Positions 1 through 64,000 of a stretch of DNA of 64,000 nucleotides are shown in pieces. A program made the translations under genes and the position numbers. Every line of letters starts with the position of its first letter. Position 1 is the stretch's first letter. Source of the DNA: Terriglobia bacterium (GTDB lineage: Bacteria > Acidobacteriota > Terriglobia > JAJPHL01); assembly GCA_021325275.1 (NCBI GenBank), contig JAJPHL010000054.1, forward strand, positions 62,001-126,000. The letters run 5' to 3'. Below the pieces are notes generated by a model that worked only from the letters and a program-made list of their open reading frames with translations, had not been told where the DNA came from and did not search any database.

Positions 1-1056
1 TTCAATATCAACTCGCCGCAGCAACTCGCGCACGTGTTGTTCGAGAAACTGAATTTGCCCGCGCCGAAGCGTCCCGGCAAAGGGAAAGTGCAATCCACCG
101 CCGCCGATGTGCTGGAGGAACTGGCGCGCACGTTCGATTTGCCGCGCGAAGTGCTCGAATACCGCCAACTCACTAAATTGCGAGGCACGTACATGGACGC
201 GTTGCCGGCGCTGGCCGATTCCGCGGGACGCATCCACACCAGCTTCGAGCAAACGGGCGCCGCGACGGGACGTCTCTCGTCGCGCGAGCCGAATTTGCAG
301 AACGTGCCCGTGCGCACGGAACTAGGGCTGCGGATTCGCGCGGCCTTCATCGCGCCACCCGGCTGGAAGATCCTATCCGCCGACTACTCGCAAGTGGAGT
401 TGCGTTTCTTGGCGCATTTTTCCGGCGATCCCACGCTCGTGGACGCGTTCCAACGCGGCGAGGACATTCACGCACGCACGGCCGAAGCCGTGTTCGGCGT
501 CGCGCCGCTCTTGCAAACGCATGAACATCGCCGCGCCGCCAAAGCGATCAATTTCGGCATCGTCTATGGACTCAGCGCATTTGGATTGTCGCAACAATTG
601 AATATTTCCAAGAGCGAAGCGCAGGATTTCATCAACGGATACTTCGCGCGATACTTGGGCGTGCGCGCGTATCTCGATTCCGTGTTGGAAGCCGCCCGCC
701 GCGACAATTTTGTGACCACGATTCTGGGGCGCCGCCGCCCGATCCCCGGCTTGACCAGCAAGAACGCCACCAATCGCGGATTCGCCGAGCGCACCGCGAC
801 CAACACGCCGCTGCAAGGCTCTGCCGCCGACTTGATCAAAGTCGCGATGATCCGGATTCATCACGCGCTGCGCGAACAGAAACTCGAAGCGCGGCTCCTT
901 CTGCAGGTTCACGACGAGTTGGTTCTGGAAGCGCCGGATTCCGAAGTGGAAACCGTCAGCCGCCTCACTCGCGAGCACATGGAAGGTGCGATGAAACTGA
1001 AAGTGCCGCTCGCGACATCGGTGGGCGTGGGACCGAATTGGCGCGACGCAAAATGA
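1..1056 (+). CDS. polA: DNA polymerase I, C-terminal part (5' end outside window)
   Basis: This is the C-terminal 351 residues of family A DNA polymerase I, which acts in Okazaki fragment processing and repair synthesis. The frame is open from base 1 (FNINSPQQL, a typical PolA stretch), so the gene begins before the window; an internal GTG at 34 is not the real start. The polymerase motifs are all present: motif A (SADYSQVELRFL), the motif B/O-helix region (RRAAKAINFGIVYG) and motif C (LLQVHDELVLEAP). The 3'-5' exonuclease and 5' nuclease domains cannot be judged. The stop codon overlaps an ATG at 1053 in the next reading frame, suggesting co-transcription with the peptidase gene. Confidence 0.97.
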   Translation, partial: FNINSPQQLAHVLFEKLNLPAPKRPGKGKVQSTAADVLEELARTFDLPREVLEYRQLTKLRGTYMDALPALADSAGRIHTSFEQTGAATGRLSSREPNLQNVPVRTELGLRIRAAFIAPPGWKILSADYSQVELRFLAHFSGDPTLVDAFQRGEDIHARTAEAVFGVAPLLQTHEHRRAAKAINFGIVYGLSAFGLSQQLNISKSEAQDFINGYFARYLGVRAYLDSVLEAARRDNFVTTILGRRRPIPGLTSKNATNRGFAERTATNTPLQGSAADLIKVAMIRIHHALREQKLEARLLLQVHDELVLEAPDSEVETVSRLTREHMEGAMKLKVPLATSVGVGPNWRDAK

Positions 1057-1085
1057 GCAAGAGCCAAATAAAGGATAATGAAGAG

Positions 1086-2273
1086 ATGAACCTTTCCGCG
1101 ATTCAAGCTGCATTGCGCGAACAAGGCGCCGACGCTTGGTTGTTCGCCGACTTCCGTCACTCCGATCCGCTGGCGTATCGCATTCTCGGCCTCGACGGCG
1201 GCGGACTCTGCACGCGCCGCTGGTTTTATCTAGTGCCCGCGCACGGCGATCCCGTGAAGTTGAATCATCGCATCGAGCCGGGGAAACTCGATTCGCTGCC
1301 GGGCAGCAAGTTGATCTACAGCCGGTGGCAGGAACTCCACGAAGGTTTGCGGAAAATGCTCGCTCCGCACAAGAAAGTCGCGATGCAGTATTCGGCGATG
1401 AACAACATTCCGTACGTCTCCACCGTCGACGCCGGCACAATCGAGTTGATTCGCAGCTTGGGCGCGGAAGTTGTCTCCTCCGCCGACCTCGTACAGATTT
1501 TCGAGGCGCGCTGGTCGCCGGAACAGAAAGAATCGCACTTCGCCGCCGCCAAAATTGTCGACGGAATCCGCGCCGACGCCTTCGCCGAAGTCGGACGGCA
1601 GATTCGCGCGCACGGTTCCACCGACGAGTACACGATCGCCCGCTACATTCTCGATCGCTTTGCAGCCGCGGGACTGGCCACGCACGACACGCCGATCGTC
1701 GGCGTGAATGCGAACGGCAGCGATTGCCACTATGAACCGGCGCCTGGCCGCAGCACGCCGATTCGTCCCGGTGATTGGTTGTTGATCGACATGTGGGCCA
1801 AGGAGAAGAAACCGGGCGCGGTGTATTATGATATTACTTGGTGCGGTTACATCGCAGCCAAGCCCGGCGACAAGCCTTCCGCGAAGCATCAAAGCGTTTT
1901 CGAAGTAGTGCGTGAAGCGCGCGATTCCGCCGTGGCGTTTGTGAACGACGCCGTGAAGGCGGGCCGCGCGATTTGCGGATGGCAAGTGGACGACGTGGCG
2001 CGCGGCGTGATCACGAAGGCCGGTTACGGCGAGTATTTCGTACACCGCACGGGCCACAGCATCCAGGTTGAGATTCACGCGAACGGCGCGAACATGGACA
2101 ACCTGGAAACGCGCGACGAACGCCGCGTGATTCCGTGGACCTGCTTCTCCGTGGAGCCTGGAATTTATCTCCCGGAATTCGGTGTGCGCCTGGAAGTGAA
2201 TTGTTTCGTCGATGAAAAAGGCGCGGGCACGACGGGCGCGGTGCAAAAGGAACCGGTGATCGTCCAGATTTAA
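1086..2273 (+). CDS. M24-family metallopeptidase (Xaa-Pro aminopeptidase-like)
   Basis: A cytosolic pita-bread peptidase of about 395 residues with an N-terminal creatinase-like domain and a C-terminal M24 domain. The five metal ligands of the family can be placed: Asp in LLIDMWA, Asp in YYDITW, His in VHRTGHS, Glu in FSVEPGIY and Glu in RLEVNCF. Family members remove N-terminal residues preceding proline; the substrate is not known here. I prefer ATG 1086 because an AAGGA lies about 12 bases upstream and the protein then starts MNLSAIQ like relatives; ATG 1053 (overlapping the polA stop) and TTG 1038 are alternatives. No signal peptide is seen. Confidence 0.9.
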   Translation: MNLSAIQAALREQGADAWLFADFRHSDPLAYRILGLDGGGLCTRRWFYLVPAHGDPVKLNHRIEPGKLDSLPGSKLIYSRWQELHEGLRKMLAPHKKVAMQYSAMNNIPYVSTVDAGTIELIRSLGAEVVSSADLVQIFEARWSPEQKESHFAAAKIVDGIRADAFAEVGRQIRAHGSTDEYTIARYILDRFAAAGLATHDTPIVGVNANGSDCHYEPAPGRSTPIRPGDWLLIDMWAKEKKPGAVYYDITWCGYIAAKPGDKPSAKHQSVFEVVREARDSAVAFVNDAVKAGRAICGWQVDDVARGVITKAGYGEYFVHRTGHSIQVEIHANGANMDNLETRDERRVIPWTCFSVEPGIYLPEFGVRLEVNCFVDEKGAGTTGAVQKEPVIVQI

Positions 2274-2285
2274 ACCAGAGATCTA

Positions 2286-2696
2286 ATGGCTGAAAAAACC
2301 GCAACAGAAAAAACTGCCGTAGAAAAAACGGGCTTCGCGGCGTACATTCCCGCCATCGCCGGATGGGTGATTCCCGGCGGCGGTCATTTTTGGCAAGGAC
2401 GCTGGGGCCGCGGCTTGCTGCTTCTGGGATCGATCCTCGGAATGTTTGTGCTTGGCTTGGGCCTGCGAGGAAAACTTTTCGTGTGGAACACGAAAGATCT
2501 CGTCGATTGCCTGGGATGGTTGGCGCAAGCGGGCGGCGGTGGAATGTTTTTCGTGTCGCGATTTCTCGGCTACGAAGTTCCCGAGCCCGCCACCGCGATG
2601 GCCGACTACGGAACGAAGTTTTTGTTGACCGCGGGATTGTTGAACTGCCTGGCGATCATGGACGCCTACGATATCGCCATCAAGCGCAAGGACTGA
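2286..2696 (+). CDS. Small membrane protein, possibly DUF6677-like
   Basis: A 136-residue protein with a charged Thr/Lys/Glu-rich N-terminus followed by three or four hydrophobic segments. It contains a glycine-rich stretch before the first helix (PGGGHFWQGRWGRG), a pattern seen in small acidobacterial membrane proteins of DUF6677 or TM2 type; I am unsure of the exact family. It starts 12 bases after the peptidase stop and is followed by a 58-residue membrane protein and a DUF983 protein, so the four genes are probably one transcript. Function unknown; probably inner membrane. Confidence 0.8.
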   Translation: MAEKTATEKTAVEKTGFAAYIPAIAGWVIPGGGHFWQGRWGRGLLLLGSILGMFVLGLGLRGKLFVWNTKDLVDCLGWLAQAGGGGMFFVSRFLGYEVPEPATAMADYGTKFLLTAGLLNCLAIMDAYDIAIKRKD

Positions 2697-2705
2697 ACGA
2701 GCCGC

Positions 2706-2882
2706 ATGCAAATCTCACTCACCCACTTTGAAGCCGCCGCCCTCTTCTCGCTGTTCACCTCGGTGGTGTTTGCGATCACTTCGAAGAACACCGACCGCGA
2801 GCGTTTGCAATACGGCGCCGTGACCTTCGGCACGTTTCTGGCCGTGATTTTCGGCGTCGGCTGGCTGATTCACTTTATTTAG
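2706..2882 (+). CDS. 58-residue two-helix membrane protein
   Basis: A very short open frame starting at ATG 2706 and ending TAG 2882, one base before the GTG of the next gene. The translation begins MQISLTHFEAAALFSLF and has two hydrophobic segments (about residues 10-24 and 37-58) joined by a charged turn (SKNTDRERL). Its tight fit between two genes, with 9 bases on one side and none on the other, and the clear membrane pattern argue for a real gene. I recognise no family. It may work with the neighbouring small membrane proteins. Confidence 0.7.
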   Translation: MQISLTHFEAAALFSLFTSVVFAITSKNTDRERLQYGAVTFGTFLAVIFGVGWLIHFI

Positions 2883-3230
2883 GTGCCAAACCCGCCTTCA
2901 CCTCGCTGGTTCGCGATCCGCAATCTTCGTTGCCCGCGTTGTTTCACCGGTAAGATTTTTCGCGGCCTGTTGGCCATGAACGAAACGTGCCCCGACTGCG
3001 GACTGCGTTTCGAACGCGAGCCGGGATATTTCATCGGCGCGATGTATTTCGCCTATGCGATCAGCCTGCCGTTGGGCGGCGTCTTGTCGGTGATCGCGTG
3101 GTATCTCCTGCGCTGGCAGATCTGGCAATGCATGCTCGCCGCGTTTGTCGTTTATCTCCCGTTCGTTCCGTGGATCGTTCGTTACTCACGCGTCTTGTGG
3201 CTCCACTGGGATCGGGCGATTGATCCCTGA
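2883..3230 (+). CDS. DUF983 family membrane protein with zinc-ribbon-like Cys pairs
   Basis: A 115-residue protein with two Cys pairs near the N-terminus (CPRC and CPDCG, about 20 residues apart) followed by two strong transmembrane segments, the layout of the DUF983 family. The Cys pairs suggest a zinc ribbon. Family function is not established. Translation starts at GTG 2883, directly abutting the previous stop, which implies translational coupling. The gene ends at 3230, exactly next to the end of the convergent permease gene. Confidence 0.88.
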   Translation: MPNPPSPRWFAIRNLRCPRCFTGKIFRGLLAMNETCPDCGLRFEREPGYFIGAMYFAYAISLPLGGVLSVIAWYLLRWQIWQCMLAAFVVYLPFVPWIVRYSRVLWLHWDRAIDP

Positions 3231-5645
3231 TTATTCCTGATGTAGTGCGATCGCTGGGTCGACGCGTGACGCCCGCCACGCCGGAATCGCGCACGCCGCC
3301 AACGCCACCGCCGCCAAAACGGCTGCCGCTCCACCGAACGACGCGGGATCGAGCGGTTGTACGCCGAACAACAACGACGCGAGATAGCGCGACAACGCCG
3401 CCGCTCCCGCGATTCCCGTGGCGACGCCGGCGGCGACGATCGCCAGTCCTCCGCGCAACACCAGCGCCAGCACGTCGCTCGATTGCGCGCCCAACGCCAT
3501 GCGAATCCCGAACTCGCGCGTGCGCTGGCCTGCCGAAAATGCCAGCAATCCGAAGATTCCCACGGCGGCGAGCACCAGCGCGAGTCCCGCGAATGCGCCG
3601 ACCAGTTGTGCGCGGAAGCGCGGCTGCGCCACGGTTTCCGCGGCCACTTCTTCCATCGTGCGCACGCGCGTCACCGGCAAATCCTTGTCGATGCCGGCCA
3701 CCGCCTGCTTTACGCTGTTCACAACCGACAGAGGATCGCCTTCGGTTCGCACCGCGATGGCCGACCAGAACCAGGCGTTCTGCGTCACCGGCACGTAGAT
3801 CTCGGCGTCGGGAATTTTGGCGCCGAGTCCATCGACGTTCACTTGTTTGATCACGCCGACGATTTCGCGGTCCACATTCACAGGCCCCGTCGCGCCCATT
3901 CCCGACACGATCATATGCGCACCGATCGGTTCGCGGCCGCCGAGGGATTGTTTTACCAACGCTTCGTTCACGATGCAGACTTGCGGCGATTGTGTCGTAT
4001 CCTGGTCGGTGAACGCGCGTCCGCGCAGGAGTGAGATACCCAGTGTCTCGAAGTAGCGCGGCGTCACCATTTGATAATTCGCGCTCTCCTTTTGCGACGC
4101 GCCCACGGGAGCCGCGCCGACCACGGAGTACGGTTGCCCAATCTCCCAGCCGTCGAGTGGCAGCACCGTTGCCAGCCCCACCGATTTCACGCCGGGAATC
4201 GCGGCGATCTCGCGATCCATCCGCTGATACAGGTTGCGAACCTGCGCTTCCTCCTTGTAACGTTTGCCCGAAGGACTCACTTGCATCGTCACGACGTTCG
4301 CGGCGTGAAAGCCGGGATCGACGTGATCGAGAGAAGTGATGGTGCGCAGCAGCAATCCCGCGCCCGCGGCCAAAATCACGGCCACCGCGATTTCGCCCGC
4401 CGCCAGCACGGTCCGAAAACTCGCGTGGCCCGTCATCCCGCGGCCACCGGCGCGAAGCGCGCCGGCCAACGAGAGTCGCGCGGCTTGCCACGCGGGCGCG
4501 AGTCCGAAGAGAATGCCCGTGGCCAAAGTCGCGAACGACGCAAACGCCATCACGCGCCAATCGAGTTGCAGATTGATTCCCACGGGCATCGTTCCAGGCG
4601 GCAAGAACGAAGGTGCGGCGCGCACGATCACCCACGCGAGCGCGATTCCGGCCGAGCCTCCGACGAGCGCGAGGAGCGTGCTTTCCGTCAGCAACTGTTG
4701 CGCGATGCGGCGCGCCGATCCGCCGAGTGCCGAGCGCACGGCGATCTCACGGGCGCGCCCGATTCCGCGCGCCAGCAGCAAACTCGCGACGTTGGCGCAT
4801 CCCATCAGCAGAATGAACGCCGCGGCGCCGGCGAGCACCAGCGTAGTCGTGCGCAGATCCGCTACAACCAAAGAGTCGCGCAAAGGATCGATCGTCACCG
4901 ACCAGCTCTTGTTGGTTTCGGGGAACGCCGTCGCGAGATTCGCGGCCACCGTCGACAGGTCGCTGCGTGCCTGATCGATGGTCACGCCCTGTTTCATCCG
5001 CGCCAGCACGCGCAAGTAGTGAATCTTGCGCTGCTCCGCACTGTGCTTCAGTAGGAACGGCAGCCAATGGTCGGCTTCCATCACGATTTGGAACGTGGCG
5101 GGCACGACGCCGATGACGGTGCGTGGCCGTCCATCGAGCATCATCACGCTGCCCACTGCTTTTTCCACGCCGCCCAAGTGTGACTTGGCGAGTCTTTCGC
5201 TGATCACCACGACGCCCGAGTCCGGCGCGAAGTCGCTCTGGTCGAAAGTTCTTCCTGCGAGAGGCTGCACGCCGAGCAGCGAGAAAAACTGCTCGGTCAC
5301 CGCCTGACCGGGGATGCGTTCGGCGGTCGCGCCGTCGCGCGTGAGCGTGCTCGACGCGCCAGAGAACGCGGCCATCGACGCGAACACGCGATTCTGTTGG
5401 CTCCAGTCGAAATAATTCAGTGGCGAGACCGCGTTACGCACGTTCCCCGGCGGGCGCTCGTAGAGGCGCACCAACTGCTCGGGATGTGCGTAAGGAAGCG
5501 GACGCAGGATCACGGCGTCGACGAGGCTGAAGATCGCGCCGTTCGCGCCGATGCCGATCGCGATCACGAGTGCGGCGGTAAGAGTGAATCCCGGCGATTT
5601 ACGCAGAACGCGCGCGGCGTAGCGAAGGTCCCCCAAAGTGTTCAT
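3231..5645 (-). CDS. ABC transporter permease, acidobacterial duplicated orphan permease (ADOP) type
   Basis: An 804-residue MacB/FtsX-type permease made of two halves. Each half has a periplasmic MacB-PCD-like domain and a bundle of FtsX helices (first half about residues 1-400, second half 410-804, with the [11 protein letters not shown] motif typical of FtsX C-termini). No ATPase gene lies beside it, as expected for the orphan permease class abundant in Acidobacteriota. The N-terminus ([20 protein letters not shown]) is typical. The substrate is unknown; relatives act in efflux or envelope signalling with an ATPase supplied from elsewhere. It converges on the DUF983 gene with no gap. Confidence 0.93.
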
Positions 5646-5702
5646 GCTTGAGATACGGCGGAAAACGTCGCCGGATAGCGAAAAATGTTGCCAACGGCGC
5701 GA

Positions 5703-5921
5703 TCAGGACGAAGACTGCCAAACGAGGGAGAGCTTGCGTTCATGTAGGGCGCAGTCGCGTAGGTACAAGTTGATAAGAGTCTGGTACGGAACGCCGGTGG
5801 TCTTCGCGACGCCGCGGAAGTATGCCAGCGTCGGCGCATCGATGCGAATCGTAATCTGTTTTTTCAGAAGCCTCGCGTAGGGGTTCCGGCGGCCCTTCGA
5901 AAAGTCGTATTCCTTTCTCAT
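5703..5921 (-). CDS. BrnA/CopG-like ribbon-helix-helix antitoxin-type protein, solitary
   Basis: A 72-residue protein with the BrnA-type signature: MRKEYDFSKGRRNPY, then a basic KKQITIRID strand, and YFRGVAKTTGVPYQTLINLYLRDC forming the ribbon-helix-helix region. BrnA is the DNA-binding antitoxin normally encoded just after its toxin BrnT. Here no BrnT-like frame lies upstream (5922-6020) or nearby, so it appears to be an orphan regulator or the remnant of a toxin-antitoxin pair. ATG 5921 is preferred because a GGGTGGA sequence precedes it; the in-frame GTG at 5930 lies within that ribosome-binding region. Confidence 0.82.
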   Translation of the reverse strand: MRKEYDFSKGRRNPYARLLKKQITIRIDAPTLAYFRGVAKTTGVPYQTLINLYLRDCALHERKLSLVWQSSS

Positions 5922-6020
5922 TGCTTCCACCCTTCCACTACATTGTAACTACAAACGATTGCGACGAGCCGCATTTTTTGCCGAGCGAGAGCGGCTCCCA
6001 TTCGCTATACTGGTGGCTCT

Positions 6021-7472
6021 ATGGCCGCTCCTCGAATGACCCCGACGCAATGGCTGATCTGCGCCGTCGCCGCGCTTGGATTTGCCTTCGACATTTACGC
6101 CGTGCTGATGTTGCCGTTGATCGTGGGGCCGGCACTCGGAGAACTGGGACATCTGAAGCCCGGCACGCCGGCCTTCAGCGATTGGGTCGGCTACTTGTTT
6201 TACTTGCCTGCGGTGTGCGGCGGGATTTTCGGAATGATCGGCGGCTACCTCACGGATTTGTTCGGCCGCCAGCGCGTGCTGGTGTGGAGCATCTTGTTGT
6301 ACACGGTCGCGCAAGGCGCGTCGGCGTTCGCGACCTCGCTGCCGATGTTGCTGGTGTTGCGCTGTCTCGTTTTCGTCGGTGTGTGCGTGGAATTTGTAGC
6401 GGCGGTCGCGTGGCTGGCGGAAGTTTTCGACGATCACGCGCAGCGCGAGAAAGCGCTCGGCTGGACGCAGGCGTTCTCCTCGGCGGGCGGATTCATGGTC
6501 AGCGCCGGATACTATTGGGCCGTCACTTACGGATGCCAACTGCCGGCGATCGCGGGTACGCACGCGGCGTGGCGCTACACGCTGATGTCGGGCGTGATTC
6601 CGGCGATTCCACTGATCATCATTCGTCCGTTCCTGCCGGAGTCGCCGAAATGGAAGGAGAAGAAAGCAGCGGGGACGCTGAAGCGTCCGAGCTTCGCGGA
6701 GATTTTCAGCCCGGCCTTGCGCCGCACCACCTTTGTGTCTTGTGCGATGTTCGCGCTCAGCTACGGCGCGGCATTCGGTGCGATCCAACAACTGCCGCAA
6801 ATCGTCCCGGGTCTTCCGGAGATCAAGAACTACAAACCACCGATCGTCGCAGGAGCGGCCTTGGCCAAGCCGAACGCGCCAGCGTCGGCGCCAGGAGCCA
6901 AGCCGAACGCGCTAACATCGGCGCCAGGAAAAGACGACACCTGTACCACCGGCGCGGCGCCGCGAACCTTCGCGCAACAGATGGTCGCCAAAGTGCAAGG
7001 TACGCAGGAAATCGGCGGATTGTTCGGCCGGGTGGCGCTGGCGTTTCTCGCCGTGTGGATTGTCAGCCGCCGCAAGCTTCTTCGCGTTTTTTTGATCCCC
7101 GGCATGATCGTGCTGCCGGCGGTTTTCTTCTGGCCGGCCACGAACAATCTTGAGTTGTTGCGCTACGGGATCTTTTTCGCGGGATTCTTCACGGTAGCGC
7201 AATTGAGTTTCTGGGGAAACTACCTGCCGTTGGTCTATCCGGTGCATTTGCGCGGAACCGGGGAAAGTTTCGCGGCGAATGTCGGTGGCCGCACCATCGG
7301 AACGTTGTTCGCGTGGGTCACCGCGCATTTGGCGTTACACATGTCCGGCGCCACGCCGTTTATCAAGACCGCCTACGCGGCGGCCGCCGTCGGCCTTTTT
7401 GTCTACGTGTCGGCTTTCTTGCTGAGCTTCTGGTTGCCGGAACCAGGCGACAAGCTCGTGAACGCGGACTAG
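6021..7472 (+). CDS. MFS transporter
   Basis: A 483-residue inner-membrane transporter with 12 predicted helices and the MFS loop motif between helices 2 and 3 (GGYLTDLFGRQRVLV). Substrate not known; sugar or organic-acid uptake is possible since a pentose-phosphate enzyme gene (pgl) follows in convergent orientation, but that is weak context. The central loop holds an unusual Ala/Pro/Lys-rich insertion encoded by a tandem 33-base repeat (6864-6929). A TATACT at 6006-6011 lies 10 bases before the ATG, hinting at a very short leader. The last four bases overlap the end of pgl. Confidence 0.92.
   Translation: MAAPRMTPTQWLICAVAALGFAFDIYAVLMLPLIVGPALGELGHLKPGTPAFSDWVGYLFYLPAVCGGIFGMIGGYLTDLFGRQRVLVWSILLYTVAQGASAFATSLPMLLVLRCLVFVGVCVEFVAAVAWLAEVFDDHAQREKALGWTQAFSSAGGFMVSAGYYWAVTYGCQLPAIAGTHAAWRYTLMSGVIPAIPLIIIRPFLPESPKWKEKKAAGTLKRPSFAEIFSPALRRTTFVSCAMFALSYGAAFGAIQQLPQIVPGLPEIKNYKPPIVAGAALAKPNAPASAPGAKPNALTSAPGKDDTCTTGAAPRTFAQQMVAKVQGTQEIGGLFGRVALAFLAVWIVSRRKLLRVFLIPGMIVLPAVFFWPATNNLELLRYGIFFAGFFTVAQLSFWGNYLPLVYPVHLRGTGESFAANVGGRTIGTLFAWVTAHLALHMSGATPFIKTAYAAAAVGLFVYVSAFLLSFWLPEPGDKLVNAD
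6864..6929. repeat. In-frame tandem 33-base repeat inside the MFS gene
   Basis: Two copies of a 33-base unit beginning GCCAAGCCGAACGCG lie head to tail (6864-6896 and 6897-6929), with four mismatches between them. They encode two copies of an 11-residue peptide (AKPNAPASAPG / AKPNALTSAPG) in the central cytoplasmic loop, where an insertion is tolerated. Confidence 0.9.
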
Positions 7473-8182
7473 CGTTTCAAAAGTTTCGCGGCTGCTTCAT
7501 CGACCATCCACACGAGACGTCCGCTCGCCGGCTGAATTAATTGCGAGGGGAACGGCGGATCGTGTTGTTCCTCGAGCACCGACTTCAGCACCGCCGCTTT
7601 TTCCGCGCCTCCTGCCATGAACAGCACGTTCGACGCGTTGTTTAACACGGGCAGCGTGAGCGTCACGCGAAACGTGTGCATCTTCTCAACCCAGTTCGCG
7701 GCGACCAGCGACTTCTTTTCTTCGAGCGCGGCCGTGCCGGGAAACAGCGACGCCGTGTGGCCATCCGGGCCCATGCCAAGCAGCACGAGATCGAAGCGCG
7801 GGAACCGGCCGTCGCTTAAACGAAATGCATTCCTGATTTCGACCGCATAATCCGCGGCGGCAGCGGCGGCGTCGGGGTTTTCGGTTTTCACGCGATGCAC
7901 GTTGGCCTCGGGGATCGGCACGCGCGTCAGCAGCGATTCGTGCGCCATGCGATAGTTGCTGTCGGGATCGTCGGGCGGAACGTGCCGCTCGTCGCCGAAG
8001 AAGAATTGGATCTTGTCCCAAGCGATATTGTGGCGCGAGGCCAGCAATTCATACATCGTGCGCGGCGTGTTGCCGCCGCTCAGGGCCACGGTCGCGGGTT
8101 TGAGTCGCGCGAACTCGTCGGCGGCCGCGGCGGCGATGGCTGCTGTGTCGGGAAAGATGCGAATTTCTCGTGTGCCGGGCAT
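7469..8182 (-). CDS. pgl: 6-phosphogluconolactonase
   Basis: A 237-residue cytosolic enzyme hydrolysing 6-phosphogluconolactone to 6-phosphogluconate in the oxidative pentose phosphate pathway. Family marks are the sugar-phosphate loop (VALSGGNTPRTMYELL), the FFGDERHVPPDDPDSNYRM segment and the catalytic region (LLGMGPDGHTASLFPG). The length is normal for the DevB/Pgl type. No zwf or gnd gene is beside it. The esterase gene upstream on the same strand ends 12 bases before its start, so the two may share a transcript. Confidence 0.96.
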   Translation of the reverse strand: MPGTREIRIFPDTAAIAAAAADEFARLKPATVALSGGNTPRTMYELLASRHNIAWDKIQFFFGDERHVPPDDPDSNYRMAHESLLTRVPIPEANVHRVKTENPDAAAAAADYAVEIRNAFRLSDGRFPRFDLVLLGMGPDGHTASLFPGTAALEEKKSLVAANWVEKMHTFRVTLTLPVLNNASNVLFMAGGAEKAAVLKSVLEEQHDPPFPSQLIQPASGRLVWMVDEAAAKLLKR

Positions 8183-8194
8183 GTGATTCCCTCT

Positions 8195-10138
8195 CTATTT
8201 ACTCTCGCACACGTTGGGATCTTTTGCTTTCGTCGAAAAAAACGGCGCCAGTGGATCGTCTTTGAGGCTTTGAAGGGCCCTGATCACGCAGGCCGCGTTG
8301 ATTTCCGCGCCTTCCAGATTCGTGTGTGTGTTGTCGGCAGGGAAGAGCGGCACAACTTTGTCCTGACCCATTTCCTCGTACTTCCGCGCGATCAACTCGT
8401 TGATGTCGATGAAGGCCACGCCCGACGCCTTGGCGATTTCCTCGGACCATCCGCCGTAATCCGCGTGATTGCGATTCACGCGGCCGTCTTTCCACGATAG
8501 CCGCGGAATCGGCGAGGCGACGATCACCGTTGCGCCGCGCGATTTCGCTTCTGTGACGAATTTGTTCATGTACCAGCCGAAGGTGTGGACGATTTCATGG
8601 CGATGCATGATCGGATTCTCGATGGCCTGCGTCTCTTGCCCAACTCCTCGCAAAGTCCCGCGGGCACGCGCCGTGTCGTCTAGGGGACTCGCGTCATTGT
8701 GGCCGAATTGCATCATCACGAAATCCCCGGGTTGGATGCGATTCACCACTTCGTCCCAATGCCCCTCGGTCAAAAATGTACGGCTGCTGCGTCCGCCGAG
8801 CGCGCGATTGGCGATGTTGATCTTGGCGAGATCGAAGTACGGCCAAATCTGATCGCCCCATCCCCACTGCCCGTTTGATCCCGTGCCGTTTCCGTTGCGC
8901 ACGGTGGAATCGCCGACGACCCACAGCGTGGGACTGCGCGCCGGCCGCGGCGGCAGCGCGGGACTCGCGGGGAATGCCAGCGCTTCCACGGCGTCGGGAT
9001 GCGCCGGATCGAATGGCGCGGCCGCTTGTGCGTCGAGATATTTTGCGAGGTCGGGAACTGCATCCTGCACGCCGCGAACGACCGCCCGCGCCAGTTCATA
9101 CGCGCCGTACGCCGAGTGATGTGTGGCATCGCGCCCGTTTCCGCTGAACGCTGCCGCCGATTTGTCGAGGCCCAGCGCTTCGTAAAGTTGCGCGGACATC
9201 GCATGCAGGTCGATGAGCGGAACTTTTTCCTCTTCCGCCACCTGACGCATCGCTTCGGGATACGCGCCGAGCGTCTCGACGATCTTGCCGTTTTCAAAAT
9301 TGCGGCGATGCATCGGTGTCACCAGCACGGGATTGGCGCCGCGCCGCCGCGCTTCCGCCACGAAGACGCGCAAGTATTCCTTGTACGTTGTTTGCGCCTC
9401 AGCGTAAGTCTGTGGCCAAAGTTCCTTTTGATCGTTGTGGCCGAATTGCAGGAACAGGTAATCGCCCTTCTTCATCTGGGCGAGGATTTTGTCCATGCGT
9501 AGCGCGGTAATGAACGATTTCAGCGTTTCGCCCGACTCCGCGTGATTCGCCACGGCAATTCCGGGTCCAAAAAAACGCGGCAGCATTTGTCCCCAGCTGG
9601 TCGTAGGATCGCGCGGCTGGTCGGTCACCGTGGAGTCACCCGCCAGAAAAACCGTCGGCAGTCCGGTAACTTCGGTTACTTCCACCGACGCGACGCAGGG
9701 ATGTGGGCCGTTGAATTCGAGCGTGAGCTTGTCGTCCCAATCGAGCGATCCTTGTTCGCGATCGTTCAAGCGAACTTCGGTTCCCCCCGGTGCGTTCAAG
9801 GGCGGCGGCGCGAGACGGCTGTTGCGGACGTTCACGTAAAAACTGCGCGCTACGATTTCGCCGCGGCGCGTGTGCACGGTATCGAGCATGAAACGCCGCG
9901 CTTCGGCGCGGACCATGGTGTCGCACGCTGCTTGCGCGCTGCCCAACTGCACGGTGACTTTGAAATTGCCTTCGGGAACCGCGACCGAAAAATAAAACGG
10001 CTTGCGGTTTTCCGGCGACGTGTCGAAGTCCGCTCCGAAGCCGAGCACACGCGTGTACGCGGGAGTTTTCTCCGCGCCGAATGTGTACTTGAAAGGCAGA
10101 TTCAACGCCACGAGCAGAAACGCGCCAGCGATGATCAT
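8195..10138 (-). CDS. Two-domain rhamnogalacturonan acetylesterase-like SGNH hydrolase
   Basis: A 647-residue exported enzyme: an N-terminal hydrophobic segment, a beta-rich galactose-binding-like domain (about residues 20-165), and two complete SGNH/GDSL esterase domains. Domain 1 (about 170-375) has GDST, GHND and a DATHHS motif; domain 2 (about 400-635) has GDST, GHND and a DNTHTN motif, so both carry the catalytic Ser and the Asp-x-x-His pair. This resembles RhgT/YesT-type enzymes that remove acetyl groups from pectin side chains. A fused pair of catalytic domains is uncommon. The location is probably periplasmic or extracellular. It is followed closely by pgl. Confidence 0.88.
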   Translation of the reverse strand: MIIAGAFLLVALNLPFKYTFGAEKTPAYTRVLGFGADFDTSPENRKPFYFSVAVPEGNFKVTVQLGSAQAACDTMVRAEARRFMLDTVHTRRGEIVARSFYVNVRNSRLAPPPLNAPGGTEVRLNDREQGSLDWDDKLTLEFNGPHPCVASVEVTEVTGLPTVFLAGDSTVTDQPRDPTTSWGQMLPRFFGPGIAVANHAESGETLKSFITALRMDKILAQMKKGDYLFLQFGHNDQKELWPQTYAEAQTTYKEYLRVFVAEARRRGANPVLVTPMHRRNFENGKIVETLGAYPEAMRQVAEEEKVPLIDLHAMSAQLYEALGLDKSAAAFSGNGRDATHHSAYGAYELARAVVRGVQDAVPDLAKYLDAQAAAPFDPAHPDAVEALAFPASPALPPRPARSPTLWVVGDSTVRNGNGTGSNGQWGWGDQIWPYFDLAKINIANRALGGRSSRTFLTEGHWDEVVNRIQPGDFVMMQFGHNDASPLDDTARARGTLRGVGQETQAIENPIMHRHEIVHTFGWYMNKFVTEAKSRGATVIVASPIPRLSWKDGRVNRNHADYGGWSEEIAKASGVAFIDINELIARKYEEMGQDKVVPLFPADNTHTNLEGAEINAACVIRALQSLKDDPLAPFFSTKAKDPNVCESK

Positions 10139-10188
10139 ATTCCCCGAGCGGACGCCCTCACGTCCTTGGGGTCAGTTTATCGCAAACA

Positions 10189-13100
10189 CTATTTCACTGC
10201 CATCGTTCCCGCCGACGAACTTGTCGCCGTGCCGACAATCACGATCACCGCCGCGTTGCCGTGAACGCCCGCGGGAACCACGACGTTCGTTTGGAAAACG
10301 CCGGCCACAAGTCCCGGCGCGGCGCCGAAGTATTGCACGGATGCCGGCATGCCGCCGATGGTTACCGAAACCTGCTGTACCGGCGCGGGCAGAACCGCAC
10401 CGTTCGCGAGTAATCCATCGACACCGGCCGGCGACGTTTGTCCCTCGCCCGTGCCGAAGAGCACCGCGACTTGTCCTGCGGCAATTGGATTAGAAGCGGA
10501 GTTCTTAGAACCGTCTTGATTGAACATCGCCAGTTCGCCCGATCCGCTGGCATCGGCAGTGAACAATCCCGGAACCCCGGCGACGACGGGCACGGTGAGC
10601 TTCGCCGACGTCTCGCCGTTGTAGTAAATCGACATTTGCGTGGACGTTTTGCCTGCGACTTCATACGGCACGATCGCGCTCACTTGGTTGTTGACGGAAT
10701 AGACCATCGGCGAAGGCACGCCGTCGAAGAAAACTTGCGTCGAGCCCGCGGTTGTGGAGACCAATTTGCTCGGCGCGAGTGTCAATCCCGCGAAGGTCGC
10801 GGGACCAAAGCCCGTCCCGAAAATCGTAATCAGCTCGCCGGGCGAAACGCCGCCGCCTTGGTACGACGCCGCGTTCACCACGCCCGCCAAGGTCAACGCC
10901 ATCGGTGACGCGTTCGGCGTGAGTGAAGCGGTCGCGGTGGCCGATTGCGACGCCGCGGCGAATGAGGTTGCGGTCACCGTGACGTTGGCCGCCGATGAAA
11001 TCGCCGCGGGCGGCGTATAAACGCCGGTTGGCGAGATGGTGCCGATGTTGGGCGATAGCGACCAGCGCACGCCGGTGTTTCCGGCCGTGACGTTGGCGTT
11101 GAACTGCACGGGACCGCCGCCGGGATGCAGCGTCGCGGTGGAGGGCGTTACCGACACGGTGGGAATCGCCGGTCCCGACGTCAGAATGAGATTCGCATTG
11201 CCGCCGTCTTGCGCCGTGTTTCCGCCCGACGTGGAAATTTCGATCACGTACGTTTGTCCCGCCGTCACATTGAACTGAATTGAAGTGAGTGTCCGGCTGG
11301 TGGTGTTCTTCGGCACCGAAGCGCATGCCAGTTCCACGGCCGGCGCACTCTGGTTGTACGCCGTTACGACGATTCCGAAATCGCCGAAGACGTCGAGGCG
11401 GTCTCCGCGAACCAATGCGGTGAGAGATCCCGATGCGGTTGGCGTTGTTTTCCACCAAACGGTTTTGAAATCCGCGGATCCCGTGCAGGAATGCACTGGA
11501 TCGCCGGCGCTCGCCGTGTCGCTTTGCGTGTTGGTGCGAATCATCGCGGGGATGGTGAGCGCCGGTGCGTTGGCCACCAGATCCGCGCCACCGCCTTGAA
11601 AAACGCCCGCCGGCTGCGTAACCGTGACGGGTGTGCCGGCCACGGTGACGGTGTCAGTGTACGCGCCGCCGAAGTTTGCCGGGACCACAACGTACGCCGT
11701 GCCCGGTCCCACGCCTTGCGACGGCGATTGCACGTACGCTGCGATGCCGCCCGCGACACCAATCCACGGACATCCCTGAGCGGTGGCGATGGTCACGGGG
11801 AAAACTCCACCGAAGCGATCCGTTTGGATCGACGTGGGCGTCGCGCTATACGCGCAGGTCGGCACGCTCGCGCCCGGCAGCGGCGTGCGCCAAACGCCGC
11901 GGCCGTAGGTGAACGCGCCGAGCCACGTATTTGTCGCGTCGATCGAAATATCCTCAACGATCGCCACCGGCAATCCGGTGTCGGTGGCCCACGTCGCGCC
12001 GGAATCGAACGAGACCATCACGCCGAATTCCTCGGCCAGGTACAGCGTCGACGGCGTTCGCGGATCCACCAGCAATCGCCAGGTGGGAATGTTGCCGACG
12101 CCGGTTGATCCCGATCCCGCCGCCGGCGACCATGTGTTGCCGCCGTCCGCGCTGCGATACACCTGCGCTTGTCCCTGCCCGGATTGATACGCGGAGTAGG
12201 TCACGTACATCACATTGCGATTCGTGGGATCGAACGCAATGCTCGAAATGTTGCCGTTGCGCGGCCGCACCGCGGTCCATGGCGTGGGCGATCCCGAGGC
12301 GAGTGCGGAACTCGATTGCAGAATGTACCCGGCGGTGGTTCCGAAAAACACGGTGTTCGAATCGAATGGCGAAACGGCTACCGCGCTGACGGCGCCGTCG
12401 CCGCTGGTCGGCGCGGCGGGCGAAAACGTCGTGCCGGAATCAGTGGATCGCCAGAGATCCAGCGTGCCGCCGATGTAGACATTGCGGCCGTCGCTCGGAT
12501 CGATTGCCATGGCGGCTAGGAATGGAAACGACGCCGATTGTTCGGTAATTCCGTTGTGCGCCGAGACGATCGTGACGCCGTCGACGGCGCGTTGTTGATC
12601 GAGATATTCCGCTTCCATGAAAATGCGGTTGGCGTCTTGCGGATCGAGAAGCACCGAGCCGCCGTCGCCGCCGAACAGGTTGACCCACGTGTTCACGCCT
12701 CCGGAGTCGGTTCCGCGATTAGTTCCGTTGTCCTGCGTTCCGCCGAAATACGAAGTTCCGCCCGGATAAAGCTGGCCGTGTGAAAACTGCGTGCCCACGT
12801 AAGAATTGTCGATGTGCTTCCAAGTAACCTTGGTGTTCGCCTCGAACTGATTCGTGCAACCGGCTTGCAATCCCGTGGAGACGGCGGCGTGGGCGTTATC
12901 GGTGCGCCACAATCCGCCGTCGTTCATTTGAAACGCGGTTTGATTCGATGCGCCGTCGTAGTTGGGATGAAACACCATCAAGTGACGATCGGCGTGCGAG
13001 TATTGCGAAATCGTCTGAAGATCCCAGCGCGACGCGACGCCCCAGGTAACGCCGCCGTCGTCGGAACGATACAAATCGACGCCGCCGATCCACACCGTGT

Positions 13101-14334
13101 TGGGGTTGACGGGATCCACCGCCAGCAGCCGCGACCACGTTCCGCCGCTGACCGGCGTGTAGACTCCGCTGCTGCAATACGTCGTGGCGGTATTCGCCGA
13201 ATAGAACAGCAATTGTGCGAAGGGATCCGGATCGCCCGCCGTAGTCTGCGTAGTCCACGAGCCGGGATCGCCGCTCGAGGTCGAACGAAAAATTCCCGCC
13301 ACGCCCGACGTGTCGCGCGTATCGGTGGAAGTGGCCGCGCCCAAGTAAATCGTGGTCTGCTGCGACGGCGCCAGGGCAATGACGCTGGCGCCCATGCCGG
13401 TGGTGGTGAATACGTTGGTCCAAGCGCCGGACCCGGCGGCGTCGGTGTTGCGCCACACTGCGAACGTTTGCCCGCTGGCGCTTCCGCTGCACACGGCGAA
13501 CAAATAATCGGTGGACGTGTCGCTGCGCATGGTCATGTCGGTGCAGCCGTAGAAGCTGGCGTTGATGCCGCTGGAGGTCCAGGAATTTCCGCCGTCGCCA
13601 CTGGTGAAGAGGCCAATGTTGGTGGCGGCGTAGATGCGCTGCGAATTGTTGCGGCTGATCGCGAGGCGATTGATGTACTCAAACGCGTTGAAAGTCGTGG
13701 GCGTTTTTAGCAGCGTCCAGGTCGCGCCGGCGTCAGTGCTTTTGTAAATGCCAACGCCGGGGAATCCGCCCCACTGTTCGCCGGTTCCCGCGTAAACGAT
13801 GCTGGGATTCTGGGGATCGAGGGCCAGCGCGCCGATATTCAACGTCGCCAACGCGTCGGTCAGCACGCTCCACGTCGCGCCGCCGTCGGTGGACTTGAAA
13901 ACGCCGCCGGTCACCGCGCCCGCGTACATGATGTTGGGATTTTGCGGATTAATCACCAGCGATCGCGTACGCGCACCGATGTTTCCGGGACCCAGCGACG
14001 TCCACTTGTTGTCGATGACGGCCGCCGGCGCATTGCGCGACAGCGCGGCGTGTTCCACGAGCGACGTTTTCGGCAGACTCAAGACGTGTTGCAGTCCCGC
14101 GGTATACAACTCGTGCGGAACGTCGCCGACGCCGTTGGGCGCGCGCCGCATGCGGTACCACTCGTACGCGTCGTTCTGGCGTCGAGCGACGTTATCTTCT
14201 TCGGCCACTGGACGCGATGGCCTTGCGGCTGGAGCCGCGGGAGCCATGAACGCATCGCGGCGTGCGCGCGTACATCCGCTGAAAACGCAAGCTGTGATGA
14301 AAAGAACGAGTAAAGAGCGCGAAAATGCCGCCAT
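10189..14334 (-). CDS. Giant BNR-repeat lipoprotein with BACON-like, Ig-like and TIGR03437 C-terminal domains
   Basis: A 1381-residue exported protein. It begins with a lipoprotein-like signal (MAAFSRSLLVLFITACVFSGC). A long BNR/sortilin-type beta-propeller region follows, with many S-x-D-x-G-x-T-W Asp-box variants such as STDGGATWSVL (about residues 110-830). Next come a BACON-like domain (CAYSATPTSIQ), a region resembling a pre-peptidase C-terminal domain, an Ig-like region (VSVTPSTATLHPGGG) and a C-terminal TIGR03437 domain (GVVNAASYQGGGVSPGELITIFG ... ), found mainly in Solibacter relatives. I chose ATG 14334 because it gives a clean signal sequence; an in-frame start at 14367 is possible. 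Likely a surface carbohydrate-binding or glycosidase-like protein; no catalytic residues could be assigned. Confidence 0.88.
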   Translation of the reverse strand: MAAFSRSLLVLFITACVFSGCTRARRDAFMAPAAPAARPSRPVAEEDNVARRQNDAYEWYRMRRAPNGVGDVPHELYTAGLQHVLSLPKTSLVEHAALSRNAPAAVIDNKWTSLGPGNIGARTRSLVINPQNPNIMYAGAVTGGVFKSTDGGATWSVLTDALATLNIGALALDPQNPSIVYAGTGEQWGGFPGVGIYKSTDAGATWTLLKTPTTFNAFEYINRLAISRNNSQRIYAATNIGLFTSGDGGNSWTSSGINASFYGCTDMTMRSDTSTDYLFAVCSGSASGQTFAVWRNTDAAGSGAWTNVFTTTGMGASVIALAPSQQTTIYLGAATSTDTRDTSGVAGIFRSTSSGDPGSWTTQTTAGDPDPFAQLLFYSANTATTYCSSGVYTPVSGGTWSRLLAVDPVNPNTVWIGGVDLYRSDDGGVTWGVASRWDLQTISQYSHADRHLMVFHPNYDGASNQTAFQMNDGGLWRTDNAHAAVSTGLQAGCTNQFEANTKVTWKHIDNSYVGTQFSHGQLYPGGTSYFGGTQDNGTNRGTDSGGVNTWVNLFGGDGGSVLLDPQDANRIFMEAEYLDQQRAVDGVTIVSAHNGITEQSASFPFLAAMAIDPSDGRNVYIGGTLDLWRSTDSGTTFSPAAPTSGDGAVSAVAVSPFDSNTVFFGTTAGYILQSSSALASGSPTPWTAVRPRNGNISSIAFDPTNRNVMYVTYSAYQSGQGQAQVYRSADGGNTWSPAAGSGSTGVGNIPTWRLLVDPRTPSTLYLAEEFGVMVSFDSGATWATDTGLPVAIVEDISIDATNTWLGAFTYGRGVWRTPLPGASVPTCAYSATPTSIQTDRFGGVFPVTIATAQGCPWIGVAGGIAAYVQSPSQGVGPGTAYVVVPANFGGAYTDTVTVAGTPVTVTQPAGVFQGGGADLVANAPALTIPAMIRTNTQSDTASAGDPVHSCTGSADFKTVWWKTTPTASGSLTALVRGDRLDVFGDFGIVVTAYNQSAPAVELACASVPKNTTSRTLTSIQFNVTAGQTYVIEISTSGGNTAQDGGNANLILTSGPAIPTVSVTPSTATLHPGGGPVQFNANVTAGNTGVRWSLSPNIGTISPTGVYTPPAAISSAANVTVTATSFAAASQSATATASLTPNASPMALTLAGVVNAASYQGGGVSPGELITIFGTGFGPATFAGLTLAPSKLVSTTAGSTQVFFDGVPSPMVYSVNNQVSAIVPYEVAGKTSTQMSIYYNGETSAKLTVPVVAGVPGLFTADASGSGELAMFNQDGSKNSASNPIAAGQVAVLFGTGEGQTSPAGVDGLLANGAVLPAPVQQVSVTIGGMPASVQYFGAAPGLVAGVFQTNVVVPAGVHGNAAVIVIVGTATSSSAGTMAVK

Positions 14335-14461
14335 GAGCCCAACCCTCTCGGCTGAGAATCGTAACACGTGCGCGAGTGGAGGACAATCAGGCGGCGGAAA
14401 TGAGCCGACAGTTATGGAGCGACGTCTCGGTTTGGCGTTTCGCAGATGCCGGCGTCACGGC

Positions 14462-15223
14462 TCATTTTGCGGGCGTTGCGGGCGTCGCGGCGGGATCGGT
14501 GGTGCTCTTTTTATGCAACTTCCGTCTGATGTCGGGCCAAAATTCCTTGAGGACTTGCGAAAAAGCGTCGACGCCGACTTGTGTGAACAGTTTGCCTGTC
14601 GCCGAAGCTGCGTCGCGCTCCTCGAAGTGATAGCTTTCCGAAATCGCCACGCCCGCGGCGTTGCCGACCCACTCGGAGTAGTTGAAATCGAGCTTGCCGT
14701 TGTCGTCGTGCGCCACGAAGACGCGCGTCACTGCGTACCAGGTGCGCTTGCCCACACTGCCTTGCGCCATGCGGAAATAGCGGGGGTCCTGATGCAACAC
14801 GACCGGCATGATTCCTTCGGAGAACATGTTGCCGAACATTTGATCGCCGTAATTGGCGGCGTAGCGTTTTGCGAAGCCTTGCACTCCGCCTCCGTACGAC
14901 GGATCGGAGCCGTTGATCTGGTCGACTGCGGCGAACATGCCTCCCAAAAAATACAGCGGAAAATCGAAAGAATCCTTCACCGCGATATTCATCTTCTGCT
15001 TGTTCGTCAGCGGAACATATTTCGTGTACGGATTCGCCGTGCGATAGTTCGGCAGCACGCCGGCCACGCGCTTGTCCGCGGGCTGGTCCAAATCCGGATT
15101 CTGGTTCTGCGGTTTCGCGACCGGAACGTCCGGCAATTTCGCCGGAGGATCATCCGTCGGTGGCGGCGCAGCCTGTCCCAGAAGGCACGCAGTGAAGCAC
15201 AAGAGAACGAGCGACTTGACCAT
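14462..15223 (-). CDS. Conserved acidobacterial secreted protein of unknown function
   Basis: A 253-residue protein with a signal peptide (MVKSLVLLCFTACLLGQA), a Pro-rich linker, then a conserved core containing DKRVAGVLPNYRTANP, KDSFDFPLYFLGG and GGVQGFAKRYAANYGDQ. I have seen this arrangement in many uncharacterised acidobacterial exported proteins, but no function is known to me. The C-terminus is Lys/Thr/Ala-rich. The gene stands alone between the large lipoprotein gene and a divergent adenylate-forming enzyme gene. Probably periplasmic or outer membrane. Confidence 0.82.
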   Translation of the reverse strand: MVKSLVLLCFTACLLGQAAPPPTDDPPAKLPDVPVAKPQNQNPDLDQPADKRVAGVLPNYRTANPYTKYVPLTNKQKMNIAVKDSFDFPLYFLGGMFAAVDQINGSDPSYGGGVQGFAKRYAANYGDQMFGNMFSEGIMPVVLHQDPRYFRMAQGSVGKRTWYAVTRVFVAHDDNGKLDFNYSEWVGNAAGVAISESYHFEERDAASATGKLFTQVGVDAFSQVLKEFWPDIRRKLHKKSTTDPAATPATPAK

Positions 15224-15280
15224 TCAGTAATCCAATCGTATCACGGCCGTAGTAATTTGACGGCCCGGGGGTGACTGGCG

Positions 15281-15310
15281 TTGCACTCTTTCGCGCCGAA
15301 TCGCGATAAT
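15281..15310 (+). promoter_or_regulatory. Putative sigma-70 promoter for the adenylate-forming enzyme gene
   Basis: TTGCAC (15281-15286), 18-base spacer, GATAAT (15305-15310). The predicted transcription start is about 10 bases before the ATG at 15327, giving a short leader. Read from sequence only. Confidence 0.5.
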
Positions 15311-15326
15311 CTAGAAGTTCGTCGTC

Positions 15327-16406
15327 ATGACACATGCACAGCACAAGGCAGCGCTCGACGCGCACGTACGCGAAATCGTGGCGTGGCACTTCGACCCCAA
15401 GACCGGCTCACCGTTCTGGCTCGATTTCGCGTCGAAACTCGGCTGGGACCCGCGGCGCGAGATTCGCCGCTTCGAGGATCTCCACAAATTTCCGCCGTTC
15501 GAGGATGAGTGGCTGCGCGGTGGTCCCGTGCGCCGCTGGATTCCCCAAGGCCTCGCGGGAAAGCCGGCTTACGTTTTTGAAACCGGCGGCACCACGGGCA
15601 TTCCAAAGAGTCGTGTGCAGCTCGAGGATTTCCGCATCGATTACGAAATGTTTTCGGACACGCTTCCCGACCAGTATTTTCCGCGCGGCGCCAATTGGTT
15701 GATGCTGGGACCGTCGGGTCCGCGGCGTTTGCGTCTGGCGGTGGAGCATTTGTGCCAGCATCGCGGTGGAATCTGCTTTTGTGTCGATCTCGATCCGCGC
15801 TGGGTGGTGAAACTGATCAAGGCGGGCCAGATGGAGCAGCTCGAGTTGTACAAAGCGCACGTGATCGAGCAGGCTGTCACGATTCTAGGCGCGGGCCACG
15901 AGATCAAGTGCATGTTCACCACGCCGAAATTGCTCGAGGGTCTGGCGGAAGCGCTGGAAGATCGCGGCACCAGCATTCGCGAGCAGGGAATCACCGGCAT
16001 TTTCGCCGGCGGCACGGAATTTACGCCGCAGTTCACGCGTTTCGCGACGGAGGAATTGCTCGGCCCCGGCGTGTACATGACGCCAACGTACGGAAATACG
16101 CTAATGGGCCTGGCATGCTCGAAACCCGTGAGTGCCGCGGACGGCTACAAGATTTCCTACTTCGCGCCGCAGCCGCGCGCGGCAATCGAAGTGGTGTCGT
16201 TCGACGACGCGGACAAAGTGGTCGGCTACGGCGAAACCGGCCGCGTGCGGTTGACGACGCTGACGAAAGAAACATTCGTTCCCGGATTTCTGGAGCGCGA
16301 TGAAGGCGAGCGCGAGGCGCCGTGCGACTTGTATCCGTGGGACGGCATCAGCGGCGTGCGTCCATTTCGGTCGCTGGCGGGCGGCACGACCGTGGGGGTT
16401 TACTGA
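15327..16406 (+). CDS. PaaK/LuxE/EhpF-like adenylate-forming enzyme (carboxylate activation)
   Basis: A 359-residue member of the ANL adenylating superfamily, shorter than phenylacetate-CoA ligase (about 430). The nucleotide-binding loop is FETGGTTGIPKS (about residues 84-95), and a PTYGN motif of the adenylate-binding region is present near residue 252. The next gene encodes an acyl-reductase-type aldehyde dehydrogenase. The pair matches EhpF/EhpG and GriC/GriD type aryl-carboxylate reductases, or LuxE/LuxC: the acid is activated with ATP, then reduced with NADPH to an aldehyde. The substrate here is unknown. A 119-base gap with a hairpin repeat separates the two genes. Confidence 0.85.
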   Translation: MTHAQHKAALDAHVREIVAWHFDPKTGSPFWLDFASKLGWDPRREIRRFEDLHKFPPFEDEWLRGGPVRRWIPQGLAGKPAYVFETGGTTGIPKSRVQLEDFRIDYEMFSDTLPDQYFPRGANWLMLGPSGPRRLRLAVEHLCQHRGGICFCVDLDPRWVVKLIKAGQMEQLELYKAHVIEQAVTILGAGHEIKCMFTTPKLLEGLAEALEDRGTSIREQGITGIFAGGTEFTPQFTRFATEELLGPGVYMTPTYGNTLMGLACSKPVSAADGYKISYFAPQPRAAIEVVSFDDADKVVGYGETGRVRLTTLTKETFVPGFLERDEGEREAPCDLYPWDGISGVRPFRSLAGGTTVGVY

Positions 16407-16410
16407 TTAC

Positions 16411-16503
16411 TTGCGGTTTTCTCAACGCAGAGAACGCAGAGACGCAGAGAAAACCAGGATTGAGCACGTGCTGAGCTTTTCTCCGCGTCTCTGCGTTAAA
16501 TAG
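16411..16503. repeat. CGCAGAG hairpin repeat element R1
   Basis: Left arm AACGCAGAGACGCAGAGAAAA (from about 16433) and right arm TTTTCTCCGCGTCTCTGCGTT (ending about 16498) can pair into a long stem around a loop containing AGGATTGAGCACGTG. It sits between two co-oriented, functionally linked genes and could attenuate or process the transcript. It is related to the elements at 18333, 35855, 38509 and 43045. Confidence 0.85.
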
Positions 16504-16524
16504 AACCGTCGATTTTTGGAGTGA

Positions 16525-17958
16525 ATGATGTTGAACCTGCCAATCATCCGTTGGGGAACACCCTACTCGAGCCTGGAACAAGAGGACGTAACCCATTTCA
16601 TCACGGGCGAACCGCTCGCGCGCATGAGTCTCGCGAATCCAGGACTGCTGGCGCGCGACATGCGACATGTCGAACGCGCCCGCGCGGTTCTCACCGAAAT
16701 CCCCATTCCTGAACTCGCTGCAATGATGAAAAAGGCCGGAGAGCTTTTTGTCAACGCGACGCTGCCCATCGGCGACGGTGAACAATCGCCGGAGGATTTT
16801 GCGCGCGCGCAATCGGCGACCACAGGTTTGCCGGTGCATCTCTGCCAAGCGAACATGCGCAAGAACCATTTCGTCCTGTCGAACATGGACAAAATTCTCG
16901 ACGCGCTCACGCGCGGCCTGGATCCCGCGATTCTTTCGCGCGGCTACGGGCGCGAGTCGCGCGGCGTGATCGTCAGCTATCAGGCGCAAACGGCGGCGTT
17001 GGGACTGGTGCTGCCATCGAACTCGCCGGGCGTGCACGCGCTGTGGCTGCCCGCGATTCCCATGCAAATCGGCCTCGTGATCAAGCCGGGATCGCAGGAA
17101 CCTTGGACGCCGTATCGCATGATCGCCGCCTTCACCGCGGCCGGCGTGCCGAAGGAAGCGATGGCGATTTATCCGGGACACGCGGATATCGGCGGCGAAG
17201 TGGTTCGCCGTGTCGATCGCGCCATGATTTTCGGCGGAGCGTCCACCGTACGGCAATACCGCGGCGATCCGCGCGTGCAGGTGCATGGTCCCGGCTTCAG
17301 CAAAATCCTGCTCGGCGACGACATTGTCGATCAGTGGGAAAAATACTTGGACGTGATGATCGAGAGCGTGGCGTCGAACGGCGGCCGCGGCTGCATCAAT
17401 ACGTCGGGCATTTGGGCGTCGCGACACACCAAGGAAATCGCGCAGGCTATCGCCGAAAAAATCGGGCCGACTCCGGCGCTGCCGCCTGAAGACCCGCAAG
17501 CGGCGCTCGCGGCCTTTGCCGTGCCCGGCGCGGCGAAGGCCATTTGGAACACCGTCGCCGCGCAACTGCGCGAGCCCGGCGCGACGCACGTGACGGAACG
17601 CTTCGGCGAACGGTTGGTGGAATTGCAGCGCACCGGATACATCCGCCCGACTGTTGTGCATTCCGCGTCGCCGGCGTTGCAACTTGCCAACACCGAATTC
17701 ATGTATCCGTTTGTGAGCGTGGTCGAGTGCCCGCAGGAAGAAATGCTCAAGAAAATCGGTCCGACGCTCGTCGCTACCGCGATCACCAACGACGCGCCGT
17801 GGCAGCGCAAACTCATCGACGCGCCGTGCATTGATCGACTCAACCTGGGACCGATTCCAACCACGCGCCTCGACTGGCTCCAGCCGCACGAGGGCAACAT
17901 CGTGGAGTTTTTGTTCCGGCCGCGCGCGTTTCAAACGCTTGCATCAAGCGCCGCATGA
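16525..17958 (+). CDS. Acyl-CoA reductase / aldehyde dehydrogenase family protein (EhpG/GriD/LuxC-like)
   Basis: A 477-residue aldehyde-dehydrogenase-fold enzyme. The catalytic cysteine is Cys290 in SNGGRGCINTSG, and nucleotide-binding features occur around residues 160-240 (LPSNSPGVHALW, IKPGSQEP, FGGAST). It probably reduces an activated acyl or aryl group made by the preceding adenylate-forming enzyme to the aldehyde. A TGGAG sequence at 16517-16521 precedes two consecutive ATG codons (16525 and 16528); either could start. The stop overlaps the next gene by ATGA, so the downstream DUF2809 protein is translationally coupled. No carrier-protein gene is adjacent. Confidence 0.85.
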   Translation: MMLNLPIIRWGTPYSSLEQEDVTHFITGEPLARMSLANPGLLARDMRHVERARAVLTEIPIPELAAMMKKAGELFVNATLPIGDGEQSPEDFARAQSATTGLPVHLCQANMRKNHFVLSNMDKILDALTRGLDPAILSRGYGRESRGVIVSYQAQTAALGLVLPSNSPGVHALWLPAIPMQIGLVIKPGSQEPWTPYRMIAAFTAAGVPKEAMAIYPGHADIGGEVVRRVDRAMIFGGASTVRQYRGDPRVQVHGPGFSKILLGDDIVDQWEKYLDVMIESVASNGGRGCINTSGIWASRHTKEIAQAIAEKIGPTPALPPEDPQAALAAFAVPGAAKAIWNTVAAQLREPGATHVTERFGERLVELQRTGYIRPTVVHSASPALQLANTEFMYPFVSVVECPQEEMLKKIGPTLVATAITNDAPWQRKLIDAPCIDRLNLGPIPTTRLDWLQPHEGNIVEFLFRPRAFQTLASSAA

Positions 17959-18386
17959 GCAAACTGCGTTGGCGGACGCTCGCGTCGATCGTCGTGATCG
18001 TTCCCGTGGGCTTCGGCGCAAAATACTATCGCGGTCCCGGTGCGGATTGGGTTGCCAACAACTTCGCCGGATCGTTCTACTGCGCCTTCTGGTGCCTGGT
18101 CGTTTTGTTTCTCGTGCCGCGATGGAGTCCGCGCTGGATCGCGTTGGGCGTGCTGATCGCCACCTGCATTCTCGAATTCTCGCAAATGTCGAAAGCGCCG
18201 ATTCTCGAAGCGATCCGCGGCAATTTCATCGGACGCTCGGTCATCGGTTCGACCTTCGATTGGTTTGATTTCCCGTACTATTTCCTCGGCAGCGGTGCGG
18301 GTTGGCTTTGGACCGCGAGGCTGAAGGGCGCGTTTAGGCCAACGGTTTTTTTACCGCAGAGACGCAGAGTCGCAGAGAAAACCTGA
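17955..18386 (+). CDS. DUF2809 family membrane protein
   Basis: A 143-residue inner-membrane protein with about four hydrophobic segments and the DUF2809 pattern (NNFAGSFYCAFWCLVV ... ILEFSQ ... GNFIGRSVIGSTFDWFDFPYYFLG). Function unknown. It overlaps the reductase gene by four bases. Its last 12 or so residues (VFLPQRRRVAEKT) are encoded by the left arm of hairpin repeat R2, so the repeat has replaced or extended the original C-terminus. Confidence 0.87.
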   Translation: MSKLRWRTLASIVVIVPVGFGAKYYRGPGADWVANNFAGSFYCAFWCLVVLFLVPRWSPRWIALGVLIATCILEFSQMSKAPILEAIRGNFIGRSVIGSTFDWFDFPYYFLGSGAGWLWTARLKGAFRPTVFLPQRRRVAEKT

Positions 18387-18457
18387 TTTACGTGACCTCC
18401 AGGTTTTCTCTGCGTCTCTGCGTCTCTGCGGTGAAAAAAAACCGCCGGTGTCTAAAC
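18333..18457. repeat. CGCAGAG hairpin repeat element R2 with ~50-bp arms
   Basis: The left arm from GTTTAGGCCAACGG through ACCGCAGAGACGCAGAG to AAAACCTG is mirrored by CAGGTTTTCTCTGCG through CTGCGGTGAAAAAAAACCG to GTCTAAAC. The stem is close to 50 bp with only a few mismatches and a loop of about a dozen bases. It lies between convergent genes and the left arm is partly coding. A transcript from either side would form a very stable hairpin. Confidence 0.9.
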
Positions 18458-18461
18458 AGCG

Positions 18462-20399
18462 TCAGGCCACCGAATCGCTGAGCCGCCACTCGTCTTGATC
18501 GCGTTCCTGCGACTCCATCTGTCGCTTCACCATCTCGTAATAGACGCCTTGCGCGGCCATCAACTCTTGATGCGTTCCACGTTCGGTGATGCGGCCGTCT
18601 TCCATCAGCAGGATGAGATGGGCCCGCCGCACGGTTGATAGCCGGTGCGCGATCACGAAAGTGGTGCGTCCCGCGAGCAGCTCGGCCATCGAAGCTTGAA
18701 TCAACTGTTCGCTCTCGGTGTCGAGATTGCTCGTTGCTTCGTCGAGGATCAGAATCTGCGGTGACGCGAGAATGGCGCGCGCGATGGCGAGTCGCTGCTG
18801 CTGCCCGCCGGAAAGCTTCACGCCGCGCTCGCCGACGAACGTCTCGTATCCATCCGGCAATCTCACGATGAACTCATGCGCATTGGCGCGGCGCGCGGCG
18901 TCTTCCACTTCGGCCTCGGTGGCGTCGTGGCGTCCATAGGCAATGTTCTCGCGCACCGAGCCGTCGAAGAGAAACACGTCCTGCTGCACGAGCGCGAGCA
19001 AGCTTCGAAAGGTCCGCAACTTAAAGTCGCGAATATCGGCGCCGTTGACGAGAATGCGTCCCTTGGTGGGATCGTGGAAGCGCGCGACGATGTCGGTAAC
19101 GGTCGTCTTGCCGGCGCCCGAGCGCCCCACTAGCGCCACCACCGTTCCACCCGGCACCGTAACGTCGAACTCCCGCACAACAGGACGCCCCACACGATAC
19201 TCGAACTCCACGTTTTCCAAGCGAATCTCATTCACCACCAGCGGCGCATCGACGGCGCCGGGACGATCCGGTTTATCGGCGGGCATCGCCAGCACTTCGA
19301 AGACGCGCTCCATCGCCGCGAGCGATCGCTGCAATTCGGAAAACGAGTTTACGATGTTCCACACTGGATTCATGATCAGGAACGTGTACCACTGAAACGC
19401 CATGATGTCGCCGATGGACGCGCGGCCCCGCACGCTCAAGTATCCGCCGTACCAAACGATGACCACGTTCACGCTCGACACCAGCAGTCCCCACGCCGTC
19501 CAGATCAGCATTTCGCGCCGCTGCGCGAACAGTTCCTTGCGCAGCATGGTGTGGCGTCCGGTCATGTAATACAGCAACTCGCGCAGTTCGCGCCCGAAGG
19601 CCCGCACCACGCGAATGCCGGAAAATGTTTCGCCGACGCGTCCATCGATTTCCTCGGCGTCCTTGCGCAAGGCGCGATAGATGGGACGAATCCGCCGCGC
19701 GGACGTGAAACTGATCAACATCGCGCCGGGAATCACCGCCATCGCCGTCAGCGCCAGCCGCCAGTTCAACGACAGCAGCACGGAGAGCGCGATCATGAGG
19801 CGCACCACGGCGAGTGCCGGCGAAACGATGGCGGATTGCAGTAGTCCCGTGGTTGTGTCGACGTCGCCGGTGAGGCGCGAAAGAATGCCGCCCGTTTTCA
19901 TGTCCCAAAGTTTGGGCAGCGGCAGATGCAGCAGGCGGCTGTAGAGCGCCCGCCGCAGGGCGAGCATCACGCGCGTGTTCAAAAGTTTTTGGCTGATGTC
20001 TTTCGCGACGCTGAGGAGATTCGAAACCACGATCGCCGCGAGAAACGCCACGCCGGCCAAATTCAGCAGCGTGATCCGTCGTGACAAATCGAGCTTTTGG
20101 TTCAACAGGACCCGATCGATGATGAAGCGCATGAACAGCGGCTCGATCATCTGAAGTCCGGCGACCATCAGGGAGAGGACCACCAGCCACATGACGGCGT
20201 AGCGATGCGGCAGAAGCCACCGCAAGTACTCCATCATGTACTCGCGACGCTGGCCGCCGCGCCAGGAGCGCAGCGTCGTGGCGAGCGTCTTGTCTTTTTC
20301 CGGTCGCTTTCCGGTTTCCGCAGACACCAGTTCGTCCAAGCGCCGATCTTGGTACGCCTGACGGAAGTTCTGGTAGCGTTTGCGCGACGATTCCGGCAT
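18462..20399 (-). CDS. ABC transporter, fused permease and ATPase (MsbA/BmrA-like exporter)
   Basis: A 645-residue half-transporter. Residues about 60-380 form a six-helix ABC exporter membrane domain. The C-terminal ATPase has Walker A (GRSGAGKTT), signature LSGGQQQRLAIARAIL and Walker B (ILILDEATSNLD). A basic N-terminal stretch of about 60 residues precedes the first helix. It probably works as a homodimer exporting lipids or drugs. Its ATG directly follows the stop of the upstream acyltransferase-like gene (TAAATG), so the two are almost certainly one transcript. Confidence 0.94.
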   Translation of the reverse strand: MPESSRKRYQNFRQAYQDRRLDELVSAETGKRPEKDKTLATTLRSWRGGQRREYMMEYLRWLLPHRYAVMWLVVLSLMVAGLQMIEPLFMRFIIDRVLLNQKLDLSRRITLLNLAGVAFLAAIVVSNLLSVAKDISQKLLNTRVMLALRRALYSRLLHLPLPKLWDMKTGGILSRLTGDVDTTTGLLQSAIVSPALAVVRLMIALSVLLSLNWRLALTAMAVIPGAMLISFTSARRIRPIYRALRKDAEEIDGRVGETFSGIRVVRAFGRELRELLYYMTGRHTMLRKELFAQRREMLIWTAWGLLVSSVNVVIVWYGGYLSVRGRASIGDIMAFQWYTFLIMNPVWNIVNSFSELQRSLAAMERVFEVLAMPADKPDRPGAVDAPLVVNEIRLENVEFEYRVGRPVVREFDVTVPGGTVVALVGRSGAGKTTVTDIVARFHDPTKGRILVNGADIRDFKLRTFRSLLALVQQDVFLFDGSVRENIAYGRHDATEAEVEDAARRANAHEFIVRLPDGYETFVGERGVKLSGGQQQRLAIARAILASPQILILDEATSNLDTESEQLIQASMAELLAGRTTFVIAHRLSTVRRAHLILLMEDGRITERGTHQELMAAQGVYYEMVKRQMESQERDQDEWRLSDSVA

Positions 20400-21534
20400 T
20401 TAGATAAAGCGCAGCCACGGGTAACGGCCGCTTGCTTTTACGTTAGCAAACCAGCGGCACAGGGCGTAGAGAATCGCCAAGGCGACGGCCCACACGAGAT
20501 AGAGCAGCGCGAGCGGCCATCGATGGTCGGGCGGCACTTGCGCATAGGGCGCGGAGTTGTACCACTCCTGATGGAATGCGCCCTCGCGCAAAAGATTCGT
20601 GACCAGCGCCAGAAAATGAATCAGCGGAATGTGCAGCAAGTAATAAAACATGGGAACGCGTCCGAAGAGCGCGAGCGTGCCGGCCCATGCGCCTTCGGCG
20701 CGTTCGGCGAAGGGCAGCAGGGCGATCATCGGTCCAAGCGTCATCAAAAGAAAAACTTGCGACGGCGGATACTTCTGTTGATTCAGCACGCGCTCCCACA
20801 GCGGCGGCGGATTCTGTCCGCTCGCTCCGAGCGCCAAGAAAATTCCCAGCGCGATAAACAAAGCCGTCGACGCAAGTCCTACGGCCAGACAAAGCCTGCG
20901 GCGGCTTTCCGGATCGCGCTGAAGAATCGCGCCGAATCCATAGCCCGCGGCCATCACGCCAACCCAGGGAACGATGACGTAGAGGATGGTCAGCGCTTCA
21001 AACGCGTCGTTGCCGCCGGGATAGATATATTCCCAGCTACGTGCCAGCACCGTGGGCAGGAATTTTCCCGGCAACGCGAAGATTTGTTGCGCGACCATCA
21101 TCGCGAGTCCCGCGAATCCCACGGTTTTCGGCGAAAGGGGCACGAGTGCGGCCAGAAGAATCATGGACCACCCCAGCATCCAGATCACTCCGGCCAGCGT
21201 GAACTTGGCGTAGTCGAAGTTGTATGTCCAACTGAGGCGAATGATCGTTAGTTCGAGGATCACGAGAAGCGCGCCGCGCGACACGAGGAATTTGGCGAGG
21301 CCGCGTCTGGCGTCGAGTTTCTGTCCGTAGAGGAACGCCCCGGTGCCCGCGAGAAACACGAACCACGGCGCGCAGAAATGCGTCACCCAACGCGTGAGGA
21401 AGACGCTCCACACGCGCCCGCCGGCCGGGACTCCGGAGTAAACGCGCACGTGATCGATCGCCATGAGGACCATGACGACTCCTCGGAGGATGTCGATGGA
21501 CTGTAAACGGGCTCGCGGCGCGGCGGCGGTCATA
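20400..21534 (-). CDS. DUF1624 / heparan-alpha-glucosaminide N-acetyltransferase-like membrane protein
   Basis: A 377-residue protein with about ten transmembrane helices. The N-terminal segment RLQSIDILRGVVMVLMAIDHVR is the hallmark of DUF1624/YeiB-type membrane acyltransferases, including the Asp-His pair thought to matter in transfer across the membrane. The substrate is unknown; a role in modifying an envelope glycan or lipid would suit the ABC exporter encoded directly downstream. I chose ATG 21534 (MTAAAPRARLQ); the open frame extends to 21962, but that part overlaps the start of the divergent TIGR03435 gene and looks non-coding. Confidence 0.87.
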
Positions 21535-21593
21535 AAGCAGAATCGTACCCGAAATTCAGGAACGCCGCGCGACGATCGGTGTCTAATAACGGC

Positions 21594-22481
21594 ATGAGGT
21601 CTGCCTTCTTTACGCTTTTTCTGGCTGCCGCGCTCTACGCGCAAGCGCCCGCGGGGCCCGAGTTCGAAGTCGCCACCGTTCGTGTCGCGGCGCCCCCCGC
21701 GGTGGGACAGTTGATGCGAAGTGGCACCACAGGTGGGCCGGGAACGAGCGATCCTGGACGCTTCAATTGCTACAGTTGCCCGCTTTCCTACGCGATCACG
21801 CTCGCGTACAATGTGAATCGTGTGCAGCTTGACGCGCCGCGTTGGATGGACGATCAGCGTTACGACATTTTCGCGAAAGTTCCAGAGAGCGCGACGAAGG
21901 ATCAGATGCGCGTGATGCTTCAGCATTTGCTCGCGGACCGCTTCAAGCTGGCGTTGCGTCACGAGTCGCGCGACATGCAGGTGTTGGAATTACGCGTCGG
22001 CAAGGACGGAGCGAAGATGAAGGCCGCCGATCCGAACCTGGTCGTCGCGCCTGTCGCACCGCCTACGCCCGGCTCGCGCGTGCCGATTAATAACGACGGA
22101 ACGGTGAAAGCGCCGCCCGGCGCGATGATCTTCGAGATGGTCAACGGAAGTCCGCGCGCGACGCTCAACGCCGTCGGCGAAACGATGGACAGCTTGACGA
22201 ACCGCATCGCCAGTTTCACGCGCAAAGTTGTGGTCAACAAAACGGAACTCACGGGAAAGTACGATTTCATCCTTTCGTGGTCGCCGGACCTGGCCGCGAT
22301 GGGCGCGCCGCCGCCACCCCCGGGCCCTGACGGCAGAGTTCCAGAAGGCGCGCTCACCCCCGATGGTCCGACGCTGGAAAGCGCGATTCAATCGCAACTC
22401 GGGTTGAAGGTGGAGTCCCGCAGAGGCCCGGTCGACGTTCTAGTTGTCGATCACGCCGAAAAAACGCCGACGGAGAATTAG
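21594..22481 (+). CDS. TIGR03435-type secreted protein, copy 1
   Basis: A 295-residue exported protein with signal peptide (MRSAFFTLFLAAALYAQA). The core pattern is FEVATVRVA, CYSCPLSYAITLAY, DAPRWMDDQRYDIFAKVP, DQMRVMLQHLLADRFKLALRHE and DVLVVDHAEKTPTEN at the C-terminus. This matches the Solibacter-type TIGR03435 family, whose members are often many per genome; function unknown. ATG 21594 is preferred over 21579 because it begins the signal peptide directly. It is followed by a paralogue after one base. Confidence 0.9.
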   Translation: MRSAFFTLFLAAALYAQAPAGPEFEVATVRVAAPPAVGQLMRSGTTGGPGTSDPGRFNCYSCPLSYAITLAYNVNRVQLDAPRWMDDQRYDIFAKVPESATKDQMRVMLQHLLADRFKLALRHESRDMQVLELRVGKDGAKMKAADPNLVVAPVAPPTPGSRVPINNDGTVKAPPGAMIFEMVNGSPRATLNAVGETMDSLTNRIASFTRKVVVNKTELTGKYDFILSWSPDLAAMGAPPPPPGPDGRVPEGALTPDGPTLESAIQSQLGLKVESRRGPVDVLVVDHAEKTPTEN

Positions 22482-22482
22482 T

Positions 22483-23316
22483 TTGCGTGCCGCCATTATT
22501 TTCGCGCTGTTCCTGGCCGCTGCCTCGCACGCTCAAGCGCCTGAATTCGAAGTCGCCTCTGTTCGTGCCTCTCAACCTCCGTCTCCCGGGGAAAACTTTG
22601 CACCCAGCCGAGTCACGGGCGGTCCTGGGACGAAGGATCCAACGAACTTCCGGTGCAGGCGTTGCAACCTCACGCAACTGGTCCGGCAAGCTTACGACAT
22701 GCAACGTTTCCAACTCCGCGCTGAGCAATGGATGGACACCTTGCAATTCGACGTCGTCGCCAAAGTGCCGCCCGACGCCACGAAGGATCAATTCAACCGG
22801 ATGCTGCAGCGTCTTCTCGCCGAGCGCTTCAAACTCGCGCTGCATCATGAGCCGAAGGAATTGGACACTTTCGACTTGGTGATCGCCAAGGGTGGTCCTA
22901 AACTCAAGGAGTCGGTCGGCGATGCGCCGGATATCGACCCGCCGGCGCCGGAGCTTTTGGTAAAGGACAAGGATGGCCGCTATCCGGTGCGTCCGGGCTC
23001 GATCGTCTTTCAGTCGGTGAATGGCGGGACGGTCGCGGACTTAAACGCTGTGAGAGAAACGATGTGGTCGTTGGCCGGTCGTTTGGCACCCTATGCGGGG
23101 CGGCCCGTGTTTGACGCCACGGGACTCAAAGGCGAATACGACTTCACGCTCTCCTGGTCGCCCGACCCCGCAACCGCCGCCGAGGCGGCTGCGCCGACCG
23201 GTCCCAGCATTCAATCTGCTCTGCAGACGCAGCTAGGACTCAAACTCGAGCCGCGCAAACGCAAAGTAGACATTTTGATTCTGGATCACGCCGAGAAAAC
23301 GCCGACGGAAAATTAG
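22483..23316 (+). CDS. TIGR03435-type secreted protein, copy 2
   Basis: A 277-residue paralogue of the preceding gene: same order of motifs (FEVASVRAS, CRRCNLTQLVRQAYD, EQWMDTLQFDVVAKVPPD, LLAERFKLALHHE, DHAEKTPTEN), and a nearly identical DNA end. TTG 22483 is the likely start, giving a signal peptide (RAAIIFALFLAAASHAQA) and leaving one base after the upstream stop. The gene ends overlapping the convergent glutaredoxin gene by four bases. Function unknown; exported. Confidence 0.88.
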   Translation: MRAAIIFALFLAAASHAQAPEFEVASVRASQPPSPGENFAPSRVTGGPGTKDPTNFRCRRCNLTQLVRQAYDMQRFQLRAEQWMDTLQFDVVAKVPPDATKDQFNRMLQRLLAERFKLALHHEPKELDTFDLVIAKGGPKLKESVGDAPDIDPPAPELLVKDKDGRYPVRPGSIVFQSVNGGTVADLNAVRETMWSLAGRLAPYAGRPVFDATGLKGEYDFTLSWSPDPATAAEAAAPTGPSIQSALQTQLGLKLEPRKRKVDILILDHAEKTPTEN

Positions 23317-23540
23317 CCGCGCGCCAGACGCTTGCGCAACTCGCGGCGGTCAACGTGATACTTGAACGCTTTTCGTCCGCCGATGAACACGACGGGCACT
23401 TCTTCGTTATAGAGTGCGCGTAACCCGGCGTCCGAGTCGATGTCGACGGTGGAGAATTCGACGCCTTCGTCGCGCAATACTTGTTTGGCTTCGTCGCACA
23501 GGTGGCATCCCGCGCGCGTGTAGAGAACAACCTCGATCAT
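23313..23540 (-). CDS. Glutaredoxin family protein
   Basis: A 75-residue thioredoxin-fold protein with a CHLC redox motif (Cys12 and Cys15, YTRAGCHLCDEA) and a cis-Pro region (EEVPVVFIGG). It resembles the DUF836/GrxC-like proteins that reduce disulfides or mixed thiols in the cytosol. ATG 23540 overlaps the rhomboid stop by ATGA, so it is translationally coupled to the rhomboid gene. It converges with the TIGR03435 gene. Confidence 0.92.
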   Translation of the reverse strand: MIEVVLYTRAGCHLCDEAKQVLRDEGVEFSTVDIDSDAGLRALYNEEVPVVFIGGRKAFKYHVDRRELRKRLARG

Positions 23541-24241
23541 CGATTGTAGTAGTAATACTGCTCGCGCATTTGCGGCCGCGGACGCCGGAACACGGCAACC
23601 AGAATCATTCCGGCGATGAATCCTCCCACGTGCGCCCAAAAAGCCACGCCGCCGGTGGCGTACTGGCTGCCCAGGCTGCCGAGTCCATTGAAAAACTGGA
23701 TCACAAACCAGTAGACCAGCATCACCACCGCGGGAATCTCCATCGTGAAATACAAAATGAACGGCACAAGCGTGAGCACGCGCGCGCGCGGGAACAGGAT
23801 CAGGTACGCGCCCATCACGCCGGCGATCGCGCCGCTCGCGCCAATGGTGGGAACGCGCGACATCGGCGACATCGCCACTTGCACGAAGCTCGCCGCAAAT
23901 CCGGTGACGAAATAGAACACCAGGAACGCGAAGTGTCCGAAGGAATCTTCCACGTTGTCGCCGAAGATCCAAAGGAACCACATGTTGCCGATCAAGTGCA
24001 GCCAACTGCCGTGCAGGAACATGCAAGTGAAAAACGGAGCGAGAGCGGTATCGAGCGGCACGCGCCCGTTGATGAATCCCGTGACGCGCAGCGGAACGAC
24101 GCCGTTCTGGTAGATGAAATTGTCGGCCGCGTAGTTGCTCAACATCATTTGATACAGGAAAATGAGCACGTTCACGGCGATCAACGTGATGGTGACTCCG
24201 GGAAAGGTTAGGCGCGGGGCGTTGTCCTTCAGCGGGATCAT
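23537..24241 (-). CDS. Rhomboid family intramembrane serine protease
   Basis: A 234-residue membrane protein with six or seven helices and the rhomboid catalytic residues: Ser136 in GASGAIAGVMGAY, His204 in FWAHVGGFIAG and the oxyanion-helping Asn86 in HLIGNMWFLWIFGDNVED. It cleaves transmembrane substrates within the membrane; the substrate is not known. The ATG at 24241 overlaps the stop of the four-helix-bundle gene by ATGA, and its own stop overlaps the glutaredoxin start, giving a three-gene coupled unit. Confidence 0.95.
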   Translation of the reverse strand: MIPLKDNAPRLTFPGVTITLIAVNVLIFLYQMMLSNYAADNFIYQNGVVPLRVTGFINGRVPLDTALAPFFTCMFLHGSWLHLIGNMWFLWIFGDNVEDSFGHFAFLVFYFVTGFAASFVQVAMSPMSRVPTIGASGAIAGVMGAYLILFPRARVLTLVPFILYFTMEIPAVVMLVYWFVIQFFNGLGSLGSQYATGGVAFWAHVGGFIAGMILVAVFRRPRPQMREQYYYYNR

Positions 24242-24672
24242 AGGTTAGGGTCCCCGAGGGAAAACAGCTGCAAGGCAAAAGGCAAAAGGCAAAAGGCAAA
24301 AGGCAAAAGTGTAAAACCCGCGGTCCTGGATTTTGCGGTGGCGACCGCTTTCGACAGAATCGCTCGCAACTCGCTCGCTTCGGTCAGGAGCGGTTCCAGT
24401 TGAGCGGCCGGTAAGAGTTCCGCACGGATGATCAGCGAAAGCCAGTAATGAGACTCGCGAACCTCCTTCAACGAAATCTGCACCTTGTGCACAAAATCGT
24501 CACGCGATTCCGCTCCCTGCGCCTCCTGGTAGTTCGCTCCAACCGACGTGCCGCTACGCAGGAGTTGATCCCCGATTCGGCGGCCGGCGACGGTCCTGCG
24601 CAGAGCGTCCACAACACGGACAATGCGCGCCGCATAGTCGAGCAATCTATCGTCGAGGTCCCGTTCTTTCAC
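24238..24672 (-). CDS. Four-helix-bundle protein (S23 / 23S rRNA intervening-sequence protein family)
   Basis: A 144-residue protein with the S23/IVP pattern: a helix with LDYAARIVRVVDALRRT, then the diagnostic GDQLLRSGTSVGANYQEAQGAESRDDFVHKVQISLKE region, and a hydrophobic third helix. Relatives include rRNA intervening-sequence proteins and Avd of diversity-generating retroelements; biochemical role unclear. The start codon GTG 24672 is itself part of a flanking repeat, and the C-terminal LPFAFCLLPFA is translated from the other inverted repeat. It looks like an inserted module placed directly in front of the rhomboid gene. Confidence 0.85.
   Translation of the reverse strand: MKERDLDDRLLDYAARIVRVVDALRRTVAGRRIGDQLLRSGTSVGANYQEAQGAESRDDFVHKVQISLKEVRESHYWLSLIIRAELLPAAQLEPLLTEASELRAILSKAVATAKSRTAGFTLLPFAFCLLPFALQLFSLGDPNL
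24272..24311. repeat. GGCAAAA tandem array, left of the S23 gene
   Basis: Five GGCAAAA units ending AAAAGTG. It encodes the C-terminus of the S23 protein on the minus strand and is the inverted partner of 24670-24709; both arms end with GTG on the inner side. Confidence 0.92.
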
Positions 24673-24709
24673 TTTTGCCTTTTGCCTTTTGCCTCTTGCC
24701 TTTTGCCTT
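24670..24709. repeat. GGCAAAA tandem array (inverted), right of the S23 gene
   Basis: Reads CACTTTTGCC followed by further TTTTGCC units (one TCTTGCC variant). On the minus strand it is (GGCAAAA)n then GTG, and this GTG is the S23 start codon. Together with 24272-24311 it forms terminal-inverted-repeat-like ends. Confidence 0.92.
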
Positions 24710-24723
24710 CGTTTTTCTTGCCG

Positions 24724-25674
24724 TCACGCGCGATACGCCGGATTCACTCGCCGCACTCCTTTTTCCATAAGCGCATTCACTTGATCCAGCGTAGGAATCC
24801 CGCCGCGAGCGCCCATCGCCGTGCAATTCAATGCGGCACTGGCACACGCCAGATCCAACGCGCGCGAAAGATCCATTCCCTGAAGAATCCCATACGCGAA
24901 CGCACCGCGGAAAACGTCGCCGGCGCCGGTGGTATCGACGCAATTCACTTCATACGCCGGCGCATACAAAAATCCCTCGGGACCCGCCGCGAGAACGCCA
25001 TCGTGACCCAGCGTCATCGCCGCCACGCGCATGCCGAATTCGCCGCGCAGGATTTCCAGCGCCTTGAACGGGTCTTTCTCACCCGTGTACGCGCCGGGAA
25101 ACGACTCCGACCCGATGAAGTAATCGACGTGCTGGATCAGCAGATCCATGTTCGGCACCATTGTGTCGATATCGCACGTCACGATCACGCCCGCTTCGCG
25201 CGCCCATCGCGCGGCCGTGGCGTTGGCTTCCACGTCGCAGCCGTCCACGTGGAGTAAGCGCGCCTCGCAAATCTTTTCGCGATCCATTTGCGCGGGCGTC
25301 ATCGCGAGCCTGGCGTCGCGATGCCACAGCACGGTGCGCTCGCCCGTACGGCGATCCACAATGATGTACGCGGTTTGGTTGGGACATCCGGGAATCACGA
25401 TGACGCCGGAGATATCCACGCCGGTGCGGCGCAAGCTTTCGAGCTGAAATTGTCCGCGGGCGTCGTCGCCCACCGTGCCGATGTAGCGGCAGCGCATGCC
25501 GTGCGATTGTCCGAGCGTTTGGCAAGCGATCACCGCGCTGGCCACTTGTCCGCCCGCTTCCATGCGCTCTTCGAGAAACGCGATTTTTCCGGCGTACGGG
25601 GGAAATTCGGGCACGATGATGGCCGTGTCGGTGGCATTCAATCCCACCCCGGCCAAATCGAAAGGCTTTCGCAT
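24724..25674 (-). CDS. PfkB family carbohydrate kinase (ribokinase-like)
   Basis: A 316-residue cytosolic sugar or nucleoside kinase. Both family signatures are present: the N-terminal glycine-rich GGQVASAVIACQTLG with IGTVGDDARGQF, and the C-terminal anion hole and catalytic Asp in DTTGAGDVFRGAFAYG. The substrate cannot be fixed; possibilities are ribose, adenosine or keto-sugars. It lies just upstream of the S23-rhomboid-glutaredoxin unit on the same strand, with a repeat array between, and is divergent from recO. Confidence 0.92.
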   Translation of the reverse strand: MRKPFDLAGVGLNATDTAIIVPEFPPYAGKIAFLEERMEAGGQVASAVIACQTLGQSHGMRCRYIGTVGDDARGQFQLESLRRTGVDISGVIVIPGCPNQTAYIIVDRRTGERTVLWHRDARLAMTPAQMDREKICEARLLHVDGCDVEANATAARWAREAGVIVTCDIDTMVPNMDLLIQHVDYFIGSESFPGAYTGEKDPFKALEILRGEFGMRVAAMTLGHDGVLAAGPEGFLYAPAYEVNCVDTTGAGDVFRGAFAYGILQGMDLSRALDLACASAALNCTAMGARGGIPTLDQVNALMEKGVRRVNPAYRA

Positions 25675-25754
25675 GTTTCGGTTAGTTTAACACGGGCAAG
25701 CATCGGTGCTTCCCTCGGCGCAAGGGCGCGAGACTGTGATAGTTTAGATGTTTA

Positions 25755-26417
25755 GTGGCGACTCGGCAGACGGAAGCGATCATCCTCCGTACCTACCCGC
25801 TGAAGGAAGCAGACAAGATCGTCAGTTTTTTCTCCCGGGACATGGGGAAGGCGCGGGGCGTGGCGCGGGGTGCGCGCAAGCCGAAGTCGAGCTACGGGGC
25901 CAGTCTCGAAACGATGTCGCATGTGCGGTTGCAGTACTTCGAGCGTGAAAACGCCGAACTGCTTTCGATCGATTCGTGTGAATTGATCCAATCGCATTTC
26001 GAATCGATGCAAGACTACGAGCGCGGCGTGGCTTTGGCGTATTTCGCCGAGGTGACCGCGGAAATGCTTCCGGATCGCGAACCGCAAGACGCGTTTTTCC
26101 GATTGCTGCTGGTGGTGCTGGAAGAGATTCGCGTGGGACGCGTGAGCGGACGCGCGATTTGGCCCGCGATTACGTACTTCGATCTGTGGGTCGTGCGGCT
26201 CGGGGGATTTCTTCCCGATCTCGCGACGGCCCGTGAGGTCAGTGCGGAGTCGAAAGCGATCGCCGGAGAGATGATGCGGAATCCGCTCGTAAGCTTGCCG
26301 TCGCGAGAGTGGCAGCGAAAAACGGCGCAGGATTTGCGGCGCTTTTTGGCGCGACAGATGGAAACACAGGCGGAACGCACTTTCAAGACGCGTCCGATGC
26401 TCGATCAGTTGGACTAA
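25755..26417 (+). CDS. recO: DNA repair protein RecO, zinc-finger-less form
   Basis: A 220-residue RecO, the RecFOR recombination mediator that loads RecA on SSB-coated single-stranded DNA. The N-terminal OB fold is clear (RQTEAIILRTYPLKEADKIVSFFSRDMGKARGVARGARK), and the helical domain follows (LLLVVLEEIR ... YFDLWVVRLGGFLPDL). The four-Cys zinc finger normally found after that point is missing, leaving RecO shorter than the usual 240 or more. GTG 25755 is the start. It begins a closely spaced run with glyQ, glyS and ppdK. Confidence 0.93.
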   Translation: MATRQTEAIILRTYPLKEADKIVSFFSRDMGKARGVARGARKPKSSYGASLETMSHVRLQYFERENAELLSIDSCELIQSHFESMQDYERGVALAYFAEVTAEMLPDREPQDAFFRLLLVVLEEIRVGRVSGRAIWPAITYFDLWVVRLGGFLPDLATAREVSAESKAIAGEMMRNPLVSLPSREWQRKTAQDLRRFLARQMETQAERTFKTRPMLDQLD

Positions 26418-26429
26418 AACAAAACGATC

Positions 26430-27332
26430 ATGCCGCTTGCCTACCAAGACATGCTCTTCGAGTTGCAGAAATACTGGTCCGCGCAAGGATGCGTGATCCA
26501 GCAGCCGTACGATTTGGAAGTGGGCGCGGGCACGATGTGTCCCGAAACGTTTTTGCGCGTGCTTGGTCCTGACGCCTATCGCGTCGCGTACGTGCAGCCG
26601 AGCCGGCGGCCCAACGACGGCCGCTATGGCGAAAATCCCAACCGTTTGTACAAGCACATGCAGTTGCAAGTGATCCTGAAACCGGCGCCCAGCGACGTGC
26701 AGGATCTTTACTTGAACAGTCTTGAGCGCATCGGAATCTCGCTCGACAAACACGATATCAAGTTTGAAGAAGACAACTGGGAAGCGCCGACGCTCGGCGC
26801 GTGGGGTGTGGGTTGGCAAGTGATGCTCGACGGCCTGGAAATTTCGCAATTCACTTACTTCCAGCAGTGCGGCGGCATCGATCTCGATCCCGTGACGGTG
26901 GAACTCACCTATGGACTCGAGCGCCTTTGCGCGTTCATCCAGGATGTCGATTCGGTTTACGACATTCAGTGGAATCCGCAGGTGAAAAACGCGCCGGTGT
27001 ACACCTATCGCCAGATTCGCTGGCGCGACGAGCACGATCTTTCCGTTTACAACTTTGACCAGGCGGATGTGGCGTCGCTTTGGAAGCTTTTTGAAATCCA
27101 CGAAGCCGAAGCGAAGCGGCTCACCGAACTTTCTGATCCGCCGTTACTCGCCGCGCACGAGCAAGTGCTGAAATGCTCGCATGTTTTCAACTTGCTCGAC
27201 GCACGTGGTGCGATCAGCGTGACGGAACGTGTCGGCATGATCGCGCGCGTGCGGGAACGCGCCGTGGCCGTGGCGACGCGATGGGTCGCGCCTCCGCCAG
27301 CGCTCGAACCCGAAGCTGAGGTGCCGGCATGA
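26430..27332 (+). CDS. glyQ: Glycyl-tRNA synthetase alpha subunit
   Basis: A 300-residue class II catalytic subunit of the tetrameric bacterial GlyRS, charging tRNA-Gly. It is highly conserved: [31 protein letters not shown] near the start, [18 protein letters not shown], and [26 protein letters not shown]. Normal length. It starts 12 bases after recO and overlaps glyS by ATGA, so synthesis of the two subunits is coupled. Confidence 0.98.
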
Positions 27333-29446
27333 GCAACGAGATGAAGATCGCCGTGGAAGAACCGGTGGCGTTGCTTGATCCGCCGGAAACGGAAACGTCC
27401 GCGGAGATTGCTCGCGAGGTGCTCGAAGAAGTGCGCGTGGCGAAAGTGGAAGTGGCCGGCGATTTCATTCTCGAAGTTGGCGTGGAGGAAGTTCCCGCTT
27501 GGATGATCGTGCCCGCGCTCAAGCAGTTGCGCACAACGCTCGGCGACGCGTTGAAAAAAGACGTGCAAGTTTTCGGAACGCCGCGGCGTCTCACGGCCGT
27601 CGTGCAAGGATTGCCGAAGAATCAGCCGGACACCGAGGAATTGCTCACCGGTCCACCGAAGAAAGCGCCGGCGCAAGCCGCCGAAGCGTTCGCGAAAAAG
27701 TGCGGCGTGCCGATCACGAAGCTGGAAACCATCTCCACGCCGAAGGGCGAGTACTGGAGTTATCTAAAGCGCGAGCGCGGGCAAAAGACCGTCGACTTGC
27801 TGGCGGATCTCGCGCCGAAAGCGATTCTCGGACTCCATTGGCCGAAGACGATGTACTGGACGGGAAAAAATGGTCCGCGATTCATTCGGCCGATCCGCTC
27901 GCTGCTGGCGATCTTCAGCGGCAAGGTCGTGCCGTTTGAAGTGGGCGGCGTGAAGGCGAGCGCGTACACGTTTGGACATCGCGCGCTCGGCGGCGCGCGG
28001 ATGAAAGTGACGGATTTCGAGCAGTATCAAACGGTGCTGCGCGACAACGGTGTGATTCTCGACGCTTCCGAGCGACGCGATCGCATTGTCGGCGGTGCGA
28101 AGGCGCTGATGCCCGAAGGGTGTCGCTTGCGCGCGAATCCCGGCCTTGTCGATACACTCGTGTATCTCACGGAATTTCCTACCGCCGCGCTCGGCGCGTT
28201 CGATCCGTCGTATTTGACGCTGCCCGAAGAAGTGCTCGCAACCGTGATGGAGCATCACCAGAAATATCTGGCCGTCGAAATGGAAGATGGCCGCTTGGCC
28301 CCGAATTTCATTTTCGTGATGAACCGCGGCGAGGATGCCAGCGGCGTGGTTCGTCACGGCAACGAGCGTGTCTTGCGCGCGCGCTTCAACGACGCGCGAT
28401 TTTTCTGGGATGTCGATCAAAAGGTCCCATTGCGCGATCGCGGACCGATGCTTGAGAAGGTAATGTTCCAGGCGAAGCTCGGAAGTTACGCGGCAAAAAC
28501 TGCGCGCGTGGTCGAACTGGCACGCGAGCTCGCGCCGAGGTTCGGCGCCGATGTCGACGCCGCGGTTCGCGCCGCGCAACTTGCCAAGACTGACCTGACG
28601 ACGGAGCTCGTGAAGGAATTCACCGAGTTGCAAGGCATCGTCGGTGGATTGTACGCGCGTCATCAAGGCGAATCGGAAAAAGCCGCCGCGGCGATTTACG
28701 ATCAGTACAAACCGGAAAGCATGGAAGACTCTTCGCCGAAAACGGCCGAGGGTGCGGCGCTGAGTGTCGCGGACAAGCTCGACACGTTGCGCGAGTTTTT
28801 CCGTTTGGGCTGGATTCCCACGGGATCGAAAGATCCGTTTGCGCTACGCCGCGCCGCCCAAGGGATCGTGAAGATTCTCGCGGATCACAATGCCGACTTC
28901 GCTACAGCCGAGTTAGCGAACACACCGGAATTGCGCGCGTTCTTCGACGATCGCTTACGCTTCTACCTGCGCGACGTTCGCGGATTCGCTTATGACGGCG
29001 TAAACGCTGTGCTTGCGACTGGGGCAGATCGTGTTCCCAACATCATCGGACGTCTTGAAGCCTTGTCTATCGTTCGTCCGACGCCGGACTTCGAACCACT
29101 CGCCGCCGCATTCAAGCGCATCAAAAACATCGTGTCCAAAGTTCCAGGCGACACCAGTTTCGATGCGACCCTTCTCGAAGCCGGCGCGGAGCACGACTTG
29201 CACGCGGCCGCGTCGCGCATCAACGACGAGACGCGCAACCTCACGAACTACGAGGAGATTGTGCAACGCACCGCGACGATTCGTCCTGCGGTGGATTTGT
29301 TTTTCGACAAAGTAATGGTGATGGTGGACGACGAACTCGTCCGCCAGAACCGGCTTGGTCTCTTGCGCTGGCTGCTGTCCGCCTTCACGCGAGTGGCCGA
29401 TTTTTCCGAAATCGTAACTTCTAAGGAGAGAGAACAAACGAAATGA
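27329..29446 (+). CDS. glyS: Glycyl-tRNA synthetase beta subunit
   Basis: A 705-residue tRNA-recognition subunit of tetrameric GlyRS. Conserved blocks include [31 protein letters not shown] and the HD-like core, with the C-terminal anticodon-binding part near residues 590-700. An acidic Glu-rich N-terminal extension of about 45 residues precedes the usual start of the domain, longer than in most relatives. The ATG overlaps glyQ and the stop overlaps the ppdK ATG. Confidence 0.97.
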
Positions 29447-32154
29447 GCGACCAATACGTATATTCCTTCGGCGGCGGCAAGGCCGACGGCACCGGCACGA
29501 TGAAAGAAGAGTTGGGCGGCAAAGGCGCCGGCCTCGCTGAAATGACCAATGCGGGACTTCCCGTGCCTCCCGGATTCACCATTTCCACGCGCGCGTGCCG
29601 CGAGTACTTCGAGCGCGGCGAAAAACTCCCCGAACAAGTCGATCCGCAAATGTTTGCGGCGTTGGGACAACTGGAAACGCTGCAGAATCAGAAACTCGGC
29701 GCGGGCGAGAATCCCCTGTTGGTCAGCGTGCGCTCGGGCGCCAAATTCTCCATGCCCGGCATGATGGACACGATCCTGAATCTCGGCATGAACGATCAGA
29801 GCGTTGAGGCTGTGGCCAAGAAGTCCGGCGAACGCTTTGCCTGCGATTCGTATCGGCGCTTCATCCAAATGTTCGGCGCAGTGGTGTTGGAAATCTCCAA
29901 GCACGATTTCGATCACATCTTCGACGGCGCGAAGAAAAAAGCCAAGGTCAAGCTCGATACCGATCTCACCGCCGAGCATCTGCGCGGCGTGATCGCCGAG
30001 TACAAGAAGCTGGTGCAGAAGAAAACCGGCCATCCTTTTCCGCAAGATCCGCGCAAGCAATTGGAAATGGCGCGCGACGCCGTGTTTCACTCCTGGAACA
30101 ACGATCGCGCGATCTACTATCGCCGCATGAACAATATTCCCGACGACATCGGCACGGCCGTGAATGTGCAAGCGATGGTCTTCGGAAACTTGGGCGTCAC
30201 CAGTGGTACGGGCGTCGGTTTCACGCGCAATCCTTCGACGGGCGACAAGGAATTTTACGGCGAGTTCTTGATGAACGCGCAGGGCGAAGACGTGGTGGCG
30301 GGCATTCGCACGCCGGTGCCGATCAACGAACTGCATGACATCATGTCGGACGTCTACAACCAACTGCGCGACATCACCACGCGCCTGGAAAAGCACTACA
30401 AAGACGTACAGGATTTCGAATTCACGATCCAGGAAGCCAAGCTCTACATGCTGCAAACGCGCAACGGCAAGCGCACGGGCAAAGCGGCCGTGAAGATCGC
30501 CGTCGACCTCGTCGAGGAAGGCATCATCGACAAGCACACGGCGCTGATGCGCGTGGAGCCGGCGCAACTCGATCAATTGCTGCATCCGATCATCGCGGAA
30601 GACGCGAAGGGCGCGATTTCCGCCGACGGAAAATCACGCCTGACCGTGATCGCAAAAGGTCTGCCGGCGTCGCCGGGCGCGGCAGTGGGAAAAGTAGTGT
30701 TCACCGCCGACGAAGCCGCGATCCAAGGCAAGAAAAAACAGCCGGTGATTTTGGTGCGCGCCGAAACGACGCCGGACGATATTCACGGCATGGAAGCGGC
30801 GCAAGGGATCCTGACGTCGCGCGGCGGCATGACGAGTCACGCGGCGGTGGTGGCGCGCGGCATGGGCAAGTGCTGCGTGGCCGGTGCGGGATCGATCGCC
30901 GTCAGCGAAAAATCCAAGACCATGACGGTCGACGGAAAGACGATCAACGAAGGCGAGTGGATTTCGCTCGACGGGTCGACGGGACGCGTCTTCTTCGGCG
31001 CCGCCAAGACCGCCGATCCCGATCCGAGCTCCGGCGAGTTCGCGAAACTGATGTCGTGGGCGGACGAAACGCGCAAACTGGGCGTGCGCGCCAACGCCGA
31101 CATTCCGCGCGACGCGGAAGTGGCGCGCCGCTACGGCGCGGCGGGCATCGGATTGTGCCGCACCGAGCATATGTTCTTCGCTGCCGAGCGTCTGCCGCAT
31201 ATGCAGGCGATGATCATGGCGCGCACGGAAAAAGATCGCCGCAAGGCTCTCGCGAAATTGCTGCCGTATCAGCGCAAGGATTTCGTGGGACTCTTCCGCG
31301 TGATGGACGGCTTCCCGGTGATTATCCGCACGCTCGATCCTCCGCTGCATGAGTTCCTGCCCAAGCGCGAAGAATTGATGGTAGAGATCGCGGTGATGAA
31401 GGCGACCAAGAAACCGAAGGCCACGATCGCCAGAAAGGAAGCGATTCTCCATCGCGTGGAAGAGCTGCACGAGTTCAACCCGATGCTGGGACATCGCGGC
31501 TGCCGCTTGGGCATCACGTATCCGGAAATCACCGAAATGCAGGCGCGCGCGATCATCGAAGCGGCCGTGCAAGTGACCAAGGAAGGGAAGAAAGTGATCC
31601 CCGAGATCATGATTCCGCTCGTCGGTCTCGAGAAGGAACTGGAGGCGCAGAAGGCGATTTGCGATCGCGTGGCGGAAGAAGTTTTCGCCAAAGCCGGCAT
31701 GAAAGTGCACTACATGGTCGGCACGATGATCGAGTTGCCGCGCGCCGCGGTGACGGCGAACGAGATCGCCAAGCACGCCGAGTTCTTCAGCTTCGGCACG
31801 AACGATCTGACACAGACCACATTCGGATTCTCGCGCGACGACAGCGGGAAGTTTATCGCCGCGTACTTGGAGAAAGGCATTTTCAAACACGATCCTTTCC
31901 AGACGCTCGACCAAGGCGGCGTGGGTCAGTTGATCAAGCTGGCCACCGAACGCGGGCGCAAGTCGCGGCCGAAGCTCGAAGTAGGAATTTGCGGTGAGCA
32001 CGGCGGCGATCCGGATTCAGTGGTGTTCTGCCACAAGGCCGGATTGGACTACGTGAGCTGCTCGCCGTACCGTGTGCCGATCGCGCGATTGGCGGCGGCG
32101 CAAGCCGTGCTGATGGAAGGCGCGGGTGCATCGGAAGCGAAGCGCACCGCGTAG
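29443..32154 (+). CDS. ppdK: Pyruvate, phosphate dikinase
   Basis: A 903-residue enzyme interconverting pyruvate, ATP and phosphate with phosphoenolpyruvate, AMP and pyrophosphate. Domains in order: ATP-grasp nucleotide-binding (residues 1-380), swivelling phosphohistidine domain with His466 in RGGMTSHAAVVARG, and the TIM-barrel PEP domain with the catalytic Cys in GICGEHGGD (near 850). Full length. The ATG overlaps the glyS stop, and AAGGAG lies about 14 bases upstream inside glyS. An intrinsic terminator follows. Coupling of a gluconeogenic enzyme to GlyRS subunits is an unusual operon arrangement. Confidence 0.97.
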   Translation: MSDQYVYSFGGGKADGTGTMKEELGGKGAGLAEMTNAGLPVPPGFTISTRACREYFERGEKLPEQVDPQMFAALGQLETLQNQKLGAGENPLLVSVRSGAKFSMPGMMDTILNLGMNDQSVEAVAKKSGERFACDSYRRFIQMFGAVVLEISKHDFDHIFDGAKKKAKVKLDTDLTAEHLRGVIAEYKKLVQKKTGHPFPQDPRKQLEMARDAVFHSWNNDRAIYYRRMNNIPDDIGTAVNVQAMVFGNLGVTSGTGVGFTRNPSTGDKEFYGEFLMNAQGEDVVAGIRTPVPINELHDIMSDVYNQLRDITTRLEKHYKDVQDFEFTIQEAKLYMLQTRNGKRTGKAAVKIAVDLVEEGIIDKHTALMRVEPAQLDQLLHPIIAEDAKGAISADGKSRLTVIAKGLPASPGAAVGKVVFTADEAAIQGKKKQPVILVRAETTPDDIHGMEAAQGILTSRGGMTSHAAVVARGMGKCCVAGAGSIAVSEKSKTMTVDGKTINEGEWISLDGSTGRVFFGAAKTADPDPSSGEFAKLMSWADETRKLGVRANADIPRDAEVARRYGAAGIGLCRTEHMFFAAERLPHMQAMIMARTEKDRRKALAKLLPYQRKDFVGLFRVMDGFPVIIRTLDPPLHEFLPKREELMVEIAVMKATKKPKATIARKEAILHRVEELHEFNPMLGHRGCRLGITYPEITEMQARAIIEAAVQVTKEGKKVIPEIMIPLVGLEKELEAQKAICDRVAEEVFAKAGMKVHYMVGTMIELPRAAVTANEIAKHAEFFSFGTNDLTQTTFGFSRDDSGKFIAAYLEKGIFKHDPFQTLDQGGVGQLIKLATERGRKSRPKLEVGICGEHGGDPDSVVFCHKAGLDYVSCSPYRVPIARLAAAQAVLMEGAGASEAKRTA

Positions 32155-32174
32155 TCGTTGTGTATTTGCGTGGC

Positions 32175-32208
32175 GGGGCGCGGCGTCGGTCGCGCCCCAT
32201 TTTCTTTT
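32175..32208 (+). terminator. Intrinsic terminator after ppdK
   Basis: GGGGCGCG (32175-32182) pairs with CGCGCCCC (32191-32198) around an 8-base loop, followed by ATTTTCTTTT. This is a classical Rho-independent signal ending the recO-glyQ-glyS-ppdK unit. Confidence 0.85.
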
Positions 32209-32222
32209 GGTAAACTCTTTTT

Positions 32223-32801
32223 ATGGCATCACACGCGTACAGCTTCGTGACTCCCGAAGAGTATTTGGAGTGGGAGATCAAGCACGAGGAACGGTATGAA
32301 TACCTCCAAGGCAATATCTATGCGATGGCAGGTGCCAGCATCTCGCATGACGATATCGTCATGAATATCTCGGGCACGCTCTTCGCAAGGCTCAAAGGGC
32401 GCTGCCGGGTTGCCGCTTCAAATACTCGGGTCCGTACTGAGGGCGCGAGCATGTATACGTATCCAGACGTGGCGGTTGTTTGCGCCGAGAGGAGGATAGA
32501 GAAGTACAAGGGCACCGATACCTTGCTGAATCCAGTCATCATCTTTGAGGTTCTCTCTCCCTCTACTGAAAAGTACGACCGCCGCGTCAAATTCCAGATG
32601 TATCGCGAGATTTCCTCGCTCCAGGAGTACGTGCTTGTAGCCCAGGACAGATTTCGCGTCGAGCGATTCATCCGCCAGCCGGACGGTAAATGGAAGGAAG
32701 TCGTTCTGGAAGGTGCAGACGCCGTGCTGAGAATCCCCTCGATTTCCGCCAGCTTGAAGTTCTCGGAGATTTACGACGGCGCGACGCCCCGGAAAAAATG
32801 A
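32223..32801 (+). CDS. Uma2 family (DUF820) PD-(D/E)XK nuclease-like protein
   Basis: A 192-residue protein of the Uma2/DUF820 family: YSFVTPEEYLEWE, RYEYLQGNIYAMAG, a core with YPDVAVVC, and EVLSPSTEKYDRRVKF, which includes the Asp and Glu-x-Leu positions of the restriction-endonuclease-like fold. Members are numerous in cyanobacteria and some acidobacteria; biological role unknown. Its stop overlaps the following cyclophilin start by ATGA. Its codon use looks slightly less GC-rich than that of its neighbours, which would fit acquisition, though I could not quantify it. Confidence 0.9.
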   Translation: MASHAYSFVTPEEYLEWEIKHEERYEYLQGNIYAMAGASISHDDIVMNISGTLFARLKGRCRVAASNTRVRTEGASMYTYPDVAVVCAERRIEKYKGTDTLLNPVIIFEVLSPSTEKYDRRVKFQMYREISSLQEYVLVAQDRFRVERFIRQPDGKWKEVVLEGADAVLRIPSISASLKFSEIYDGATPRKK

Positions 32802-33385
32802 TTCGCCTTACGCTCGCGTCCGTCTTGTTTTTGGCCCTCCTTGCCGGCGCTGCGCCCGCTCCTTCCGTCTACAAAGTGAAATTCGAGACTTCCGCCGGCG
32901 ACTTCGTCGTGGAAGTGCATCGCGATTGGGCGCCGAACGGGGCCGATCGGTTCAGCGAACTTGTCACGTCGAAGTTTTTCGACCAATGCCGTTTCTATCG
33001 TGTGGTGCGACGCTTCATCGCGCAGTGGGGCGTGAGCGGCGATCCGGCGATGAATCGCCGATGGGCGCCGATCAAGGACGATCCCGCGAAGCAGAAAAAC
33101 TTGAAGGGCACGATCGCCTACGCGAAAGAGGGTGCGAACAACCGCACGAATATTGTGTTCGTCAATCTCGCGGACAATGCTCTTCTCGACAAGACCGGAT
33201 TTGTTCCGTTCGGAAGAGTTGTCAGCGGAATGGACGTGGTCGAGAAAATCTTCGCCGGTTACGGCGACTCGGCGCCGCGGGGCGAAGGTCCCGATCCCAC
33301 GAAAATGATGATGCAGGGAAATTCCTATCTCGAAGGACGCTTCCCACGGCTCGATTTCATCAAGAAAGCCACGATCGTTCCGTAG
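32798..33385 (+). CDS. Peptidylprolyl isomerase, cyclophilin type, exported
   Basis: A 195-residue cyclophilin preceded by a signal peptide (MIRLTLASVLFLALLAGAAPAP), so it probably assists protein folding in the periplasm by isomerising prolyl bonds. Core elements visible: TSAGDFVVEVHRDWAPNGADRF, FYRVVRRFIAQWG and the C-terminal VVSGMDVVEKI. ATG 32798 is preferred: it begins the signal peptide and overlaps the Uma2 stop. The open frame extends further upstream only as overlap with Uma2. Confidence 0.93.
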   Translation: MIRLTLASVLFLALLAGAAPAPSVYKVKFETSAGDFVVEVHRDWAPNGADRFSELVTSKFFDQCRFYRVVRRFIAQWGVSGDPAMNRRWAPIKDDPAKQKNLKGTIAYAKEGANNRTNIVFVNLADNALLDKTGFVPFGRVVSGMDVVEKIFAGYGDSAPRGEGPDPTKMMMQGNSYLEGRFPRLDFIKKATIVP

Positions 33386-33397
33386 TAGGCTTTCGGG

Positions 33398-34072
33398 ATG
33401 CAAAGAAAACGGCCAAGCTCCCTCTCGCTGGCTGCTCTCGTCGTTTTAGCCTGCCTCTCCTGGGGCCAGGATACGCCTTTGAACGTGCTGCCGAAGTACG
33501 GCTCTCTGCCAAAGACGAAAGCGCAAAAGGAGATCGATGAGGTATTCCTTTCTGCGACAGACAAGGAGTATCACGGCGATCGCAAGAAGGCGTCGGCGGA
33601 CACGGCGGCGCGTGGTTGGCAGTATTTGGCTGGCGGGGACCTTGAAACCGCGATGCGCCGGTTTAATCAAGCCTGGCTATTAAACCACGACAACGGCATT
33701 GCGCTCTGGGGAATGGCGGCTATCGAGTCCAGCATTGGGAAATTCGATGAGTCTCGAAAGCTCTTTGCAGAAGCTGAAAAGTTCGTCAAAGAGACGAATT
33801 TCTCGGTCGACTATGCCAGGGCTGTTGCCATGGCGGGCGTTACATCGAAGGATGAGGCATTGCAGAAGGAAGCCTTTGATCGTTTCGAGCGCGTTTACCA
33901 GAAGGCACCGGAGAACACGAAGAACTTGCAGAATTGGGCTATGACGTTGTTCGCCCTCGAGAAAAACGCCGATGCATGGGCCAAAGTAAAACTGGCCGAA
34001 ACCACACCCAACAAGAAGGATCTTGATCCCAGCTTCGTGGCCGCTCTCCAGGCGAAAATGCCGCGCCCGTAA
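33398..34072 (+). CDS. Exported TPR-like protein
   Basis: A 224-residue protein with a signal peptide ending near Gln24 (LVVLACLSWGQ) and a helical TPR-like region (about residues 65-200: GWQYLAGGDLETAMRRFNQAWLLNHDN, and AFDRFERVYQKAPENTKNLQNWAMTLFALEKN). It is probably a periplasmic protein-protein interaction module. It starts 12 bases after the cyclophilin gene and is likely co-transcribed. No catalytic domain is seen. Confidence 0.85.
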   Translation: MQRKRPSSLSLAALVVLACLSWGQDTPLNVLPKYGSLPKTKAQKEIDEVFLSATDKEYHGDRKKASADTAARGWQYLAGGDLETAMRRFNQAWLLNHDNGIALWGMAAIESSIGKFDESRKLFAEAEKFVKETNFSVDYARAVAMAGVTSKDEALQKEAFDRFERVYQKAPENTKNLQNWAMTLFALEKNADAWAKVKLAETTPNKKDLDPSFVAALQAKMPRP

Positions 34073-34075
34073 CGA

Positions 34076-34915
34076 TCACAAAACCAATTCGCCGCGCAAG
34101 ACCGTCACCGCGCGACCGCCGACGCGCGGACCTACAGGATCGATCTCGAGGCGTCCGGGCCGCCCCATCAGATCGCCTTGCTCGGCGATGAACGGCGTGG
34201 GCGCGAGTCCCAGGCTGCGCAGATACTCGGCGAGCGCGGCGTGCATCGATCCGGTCACGGGATCTTCCGGTACTCCCACGTGCGGCGCGTAGAATCGCGA
34301 ATGCGTTTTCGACGTTGGCTCGATCGTTTCCATTGTTACGAGCGCGAAGCCGCGGAATCCCAGCGCTGTTCCGATCGCGCCCAGTTCGGTCGTCGATCGC
34401 GAATGCCGCAGCGTATCGAGCGACGCGCAGGGAATCAGCAGGTCGCGTTCGGGCGTCAGCGCGGGCGGTCCCCAGGAGGCCAGTTCGCCGCGCGGGATGG
34501 CCAGTGCGTGAAGAATGTTGTCGATTGGCTCGCGGTATTCCGTTACGCGGCGCGGTTCCGGCTCCAGCCAAAACGTTTCACCCGAGCGCGCTAGGCCAAG
34601 GCTGCCGCCGAGCGTCTCGAAGACGATGCGCGTGGCGCGGAACATGCCGGCTTCGTGCATCGCGTGTCCTGTGGCGACCGTCGCGTGGCCACAGAACGTA
34701 ACTTCCACGCCGGGGGTGAACCAACGCAAGCGGTAGTCGCCGCCTTTTTCCGCGGGCGTAAGGAACGCGGTTTCAGCCAAGTTCATTTCCTTGGCGATGG
34801 CTTGCATTTCCTCGTCGCGGAGCCCGCGCGCGTCGAGGACAACGCCGGCGGGATTCCCGCCGAACGGCTGCGAGGTGAATGCGTCGATTTGCAGGATGGG
34901 AATTTTGCGCGGCAT
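34076..34915 (-). CDS. PhzF family isomerase-like protein
   Basis: A 279-residue enzyme of the PhzF/diaminopimelate-epimerase fold: the N-terminal IPILQIDAFTSQPFGGNPAGVVLD, Glu48 in MNLAETAFL (equivalent to the catalytic Glu of PhzF) and the FCGHATVATGHAM motif. In phenazine producers PhzF isomerises 2,3-dihydro-3-hydroxyanthranilate, but most family members act elsewhere and no other phz gene is present. ATG 34915 gives the family-typical start; ATG 34936, overlapping the upstream hydrolase, is possible. Confidence 0.92.
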   Translation of the reverse strand: MPRKIPILQIDAFTSQPFGGNPAGVVLDARGLRDEEMQAIAKEMNLAETAFLTPAEKGGDYRLRWFTPGVEVTFCGHATVATGHAMHEAGMFRATRIVFETLGGSLGLARSGETFWLEPEPRRVTEYREPIDNILHALAIPRGELASWGPPALTPERDLLIPCASLDTLRHSRSTTELGAIGTALGFRGFALVTMETIEPTSKTHSRFYAPHVGVPEDPVTGSMHAALAEYLRSLGLAPTPFIAEQGDLMGRPGRLEIDPVGPRVGGRAVTVLRGELVL

Positions 34916-34920
34916 ACCAG

Positions 34921-35820
34921 TTAGCGGTTCAGCCACATCTTCATCGTGCGCGTCACCAGGTCGGAGGCGTCCTGCTGCACGAAATGTCCGGCGCCGGGGA
35001 TCGTTACCAGTGTGAAATCGCTATCGAGATAGTCCCAGGTGTTGTTCAACGCGCCCGGCAACAACGCGGTGTCGCCGAGGCCATGGATCATCAGCACGGG
35101 CATCTTCACGTGAATCACGGGCGAGGTGTCCTCCGTGTACGGCTCGCGCGGATAGTTGCGCTTGTAGTAGTTCAGCATCGCTTCCATGTCGGAGCGCTTC
35201 AGCGCTTCAACGTATTTCTTTTTCACTTCGGGATCTTTCACCCAAAACGTAAGCTGCTCAGCGGTGACGTGTTGCGCGGCGTCGGGTTTTTGGAAATTGC
35301 GCGCGTATAGCGCGTTGGCTTGCTGCTTGGGATTGGTGGCCAGCTCGTGATTGAGTCCGCGCGGATGCGGCAGATTGCAGATGATCAGCTTGTCCGTTTT
35401 TTCCGGCATGGTCATCGCGAAGGTCCAAGCGACGAGGCCGCCCCAATCGTGTCCCACAATGATCGCTTTCTCACGGCCCAAGTGTTTCAGCACCGCGGCA
35501 ACGTCGCCGACCAGCAAACGCAGATCGTAATTCTCGACGCCCTGTGGCTTGTCGCTCAAGTTGTAGCCGCGTTGATCGATCGCCACCACTTGATAGTTCG
35601 GCGACAGCGCTTCCATCTGATCGCGCCACGTGTACCAAAAATCGGGGAAGCCGTGAATCATCAGAATCAGCGGACCTTTGCCGATCGACGCGTAGTGGAT
35701 TTTCACGCCGTTGGAATCGGCGTAACCGTGTTCGACTTTTTTCTCGAAGTCGGGTGACGCCGCGAAGGCCGTGAGCGAAAGGACGCCGCAGCACGCAAGT
35801 GCCAACAAGACGATTCTCAT
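34921..35820 (-). CDS. Alpha/beta hydrolase, epoxide hydrolase-like, exported
   Basis: A 299-residue protein with a signal peptide ([21 protein letters not shown]) and the epoxide-hydrolase/haloalkane-dehalogenase pattern: [13 protein letters not shown], nucleophile Asp125 in GHDWGG, a second acidic residue in [10 protein letters not shown] and the catalytic His in GAGHFVQQD. It is likely to hydrolyse an epoxide or ester in the periplasm. I use ATG 35820; the open frame continues to 35865 but only through repeat DNA. PhzF-like and hydrolase genes lie 5 bases apart and probably form one transcript. Confidence 0.9.
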
Positions 35821-35854
35821 GGGCACATGATACCTCCATTCGGCTAGGCCGAAA

Positions 35855-35990
35855 GCAAAAGGCAAATCAAAAATCGAAAATCAAAAGGCAAAAGGCAAAA
35901 GTGAAAAACCTGAGCTTGAAACGGATAGCGGAAAGAACTCCTTTTTTCTCTGTGTGCTCTGTGTGCTCGGTGACCACTGTGTCAAAGGAC
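35855..35990. repeat. Composite repeat: GGCAAAA array plus CACAGAG hairpin arm (R3)
   Basis: A degenerate GCAAAAG array (35855-35904, ending AAAAGTGAAAAACC) is followed by CTCTGTGTGCTCTGTG (about 35948-35967), fusing the two repeat families seen separately elsewhere. It fills most of the 171-base gap between the DUF2062 and hydrolase genes. Confidence 0.85.
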
Positions 35991-35991
35991 G

Positions 35992-36450
35992 CTAGGCGTT
36001 TTTCGCCGCCTTCCTCAGCAGTGGCGCGAGGATCGCGTAGAGCAACATGGCGGTCAATGGGGCGACCAGCGTCCATGCGGTGATCGCGTGGATGCCCGAG
36101 CGCCATAGTTGTTTCGTGGCGGCCCACGCGCCGGCTCGCACCAATTCGAGCAGTTGAGTTGTGTTCAAAGGAAGGCGTGGCGCGCGATAAATCGCTTCAC
36201 CGAGACGGATGAAGGGCATCAACAGCAGGATTTGCAGCGGATAGACGAGCCAGTTCACCAGTTGAATGGCCGGCAGATTCAATCGCAGAGCAATGGCCGC
36301 TGCCGCGCACAGCGCCGTGGTCGAGCCAAGCACCGGAAAAACGCCCAGCGCCACGCCCACCGCGATGCTCAGCGCGATTTTCTCGGGGGTGATGCCTTGC
36401 TTCAGAAGTGCGAAGATCGGATCGGCGACCTTGCGGCGAAACCATTTCAT
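35992..36450 (-). CDS. DUF2062 domain membrane protein
   Basis: A 152-residue protein with a basic N-terminus (MKWFRRKVADPIFALLKQG) and three hydrophobic helices, matching DUF2062: SPEKIALSIAVGVALGVFPV-like block, then LNLPAIQLVNWLVYPLQ. Function unknown; some members are linked with glycosyltransferase or lipid genes. It lies 45 bases after uppS on the same strand, consistent with an envelope-lipid role. Confidence 0.9.
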   Translation of the reverse strand: MKWFRRKVADPIFALLKQGITPEKIALSIAVGVALGVFPVLGSTTALCAAAAIALRLNLPAIQLVNWLVYPLQILLLMPFIRLGEAIYRAPRLPLNTTQLLELVRAGAWAATKQLWRSGIHAITAWTLVAPLTAMLLYAILAPLLRKAAKNA

Positions 36451-36495
36451 GGGCGGATTGTTTCATCATACACTCGGCCGCATTCCGAAGTGCGT

Positions 36496-37224
36496 TCACC
36501 CAGCCCTCGCTTCGCTCGGTTCGGGGATCGCACCGAAGCGCCTTTGACGCGACTCGAATTCGCGTAGCGCAGCGTCCAAATGCGCCGCCGAGAACTCGGG
36601 CCACATCGCGGTCGTGAACACCAGCTCCGCGTAGGCGCACTCCCACAGCATGAAGTCGCTCAAACGCAACTCGCCGCCGGTGCGAATCAAGAGATCGACG
36701 TCGGGTGCAGGGACCGCCGAATGAATCGTGGCCTGCATCAGAAGCGCAAAGGTGTCGCGCGGATTCGTATCGGTGCGATTCACGCCCGGACGACCGAAGT
36801 CGTGCCAGGCCACGGCGGCGCTCAGAATGGCGTCGCGCGAGGAGTAGTCGACGGCGATGCGCAACAGCATGGCGTCGCCCGCCGCGGTGAACGCTTCGGC
36901 GTCCTCGATGGTGCGGAGGAGCGGGGCATCGAGGCGATCGCGGCGGCCGATGATCGTGAGTCGAATGCCGTTCTGCGCGCAGCACACCATTTCCTGCATC
37001 AGAAACGAGCGGAACAAACTCATCAACGCGCGCACTTCGTCCGGAGGACGCTTCCAGTTGTCGCCGGAGAACGCGAAGAGCGTCAGCACGTTGACGCCGT
37101 GGGAGCGTGCCGCCTCCACCGCGCGCCGCGCGGCGTTGGCGCCCTCGCGATGCCCGAACGCGCGCGTCTGACCCTGCGCTTGGGCCCAGCGGCCGTTGCC
37201 ATCCATCACAATTGCTACGTGCAT
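36496..37224 (-). CDS. uppS: Isoprenyl transferase (undecaprenyl diphosphate synthase)
   Basis: A 242-residue cis-prenyltransferase making the C55 carrier lipid for peptidoglycan and other wall polymers. The catalytic Asp-containing motif opens the protein (HVAIVMDGNGRWAQAQG), followed by GHREGANAARRAVEAA, LFAFSGDNWKRP and the RTGGELRLSDFMLWECAYAE block. ATG 37224 is chosen because GAGGAG lies 8 bases upstream and the domain begins immediately; a 12-codon upstream extension looks non-coding. Shorter at the N-terminus than E. coli UppS. Confidence 0.96.
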   Translation of the reverse strand: MHVAIVMDGNGRWAQAQGQTRAFGHREGANAARRAVEAARSHGVNVLTLFAFSGDNWKRPPDEVRALMSLFRSFLMQEMVCCAQNGIRLTIIGRRDRLDAPLLRTIEDAEAFTAAGDAMLLRIAVDYSSRDAILSAAVAWHDFGRPGVNRTDTNPRDTFALLMQATIHSAVPAPDVDLLIRTGGELRLSDFMLWECAYAELVFTTAMWPEFSAAHLDAALREFESRQRRFGAIPEPSEARAG

Positions 37225-37269
37225 ATAGTGCTCCTCATACAAAAGTACTCTGCCAAACAAAGCAATGAG

Positions 37270-37304
37270 TCAAAGCAAAGGCGCGAGCCGCGAAGCTCGC
37301 GCCT
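37270..37304 (-). terminator. Intrinsic terminator after the winged-helix regulator
   Basis: AGGCGCGAGC (37279-37288) pairs with GCTCGCGCCT (37295-37304) around CGCGAA. On the minus strand it is followed by TTTGCTTTGA. It lies just beyond the regulator's stop and upstream of uppS. Confidence 0.75.
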
Positions 37305-37309
37305 GAAAC

Positions 37310-37723
37310 CTACCCGCGGGTTGCGCGGATGAGCGCTTCCATGTGATTCAAATACCGGTCGAGCGAGCGCCGCCCGTTCGCGGTGAGGCGATACGCTGTT
37401 TTCGGCATGCGCCCCTCGAAGGATTTCACGCAGGCGATGTATTCGGCCTCTTCCAGCTTGCGCGCGTGGACGCTCAGGTTGCCGTCGGTGGTGTCGAGCA
37501 GCGCTTTCAGGTCGTTGAACGTGAGGGATTCGTTGACGGCCAGCGCGCTGACAATGCCCAAGCGGATGCGCTCGTGAATCAAGCGGTCGAGTTCCGGCAT
37601 CGCACCCTCGATGGCCGCTCCCGAAACCACTTCGAAACCCTTGGACTCTTTTCCCTTGGGCTTGCGCGCAGTGGCGCGCGTTGTCGATTCTTTCGCCGTC
37701 GCTTTGGCTAACGCCTTTGACAT
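37310..37723 (-). CDS. Winged-helix transcriptional regulator
   Basis: A 137-residue protein: a Lys/Thr/Ala-rich basic N-terminal tail (about residues 1-28) then a winged-helix domain of the ArsR/MarR-like HTH_27 type (RIRLGIVSALAVNESLTFNDLKALLDTTDGNLSVHARKLEEA) and a C-terminal helix. A perfect AGGAGG lies 7 bases before ATG 37723. It follows a membrane protein gene on the same strand, and a palindrome near that operon's promoter (38462-38476) may be its operator. Ligand unknown. Confidence 0.92.
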   Translation of the reverse strand: MSKALAKATAKESTTRATARKPKGKESKGFEVVSGAAIEGAMPELDRLIHERIRLGIVSALAVNESLTFNDLKALLDTTDGNLSVHARKLEEAEYIACVKSFEGRMPKTAYRLTANGRRSLDRYLNHMEALIRATRG

Positions 37724-37754
37724 TACGAACCTCCTGGGATCACGCCAGCCGCCC

Positions 37755-37816
37755 TGTGTTTTTCTGGCGCCACGGCGATCCGCCGTGTCTTTTTCTGGCG
37801 CCACGGCTATCCGCCG
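37755..37816. repeat. Two direct copies of a 31-base TGGCGCCACGG repeat
   Basis: Two units with period 31 contain TTTTTCTGGCGCCACGGC followed by ATCCGCCGTGTC; each includes an internal hairpin (CACGGC/GCCGTG). They differ by a single G/T in the loop plus a change near the start. The second copy supplies the last codons of the upstream membrane protein gene. Confidence 0.85.
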
Positions 37817-38421
37817 TGTCTTCGCGCGATCAAAACTCCAAAGACAATTTGCAAGCCGCCGAAACCCGCGGCCATGAACCAATTTCCCCACGCCGGCGGA
37901 CAGAACAGCGCCACCGTTCCGAGCAGCATCAAACTCGCGCCCATTACCGGCACGATCGGCACAGAAAACGCGCCGCCGGTCACCACCGCCGTTCCGTAGC
38001 ACAGCAACCACAGCGGCGGCAAGACGCTCAGCAATCCCGCTTGATACAGCGGCGGCGTCAACAACGCGCCCGCCAAGAGCGGTGGCAGCAAGCTCAGCGC
38101 AAATTTTCTCCCGGGACCCGAGAACAGCGCGACGCTGTTGCGCCGGGCTTTACGATCGAGCGCAAAGGCGCCGATCCCTACCGCAACGAACGCCGCCACC
38201 AGCCACACGCCCAGCCACGAGGCGCCCGATGTGCGCGCGGCCACGAGCGATGCCGCCAGGGCCGTCACGCCCATGCCCACGCCGCCCCATCCGGGTACGG
38301 CGGTGAACGACGAGGCGCGTTCCATGGTCTCGCGGATGAACCGCAAGTTGTCCAGAGCGCGATCATGCAGTCCCGGCACTTCATGGATTTGCCGCGGCGG
38401 CAGGCGATCGGGAGAGAACAT
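37807..38421 (-). CDS. Membrane protein of unknown function, partner of the winged-helix regulator
   Basis: A 204-residue inner-membrane protein with about six hydrophobic segments after a soluble N-terminal stretch (PGLHDRALDNLRFIRETMERASSFTAVPGWG). I recognise the arrangement as one that recurs in Acidobacteriota next to winged-helix regulators, but not a function. The C-terminal RRHGG and stop come from the TGGCGCCACGG repeat. A strong sigma-70 promoter ends only 7 bases before its ATG, suggesting a leaderless message. It is probably an input or output partner of the regulator. Confidence 0.82.
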   Translation of the reverse strand: MFSPDRLPPRQIHEVPGLHDRALDNLRFIRETMERASSFTAVPGWGGVGMGVTALAASLVAARTSGASWLGVWLVAAFVAVGIGAFALDRKARRNSVALFSGPGRKFALSLLPPLLAGALLTPPLYQAGLLSVLPPLWLLCYGTAVVTGGAFSVPIVPVMGASLMLLGTVALFCPPAWGNWFMAAGFGGLQIVFGVLIARRHGG

Positions 38422-38428
38422 ATCCCGG

Positions 38429-38458
38429 AGTATACAGAGACGGCGCGCTGCATGTCAA
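38429..38458 (-). promoter_or_regulatory. Strong sigma-70 promoter, likely leaderless transcript
   Basis: On the minus strand TTGACA (38458-38453), 18-base spacer, TATACT (38434-38429). The start would fall at about 38422, directly before the ATG at 38421. Confidence 0.72.
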
Positions 38459-38461
38459 GTA

Positions 38462-38476
38462 CTTTGTAATATAAAG
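38462..38476. promoter_or_regulatory. Palindromic putative operator upstream of the regulator operon
   Basis: CTTTGTAATATAAAG is a 15-base palindrome with one mismatched pair, lying directly upstream of the -35 box at 38453-38458. The location suits a binding site for the winged-helix regulator encoded in the same operon. Inference only. Confidence 0.5.
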
Positions 38477-38508
38477 CATGAAAGGAAATCGGGCACGCAC
38501 GAACCTTC

Positions 38509-38692
38509 TTTAACACGAAGATCACAGAGAACCCAGAGGACACAGAGAAAAACCACAAAACCAAATAACAAGATGGGCACTCTCGAAAACTGGATGAGCA
38601 GGATGAAGACCGCAGCACTCGATGGGAGATCCTGTGAGCGTTTCTTGTCTTTCTCCGTGTCCTCTGTGTCCTCTGTGATCTCGGTGTCAAAG
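38509..38692. repeat. CACAGAG hairpin repeat element R4 with 95-base interior
   Basis: Left arm AACACGAAGATCACAGAGAA through GACACAGAGAAA (38511-38550) and right arm TTTCTCCGTGTCCTCTGTG through ATCTCGGTGTCAAAG (38650-38692) are inverted copies. The interior (38551-38649) includes GATGGGCACTCTCGAAAACTGG and holds no convincing gene. The element occupies most of the 298-base gap 38422-38719; the rest holds the promoter and operator noted above. Confidence 0.85.
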
Positions 38693-38719
38693 ACGCGGTG
38701 GGACCAGGGGAGCGGACGC

Positions 38720-40297
38720 CTAGAAATCCAGGTTGCCGCCGCCGTATTGGGCGTTCCGCAATACGGTCAAGCGCATGCGCGCCTCGGCGGCCATGGGATC
38801 GTTGGGCGCCTTCTCGAGGAACGTCTCAAACGCCTTCATGGCCTTGTGGTAGGAACCTTTTTCCATTGTCGAGCGGCGGGTGCCGTCGGGCTTCTGCAGC
38901 GCCTTGTACCAATACGCGAGCGCCAGATGGAAATACAACTGCGGCGTCTCGGGGTTCTGCTTCACCGCTTCTTCCAGCGTGTCGACCGCCTTGGGATATT
39001 CCTTCGCTTGCATGAGCTGCTGCGCCTGCTTTATGAATCCATCGACGTCGTGCGCGCCGGGCGCGGGCGGCGCGGCAGCTTGCGCGTTCTTCTTGTTCTT
39101 GTCTTCCTTCGGCGGGGGCTGCGTCTTCTTGTTCGACGCGATTACGGGCGGCGCGACGGGCGCCGGAGGCGGCAGCGCCGGCGACCACAGCCACGCCGAG
39201 CGAATCGGGGCGAGTTTCGCGTTGATCGCGGGGATCGGCGGACGCACGCTCGCGTTCCACATCCACGACGCGCGCACGGCGGGCAGCTTTGTCGCGAGCG
39301 TGTCCGGTGGAGGTCCGACCGTTTCGTCGCGATACAAGGCCATGGTCGATTCGCGTGGCGAAGTGAGTCGCGCTTTCCACGGAACGTTGGGAGGCGGCGC
39401 GGCCTTCGCGGCTTTCACCGCTGGTTCCGGAGCCTTTGGTTCGGGCTTCGGCTTCTCCTTATCCTTCGATTTGGCGTTGGTGCGCGGAACCACGGGCGCC
39501 TCGATGCGCGGCGGTCCAATCGCGGCGTCTTTGAACACGGAGGCCGATGGCGGCTCGGGCGGCGCGGCAGGTTTTTCCGATGGCGACGGCGCCTGTATGG
39601 GCGGTTCCGCGGCCGGGATTGTTGCGGCCGGCGTCGCGGGGCGACCACGCACGCCCGGCGCGGGCTGCGCTTCTTCCGATTTCACCGCCGGCGCGGGCTT
39701 CACCGGCGGCACTCCCGCCGCCACGTCGACCATCGCGATCATGTCGCCGAGCGGGCGGCCGGCTAGAGTGTCGCCGTCTTGCGCGATGATGGCGATCAAT
39801 TGTCCTTGGGTTGAGAGCAGCGGGCCGCCGCGATACTGCGGCGGCAGTGCGGGAGTGATCTGCCAGCGCAGCGAGTCGCCCGATCCTACCGGATGCAGGC
39901 GCACGACGCGGCGATCCACCTGAAACGCTTTCGGTGCGCCGCCGGCTACCGCGTCGATGTCGCCGCGCGGAGAAGTGTCGCGCGCCGCGGGCGCCAGCGA
40001 CACGATGGTTCCGTGATGCGCGGTCATCGGCAGCACGGCCACGCCGTTGAACTGCTGCACCTGCGCCATGACCGTTTCGAGGATTTCGCCGTCGGAAAAC
40101 GCGATAGCGATTTCGCGTGCGCGTCCCACGGCTCCAGCGTCCGTCAAAACCATTCGGCCGTCGCCGACCACCACGCCCGAAAAATATCCGTCTTGTTTGG
40201 GGCCATAATTAATGGCCACTTGTACGATGCCCGAAGCCGGTTCCTGCGCGAAGCCAAACGACGTTAGTAACAACGCGAGACAGAATAAGCGTTTCAT
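38720..40297 (-). CDS. Exported pseudo-trypsin-like domain protein with Pro-rich linker and TPR tail
   Basis: A 525-residue protein: signal peptide (MKRLFCLALLLTSFGFA), an HtrA/S1-like beta-barrel region (about 20-195), a Pro/Ala/Lys-rich linker (about 195-400) and C-terminal TPR repeats (about 405-515). The protease-like part follows the HtrA plan (VLTDAG in place of LTNAHV, and PQYRGGPLLSTQGQLIAI in place of GNSGGPL), so both the catalytic His and Ser are absent: a probable binding module. The ATG overlaps the BlaI-like stop. Last gene of the SurA-YhaM-BlaI unit. Confidence 0.83.
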   Translation of the reverse strand: MKRLFCLALLLTSFGFAQEPASGIVQVAINYGPKQDGYFSGVVVGDGRMVLTDAGAVGRAREIAIAFSDGEILETVMAQVQQFNGVAVLPMTAHHGTIVSLAPAARDTSPRGDIDAVAGGAPKAFQVDRRVVRLHPVGSGDSLRWQITPALPPQYRGGPLLSTQGQLIAIIAQDGDTLAGRPLGDMIAMVDVAAGVPPVKPAPAVKSEEAQPAPGVRGRPATPAATIPAAEPPIQAPSPSEKPAAPPEPPSASVFKDAAIGPPRIEAPVVPRTNAKSKDKEKPKPEPKAPEPAVKAAKAAPPPNVPWKARLTSPRESTMALYRDETVGPPPDTLATKLPAVRASWMWNASVRPPIPAINAKLAPIRSAWLWSPALPPPAPVAPPVIASNKKTQPPPKEDKNKKNAQAAAPPAPGAHDVDGFIKQAQQLMQAKEYPKAVDTLEEAVKQNPETPQLYFHLALAYWYKALQKPDGTRRSTMEKGSYHKAMKAFETFLEKAPNDPMAAEARMRLTVLRNAQYGGGNLDF

Positions 40298-40746
40298 AAG
40301 AGAGAGTCGTCGAAGGACCTATCGGCAGGAGCTCGCGAGACTTTAATTGCTTCGGGCTCCGGCGTCGGCGCTTTGCGGACGGCCTCGGTACGAGCGGGGA
40401 TGGTTTGAGACGACCGCAGGAAATTCGCGAGCGCTGCGCGCGATCCGTCAAAGTAAATATCGAGCAAGCGTTCCACCGCGTGCTCGCGCGCGTTCTCGCG
40501 CGGCATTTCGGCGTGATAGATATGCACGCGTCCCAGTTTGCGGCGCGAGGCCACACCCTTGCGCGTGAGCCGGTCGAGCACGGTCATCACAGTAGTGTAC
40601 GCCAACTCGCGCTGGGGCTGGAGCAGGCGGCGCACGTCGTGCACGTTGAGATCGCCGTTCACCCAGAGAATGCGCAGGCAGGCGAGCTCCAATTCCGGTA
40701 ACTCTCGTCCGCCTTCGCCGTATGTACGACTGTCGCGGCGTCTCAT
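40294..40746 (-). CDS. BlaI/MecI/CopY family transcriptional repressor
   Basis: A 150-residue winged-helix repressor: LPELELACLRILWVNGDLNVHDVRRLL, then AYTTVMTVLDRLTRKGVASRRKLGRVHIYHA, the classic penicillinase-repressor domain. The C-terminal 50 residues are Pro/Arg-rich and not conserved. BlaI relatives are usually paired with an M56 sensor peptidase (BlaR1), which is absent nearby. It overlaps both neighbours by ATGA (yhaM-like upstream, pseudoprotease downstream), so it may control its own operon. Confidence 0.93.
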   Translation of the reverse strand: MRRRDSRTYGEGGRELPELELACLRILWVNGDLNVHDVRRLLQPQRELAYTTVMTVLDRLTRKGVASRRKLGRVHIYHAEMPRENAREHAVERLLDIYFDGSRAALANFLRSSQTIPARTEAVRKAPTPEPEAIKVSRAPADRSFDDSLL

Positions 40747-41717
40747 GCTTTGCCGCCTTCGCGGAGAAAAACGTCGAGATTCAGCAGCGCGCGATCGAGC
40801 GACGGACAGCGCGCGGTCCATTCCTGCTCGGGCGTTGCCGCATTGGCGGACGCGAGCGTCGCGCGCATCGCTTCCATCTTCGAATCGAGATCGTCGAGGT
40901 AGTGCAACAGCAAGGCCTCGGCGAACAGCGGTTCCTTCGGCGATCCAAACTCCAAGTGACCGTGATGGCTGAGCAGCATGTGTTCGACCAGCACCCGATA
41001 ATTCTCGGGGAATTCCGCCACGCCCGCCATTTTCTCGCGAACCAGCGCCAGGCCTTGCACCAAATGGCCGACCAATTGTCCCGAGTTGGTGTATTGGAAC
41101 GACGTGTCGTAGCTCAGCTCGTGGATTTTTCCGATGTCGTGCAGGATCGCGCCGGTGATCAGCAGATCGCGGCGAATCCAAGCGTAGTGCGAGGCCGCCA
41201 GATCGCACATGCGGCACAGCGATAGCACATGTTCCAACAATCCGCCGCGAAACGCATGATGCATCGACTTGGCGGCGGGCGCGACGAGCAGGCGCGAGGC
41301 GATCGCCTCGTCGCCGAGCACGGCGCCCAGCAGCGCGCCCAAGTGCGGCTGCTTCACACTCTCGGCGATGGCGCGCAAATCGGCCAGCATCTCGCGCGGA
41401 TCGCGCGTGCTCGCCGGTAGGAAGTCGCCGGGCGACGCCTCTTCGGGTCGCGCGAGGCGAAGCTGCATCACGGAAAGCTGCACGCGATTGCGATACGGCT
41501 GGACGCGCCCTTTGACCTTGATGACGTCGCCCGAGGAGAAGTCGGGCAGCGTTTCGAGATTGTCCCACATGCGCGCGTCGAGCGTGCCGGTGGAATCGCC
41601 AAGCACCAGCGACAAATAGCCGTCGCCGGCGCGGTTGGAACGCAGTTCCTTTTGGTGTACGAGGAAAAATCCGGTGATCTCTTCCTGCTGGTGCGCGGGG
41701 AGGTCGCGGATTTTCAC
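40743..41717 (-). CDS. YhaM-like 3'-5' exoribonuclease (OB-fold + HD domain)
   Basis: A 324-residue protein with an N-terminal OB-fold nucleic-acid-binding domain (ITGFFLVHQKELRSNRAGDGYLSLVLGD) and a metal-dependent HD domain (HHAFRGGLLEHVLSLC, TGAILHDIGKIHEL, LLSHHGHLEFG). This is the YhaM layout; YhaM trims RNA or DNA 3' ends in Bacillus. The protein is cytosolic. It follows the SurA-like gene by 27 bases and overlaps the BlaI-like gene. Confidence 0.92.
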   Translation of the reverse strand: MKIRDLPAHQQEEITGFFLVHQKELRSNRAGDGYLSLVLGDSTGTLDARMWDNLETLPDFSSGDVIKVKGRVQPYRNRVQLSVMQLRLARPEEASPGDFLPASTRDPREMLADLRAIAESVKQPHLGALLGAVLGDEAIASRLLVAPAAKSMHHAFRGGLLEHVLSLCRMCDLAASHYAWIRRDLLITGAILHDIGKIHELSYDTSFQYTNSGQLVGHLVQGLALVREKMAGVAEFPENYRVLVEHMLLSHHGHLEFGSPKEPLFAEALLLHYLDDLDSKMEAMRATLASANAATPEQEWTARCPSLDRALLNLDVFLREGGKA

Positions 41718-41744
41718 GAGGTGGTCTTGCGGCCTAGGCGGCCG

Positions 41745-42995
41745 TTACGGCTTGCCGGTGCCGGTGGAGGGCGTGGGCGAAGAGGGCGCCGCCGACGGCG
41801 TGCTCTCAGGCGCGGCGGACACCGGGATCGATCCCACCCAAGTCCACGGCTTGTAGAACTTGCGTCCGCTTTCTTTCTTGGCGCGCGCCACCGTGGTGGT
41901 GAGATCTTCCACCGGCGCGTCCACCGGAATCAAGTGCGCGGAGGTGGTTTCCTTGAGCTGGCCTTTTTCGTCGCGCGGCGCGCCAGTGTCAACGTAGCCC
42001 GAGCGAATTTCCATGTATGCTTCGTCGCGCAGCTTGGTGAGATAATCGCGCAGCTTCGGCTGCATCTGCTGCATGTAGAGACGCTCGTGAATCTGCCCGT
42101 CGACTTCCGGTTCCTCGGGAATGCCGGCCGTTTGGTGTTCGGCAATCTTGAAGATGATCCATCCGCTTGCCGTTTGGATGGGATCGGTGATGTCGTTCGT
42201 CTTGGCGGCGAAAACCACTTTCTCGTAGTCCGGCGCAATCTCACCCTTGAGCCAGAAGCGGCCCATGTCGCCGCCGGCCTGCGCGGTGTTCTTGTCGTCC
42301 GATTCGGCCTCGGCGAGTTTGTTGAAGTCCTCGCCTTTGCGGGCCCGCGCCACCAGATCGTTGGCTTTTTTCTGGGCCGCGGCCACGGCTTCCGGATTCT
42401 TGGGATCGGCGCCTACCAGAAGGTCGAACAGCCACACGCGATCGGGATGCTCCATGTCTTTCTTGTGCTCGTTGTAAAACTTGAGGATGTCTTCTTTCGA
42501 AACCTGCACGTGCGATCCCACTTCGCGGTTCACCACTTCGCGCGAAATGATTTGGTTCTTGAGATTGGTCTTCCACTCTTCGAAGTTCATGCCGGTCTGC
42601 TGGACGTATTTTTCCAGCTCTTCCATATCTTTCAGCTTGAACTGTTTGCGATAGCCGTCCATCTGCTTGATGGTGTCGGTTTCGGCGTTGATGCCTTCGT
42701 CTTTGCCTTTTTGCAGCAGCAGTTGCTGGTCGATCAGGTCGCGCAGCAAATCTTTTTCGCGGTTCTGAAACTCGCTTTGCAATTGCACGCCGGTGACGCC
42801 GCGCGATTCGATCTCCTGGCGCAGCACCGCGCGTTGGCGTTCCAGCTCCGACGACGTGATCACTTCGTTGTTCACGCGTGCGATGATCGTTTCCACGATG
42901 TCGGCACCCATGTTTGCAGCGGACACACGCGACGTGGCGGCCCATATCGACAGGGCAATCGCCAAGGATGCGGTCAAACAGGTAGACTTTCGCAT
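41745..42995 (-). CDS. SurA-like peptidylprolyl isomerase (parvulin type)
   Basis: A 416-residue exported chaperone/isomerase: signal peptide (KSTCLTASLAIALSIWAA), a SurA N-terminal helical region (IIARVNNEVITSSELERQRAVLRQEI, about 35-190), one parvulin PpiC domain (about 195-300, with GGDMGRFWLKGEI) and a Pro/Ser-rich C-terminus. SurA delivers outer-membrane proteins through the periplasm. Upstream sequence contains hairpin repeat R5. It heads the SurA-YhaM-BlaI-pseudoprotease run. Confidence 0.93.
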   Translation of the reverse strand: MRKSTCLTASLAIALSIWAATSRVSAANMGADIVETIIARVNNEVITSSELERQRAVLRQEIESRGVTGVQLQSEFQNREKDLLRDLIDQQLLLQKGKDEGINAETDTIKQMDGYRKQFKLKDMEELEKYVQQTGMNFEEWKTNLKNQIISREVVNREVGSHVQVSKEDILKFYNEHKKDMEHPDRVWLFDLLVGADPKNPEAVAAAQKKANDLVARARKGEDFNKLAEAESDDKNTAQAGGDMGRFWLKGEIAPDYEKVVFAAKTNDITDPIQTASGWIIFKIAEHQTAGIPEEPEVDGQIHERLYMQQMQPKLRDYLTKLRDEAYMEIRSGYVDTGAPRDEKGQLKETTSAHLIPVDAPVEDLTTTVARAKKESGRKFYKPWTWVGSIPVSAAPESTPSAAPSSPTPSTGTGKP

Positions 42996-43044
42996 ATTGA
43001 GGCTATTCTAGCTTACGATTGAGAGGAGACGCAAGGATTTAGCC

Positions 43045-43119
43045 GCCGAGACACAGCGGACACCGAGAACGCAAAGACCTGGGTGTTGCTTTTCTCGGTG
43101 CCTTCGGTGTCTCGGTGGC
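43045..43119. repeat. Hairpin repeat element R5 (GACACCGAGAA family)
   Basis: Left arm GCCGAGACAC..GGACACCGAGAA (43045-43069) and right arm TTCTCGGTGCC..GGTGTCTCGGTGGC (43092-43119) pair around a 22-base loop. It lies between the divergent SurA-like gene and the Cys-rich protein gene and may overlap their promoters. Confidence 0.85.
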
Positions 43120-43126
43120 TCATTTT

Positions 43127-43507
43127 ATGTCCTGCCCCTTTTTCTACGCTCGAGATCCGCTCAATTCTCCGGGAATTCGCCCGGTTCCACTTGGACGCCT
43201 CCATTCCGGCGAATGCCTTGCGGCCAGCGATCCCGCCACGCCGGCCAATCTTGATCTCTGCAATTTCGGATACGCGCGCGGCGAGTGTCCGCGGTTTCCC
43301 GCGGACGCCGAGGCGGATGCCGTGCGTTTCGCGATCGATCACGTCACGGAGGCGGCGGTCACCGTACGGTATTGTCTCGAGCGCGACCATCGTCCCGCGC
43401 GCCACGGGACGTTGGACGTTACGCCGGGCGCTCCGGAATCGGGAGGAATCGTCGAGCACCTAGCCGCCGTCTATGTCGCTTCATTTTTAGCGAGGAAAAA
43501 ATCGTGA
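43127..43507 (+). CDS. Conserved Cys-rich hypothetical protein
   Basis: A 126-residue protein with four Cys clustered in the first half: Cys3 (MSCPFF), Cys in SGECLA, and the pair in LCNFGYARGECPRFP. The spacing suggests an iron-sulfur or zinc site. I have seen similar CNxGYARGxCxRF-type proteins in Acidobacteriota but know of no function. ATG 43127 starts directly at the first conserved Cys region; a GTG at 43115 would read into repeat R5. The stop overlaps the thioesterase GTG, so the two genes are coupled. Confidence 0.8.
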   Translation: MSCPFFYARDPLNSPGIRPVPLGRLHSGECLAASDPATPANLDLCNFGYARGECPRFPADAEADAVRFAIDHVTEAAVTVRYCLERDHRPARHGTLDVTPGAPESGGIVEHLAAVYVASFLARKKS

Positions 43508-43974
43508 CCGGAAAACCGGTGAAAGAATCGCAATCGGAAATGACCGAATTGGTATTACCGAACGACACAAATCCGCTCGGCGCGCTGCTCGGCGGGCGGC
43601 TGATGCACATGGTCGATATCGCCGCGGCGCTGGCGGGACATCGCCATTCGCGCAGCTATCTCGTCACCGCGGCGGTGGATCACTTGGACTTTCTGCATCC
43701 CGCGCGCATGGGCCAGTTTGTGGTGCTGAAGAGCTCGGTGAATCGTGTGTGGAATACGTCGATGGAGATCGGCGTGAAGGCCTTCGCCGAAGATATCTTG
43801 ACCGGCCGGCGATTGCACATTTGTTCGGCGTATCTCACCTTCGTGGCGCTCGACGAGCAAGGCAACCGCCGCGCGATTCCGCCGCTGATTCCGGAATCGG
43901 ACGACGACAAGCGCCGCTTCGACGAAGCCGGCGAGCGGCGGAAGCATCGTTTGGAGTTGCGGAAACGCGCTTAG
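43504..43974 (+). CDS. Acyl-CoA thioesterase, hotdog fold
   Basis: A 156-residue hotdog thioesterase of the YciA/BFIT type: LPNDTNPLGALLGGRLMHMVDIAAALAGHRHS contains the catalytic Asn/Asp region, followed by AAVDHLDFLHPARMGQFVVLKSSVNRVW. It hydrolyses acyl-CoA to free acid and CoA; chain specificity is unknown. GTG 43504 overlaps the preceding stop; ATG 43540 (MTELVLPNDTNPL) is an alternative that still keeps the whole domain. Confidence 0.93.
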   Translation: MTGKPVKESQSEMTELVLPNDTNPLGALLGGRLMHMVDIAAALAGHRHSRSYLVTAAVDHLDFLHPARMGQFVVLKSSVNRVWNTSMEIGVKAFAEDILTGRRLHICSAYLTFVALDEQGNRRAIPPLIPESDDDKRRFDEAGERRKHRLELRKRA

Positions 43975-44029
43975 TGGGCGTGCGTGGCGCGCTCCATATC
44001 AAAATCAAAAGTGGAAGCCTACGAGCAGG

Positions 44030-45505
44030 TCACCGCGACTGCCCCGCAGAGGGAGACAAGAAGTGCGATCCCGGCATCCTCGCTCCGAATTTGATATCCA
44101 TCATGGTGTTCTTTTCAAACTCTACTTCGGCCCCGCGCCCGACCACGGTCGAATAGGTCGACCACGCGAATCCGTAGTAGCCAAAGGCCATCCCCACGTA
44201 CGGCGAGGTCTGGGAGATGGCAGCTCCCACCATTCCCAGGCCCAAGCCTCCGCCCAGAGTTCGGCCGGAGACATGTGCACCACCGCCCACGTATTTGCCG
44301 GGTTCATCGGCGTCCAGATGGCGCCCTTCGTAGCTGGCGGCGCTGGCAACAACTAGGGAAAGCGCTGGTGCGATGAAACGCGTATTTGACTCCTTGGCCT
44401 TCACGCCGCCCTCCGAATCCACCTGAATGGGAGCCTTCCCGGTTCCCTCCGCCGCTTCCAAGGTCGCCTGCGTTTTCATGGGCGCGAACTGCGGAGCAGC
44501 CGGCCGCAGATTGGCGACTTCCTGCGGTAATTCAATCTTCTGAAAGTTGAACCGAAGCTGGCCGGCGCGATGAAAGTGGCGCGCGCCTCGGGCCAATACC
44601 ACTTCGCCCGTCAATTTGGCGCCCTCGGGAAGCACCAGTTCGTGCTCCGCGGAAAAGAGCGGCGCGGTTACGACCGCTTCCACCACGTCGCCCTGCTTGG
44701 TGGAGGCCGAGTTCAAGGCGGTCAGCAAGCGCACATGAGCGACACTGTCAGGAGCCGGCTGCGTGCCTAGCGCGCCAAAATCCGCGGGCTTGACGGAAGC
44801 GGAGCCGAAATCCAGAGAATCCTGTAATGGCGCATCAAACCGTGTTCCGCGCCGCCAGTACTGCGGGTGATAGGGCGCCTTCGACCACAGGAAGTCGACG
44901 AGTTTTTCTTTCTTATTGGGACCGCGCACAATGTCGGAGAATCCTTTGCCGCGATTGATCGCGCCGTTGATGCGGTCCTTCGCCGTTTGCTTCGCGGTAC
45001 CGAGAATCCCGCCGTTTTGGTCCTGCGGCTGGGCCGTCTGGTCCTTCTTCTTTTTGGGCGAGTTTTTTTTCGCCAAGGGTTCGATGTAGATGGAATTCAG
45101 GCCCATGGTCTCCACGGTATGGGCGGAAAGCTCGCGGCCGTCGGGTAATTTCAACGTAGTGAACTCGATCTGGGCTTTTCGAAGAGGCGTGAAATCGCCG
45201 TTGAGAATGGCGCTGGTCCGCTGCCATTTGTTGACGGGTTCGGTGCGGCTCACTTTACCAAGCACTACGGTTCCGGCGGGGACCACCTGGCGATCAAAGG
45301 CGAAGATCGGCTCCATCAGCTTGGCCTCGACGGGTGCGCCGACCTGCTTGGAAACACGTCCGGTCAGGTAGAGCCGCAGCGGCGCTCCCGACGGAACATG
45401 GAGTGTCATGCTGAATGTGCCCTCCGATGGCACGGTTTGCGCGTCAATGGTGGGCACGAAGAAAGAAGCGACGATTATGGCAAGAACGCTCGGGTTGATT
45501 CTCAT
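44030..45505 (-). CDS. Exported protein with two VirB10-like beta domains, function unknown
   Basis: A 491-residue protein with a signal peptide (MRINPSVLAIIVASFFVPTIDA). Two similar beta-rich segments can be seen: one around residues 60-130 (VPAGTVVLGKVSRTEP ... QIEFTTLKLPDG) and one around 280-360 (LPEGAKLTGEVVLARGARHFHRAG ... RFNFQKIELP). The plan resembles the gated beta-barrel motif of TrbI/VirB10-like proteins. A Lys-rich stretch (KKNSPKKKKDQ) lies between, and the C-terminus is Gly-rich. No secretion genes are nearby. I do not recognise a specific function. ATG 45505 gives the signal peptide. Confidence 0.75.
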   Translation of the reverse strand: MRINPSVLAIIVASFFVPTIDAQTVPSEGTFSMTLHVPSGAPLRLYLTGRVSKQVGAPVEAKLMEPIFAFDRQVVPAGTVVLGKVSRTEPVNKWQRTSAILNGDFTPLRKAQIEFTTLKLPDGRELSAHTVETMGLNSIYIEPLAKKNSPKKKKDQTAQPQDQNGGILGTAKQTAKDRINGAINRGKGFSDIVRGPNKKEKLVDFLWSKAPYHPQYWRRGTRFDAPLQDSLDFGSASVKPADFGALGTQPAPDSVAHVRLLTALNSASTKQGDVVEAVVTAPLFSAEHELVLPEGAKLTGEVVLARGARHFHRAGQLRFNFQKIELPQEVANLRPAAPQFAPMKTQATLEAAEGTGKAPIQVDSEGGVKAKESNTRFIAPALSLVVASAASYEGRHLDADEPGKYVGGGAHVSGRTLGGGLGLGMVGAAISQTSPYVGMAFGYYGFAWSTYSTVVGRGAEVEFEKNTMMDIKFGARMPGSHFLSPSAGQSR

Positions 45506-45757
45506 GGGGCACCTCTGGCCCCCAATGCTATCACTCAGGGCGGGCCATGTCGCGTACTCATCGGTGAACGTCCTACTTGGTCCCCAATGCTCTAATGGAA
45601 CCAAGCCAGTTGGTCACGAGACTGTTGCCGCGCCGAGGCCAAACCGACATCCGTTGACCATTCAAGCTCACCCGTTCACTCCGTTCCGAAGGCCGATGGT
45701 GACATTATCGTTTTCTTTTCGAGGCCGGTGGAGCAATATGCAAAATGGATTCTTACC

Positions 45758-46324
45758 ATGATCGCGGTTTCGGAAACATTCAAGCGAAAACGTCGTCCGT
45801 GGGTGTGGAAGACCGACTTGCTGCTGCGAACCATCGGTCTCCTGCTGTGGTTGGTGGCTTCAGGCTGGGCGGCTCTCAAGCTTCCGGCGTTAGGGTGGAT
45901 GATTTTTGTTCAGTCAACCCCGCAGATCGCCGAGCCCAGCAGCGGGCAACAGAGTGGAGACACGCCGGTAGTGGGTTGGAAAGTGCTCCGGGGTCTGGAT
46001 TACCACACCGGCGCGAAAACTGCGGAACTGGCGCGCCTCGAGGGCACTGTCGTCAGCATTCCGGGATACATCGTGCCGCTGGAAGACGAGACCGATGCGG
46101 TTTCGGAGTTCCTACTGGTACCTTATCTAGGAGCTTGCATCCACGTGCCTCCGCCTCCGGCAAATCAGATGGTCCAGGTGCACGTGTCGTCCGGCAAGAA
46201 GAAGCTGAGCCTGTGGGACGCCGTATTGGTGGAGGGAAAACTGAATGTGGGCGCTTCCCAGAGCGCCTATGGAAATGCCGCGTACTCGATGAACGCGCAG
46301 CGAATCTCGCCCTACCGGCAATAA
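45758..46324 (+). CDS. DUF3299 protein 1, membrane-anchored
   Basis: A 188-residue protein with one N-terminal membrane anchor (about residues 22-50) and a periplasmic DUF3299 domain: GWKVLRGLDYHTG, IPGYIVPLEDE, EFLLVPYLGACIHVPPPPANQ. Cys and His in ACIHVPPPP are conserved in all three paralogues of this cluster (48299 and 51225), suggesting a metal or thiol site. DUF3299 genes travel with DUF2796/ZrgA and MacB-type ABC genes in zinc-regulated loci. ATG 45758 is a weakly supported start; GTG 45728 is possible. The upstream 252-base gap shows no clear promoter. Confidence 0.87.
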   Translation: MIAVSETFKRKRRPWVWKTDLLLRTIGLLLWLVASGWAALKLPALGWMIFVQSTPQIAEPSSGQQSGDTPVVGWKVLRGLDYHTGAKTAELARLEGTVVSIPGYIVPLEDETDAVSEFLLVPYLGACIHVPPPPANQMVQVHVSSGKKKLSLWDAVLVEGKLNVGASQSAYGNAAYSMNAQRISPYRQ

Positions 46325-46333
46325 AGAATCACC

Positions 46334-47719
46334 ATGTCAGCCCTTAAGCTGTCGATCTTGATTGTTTGCGTGTTGCTTGTTCCAACGCCTGCCGTATCCG
46401 CGGCGGACTGGCCGCAATGGCGCGGACCCACGGCCGACGGTATCTCCTTGGAACGCGATCTCCCGGTGCAATGGGACCGCGAGCATAACATTGCTTGGAA
46501 GGCTCGTCTTCCCGGCTTGGGGACATCGACGCCCATTGTGTGGGGCGATCGCATCTTCGTAACCTCGCAGATCGGAGACGGTCCCATCGGTGAAGGTCCC
46601 GTGGCTGGGCCTGCGCGCGACTTTCCGGGTAGTCCGCCGGCGCGCCGCGGCGGCGTCCAGGAGAGAGTTCGTTTTGCAGTGCAGGCGTTTGACCGCGCCG
46701 ATGGCAAGATGGCTTGGGAGTACGTTTTCGACGCCGAAGGCGAACTGCCGCCGACACACACCATGCACAACTTGGCAACGCCGAGCTGCGTCACCGACGG
46801 CAACGTCGTCTACGCCTGGTTTGGCACCGGTCAACTGGTGGCCCTGAGCCTGAATGGCAAGCTCGTCTGGAAACGTCATCTCGGCAAGGAGTATTCGCCC
46901 TTCTTCGTGCTGTGGGGCCACGGCAGTTCGCCACTTCTCTACAAAGACCGCCTGATCTTGCTTTGCGATCACCGGGACGCATCGTATTTGCTGGCTCTGG
47001 ACAAGACCACTGGAGCGCAGCTTTGGAAAGTGGATCGCGGCAAGGATAGACGATCCTACTCGACGCCGGTGGTGATTCCAAGTCCAGACGGCCGCGACCA
47101 GATTCTCGTCAACGGCAAGGAGCGGATCGACGTATACGATGTCGCAACCGGCGAGCTGCGCTGGTACGTGGGGCAAGCGGTGACCCTGGCGGCGCCTTGC
47201 CCCGTGCTGCACGACGGCATGCTATACGTCACGCGCGGGTACAGCAGCGGTCCCTACTCGGCTGTGGAAATCGGCGGTCTCGGCGACGCCAGCTCGCGAG
47301 TGAAGTGGGAAATAAAGACCGGCGCGCCGTACATTACCTCACCACTCTATTATCAGGGCGTGATGTACCTCGCCGGTGAGACGGGCGTGGTGACGGCGGC
47401 GGATGCCGCGGACGGCAAGTCCTTGTGGAAAGCGCGAATCGGCGGTATCTTTTCGGCTTCTCCCGTGGAAGCGGACGGAAAGGTGTACCTGCTGAACGAG
47501 GACGGCGAAACGATTGTGCTGGAGGCCGGCCGGGAACTGAAGATCCTGGCGCGCAACCAGTTGGAGGAGCGCATGCTCGCGTCGCCGGCAATATCGGGCG
47601 GCCAAATTTTTGAGCGCTCCGACGATCATTTGATTTGCATCGGCAAGGCGACAAAACGACGCCCGCTCACGGGCGGAAATCATCCTTTGACGGCTCAGGG
47701 CCCGCCCGCTCATCACTAA
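46334..47719 (+). CDS. Exported PQQ-binding-like beta-propeller protein
   Basis: A 461-residue protein with a signal peptide (KLSILIVCVLLVPTPAVSAA) and an eight-bladed PQQ-type propeller: ADWPQWRGPTADG, IAWKARLPGLGTSTPIVWGDRIFVTS, and repeated W-x-V-D/A-G-x-x-Y blades such as TTGAQLWKVDRG. It resembles BamB-like or acidobacterial propeller proteins of unknown role rather than an alcohol dehydrogenase, since no catalytic Asp/Cys pair is visible. It sits 9 bases after DUF3299 protein 1, inside the metal-related cluster. Confidence 0.9.
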   Translation: MSALKLSILIVCVLLVPTPAVSAADWPQWRGPTADGISLERDLPVQWDREHNIAWKARLPGLGTSTPIVWGDRIFVTSQIGDGPIGEGPVAGPARDFPGSPPARRGGVQERVRFAVQAFDRADGKMAWEYVFDAEGELPPTHTMHNLATPSCVTDGNVVYAWFGTGQLVALSLNGKLVWKRHLGKEYSPFFVLWGHGSSPLLYKDRLILLCDHRDASYLLALDKTTGAQLWKVDRGKDRRSYSTPVVIPSPDGRDQILVNGKERIDVYDVATGELRWYVGQAVTLAAPCPVLHDGMLYVTRGYSSGPYSAVEIGGLGDASSRVKWEIKTGAPYITSPLYYQGVMYLAGETGVVTAADAADGKSLWKARIGGIFSASPVEADGKVYLLNEDGETIVLEAGRELKILARNQLEERMLASPAISGGQIFERSDDHLICIGKATKRRPLTGGNHPLTAQGPPAHH

Positions 47720-47758
47720 TTGCTAGGCCAAACGCACCTTGGAATCCCAAAATACTCC

Positions 47759-48289
47759 ATGCGTTGGATTCCCGCGTTTTTCATGAGTTGTCTCTTGCTC
47801 GCTCCCGCGCCCGCGCGGGCGGCCGATCCGCTGTCGCGCACCCTCCGCGAGCAATACAAGATGATGAAAAACTTCCTGGTATACAGCGGCGACGCCATGC
47901 CGGAAGAACATTACAGCTACAAACTGACCCCCACGTGGCGAACCTTTAGCGAATACATGATCCATGTCGCGGAATCGAACTTCATCTCGTGTTCCACCAT
48001 CCGCATCGTTCCGCAGCCGGACATCAAACTGACGCCGGCGATGAGCAAAGCCGAACTGATGAAGGCCGTCAAGGACTCGTTTGACTTTTGCGATCCCGCA
48101 TTCCTGACCATGACCGATGCAAAGGCGCTCACGCCGATTAAGTCCGGCGACCGCACGCTCGCGCCCGCCGAGGAGATGGTCGCGCTCACCAATTCGCTCT
48201 ACGAGCATTACGGCAATGTGGCTTGTTATCTGCGGATCAAGGGAGTCACGCCGCCCTCCACGCTGCGGACGCAGCGAATCATGCAATGA
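47759..48289 (+). CDS. Exported DinB-like four-helix protein
   Basis: A 176-residue protein with a signal peptide (MRWIPAFFMSCLLLAPAPARA) and a DinB/YfiT-like helical region: EQYKMMKNFLVYSGDAMPEEHYSYKLTPTWRTFSEYMIHVAESN, and a C-terminal ALTNSLYEHYGNVACYLRIKG. The His residues in AEYMIHVAESN- and LYEHYGN-type positions match the metal-binding triad of the family. Exported DinB proteins are common in Acidobacteriota and may bind nickel or zinc. ATG 47759 gives the signal peptide. Confidence 0.85.
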   Translation: MRWIPAFFMSCLLLAPAPARAADPLSRTLREQYKMMKNFLVYSGDAMPEEHYSYKLTPTWRTFSEYMIHVAESNFISCSTIRIVPQPDIKLTPAMSKAELMKAVKDSFDFCDPAFLTMTDAKALTPIKSGDRTLAPAEEMVALTNSLYEHYGNVACYLRIKGVTPPSTLRTQRIMQ

Positions 48290-48298
48290 AAGAGGATT

Positions 48299-48733
48299 AT
48301 GAAAACCCTCCGCTCGTTTGTCGTACTGCTGATCCTTGCCTTCGCGGCGGTCGCCGCCACGCCCGACGCGCCGAAGGTCCAGTGGAAGATGCTGCGCGGC
48401 CTGAACTACAAGACCGGCGACCGTTCCGCCGAATTGAAGGAAGTCGACGGCAAGATCGTAAAGATTCCAGGCTTCATGGTGCCGCTGGAGGACGAAAGTG
48501 ACACCGTTACCGAGTTTTTGCTCGTTCCGTACCAGGGAGCTTGCGTGCACACGCCTCCTCCGCCTCCGAATCAAATCGTGGAAGTAAAAATGGACGGCGG
48601 AAAGAAAGCCAAGTTCGATTTCTGGAACCCCATTTGGGTTCAGGGGAAGCTGGAAATCCAGACCGTCAAAAGCATTTACGGAGATGTGTCCTTTAAGTTG
48701 ACGGGCATGACGATCGAGCCGTACAAGGACTAG
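48299..48733 (+). CDS. DUF3299 protein 2, secreted
   Basis: A 144-residue protein with a signal peptide (MKTLRSFVVLLILAFAAVAA) and a full DUF3299 domain: QWKMLRGLNYKTG, IPGFMVPLEDESD, EFLLVPYQGACVHTPPPPPNQ. The conserved Cys-x-His appears again. AGAGG lies 5 bases before the ATG. Probably periplasmic. It lies directly before the DUF2796/ZrgA-like gene (3 bases), so the two are probably translated together and act together. Confidence 0.92.
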   Translation: MKTLRSFVVLLILAFAAVAATPDAPKVQWKMLRGLNYKTGDRSAELKEVDGKIVKIPGFMVPLEDESDTVTEFLLVPYQGACVHTPPPPPNQIVEVKMDGGKKAKFDFWNPIWVQGKLEIQTVKSIYGDVSFKLTGMTIEPYKD

Positions 48734-48736
48734 AGA

Positions 48737-49240
48737 ATGCGTTTACTCCTCTCACTGTTCTTGACCGCGGCATTGCCGGCGGCCGCCCAGAGTAAAACGA
48801 AACCGCCGCACGTGCATGGCGCCGCCAAGCTGAACATCGCCATAGAAAACAAGACCGTGACGATTCAATTCGAGTCTCCGGCCGATTCGATTGTCGGCTT
48901 CGAGTACACCGCCAAGTCCGACGCCGACAAGGCCAAGCAGGAGGCGGCTCTCGACACGCTCAGGAAGCGAATCGGAGAACTGGTGTTGTTCGAAGTCAAG
49001 TCGGCCTGCCGGTTCACGCCGGGCAAGGTGGCCGTGGAGAAAGATCCCGGCGAAGACCATTCCGATGTGAAGGCGGAGTTCACGGGGACCTGTTCCGGTA
49101 CCTTCCGAGGATCGGTTCTGCATTTTGGTTTTTCTCGCATCTTCCCGCGCGTCGTCGACGTCGACGTTCAACTCCTCAATGGCGAGCAACAGGCCGGGGC
49201 CAAAATCCATAACGACCAAGGGTCGATCGTGCTTCGCTAG
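48737..49240 (+). CDS. DUF2796 / ZrgA-type metal-binding exported protein
   Basis: A 167-residue protein with a signal peptide (MRLLLSLFLTAALPAAA) and the family's N-terminal HVHG motif (PPHVHGAAKLNIAI), followed by FESPADSIVGFEY and the C-terminal RIFPRVVDVDVQLLN. In Vibrio, a DUF2796 protein is the ZrgA component of the ZrgABCDE zinc uptake system. The long His-rich insert typical of that family is missing here; only EDHSD remains. Two Cys (SACRF and GTCSG) could form a disulfide or metal site. It is followed by the ABC ATPase gene. Confidence 0.86.
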   Translation: MRLLLSLFLTAALPAAAQSKTKPPHVHGAAKLNIAIENKTVTIQFESPADSIVGFEYTAKSDADKAKQEAALDTLRKRIGELVLFEVKSACRFTPGKVAVEKDPGEDHSDVKAEFTGTCSGTFRGSVLHFGFSRIFPRVVDVDVQLLNGEQQAGAKIHNDQGSIVLR

Positions 49241-49249
49241 AAACAACGT

Positions 49250-49966
49250 ATGACTACAACCAACCCCGCGGTCGCCGCGGAATCCGCGTTACGACTTCAA
49301 GATGTCTGCTTCTCCTACCGGCCGGATCGTTTGATTCTGCAAATTCCATACATGGAAATTGCCGCGGGGCAAAGCGTATTCATCTTTGGTCCGAGCGGTA
49401 GCGGCAAGACGACGTTGTTGGGGCTGCTCGCCGGCGTTCTGAAGGCGTCGAGCGGCCAAGTCATGGCGCTGGGCCGGGATCTTTCGAAAATGTCCAATTC
49501 CCAGCGCGACCACTTTCGCGGATCGCACGTCGGTTATATTTTCCAGATGTTCAACCTGATTCCGTACCTCACGGTCGAAGAAAATATCGCTTTGCCTTGC
49601 CGTTTGGATTCGGAACGCCGCCACCGTCTCAACGGCGTCCCGTTGCACGATGCGGTGCGCGAAACGGCCTCGCACCTGGGAATCGAGGCGCTGCTCCACG
49701 AGAATGTGACGAATCTCAGCGTCGGCCAGCAGCAACGTGTGGCCGCGGCTCGCTCTCTGATTGGCACCCCGCAACTGGTCATTGCCGACGAGCCAACCTC
49801 CTCGCTGGACTTCGATCGCCGGGAACGATTCATCAAGCTTCTCTTCGAGAATTGCCGGGCCGCGCGCTCGACTTTGATCTTCGTCAGCCACGACCGCACG
49901 CTGATGCCCCTGTTCGAACGGTGTGTTTCGCTGCCAGAACTGAATCGAGCCGCCCAAAGTTTATGA
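49250..49966 (+). CDS. ABC transporter ATPase, MacB/LolD type
   Basis: A 238-residue cytosolic ATPase with Walker A (GPSGSGKTT, about residues 48-56), the GYIFQMFNLIPYLTVEENI Q-loop region, signature NLSVGQQQRVAAARSL and Walker B (LVIADEPTSSLD). This sequence type pairs with FtsX/MacB-like permeases of type VII ABC systems. The stop overlaps the permease ATG by ATGA. The neighbours (ZrgA-like and DUF3299 proteins) suggest a metal-linked envelope function. Confidence 0.95.
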   Translation: MTTTNPAVAAESALRLQDVCFSYRPDRLILQIPYMEIAAGQSVFIFGPSGSGKTTLLGLLAGVLKASSGQVMALGRDLSKMSNSQRDHFRGSHVGYIFQMFNLIPYLTVEENIALPCRLDSERRHRLNGVPLHDAVRETASHLGIEALLHENVTNLSVGQQQRVAAARSLIGTPQLVIADEPTSSLDFDRRERFIKLLFENCRAARSTLIFVSHDRTLMPLFERCVSLPELNRAAQSL

Positions 49967-51228
49967 TTCTCCTATCGCTGGCCTGGCATTCGCTGAAGAA
50001 TCGCAGACTCACAACGGGCCTGACGGTCGTATCGATTGCACTCAGCGTCGCGCTGCTGGTCGGTGTGGATCTGGTGCGGGTCGGCGCACGCGACAGCTTC
50101 GCGAACACTATCAGTCAAACCGACCTGATTGTCGGCGCGCGCGGCGGGTCGTTGACGCTGCTGCTTTACTCTGTGTTCCACATGGGCAGCGCCACCAACA
50201 ACGTGTCGTACCAGTCGTACCTGCATTTCAAGAATCACGCGGCGGTGGAATGGACGATTCCCTACTCGCTCGGCGACAGCCATCGCGGATTTCGCGTGGT
50301 CGGCACGACCAACGATTTTTACGAGCACTTCCACTATCACCGCGACCGCAAGATCGAGTTTGCCGAAGGCCGCATGCCGGACGGCATCTTCGACACCGTG
50401 CTGGGATGGGACGTGGCGCAGGCGCTCCACTACAAGATTGGCGACCCCATTGTCGTGACGCACGGCATCAGCGAAGGCCGGGGCATCCTGCAGCACGACG
50501 ACAAGCCGTTTCACGTGGTGGGCATTCTGGCGCGGACCGCCACGCCGGTGGATCGTTCCGTTTACGTCACGCTCTACGGCATTTCGGCGATGCACATCGA
50601 CTGGGCGGACGGCGGCCCGCCCATGCCCGGCGAGGAAACGCCGGTTTCGAAAATCACCAAGGACAATCTCGAGATCAAGCAGATCACCGCGTTTCTTGTC
50701 CGCTGCAAGTCGCGCATCGACACGCTGGGCTTGCAGCGGGAGATCAATACGTTTGAAGACGAACCGCTGATGGCGATCATCCCGGGCGTCGCGTTGAGCG
50801 AATTGTGGAACACCATTGGATATGCCGAGGAAGCGCTAACTGTCGTTACGTTTTTTGTCCTCGTCGTGGGACTGCTCGGAATGCTCGTGTCCCTATACAC
50901 ATCGTTGAATGAACGGCGCCGCGAGATGGCGATCCTGCGAGCGGTCGGCGCCGGCCCGCGCAAGGTGATTTTCCTGTTGGTACTGGAGTCGGGACTCCTG
51001 GCGCTTGCCGGCACCTTCCTCGGCGTGACGGGCATTTATGCCGTTTCGGCGTTGACGCAGCCGCTCGTCGAACATCGCTTCGGGATGTTTATTCCCGTCA
51101 CGCCCCCTTCGACGACGGGCTACGTCTATATCTGCGCCGTGGTCGTGGCCGGCCTTTTGATCGGCACTGTCCCGGCCGTCAAGGCGTATCGCAACGCACT
51201 AGCCGATGGTCTGAGTATACGAGTATGA
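49963..51228 (+). CDS. ABC permease, FtsX/MacB type
   Basis: A 421-residue permease with one N-terminal helix (residues 18-40), a large periplasmic domain (about 45-280) rich in Asp/His such as the DFYEHFHYHRDRK stretch, and three C-terminal helices with the FtsX pattern (RRREMAILRAVGAGPRKVIFLLVLESG). FtsX-type permeases generally drive efflux or mechanical work across the envelope, unlike classical zinc importers. ATG 49963 overlaps the ATPase stop, and the stop overlaps DUF3299 protein 3. Confidence 0.93.
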   Translation: MILLSLAWHSLKNRRLTTGLTVVSIALSVALLVGVDLVRVGARDSFANTISQTDLIVGARGGSLTLLLYSVFHMGSATNNVSYQSYLHFKNHAAVEWTIPYSLGDSHRGFRVVGTTNDFYEHFHYHRDRKIEFAEGRMPDGIFDTVLGWDVAQALHYKIGDPIVVTHGISEGRGILQHDDKPFHVVGILARTATPVDRSVYVTLYGISAMHIDWADGGPPMPGEETPVSKITKDNLEIKQITAFLVRCKSRIDTLGLQREINTFEDEPLMAIIPGVALSELWNTIGYAEEALTVVTFFVLVVGLLGMLVSLYTSLNERRREMAILRAVGAGPRKVIFLLVLESGLLALAGTFLGVTGIYAVSALTQPLVEHRFGMFIPVTPPSTTGYVYICAVVVAGLLIGTVPAVKAYRNALADGLSIRV

Positions 51229-51686
51229 GATCGACAAACAGTCCTGCCCTCGGTCTACTCTTGGCAGCGCTTCTCGCCGCCTTTTTGATAAACAGGGCCC
51301 AAGCCCAAGCAGCCAAGGAACCGGAAACGGTTGATTGGATTCGTCTGCGCGGTTTGAACTACAAGACCGGCAAAATCAACGCCGACGCCAAAGCGCTCGA
51401 TAAAGCGCGCATCAGGATTTTGGGATACATGGTGCCCTTCGAGGACGAAGATAAGGAAGTGACCGAGTTCCTCCTGGTTCCCAACATGGCCTGCATTCAC
51501 GTCCCCGCACCGCCGCAAAATCAAATCATTTTAGTGCAGATGGCCGGCGGCAAGAAGGCTCCCGCCGCATTGGGGAAAACTTTTTGGGTCGAAGGATTGA
51601 TGGCAATTGAGACGTCGAAAAGTGCGTACGCCGTCGCTTCCTATCGCCTCTCCGCGACCAAAGTGCAACTCGCGAAGGAAGAATAG
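51225..51686 (+). CDS. DUF3299 protein 3, secreted
   Basis: A 153-residue protein with a signal peptide (PALGLLLAALLAAFLINRAQA) and a DUF3299 domain: DWIRLRGLNYKTG, ILGYMVPFEDED, EFLLVPNMACIHVPAPPQNQ. The Cys-x-His is retained although the flanking residues have diverged (NMA in place of Y-x-G). It overlaps the permease gene by ATGA and ends the cluster, 26 bases before the convergent exporter gene. Confidence 0.91.
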   Translation: MRSTNSPALGLLLAALLAAFLINRAQAQAAKEPETVDWIRLRGLNYKTGKINADAKALDKARIRILGYMVPFEDEDKEVTEFLLVPNMACIHVPAPPQNQIILVQMAGGKKAPAALGKTFWVEGLMAIETSKSAYAVASYRLSATKVQLAKEE

Positions 51687-51712
51687 CCGAATAGCCTCGG
51701 TCAAGCGGCGCG

Positions 51713-52609
51713 CTAGCCGAACAGCCACTGGATCACCACGCCGGCCGTCACGCTGGAGAGCAAAAGATATCCCAGGATTGCGAGCGTGTCTCGCAGATTC
51801 TTGTTCTCTCGCAACAGGACGAGTGAACCCAGCCCGCACCCGGACGCCAATCCTGAAATCGTCGAGCCGTAGCTAATCACGCCGCGCAAATACATCTCCG
51901 CGATCGCCACCGAAGCCGCGCAGTTGGGAATCATACCGATCAGCGCCGTAAGCAATGGCTGCCAGATCGAACGCGGCAGAAAGAAGCTGGCGAGCCGCTC
52001 CCTTCCGATATGCGAAAACCCATAACCGGCCGCAAAGGTGATGAGGAAAATGAAGCCCGAAATCTTGGCGACATGAAGCAGCGGATGAACGATCAGATCC
52101 TTCACGCTTCGTCCATTGCCGACCGTGTGGCCGCAGCAAGCGTCTTCGATCACTTGATGATCGTGGTGGCAGGTTCCCTGTTCCGCCGCCAGCGCATGTT
52201 GCCGCACGCCTCGATTCCGCCGCCGATAGAGCGCGTCGAGCGTGTATCCGACTACCAACCCCAGACACATTTTTGTGGCGATGAGCGGCAAGATCACGGC
52301 GATTTTGTCGCGATGCGACAAAATCACTGGAATCGCTTCGTCGGAAGTTGAGATCAGGACCGCCAGTAGCGTGCCGATCGTCACGACGCCCTGGGAGTAA
52401 AGCGCCGCCACGACCACGGAAAATCCGCATTGGGGAATCGCGCCCACCACCGCCCCGATCGCCGGCCCGGCGCTGCCGGCTTTCTGAACGTACTCCTTCA
52501 GGTTCTTGCTCCAGCGGTACTCCAGCAACTCCACGGCGACGTAGACGATGTACAGCAAGGGCGCCATCTTGACGGTGTCAAGCAGCGCGTTCTTCAGGAT
52601 TTCGTCCAT
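51713..52609 (-). CDS. Putative 10TM metal exporter (ArsP_2 / putative manganese transporter family)
   Basis: A 298-residue membrane protein of two internally similar halves; the motifs GAIPQCGFSVVVAALYSQGVVTIGTLLAVLISTSDEAIPVIL (first half) and GMIPNCAASVAIAEMYLRGVISYGSTISGLASGCGLG (second half) mark the family. The central loop carries a dense Cys/His patch (CHHDHQVIEDACCGH, about residues 147-161) that likely binds metal. The true ion is unknown; relatives are named manganese or arsenical exporters. Its ATG overlaps the stop of the sugar isomerase gene. Confidence 0.88.
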   Translation of the reverse strand: MDEILKNALLDTVKMAPLLYIVYVAVELLEYRWSKNLKEYVQKAGSAGPAIGAVVGAIPQCGFSVVVAALYSQGVVTIGTLLAVLISTSDEAIPVILSHRDKIAVILPLIATKMCLGLVVGYTLDALYRRRNRGVRQHALAAEQGTCHHDHQVIEDACCGHTVGNGRSVKDLIVHPLLHVAKISGFIFLITFAAGYGFSHIGRERLASFFLPRSIWQPLLTALIGMIPNCAASVAIAEMYLRGVISYGSTISGLASGCGLGSLVLLRENKNLRDTLAILGYLLLSSVTAGVVIQWLFG

Positions 52610-53484
52610 CAGCTCAGCTTCAGCTTGTGAAGGTAATCGAAGCTTTGACGCAGACTTTCAACCGGGTCGCCGGAAGTCTGATCCTGCTCGACAAAGTAGT
52701 GCCGCACGCCGGCCGCGGACGCCGCGCGGAGGATCGAGGGAATGTCGAGCACGCCATTGCCTACTTCCTTGAAAGCTGTGCGGGGTACCGACTCGTTGTA
52801 TTGGACGGGCATGCCCTCCGCCTTGTTCTTGAGATGCAAGAGAGGAATCCGGCCGGCGTTTTGGCGCAGAAGTTCCACGGGATCGTGGCCGCCGACGCTC
52901 ACCCAAAAGATATCCATCTCCCACCCGACCAGCGCTTTGTCGGTGCGGTTGAGAAGCGTCTCCATGCCGGTCGTCCCGGCCATGGGTTCGAACTCGAAGG
53001 CATGGTTGTGATAGCAAAATTGCATGCCGGCCTTGCGGCATTCCTCCCCGGCGCGGTTCAAAGTGTCCGCCAGGGACTTGATTGCATCAAGGCCGCCGCG
53101 CTGGTTCGGCGGAAGATAGGGGTAGACGGTGTATTGGAATCCCAGTTCTTTGCAGCGCGCGATCGCGGCCGTCAACTGGCTGGTCTTCTCGGGTGAGAAG
53201 AGTGCGGAATCCAGATGCATGCTCACGGGTTTCATCCGGAATTTCTTGAAATCCGCCCAGATGGCATCGAGGGTCGCCCAAGTGAGTTCGGCCTCTCGAT
53301 AACCGATTTGATCCAAGGCTTCAAACGTCTGAGCCGCCTTCGCGCCGAGGACGCTGCGAACCGTATAGAGTTGGACGCCGATGGATTGCAGCGGATCGGG
53401 CGGTGCACCGCCCGAAGCAAGTCCCGCGGCGGAAAGCGTCAGCGCCGAGGATCGAATGAAATCACGCCGCGAAGTAGTGTTCAT
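52609..53484 (-). CDS. Tat-exported sugar phosphate isomerase/epimerase-like TIM barrel
   Basis: A 291-residue protein with a twin-arginine signal (TSRRDFIRSSALTLSAAG) and a xylose-isomerase-like TIM barrel (IGVQLYTVRSVLG, MQFCYHNHAFEFEP, GWEMDIFWVSVGGHDPVELL, HYFVEQDQTSGDP). The His/Glu/Asp residues of the divalent metal site are in place. Such exported barrels are frequent in Acidobacteriota and Planctomycetes and act on sugars of unknown identity. Its start overlaps the methyltransferase end by four bases. A sugar enzyme in this metal run is unexplained. Confidence 0.9.
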   Translation of the reverse strand: MNTTSRRDFIRSSALTLSAAGLASGGAPPDPLQSIGVQLYTVRSVLGAKAAQTFEALDQIGYREAELTWATLDAIWADFKKFRMKPVSMHLDSALFSPEKTSQLTAAIARCKELGFQYTVYPYLPPNQRGGLDAIKSLADTLNRAGEECRKAGMQFCYHNHAFEFEPMAGTTGMETLLNRTDKALVGWEMDIFWVSVGGHDPVELLRQNAGRIPLLHLKNKAEGMPVQYNESVPRTAFKEVGNGVLDIPSILRAASAAGVRHYFVEQDQTSGDPVESLRQSFDYLHKLKLS

Positions 53485-54068
53485 GGCTTGCTCCCTATGA
53501 ATTCCGCTACGCCCCGTCCGCGCACAGGCCGCTCTTGGTATTCCACAACGTGCAGGCCCGGAACTAGTGACCGTAACTCGTCCCTCTGAAGCGGACTGGT
53601 CGCGGCTCCCGGTATTGTAGCGCTGCCGTTCCACCGGATGGCCATCTTGCAAATAAAAAGCCCACCGGAATTCAACGCCGAAACGATCCGAGGAAACAGA
53701 CCGCGATCCAGGTGATAAAACAGGACAATCGTATCGTACTGCGAGCGTTGAAAGTCGTATTTCGCGGCGTCCAAGGCGAATAGATCGAGTTCGAGGCCAA
53801 GATCACGCGCCTCCTGACGAAGCTGTTCGATCGCGACCGCCGACACATCCACCACACTCATCTTCCATTTTCTGGCGGCTAACCACAGCGCGTGGCGGCC
53901 CAGCCCTCCAGCCACGTCCAATCCCGTTCCTCCATTGGGGAACTTTGGAACAACAAACCGATTGCAAGCCGATAGAAAAAACGGATCGGGCACGGTCAGG
54001 GAGGGCAGGCGATCTCGATACTTGAGATCCCACGCCGCTCCCTGATCCGGCAAACCGCCACACTCCAA
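53481..54068 (-). CDS. Class I SAM-dependent methyltransferase (TehB-like)
   Basis: A 195-residue Rossmann-fold methyltransferase: WDLKYRDRLPSL at the N-terminus, SAM-binding GLDVAGGLGRHALWLA, acidic loop VVDVSAVAIEQL and a YDTIVLFYHLDRGLF motif. The pattern is closest to TehB-type enzymes that methylate tellurite, selenite or small thiol/oxyanion substrates. The gene starts 2 bases before the end of the TonB receptor gene on the same strand and overlaps the isomerase gene downstream, fitting co-transcription in the metal run. Confidence 0.88.
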   Translation of the reverse strand: MECGGLPDQGAAWDLKYRDRLPSLTVPDPFFLSACNRFVVPKFPNGGTGLDVAGGLGRHALWLAARKWKMSVVDVSAVAIEQLRQEARDLGLELDLFALDAAKYDFQRSQYDTIVLFYHLDRGLFPRIVSALNSGGLFICKMAIRWNGSATIPGAATSPLQRDELRSLVPGLHVVEYQERPVRGRGVAEFIGSKP

Positions 54069-54069
54069 A

Positions 54070-56832
54070 CTAAAAATGGAAGCCCACGGTCGCCGTGACC
54101 GTGCGTGGCGTAACGTAGTGCGTTCCGCTGAACGTCGAGAGGAAATTGTACAACGCGTAGTTGTTCAGGAGATTGACGACTGCCACGCGCGCACTCCACT
54201 TGTACCGGTCGCCGTGGAAAATGTTGTCGTGGCCGATCGCCAAGTCGAACAGATTGCGCGACCCGATGCGCGGCGGATTGTGATCGTCATCCTCTTTGCC
54301 GGGCGCCGGAACCTTGATGAGCGTCGATCCGTACTGGGCCGCGGGGCAGAATCCCGTGGCGCTGATCGGCGTGAGGGGCGTGGCATGGACGCTGCCGCAG
54401 AACAATCCCGCTTGGAATTGCTGATCGGGCGACAAGCCGGAAACATCGACGATGGAATCGGTGCCGTTGGGTCCGTTGTTGCAGTTTCCGCCCGCGCACG
54501 GCACCGGGCCGGCGACCAATCCGCTGTCATAACGCCAGTTGAATCCGATCCAAGGACCGTTTTTCCGCGGTTGAAATTGCAGGTGCGTCGTTTGATTGAA
54601 AACTTCGTCGTGATCGATGCGGAAGACCGTGCTCGTGCCGGTCGAAGTCGGCGTGGAACCGAGGCCCGCGACTTGCGGCGTGAAAAAGCGCGCGGCGACG
54701 CTCGAGAAAGCCACGTACGCCGTGAGTCCGTGGAAGTTCGGCATGCTGGCGCGCACCGCGTAGCCCGGGATTTTCGAGCTGTACCACTCAATGGGGAAGG
54801 TGATGGGCGTGGATCCCAAAATGCTGAAGTCGTAGGCGCGATGCGTGTACTTCCAGATGTACTCGCCGTCGATGACCAGATACTTTCCGAATGCTTGCTG
54901 GATGCCGGCGTGATATTCGTCGCGGCGACCGGGTTTTTCTGGAACGTCCAGGCATGGATATCCTTGTAGGACGGTCAACAGTTCGCCGACCAACGGATCG
55001 CTGCATCCATGGCTCGCCAGCACTTGATTCTCGTTAAAGGGCGTTTCCATTGTCCGCGCGTAGGAAACGCGCAACACGGTGCCGGTCGGCTTGATGTTGT
55101 AGGCGATTCCTCCGCGCGGCTCGATTTCATTCATGTTTGCGAAGCCGTGATACGCGTCAAAGCGCGCGCCATAGTTGAAATTCCAGTTCTTGATCGTCAC
55201 CGAATCCTGGAAGAACACCGCGGTCTGCGTCACGACGCCGTTGCCCCGAAACGTGTAGGGCGCCGCGTGAGCGGCCGGGCAGCCGTTGGACGCCGGCAAG
55301 GTTCCGGTGCGCGTTAGGTCCACGCAGGCGAGCACGGGATCGAACGCCGGGTTCGATTGAGTTGTTCCCGCACAGTTGTTCGTATCGGTGACACCAGGCG
55401 CCGTGACGGGCGTGACGCCGTCGGCGAGCAGACACGGCGCGTTCAGCGTGGGGTCGACAATCGAGAGAACATCGGTCTCGGTCAATCCGGTATGTTCGAA
55501 CAGCACGCCGACTTTCATGTTGTGAATGCCCTTCACGTGCGAGACGTCGGCATGGAATCCGGAGTTGCTCAAGCGGCGGCTTTGGCCGATGCCTTCACTT
55601 TGCAGGTTGGGCGTGAAATCCGCGAACGGGTCGCGGCTGGGATAATAGATGAACTGATCGCGACGGAAAAACCCGCCGATGGTGAGAACCGTCGTGGGAC
55701 TGAACAGATGCGTCCACGTCGGCGCGATGTTGATCGTGTCGATCTTGGCGCGCTGATCGCTCGATCCAACCGGCTTGCCGTCCGGGCCGAGGCCTTTGTT
55801 GTCCACGACCACTCCGGTCCACGCGGTGGCCAGTTGGCCGTCGAAGGAATTCGGCGTCTGAAACCACGAACGCGTGAATCCCAGGTTGAGATTGAAAGTG
55901 TCCGCGGAGTTCGGTTTGTAGTCGATGCGATCCCAAAGGTTGGTTAGATTTCCTTTGTCGTGCATCACGGAAAATTCCGGCGGGTCCAAGAAACGGCCGC
56001 TGGTGAGACCGCTCGCCGAGATGAAATTCCCCCACTTGTCGTTTCCGGTGGAGAGATTGAAACCAAGATTGGCCGTTCCGAAGGAACCGTACGACGCCGT
56101 GGCTTCGCCGTGCGGCTGCTTCACGCCCAAACCGGATCGCGTGGTCACGACGATCACGAGACTCGTCTTGTCGCCGAATTCCGGCGGCGGCGCGCCCTGG
56201 ATCACTTCCAGCGATTGCACCGCGTCGAGCGGAAGTTGGTTGGAAAATATCTTACTCTGCTGGTCGGTGATCGGCTGGCCGTCGACCGAGAAGGAATTTT
56301 CGGCATGATCGCCCATGCCATGGAAAAGCCCGTTGGAATCGGCCGCGACGCCCGGAGCCGACAACGTCACGAGCGAACTCAGCGAGGACGACCCGCTTTC
56401 GAGAGGCACTTTGTCGAAGAGTCCGCGATCCACGTCGGTGTGCGTGACGGGAATGTTTTCGAGCAAATCTTCCCTGGAGGTGGTGACCTCGATCGTCTGG
56501 TTGGCCGTGCCCAGCTTGAGCGCGATCTTCACGTCGATGGGCACGCCCGAGCGCAGGTTCACGTCCTGCTCACCGGTTTGAAAACCCGGCTTCGAGACCG
56601 TCAGATGGTAGTTGTTGTACGGCACGTTCGTGAACGCGAACGCGCCACTGTTGTCCGTCGTGATCGTCGCGCTAAAATGCGACACGGGATTCTGGATCGT
56701 AACCGTCGCGCCGGGGACCACCGCTTGCGAGGGATCGGAGATCACGCCCTGAATCGTGCCGCTGTTTGATTGCGCGAATGCGCCAAACGAAAACACACCA
56801 AGAGCTGCAGCTAGACACACCAGTCTTGTCAT
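54070..56832 (-). CDS. TonB-dependent receptor with carboxypeptidase-regulatory-like N-terminal domain
   Basis: A 920-residue outer-membrane protein. It has a signal peptide (MTRLVCLAAALGVFSFGAFA), then a CarboxypepD_reg-like domain (about residues 22-110: GTIQGVISDPSQAVVPGATVTIQ), a plug domain (SFSVDGQPITDQQ, LPLDAVQSLEVIQGAPPPEFGDK) and a large beta-barrel ending in an aromatic C-terminus (TATVGFHF). ATG 56832 is chosen for the signal peptide. It follows the CzcA-like pump gene by 116 bases. In this place a TolC-like factor would normally be expected, so it may serve metal passage across the outer membrane. Confidence 0.92.
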   Translation of the reverse strand: MTRLVCLAAALGVFSFGAFAQSNSGTIQGVISDPSQAVVPGATVTIQNPVSHFSATITTDNSGAFAFTNVPYNNYHLTVSKPGFQTGEQDVNLRSGVPIDVKIALKLGTANQTIEVTTSREDLLENIPVTHTDVDRGLFDKVPLESGSSSLSSLVTLSAPGVAADSNGLFHGMGDHAENSFSVDGQPITDQQSKIFSNQLPLDAVQSLEVIQGAPPPEFGDKTSLVIVVTTRSGLGVKQPHGEATASYGSFGTANLGFNLSTGNDKWGNFISASGLTSGRFLDPPEFSVMHDKGNLTNLWDRIDYKPNSADTFNLNLGFTRSWFQTPNSFDGQLATAWTGVVVDNKGLGPDGKPVGSSDQRAKIDTINIAPTWTHLFSPTTVLTIGGFFRRDQFIYYPSRDPFADFTPNLQSEGIGQSRRLSNSGFHADVSHVKGIHNMKVGVLFEHTGLTETDVLSIVDPTLNAPCLLADGVTPVTAPGVTDTNNCAGTTQSNPAFDPVLACVDLTRTGTLPASNGCPAAHAAPYTFRGNGVVTQTAVFFQDSVTIKNWNFNYGARFDAYHGFANMNEIEPRGGIAYNIKPTGTVLRVSYARTMETPFNENQVLASHGCSDPLVGELLTVLQGYPCLDVPEKPGRRDEYHAGIQQAFGKYLVIDGEYIWKYTHRAYDFSILGSTPITFPIEWYSSKIPGYAVRASMPNFHGLTAYVAFSSVAARFFTPQVAGLGSTPTSTGTSTVFRIDHDEVFNQTTHLQFQPRKNGPWIGFNWRYDSGLVAGPVPCAGGNCNNGPNGTDSIVDVSGLSPDQQFQAGLFCGSVHATPLTPISATGFCPAAQYGSTLIKVPAPGKEDDDHNPPRIGSRNLFDLAIGHDNIFHGDRYKWSARVAVVNLLNNYALYNFLSTFSGTHYVTPRTVTATVGFHF

Positions 56833-56948
56833 TTCACTATGATGACAACGCGACCGATGATCCTTTGAATGGAAACCGGCAGACGGACCGGTCACGCCGG
56901 TGAGCGGGGCCGATTCGCCCGCAAGCGGACGCTGCTCGTTTGCGCCGT

Positions 56949-59900
56949 TTAGACCTGTAGCGTGTCGCCGTCGCGCGCCACAATCGCGTACAACACGGGC
57001 GCGAGAAATACCGAGAGCAACAATCGCGACAACAATCCGCCGACCACCACGATCGCGAACGGTTTTTGCGAATCGCTGCCGATGCCGGTGGAGATCGCCG
57101 CGGGCAGCAAGCCGAAGCACGCGACGAGCGCGGTCATCATGATGGGACGCAGCCGCAGCACGCTCGCTTCGAGGGTCGCTTGCATGATGCTCTTGCCTTC
57201 GAGTCGCAGTTTGTTGATGAACGAATACAAGATCACGCTGGTTTGCACGGCGACTCCCATCAGCGCGACGAATCCCAGCATCGACGACACGCTGAAGTTT
57301 GTTTTCGTCACGTAGAGCGCCAGCAATCCGCCGACCGGTTCGGTCACAAGCACCGAGAAGAAAATAATCAGCGGGAATTTCAGGTTGCCGTAGAGCGCAA
57401 ACAGAATCATGAGGATCAGAATCACGGTGAGCGGCCCGATGATCTTCATCTGATCGATCGACGCGAGATATTCCTTGTACTCGCCGCCCCAATCCATGCG
57501 ATAGCCGATCGGCAGTTTCACCGCGGCGTCCACTTTTTTGCGCGCCTCGCCGACGGCGCTCGCCAGATCGCGACCCTCCACGCTGTACTGCACGCCGATG
57601 TAACGCGAATTCGACTCGCGATAAATGAACGACGCGCCCAAATCTTGCTGGATGTCGGCGAATTCGCCGAGCGGCAGGTTTTGCCCGTCGGGCGTGGCGA
57701 TCAACAGGTTCTTGATGGACGTTTGGTCGCTGCGATATTTCTCCTGCATGCGCACGATCAAGTCGAATTGCTTTTCACCGTGGATCACTTGCGTGGCCGC
57801 CTTGCCGCCCATCGCCGTTTCCACCATCGTGTTGATGTCCGAAACGTTCAAACCGTAGCGGGCGATCTTGGCGCGATCGGGCACCAGCGTCAAATTCGGC
57901 TGGCCGAGTTCCTTCACCACGGTGATTTCCTTGATGCCCTCCACTTTGGTAAGAATGTTTTTCACCTGCGTGGCTTTGTCTTCCAGCGTTTTTAGATCGG
58001 GGCCGAAGATTTTCACCGCCAGCGCGCTCTTCAATCCCGTTTCCGCTTCGTCCACGGCGTCCTCGGCGGGCTGCGTGTAGTTGAAGATGATGCCGGGGAA
58101 CGTCGCGAGTCTTTTCTGGATCGCCTCAGTCAATTCCGCTTTGTCGTGGATCTCGCCGGACCACGCCGCGTCGTCGTAGGGTTTCAGGCCCACGTAAAAC
58201 TCGTTGTTGAAGAATCCCGTGGTGTCGGTGCCGTCGTCGGGGCGTCCCAGTTCGTTCGCGACGGTGGTCACTTGCGGAAATCCGAGCAGGATATTGCGGA
58301 TTTGCGGCGAGAGCTTCGACGCTTCCTCGAATGAAATTGTGTAAGGCGTCGTCGCGCGCACCCACAAGGCGCCTTCGTCGAGATGCGGCATGAATTCGCC
58401 GCCAATCAGTGGAATCAACAGCAGCGATGTCGTGAAAACGGCGAGCACCAACACCACCGTTACCGTGCGATTCTTCAGGCACCAGCCGAGCACGCGGCCG
58501 TATCCCCCGCGCAGCCATTCATAGAACCGCGCGCGCGGCTCGCGGACGTTGCGGCGAAGGAAATACGCGCACAGCACCGGCAACACGGTCAACGCGCACA
58601 GCAATGCGCCGAGCAGTGCGAACGACATGGTGTCGGCCATCGGCTGGAAGAGCCGTCCCGACGGTCCGGTGAGCACATAGATCGGCAGATATCCCGCGAT
58701 GATCACGGCGACCGCGTAGAAAATGGGGCGCTCGACGTCGCGCGCCGCGGCGCGGATCACTTTGTTTACGTCGGGCTTCGTCCCTTGTTGCGCGGCCAGC
58801 TCGCGGAAAATGTTTTCCACCATCACCACCGAGCCGTCCACGATGATGCCGAAATCGATCGCGCCGATGGAGAGCAAGTTCGCCGGAATGTGCCGCCAGT
58901 CGAGACAAATGAAGGCGAAGAGCAGCGCAATCGGAATCGTCACCGCGACAATGAGCGCCGCGCGCAGATCGAGCAGAAACAATCCGAGGATCACCAGCAC
59001 CAGCAACATGCCGCGAACGAGATTGCGCTCTACGGTGCGCGTGGTTTCCTCGATCAATCCTTGGCGATCGTAGAAAGGAACCACTTTCACGTCAGGCGGC
59101 AGGATATGTTCGTTCAACTCCTTGGTCATTGCCTCGACGCGTTGCAGGATCACCTGTGCTTGCTCGCCCACGCGCATCAGGATTACGCCTTCGACGGCTT
59201 CGTCCTGCTTCATGTAGCCAAACTGCCCGAGGCGCGGCGCGTGGCCCACTTCCACTTCCGCGATGTTTTTCACGAGCACCGGAGTCCCGTGATTCTCCGC
59301 GACGACAATGTTGCCGATGTCTTGCGTCTGCTTGACGAGACCGAGTCCGCGGATGTAGAAGAATTGTCCGCCCTGCGAGTAAAATCCGCCGCCGGCGTTC
59401 GAATTATTGTTGGTGAGCTGATTGAAAATCGTGGGGACCGATACTCCGTACGCGAAAAGCTTGTTGGGATCGAGCAGCACTTGATACTGCATGGTCGTTC
59501 CACCGAAGCCGGAATCGTCGGCCACACCTTGGATCGAACGATAATTGCGCTCCAGCACCCAGTCCTCGATGATTTTCAAATCCTGCGGCGAGCGATCGGG
59601 GCTTTGAATCACGTAGCGGTAAATCAATCCGCTGGGACTAAACAGCGGCGAGAGCGACGGCTGCAATCCCGGCGGCAGCGTCGCTTGCGGAACGCGCTCG
59701 AACGCCTGCTCGCGCACGAAATACGGGTCGGCGCCGTACTCGAAATTCATTTGTACCGACGACAAGCCATAGAGCGAAATCGAGCGCAACGCTTCCAATC
59801 GCGGAATGCCGTTCATTTCGATTTCCAGCGGCACCGTGACCAATCGCTCGACTTCTTCCGGCGAGTGTCCCGGCCACTGCGTGATGACCTCAACGTGCGG

Positions 59901-60032
59901 CGGCGAAAGATCGGGATATGCGTCGATCGGCAGCTTCTGAAAAGAGATCACGCCCCACACCATCAAGAATCCGGCGATGATGAGGATGAGAAACCGCTGC
60001 GAAAGCGCGAAAGAAACGAGCCTGGAGATCAT
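56949..60032 (-). CDS. HME-type RND efflux pump, CzcA/CusA-like
   Basis: A 1027-residue inner-membrane pump of the heavy-metal-efflux RND family. Helix 4 carries the charged motif GAIDFGIIVDGSVVMVEN (residues 390-407), with Asp393, Asp399 and Glu406, typical of divalent cation (CzcA) types; other features include PGHSPEEVERLVTVPLE and IYRYVIQSPDRSPQDLK. It exports Co, Zn, Cd, Ni, Cu or Ag depending on subtype; the ion is not assigned. The ATG overlaps the adaptor stop by ATGA. Confidence 0.96.
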   Translation of the reverse strand: MISRLVSFALSQRFLILIIAGFLMVWGVISFQKLPIDAYPDLSPPHVEVITQWPGHSPEEVERLVTVPLEIEMNGIPRLEALRSISLYGLSSVQMNFEYGADPYFVREQAFERVPQATLPPGLQPSLSPLFSPSGLIYRYVIQSPDRSPQDLKIIEDWVLERNYRSIQGVADDSGFGGTTMQYQVLLDPNKLFAYGVSVPTIFNQLTNNNSNAGGGFYSQGGQFFYIRGLGLVKQTQDIGNIVVAENHGTPVLVKNIAEVEVGHAPRLGQFGYMKQDEAVEGVILMRVGEQAQVILQRVEAMTKELNEHILPPDVKVVPFYDRQGLIEETTRTVERNLVRGMLLVLVILGLFLLDLRAALIVAVTIPIALLFAFICLDWRHIPANLLSIGAIDFGIIVDGSVVMVENIFRELAAQQGTKPDVNKVIRAAARDVERPIFYAVAVIIAGYLPIYVLTGPSGRLFQPMADTMSFALLGALLCALTVLPVLCAYFLRRNVREPRARFYEWLRGGYGRVLGWCLKNRTVTVVLVLAVFTTSLLLIPLIGGEFMPHLDEGALWVRATTPYTISFEEASKLSPQIRNILLGFPQVTTVANELGRPDDGTDTTGFFNNEFYVGLKPYDDAAWSGEIHDKAELTEAIQKRLATFPGIIFNYTQPAEDAVDEAETGLKSALAVKIFGPDLKTLEDKATQVKNILTKVEGIKEITVVKELGQPNLTLVPDRAKIARYGLNVSDINTMVETAMGGKAATQVIHGEKQFDLIVRMQEKYRSDQTSIKNLLIATPDGQNLPLGEFADIQQDLGASFIYRESNSRYIGVQYSVEGRDLASAVGEARKKVDAAVKLPIGYRMDWGGEYKEYLASIDQMKIIGPLTVILILMILFALYGNLKFPLIIFFSVLVTEPVGGLLALYVTKTNFSVSSMLGFVALMGVAVQTSVILYSFINKLRLEGKSIMQATLEASVLRLRPIMMTALVACFGLLPAAISTGIGSDSQKPFAIVVVGGLLSRLLLSVFLAPVLYAIVARDGDTLQV

Positions 60033-61216
60033 TGATAGCTGTTCGCGAACTGGAGGAACAATCCGCCCTCGGCAACTACCTTCTCGCCTTCCTTCAATCC
60101 GCTGAGAATCTGGATGCGATCGCCCGCCTGATCGCCCACCGTCACGGATCGCTGCGCGAACTTGCCCGGCTCCACTTCCACGTAGACGATCGGCGAATTC
60201 TGCGCGTCGCGCAGTACGGCGCTGACGGGCAGCGCCAGCACGCTCTTCTTCACGCCGGTGTGGACCACGGCATTCACGAACATGTCTTTCTTCAATAGAC
60301 CCTCGGGATTTTGCGTGACGATCCGCACCGGAGTGGTGCGTGTGGTGGGGTCGACGAACGCGCCGATGAACGACACCGCGCCGTGAAATTTGCGATCAAA
60401 CGCGGGATTCGTTTCGTCCACTTGATCGCCGGAGCGAACGCTCGGCAGATCGTGGTCGAAAATGTGTCCCTGCACCCAAACGTGCGAAACGTCGCTGAGC
60501 ATGAAGCAAACCGTTTGTCCCGCTTGAATCACCATGCCCGGCGAGATCAGTTTTTGCACCACCACGCCCGCGATCGGCGCGCGTACGGCGAGTTCCGGGT
60601 TGATCACTTTGCCTTGTTGCTCGGCCGCCTCGATTTCTTCGCGCGTGTGTCCCAGGACTTTCAACGTTTGCAGGCTCGTCTGCACGTCGGTCATGGCGTC
60701 GTTGTAGTCGGCCACGCTCGACTCGTAATCTTTTTCGGCGATCGCGCCGTGATCGAGCAGGGTTTTCTGGCGATCGACGATGCGTTTGTTGAAATCTTCG
60801 CGATTGCGCGCCTTGCGATAGGCGGAAATCGCGTTGGCCACGTCGGGACTCGAGACGTAGAGCAGGGGATCGTTCGCTTTCACCACAGCGCCGGTGTCCA
60901 CCAGGATGCGCGAGATCGGCCCGTTCACCTGCGTGATCGCTTGTGTGGTGTGATCGGCGTCCCAATCGACGGTGCCGGTGGTGGTCACCGCGACGGCCCA
61001 GTCGACGTGCTCGACGGGCGCGATCTTCAAGTGGCTCATCTGATTCTCGGGCACGGCGAACAAGCTGGGCGTGGACTTGTCGTTCTTGTCGTTGCCCGCG
61101 GGGTACGCGCCTTTGCTGTCGGCCGCTTGCGCCGACACCGAGCGCTCCAGCGATTTCGAGCAGGCAAGTTGCAAAATAGTCAGGCCCAATAAAAGGGCCG
61201 CCAAAATATACTTCAC
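60029..61216 (-). CDS. RND periplasmic adaptor, CzcB/CusB-like lipoprotein
   Basis: A 395-residue membrane-fusion protein. A lipoprotein signal ends at the lipobox LQLAC. The hairpin/barrel-sandwich region contains GTVDWDADHTTQAITQVNGPISRILVDTGAVVKANDPLLYVSSPD, followed by a coiled coil and beta-barrel (HVWVQGHIFDHDLPSVRSG, PVRIVTQNPEGLLKKDMFVNA). It links the CzcA-like pump to the outer membrane. GTG 61216 is preferred because GAGGAG lies about 9 bases upstream. No CzcC/TolC gene is beside it. Confidence 0.94.
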   Translation of the reverse strand: MKYILAALLLGLTILQLACSKSLERSVSAQAADSKGAYPAGNDKNDKSTPSLFAVPENQMSHLKIAPVEHVDWAVAVTTTGTVDWDADHTTQAITQVNGPISRILVDTGAVVKANDPLLYVSSPDVANAISAYRKARNREDFNKRIVDRQKTLLDHGAIAEKDYESSVADYNDAMTDVQTSLQTLKVLGHTREEIEAAEQQGKVINPELAVRAPIAGVVVQKLISPGMVIQAGQTVCFMLSDVSHVWVQGHIFDHDLPSVRSGDQVDETNPAFDRKFHGAVSFIGAFVDPTTRTTPVRIVTQNPEGLLKKDMFVNAVVHTGVKKSVLALPVSAVLRDAQNSPIVYVEVEPGKFAQRSVTVGDQAGDRIQILSGLKEGEKVVAEGGLFLQFANSYQ

Positions 61217-61277
61217 GGTCTTTCTCCTCTCTGGGAGAGACAAAAATGCAATCAAGAAAAATGCGAGGGAGAGAAGG

Positions 61278-61541
61278 TCAGACCGGAGGCGCGCGCGGCG
61301 GGCAGGAAGGCGTAGCGGCTTCTTTCTCTTGCCGCGCGGCGGCGATCACAATGTGCTGCACCAGCACGGCGAGCGGCGCCACGTGCGTCACCAGCGCGGA
61401 ACCGACCAACGGCAGATGCAGCGCCTGGCACGCGGGACATCCGTCGTCGGGTCCTTGACAGTGGCACGGAGCCAGCATCGTGGACGCCAAACTGATCGCC
61501 AGGAGCGCGATCACGCGAATATAGGTTGAGTGCCGCAACAT
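61278..61541 (-). CDS. Small exported Cys/His-containing protein
   Basis: An 87-residue protein with a hydrophobic N-terminal segment (RVIALLAISLASTMLA) and a cluster CHCQGPDDGCPACQALHLP, then a second hydrophobic region and a Pro-rich tail. It is reminiscent of small periplasmic proteins that accompany metal efflux genes, such as DUF2946-like ones, but I cannot name a family. ATG 61541 (MLRHSTYIRV) has AGAGG upstream. It is the first gene of the minus-strand run and is divergent from the RcnR-like regulator. Confidence 0.72.
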   Translation of the reverse strand: MLRHSTYIRVIALLAISLASTMLAPCHCQGPDDGCPACQALHLPLVGSALVTHVAPLAVLVQHIVIAAARQEKEAATPSCPPRAPPV

Positions 61542-61586
61542 AACCTCTTTCAAATCTATACGATCTAGCGAAAACATTCAGAGGTC

Positions 61587-61615
61587 TTGACGTGCATGCT
61601 ATACTCCCCTATAGT
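61587..61615 (+). promoter_or_regulatory. Putative promoter overlapping the regulator operator
   Basis: TTGACG (61587-61592), 17-base spacer, TATAGT (61610-61615). The predicted start would fall just after the ATG at 61616, so a second -10 (TATACT, 61600-61605) with a weak -35 may be used instead. Either way the operator covers the promoter. Confidence 0.45.
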
Positions 61616-61617
61616 AT
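61601..61617. promoter_or_regulatory. Putative RcnR/CsoR-family operator
   Basis: ATACTCCCCTATAGTAT: inverted ends ATACT/AGTAT around a four-C tract, the layout of RcnR and FrmR sites (TACT, G/C tract, AGTA). It overlaps the start codon region of the regulator gene and the promoter. It lies in the 74-base divergent gap shared with the Cys-rich protein and CzcB-CzcA genes. Confidence 0.7.
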
Positions 61618-61882
61618 GAGCCACATTCGAAGAGATGGCGGAAAGAGACTACTGGCGCGCGTGCGCCGGATTCGCGGGCAAATCGAAGGAGTCGAGCGGG
61701 CGATTCAGGAAACCGACGATTGCTACGCCGTGTTGCAGCAGACGGCCGCGGTGCGCGGCGCGCTGAACGGCCTGATGGTGGAGTTGATCCAGGAACACAT
61801 CCAGCATCACGTCCTGGAGGGCGATTCCGAACATGCCGGCGCGGATGAACTGATGGAAATTGTGCGCAGTTATTTGCGCTGA
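61616..61882 (+). CDS. Metal-sensing repressor of the RcnR/FrmR (DUF156, CsoR) family
   Basis: An 88-residue all-helical repressor (RLLARVRRIRGQIEGVERAIQ, CYAVLQQTAAVRGALNGLMVELI). The positions of His3, Cys36, His61 and His65 match the H3-C35-H60-H64 ligands of the nickel/cobalt sensor RcnR, while the overall sequence also resembles FrmR. It probably binds the palindrome at its own start and releases it on metal binding, controlling itself, the P1B ATPase 10 bases downstream and perhaps the divergent efflux genes. ATG 61616 is needed to keep His3. Confidence 0.9.
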   Translation: MSHIRRDGGKRLLARVRRIRGQIEGVERAIQETDDCYAVLQQTAAVRGALNGLMVELIQEHIQHHVLEGDSEHAGADELMEIVRSYLR

Positions 61883-61892
61883 AGGCGGACTC

Positions 61893-63833
61893 ATGGCAGA
61901 CGAGCACGAACACTCGGGGGCCGAGCACAGCGATGCCCACGGCGATCACGGCCATATCGAAACGATGGACATGGTCCGCGTTGGCGTCACGGCGCTGATC
62001 GCGGCTGCGGTGTGGTTCCGAGTGTGGGAGCCGTTTCCGCGTGTCAGCGTGCTGGGCATCGCGGGTGTGTTCTTCGGCGGTTGGCCGATTTTCAAGGAAT
62101 CCATCGAGAACCTCCGCGAGCGGCGCATGACCATGGAACTTTCCATGACCATCGCGTTGATCTCGGCGCTCGGCATCGGCGAATTCTTCACGGCGTTGAT
62201 CATCGCGCTGTTCGTGTTGGTGGCCGAGATCCTCGAAGGCCTCACCGTGAGCCGCGGGCGGCGTGCCATCGGCGGATTGCTCGACTTGTTGCCGCGTACG
62301 GCGTGGCTCGTGAAGGCTGGATCGTCTGTCGAAACACCGATCGCAGAAATTCGCCCCGGCGACTTGATCCTGATCAAGCCCGGCGCGCGTGTGCCCGTCG
62401 ACGGCGTGGTGCGGTCGGGATCGTCGACGGTGGAGGAAGCCGCGATCACCGGCGAACCCATTCCGCGCGACAAATGGCCGGGCCACCGTGTCTTCGCCGG
62501 CACTCTGAACCAAGCGGGCGCGCTGACGGTCGCGGTGGAAGAACTCGGCCGCGACACTACCTTCGGCCGCATCATCGACGCGGTGGAGAAAGCCGACCGC
62601 ACGCGCGCGCCCGTACAGCGCCTGGCGGATCAGTTGGCCGGATATCTCGTCTACTTCGCGTTGGCCAGCGCGGCCATCACGCTGATGGTCACGCACAACT
62701 GGCGGTCCACCATCTCGGTGGTGATTGTCGCGGGCGCGTGCGGCATCGCGGCGGGAACTCCGCTGGCGATTTTGGGCGCGATTGGCCGCGCGGCGCGTCA
62801 AGGCGCGGTGATCAAAGGCGGGATTTATCTGGAAATGTTGAGCAAGATCGACACCGTGCTTCTCGATAAAACCGGCACGCTGACCTTGGGGAAACCGGCG
62901 GTGGTTGCCATCGAGCCCGACGAAGGAGTGACGGAACGCGAACTGTTGGAGGAGGCGGCGTCGGCGGAACGCAATTCCGAACATCCTTTGGCGCAAGCGA
63001 TTCTCGCCGCCGCGCGCGACCGCCAGATTGCGCCCGTTGAAATCACTTCGTTCGAATACACGCCGGGTAAGGGCGTGCGCGCCGTCGTCAACGGGCGCAT
63101 GATTGTCGCCGGCAATTTGCTCCACCTGAAGGAGTCCGGGATCGCGGACACCGGCCCGCGCGATTTCGGCGCCAGCGTTAAACGTACTGACGCGCTCGAT
63201 TCCGGCGCCAGCATCAAACGTACTGACGTGCTCGATTCGGGCCGCGGAACGCGCGTGTTGATCGCACGCGATCGCCGGTTTCTCGGCGCCATCCGGATCG
63301 GCGATCAGGTGCGGGAGGAGGCGCGCGACGCGGTCGCGGAGCTACAGGCAATGGGCTTGCACGTGGCGCTTCTCACCGGGGACACGCAAGACTCAGCGAA
63401 CGATGTGGCGCGCGCCATCGGCGTGACCGACGTGGCGAGCAGCTTGCTTCCCGAGCAGAAACTTGCGCGCGTGGATCAAGCGATGCAGGCGGGCGCGACC
63501 GTGGCGATGGTCGGCGACGGAATCAACGACGCGCCCGCGCTGGCGCGCGCTCACGTCGGCGTGGCCATGGGCAGCGGCACGGAAGTGGCTCACGCCAGCG
63601 CCAACGTGCTGCTGATCGGCAACGATCTGCGGCGTTTCGTGGAAGCCGTCAAGACCGCGCGCTGGTGTCGCCGCGTGATTTTCCAGAATCTCTATGGAAC
63701 GCTCGCGGTTGACGCCGTGGGTATCGCGCTCGCCGCGATGGGCTTGTTGAATCCACTGCTCGCGGCGTTTATTCACGTGACTTCGGAACTGGCCTTCATT
63801 CTCAACTCGACAAGACTGTTGCCGCGCGACTAG
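61893..63833 (+). CDS. P1B-type heavy-metal ATPase lacking the CPC motif
   Basis: A 646-residue P-type ATPase. A His-rich N-terminus (DEHEHSGAEHSDAHGDHGH, residues 3-21) replaces the HMA domain. The actuator motif TGEP (186-189), phosphorylation site DKTGT (Asp325), SEHPL of the N-domain and GDGINDAP are intact. The helix-6 metal motif is GACGIAAGTPLA (Cys283) where zinc/copper ATPases have CPC before the TPLA: no proline and only one Cys. The C-terminal helix has HVTSELAFILNST. The gene follows the metal sensor by 10 bases. The metal is uncertain; cobalt, nickel or zinc would fit. Confidence 0.92.
   Translation: MADEHEHSGAEHSDAHGDHGHIETMDMVRVGVTALIAAAVWFRVWEPFPRVSVLGIAGVFFGGWPIFKESIENLRERRMTMELSMTIALISALGIGEFFTALIIALFVLVAEILEGLTVSRGRRAIGGLLDLLPRTAWLVKAGSSVETPIAEIRPGDLILIKPGARVPVDGVVRSGSSTVEEAAITGEPIPRDKWPGHRVFAGTLNQAGALTVAVEELGRDTTFGRIIDAVEKADRTRAPVQRLADQLAGYLVYFALASAAITLMVTHNWRSTISVVIVAGACGIAAGTPLAILGAIGRAARQGAVIKGGIYLEMLSKIDTVLLDKTGTLTLGKPAVVAIEPDEGVTERELLEEAASAERNSEHPLAQAILAAARDRQIAPVEITSFEYTPGKGVRAVVNGRMIVAGNLLHLKESGIADTGPRDFGASVKRTDALDSGASIKRTDVLDSGRGTRVLIARDRRFLGAIRIGDQVREEARDAVAELQAMGLHVALLTGDTQDSANDVARAIGVTDVASSLLPEQKLARVDQAMQAGATVAMVGDGINDAPALARAHVGVAMGSGTEVAHASANVLLIGNDLRRFVEAVKTARWCRRVIFQNLYGTLAVDAVGIALAAMGLLNPLLAAFIHVTSELAFILNSTRLLPRD
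63162..63233. repeat. In-frame tandem 36-base repeat inside the P1B ATPase gene
   Basis: Two copies of a 36-base unit (63162-63197 and 63198-63233; GATTTCGGCGCCAGCGTTAA / GATTCCGGCGCCAGCATCAA, then ACGTACTGACG) encode DFGASVKRTDAL and DSGASIKRTDVL in the nucleotide-binding domain. A partial third start (GATTCGGG) follows. It looks like a recent insertion in a variable loop. Confidence 0.9.
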
Positions 63834-63846
63834 AATCGACACGATC

Positions 63847-64000
63847 ATGGCAAGACTCTCGTGGATCATCGGCGTGTGCCTCTGCGCGGCGAGCGCGTGC
63901 GCGCAGGCTGCTCGGGACGTCGACAAGGAACCCGTCGCGATCCTGGAGCTCGGTGCGCAGCCGAGCTGGAACGTCAAGGGCGGCTCGAGCTTCGGTCCTA
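63847..64000 (+). CDS. Exported hypothetical protein, N-terminal fragment
   Basis: An open frame from ATG 63847 to the window edge (51 codons). The translation begins MARLSWIIGVCLCAASACAQA, a clear signal peptide, then RDVDKEPVAILELGAQPSWN, which resembles the start of small outer-membrane beta-barrel proteins or TolC-neighbour porins. It follows the P1B ATPase by 13 bases and may be part of the same unit. The rest lies outside the window, so no function is given. Confidence 0.6.
   Translation, partial: MARLSWIIGVCLCAASACAQAARDVDKEPVAILELGAQPSWNVKGGSSFGP

Follow-up and report, generated by a model that had tools for sequence, protein, structure and literature searches.

The closest described systems are the ZrgABCDE operons of Vibrio cholerae and Vibrio parahaemolyticus and the PA4063-PA4066 operon of Pseudomonas aeruginosa, and the role of Zrg is disputed between a zinc importer (Vibrio) and a pyochelin-cobalt exporter (Pseudomonas). 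The Vibrio operon is repressed by Zur and induced by zinc starvation (PMC9817125), and zrgA is required for zinc-limited growth of V. cholerae lacking znuA (PMC9820375, PMC9817125). Single knockouts of zrgD and zrgE leave the growth of V. cholerae unaffected (PMC9820375), which fits badly with DUF3299 (ZrgE) being essential. In P. aeruginosa pyochelin and cobalt accumulate in PA4065 mutants, while no evident zinc binding was reported for the DUF3299 protein PA4066 (PDB 4hsp) despite the common CIHVPPPP motif (PMC11481552).

In the present study a window of 64,000 nucleotides (the whole stretch of DNA analysed) from an Acidobacteriota genome was found to contain eight genes closely packed on one strand as a single operon (Table 1). 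The ATGA overlaps mentioned in the initial annotation were located at the ATPase/permease and permease/third DUF3299 junctions; the remaining ones are gaps of 0-9 bp. Its three DUF3299 paralogues, DUF2796 protein, ATPase and FtsX-type permease were all confirmed by Pfam matches, but its account of the cluster overlooked two operon genes, those of the PQQ-propeller and the DinB-like protein, which sit between the first and second DUF3299 genes. The first DUF3299 gene may start either at GTG 45728 or at ATG 45758, and its product carries a hydrophobic segment at the N-terminus and is probably membrane-anchored. The propeller protein is secreted by appearance, and a decayed copy of the DinB-like gene lies in the equivalent place of the relative L052 (9673-9846, 45% identity). 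The ArsP_2/NF037962 permease with its CHHDH...CCGH loop is convergent to the operon and probably lies outside it. Metal efflux genes (ArsP_2, RND with CusB-type adaptor, P-type ATPase) are abundant around the operon in the window.

Table 1. Genes of the operon and of its surroundings (positions in the window)
Feature	Position	Strand	Evidence
DUF3299/ZrgE paralogue 1	45758..46324	+	PF11736 E 2e-35; PDB 4hsp E 1e-22; CIHVPPPPANQ core
PQQ/BamB-type beta-propeller protein	46334..47719	+	PF13360 E 8e-28; 9-bp gap after DUF3299 paralogue 1
Secreted protein, weakly DinB-like	47720..48289	+	PF05163 E 0.07, under cut-off
DUF3299/ZrgE paralogue 2	48299..48733	+	PF11736 E 1e-34; OB fold predicted
ZrgA (DUF2796)	48737..49240	+	PF10986 E 2e-29; PDB 7ahw E 4e-13, 8ezw E 7e-8
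ABC ATPase, ZrgC-like	49250..49966	+	PF00005 E 4e-30
ABC permease, ZrgB-like (MacB_PCD + FtsX)	49963..51228	+	PF12704 + PF02687
DUF3299/ZrgE paralogue 3	51225..51686	+	PF11736 E 5e-28
ArsP_2/NF037962 heavy-metal (arsenic-type) permease	51713..52609	-	PF11449 E 5e-25; NF037962 E 4e-79, above cut-off
HlyD/CusB adaptor	60029..61255		Goes with RND pump (RND pair 56949..61255)

Judged by its genes, the operon is a genuine Zrg (ZrgA-C-B-E) system of a known kind, in agreement with the earlier claim of a Zrg-like machine in an acidobacterium: it contains all three Zrg core families, homologues of ZrgA, ZrgC, ZrgB, and ZrgE stand in one operon as in V. cholerae and V. parahaemolyticus, and ZrgA keeps its one conserved zinc site (site 1; H25, H27, Glu of GFE, and His of EDHSD in the alignment) together with both disulfide Cys. 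The PF10986 match of this ZrgA is above cut-off, while the NCBIfam equivalog model NF047873 scored 75, below its cut-off of 185. The ZrgC-like ATPase has approximately 47-70% identity to the same-position ATPases of named relatives. PA4063-PA4066 is alike in the ZrgA-C-B-E set and its order, the DUF3299 core (CIHVPPPPSNQ in 4hsp), and the PA4063 zinc site; however, its single DUF3299 is placed last in the operon, and the His-rich stretches of PA4063 are missing from the ZrgA of the window. Unlike Vibrio ZrgABCDE, the window has three ZrgE instead of one, with a ZrgE ahead of ZrgA, and additional PQQ-propeller and DinB-like genes. ZrgD (DUF2607) was not found among the operon's proteins, but it is not a defining member, V. 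fischeri and P. profundum likewise lacking it (PMC9817125). The Vibrio system is zinc-regulated, and such regulation may only be supposed for the window operon.

The three DUF3299 proteins of the operon are the only ones in the 6.86 Mb genome. The ACxHxPxPP core described from the first reading is present in 3/3 as A-C-[IV]-H-[VT]-P-x-P-P-x-N-Q, and C-x-H is kept in 50/50 canonical DUF3299; a distant subfamily has the Cys but not C-x-H. Paralogue 2 (model pLDDT 88, Foldseek best match 4hsp) is in the tree the positional counterpart of the relatives' single DUF3299 upstream of ZrgA, and paralogue 3 is the counterpart of L052 12918-13334, both being directly after ZrgB (tree support 80/89). A recent tandem duplication was ruled out by the 45-49% identity of the other copies to paralogue 2 and by their separate positions in the tree. 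The copies are paralogues of old date that have diverged, and two or more of them have positional counterparts in another genome, so that of the proposed "Zrg-like machine enlarged by DUF3299 duplication" the Zrg-like character stands and the simple local enlargement does not. Several DUF3299 per ABC transporter recur (two in Rhodobacterales, three here, four in a relative), and the multi-copy state arose repeatedly and independently.

By its model, in which LolE, MacB, HrtB, and FtsX are nearest (Foldseek), ZrgB is a type VII ABC permease of MacB/LolCDE/HrtB fold, and the MacB_PCD + FtsX architecture of type VII transporters (MacB, LolCDE, FtsEX, HrtBA; the ATPase is a separate protein in the last three) is present. 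Unlike other type VII transporters, it has a periplasmic signature of invariant His and Asp residues: D105, H167, H178, D197, and H211 are kept in 37/37 aligned ZrgB-clade permeases of four phyla and in 11 clade matches of a second set (several genes overlapping with the 37), and the motif is found in 50 positive loci but in 0/47 other FtsX loci. The window permease is homologous over its full length to permeases of A-C-B-E operons (P. aeruginosa plasmid, Phaeobacter, and others), with which it has the signature residues in common. Since the model is poor in the loop from H167 to H178 (pLDDT < 50), the meeting of the invariant residues in space can only be supposed. Unlike MacB and LolCDE, no MacA/TolC or lipoprotein partner was seen with the window permease.

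Among 199 Acidobacteriota genomes all 11 genomes with DUF3299 had a ZrgB-clade permease against 1/188 of the others (p 3e-17, uncorrected for kinship), and in this apparent exception, the twelfth ZrgB genome, a divergent DUF3299 was found. The co-occurrence of DUF3299 with the ABC pair, on which the initial annotation depended, extends far outside the window; together with the conserved C-x-H of canonical DUF3299, this means that neither of the two outcomes named there as refuting it was observed. In the named relatives with room, ZrgC and ZrgB follow DUF3299 in 18/18, and ZrgA stands in between in only 14. The constant core is ZrgB/C with DUF3299 and not ZrgA, which is missing from many genomes that retain the ZrgB/C pump; Edaphobacter modestus DSM 18101 (L059), for instance, has an E-C-B cluster. 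This patchy presence ruled out ZrgA as the system core, and it is not the defining partner. Where ZrgA is missing, gene neighbourhoods point to zinc partners in its stead: L141 has a FUR-ZnuA-ZrgC-ZrgB-DUF3299 row, and L142 has a CobW/COG0523 GTPase beside ZrgC/B and a poly-His permease (H8 stretch). In Pseudooceanicola a ZnuA-type solute-binding protein, two GTP-binding proteins, and DUF1826 accompany A-C-B-E-E, and in Phaeobacter a Fur-family gene precedes A-C-B-E. The ALAD next to the cluster in L038 was considered as a zinc-independent HemB paralogue and rejected, its zinc Cys motif DVCNCEYTSHGHCG being kept. Oar-type outer-membrane proteins adjoin the cluster in several Bryobacterales.

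With about even chances, the operon may be regarded as an inner-membrane zinc-starvation machine of ZrgA-C-B-E type for ATP-driven periplasmic zinc transfer. ZrgC would hydrolyse ATP in the cytoplasm, and ZrgB would relay the movement to its periplasmic domain holding the His/Asp metal site, so that zinc, or a chemically similar metal, would be moved between soluble periplasmic carriers. The metal would be brought by ZrgA, or in another genome by a ZnuA-type protein, and the OB-fold DUF3299 with its Cys-x-His would be the obligate partner receiving or releasing it; each of the three paralogues would serve the one motor as an acceptor or adaptor of its own, and one is probably anchored in the membrane. 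Gene content, fold class, invariant residues, co-occurrence, and the zinc-type neighbours in other genomes are observed; we infer the identity of the metal, the direction of transfer, and metal binding by DUF3299, as well as one site formed by the invariant His/Asp of ZrgB and the absence of transmembrane import. The periplasmic reading is supported by MacB-type transporters, which act in the periplasm and carry no substrate through the inner membrane (PMC5985334). The conserved ZrgA zinc site, the zinc-type neighbours, the zinc-starvation induction of the Vibrio operon, and the lack of detectable ZnuA, ZnuB, and ZIP in the host also speak for this machine; the failure to find a Zur-box-like site, the reported PA4066 result, the V. 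cholerae zrgD and zrgE knockouts, and the distant DUF3299 subfamily speak against it.

It is rather unlikely that the system is a true zinc importer, the role suggested for Zrg in V. cholerae and V. parahaemolyticus, with ZrgA as solute-binding protein, ZrgBC carrying zinc to the cytoplasm, and DUF3299 as accessory. This agrees with the above-described zrgA requirement and zinc repression, and with the host genome, in which ZnuA, ZnuB, and ZIP were not detectable and a ZnuABC (cluster A-I) importer, ZnuA-type protein with ABC-3 permease, was found neither in the operon nor elsewhere in that genome. ZnuB and ZIP are both missing in 5/12 ZrgB genomes against 18/187 others (p 0.006), three of the five belonging to one genus; their absence from the host was dropped as strong proof of import, since 23/199 genomes likewise lack both, most of these without Zrg. 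The ZnuA-type protein adjoining ZrgCB in L141 also suits import, but a normal ZnuCB pair encoded nearby could partner it. Arguing against an importer are the absence of ZrgA from many pump-keeping genomes and the type VII fold, since the member of this class studied best moves no substrate across the inner membrane. Concerning regulation, the host encodes a single FUR-family gene; no Zur-box-like site was found in the window when scored with the Vibrio (V. parahaemolyticus core) consensus, from which an acidobacterial box may differ, and a search by eye for a shared palindrome upstream of eleven relatives' loci gave promoter-like conservation only and no convincing operator.

An improbable explanation is that a MacB-type transporter exports a metallophore, free or complexed with metal, and so eases intracellular chelator build-up in zinc starvation, as proposed for PA4063-PA4066. 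The PA4065 phenotype, the MacB-like fold, and the Oar-type neighbours are in its favour, but the operon genes include no MacA-type adaptor, the HlyD/CusB protein belonging with the RND pump; also, the invariant His/Asp and poly-His stretches are a better match for uncomplexed metal than for a large chelator, and the spread over four phyla would hardly suggest one siderophore.

Cys-x-His is as suitable for Cu(I) as for Zn, and CcmABCDE and NosDFY, which unite an ABC motor with a periplasmic OB-fold protein (CcmE) or metal chaperone (NosL), resemble Zrg in working only, without apparent sequence kinship and with an ABC permease of a different kind from ZrgB. Detoxification or envelope metalloenzyme maturation of this sort for copper, cobalt, or nickel is very improbable: the OB fold of DUF3299, CcmE among its weaker fold matches (rank 14), and the metal efflux neighbourhood are compatible with it, but the CcmE match is generic OB-fold similarity (TM 0.43), retained here just as an analogy, and the characterised relatives and ZnuA, CobW, and FUR-family neighbours indicate zinc starvation.

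Going beyond periplasmic zinc transfer as such, it is tentatively proposed, as a possible though doubtful extension, that ZrgBC-DUF3299, rather than importing zinc, represents a class of its own of machines that transfer metal in the periplasm at the expense of ATP, where the His/Asp site of the permease would hand metal to DUF3299, ZrgA and ZnuA-type proteins would be interchangeable loaders, and the DUF3299 copies would set the number of clients per motor.

In summary, the ZrgB/C-DUF3299 core, the ZrgB signature, the zinc partners where ZrgA is missing, and the recurrent old multi-DUF3299 sets are new here. The ZrgB residues, the DUF3299 C-x-H, and the natural rewirings, such as a ZnuA-type protein for the missing ZrgA, make the dispute about Zrg directly testable. 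DUF3299, a family whose function is unknown, thereby comes to the fore in place of ZrgA, and the system is a candidate zinc route for bacteria without detectable ZnuABC and ZIP.

The eight plus-strand genes at 45758-51686 lie in series, with junctions made of 0-9 bp gaps and two ATGA overlaps, and represent the known Zrg system. The initial annotation described this operon accurately for the genes that it named but omitted the beta-propeller and the DinB-like gene.

Genes of the Zrg operon of the window
Gene	Coordinates	Strand	Family
DUF3299-1	45758-46324	+	Pfam DUF3299
PQQ/BamB-type beta-propeller	46334-47719	+	
Weakly DinB-like protein	47720-48289	+	
DUF3299-2	48299-48733	+	Pfam DUF3299
ZrgA	48737-49240	+	Pfam E 2e-29
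ATPase (ZrgC)	49250-49966	+	
MacB/FtsX permease (ZrgB)	49963-51228	+	
DUF3299-3	51225-51686	+	Pfam DUF3299

The three DUF3299 proteins, the only members of this family found in the window genome, were assigned by Pfam with E 2e-35 to 5e-28 and match P. aeruginosa PA4066 (PDB 4hsp) with E 2e-22 to 2e-19. A confident AlphaFold2 model of DUF3299-2 (pLDDT 88) retrieved 4hsp first in Foldseek, followed by many generic OB folds, and the OB-fold likeness of PA4066 has already been pointed out (PMC8561739). The ZrgA protein matches PA4063 and V. cholerae ZrgA and retains both Cys and the full set of site-1 ligands, which are two His of HxH, the Glu of GFE and a later His (PMC9820375), while the long His-rich loop is missing. 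Across 16 ZrgA homologues no variation is apparent in HxH, in the later His or in either Cys, and only one of them lacks the Glu. ZrgB belongs to the type VII ABC proteins, its nearest folds being LolE, MacB, HrtB and FtsX (Foldseek with a predicted model of moderate quality, pLDDT 77).

The scan of named genomes yielded 20 loci, most of them in Bryobacterales-type Acidobacteriota and the others in Edaphobacter, Bdellovibrionota and Leptospiraceae. In 18 of the 18 loci where the contig runs on, the ATPase and permease genes come after DUF3299, which bears out the co-occurrence of these families beyond the window; ZrgA stands between in 14 of them and is missing in L055, L057, L058 and L059. 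With E, A, C and B standing for DUF3299, ZrgA, ZrgC and ZrgB, further acidobacterial genomes contain E-C-B sets without ZrgA (L031-L034) and one E-A-C-B set (L036), and proteobacterial plasmids carry A-C-B-E (P. aeruginosa, Phaeobacter) or A-C-B-E-E (Pseudooceanicola, Rhodobacteraceae SC52, Sulfitobacter). In Catenovulum C-B and DUF3299 are present, with MerC near the latter, but ZrgA is missing; in L044 MerC comes after ZrgB. An Amidohydro_3 gene is located immediately 5' of DUF3299-C-B in L032 and L033; in Edaphobacter L059 this place is taken by a gene of the same blast cluster. A large CarboxypepD_reg/OMP_b-brl_4 outer-membrane protein gene is divergent from DUF3299-A-C-B in L045 (5756-9619) and likewise in other Bryobacterales (L046, L047, L049, L050, L053). 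Solo DUF3299 genes with no adjoining ABC pair occur in Vibrio fortis (amidohydrolases nearby), Marinobacter, Rhizobium etli and Phaeobacter plasmids (L074, L075, L077, L079).

The layout of the window recurs in L052 with four DUF3299 copies (E, DinB remnant, E, A, C, B, E, E), the decayed DinB-like gene at 9390-9846 standing where the window has an intact one. The tree places DUF3299-3 beside the L052 copy located after ZrgB (support 80/89), DUF3299-2 with the pre-ZrgA copies of L052 and L041-L043 (94/65) and the fourth L052 copy with copies of two other genomes (98/91); DUF3299-1 has no settled placement, and the Rhodobacterales pairs form two clades of their own. Together with the C-B-E-E and E-C-B-E-E arrangements of a distant subfamily (L061-L063), these data indicate that extra DUF3299 copies are recurrent, old in the window lineage and of multiple origin.

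The C-x-H motif, whose conservation had been in question, is kept as C-x-H-x-P in 50/50 canonical DUF3299 proteins, 49 on the strict pattern and the Marinobacter one as CIHVPPPA. The distant acidobacterial subfamily (L061-L068, L040; ZrgB-clade permease alongside in L040, L061-L063 and L066) retains the Cys, but its motif reads C-[CYH]-[FW]-G or the like; the ligand candidate that stays constant is therefore the Cys, whereas the His is subfamily-specific.

A survey of 199 Acidobacteriota genomes detected DUF3299 in 11 of them and a ZrgB-clade permease in 12, all 11 being among the 12 (Fisher p 3e-17, uncorrected for kinship). The ZrgB clade is clearly set apart, since its members align across the periplasmic half, whereas the scores of other FtsX permeases stay under 65 bits, with matches confined to the C-terminal domain in nearly every case. 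In the twelfth genome (G151) a divergent DUF3299 adjoins the permease (L143). In G096, G123 and G165 the DUF3299 genes detected by Pfam are remote from the permease gene, and so the association is more than linkage. ZrgA was detected by Pfam in 1 of 297 genomes, that of the window alone.

ZrgB bears a candidate metal-site signature. Residues D105, R111, G136, H167, G168, H178, T192, D197 and H211 are invariant in 37/37 aligned permeases, and all but the two Gly also hold in the 11 ZrgB-clade matches of the survey; the two sets share several genes. The motif HG-x(4-20)-H...GIL..T....D is present in 50/65 positive loci, most of the other 15 containing no permease, and in 0/47 other FtsX loci, a control that demonstrates specificity and not discovery, as the motif was composed from the positives. 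Position 107 is occupied by His where the partner is a canonical DUF3299 and by Tyr/Phe where it belongs to the distant subfamily, a match that could be explained by a single ancient split. Poly-His stretches are present in the periplasmic domain in L117-L119, and the H167-H178 loop of L120 reads HGLHGEGDHHDHKH. Judged from sequence, these features may form a metal site within the motor itself, which we infer only, since the H167-H178 loop is left undefined in the predicted model.

In L141 (G059; 5314-8862) genes for a regulator of the FUR family, a binding protein of the ZnuA type (PF01297, E 3e-61), ZrgC and ZrgB lie in a row on a single strand, together with a divergent DUF3299-like gene assigned by eye, and a ZnuCB pair is located at a distance of about 7 kb; here the Zrg motor seems to be partnered by a zinc-binding protein of the classical kind. 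In L142 (G096; 6455-10133) a CobW/COG0523 GTPase gene is divergent from ZrgC/ZrgB, and this ZrgB has eight His in a row in its periplasmic domain. In Pseudooceanicola, which has ZrgA, a zinc-type binding protein, two GTP-binding proteins and DUF1826 precede A-C-B-E-E; DUF1826 and COG0523 are found in Zur-regulated clusters described in PMC2770081.

The draft window genome (97.6% complete) has one FUR-family gene and gave no match to ZnuA, ABC-3 (ZnuB) or ZIP. Across the phylum ABC-3 was matched in 101/199 genomes, some very weakly, and ZIP in 138/199; both are missing in 23, of which 5 carry ZrgB (p 0.006, three from one genus), an enrichment that is suggestive only. Metal-efflux genes are abundant downstream of the operon, where 51713-63833 encodes an ArsP_2 permease, an Oar-type outer-membrane protein, an RND pump and its CusB/HlyD adaptor, and a P-type ATPase whose N-terminus is His-rich. 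The genome also has 93 FtsX-domain matches, many in 800-1000-aa frames resembling ADOP-type duplicated permeases.

The simplest model, which has perhaps an even chance of being correct, is an ATP-driven metal hand-over in the periplasm, where a zinc-binding loader (ZrgA or ZnuA-type) would supply the ZrgB motor with its His/Asp signature and OB-fold Cys-x-His DUF3299 proteins would be the constant partners; this combination and the type VII fold argue for it. Against it stand the absence of phenotype upon loss of V. cholerae zrgE alone (PMC9820375), the report of PA4066 without evident zinc binding (PMC11481552) and two published models. Zinc import, proposed for Vibrio (PMC9820375), seems rather unlikely, as the type VII fold favours work in the periplasm over transmembrane import (PMC5985334), and metallophore export, proposed for Pseudomonas (PMC11481552), is more doubtful. 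That the system handles a metal other than zinc is quite improbable.

The useful general results are that ZrgB/C with DUF3299 is the core of the system and that ZrgB bears a candidate metal-site signature; what is new in the window operon is that an acidobacterial Zrg set includes three DUF3299 paralogues of old standing and two additional genes.
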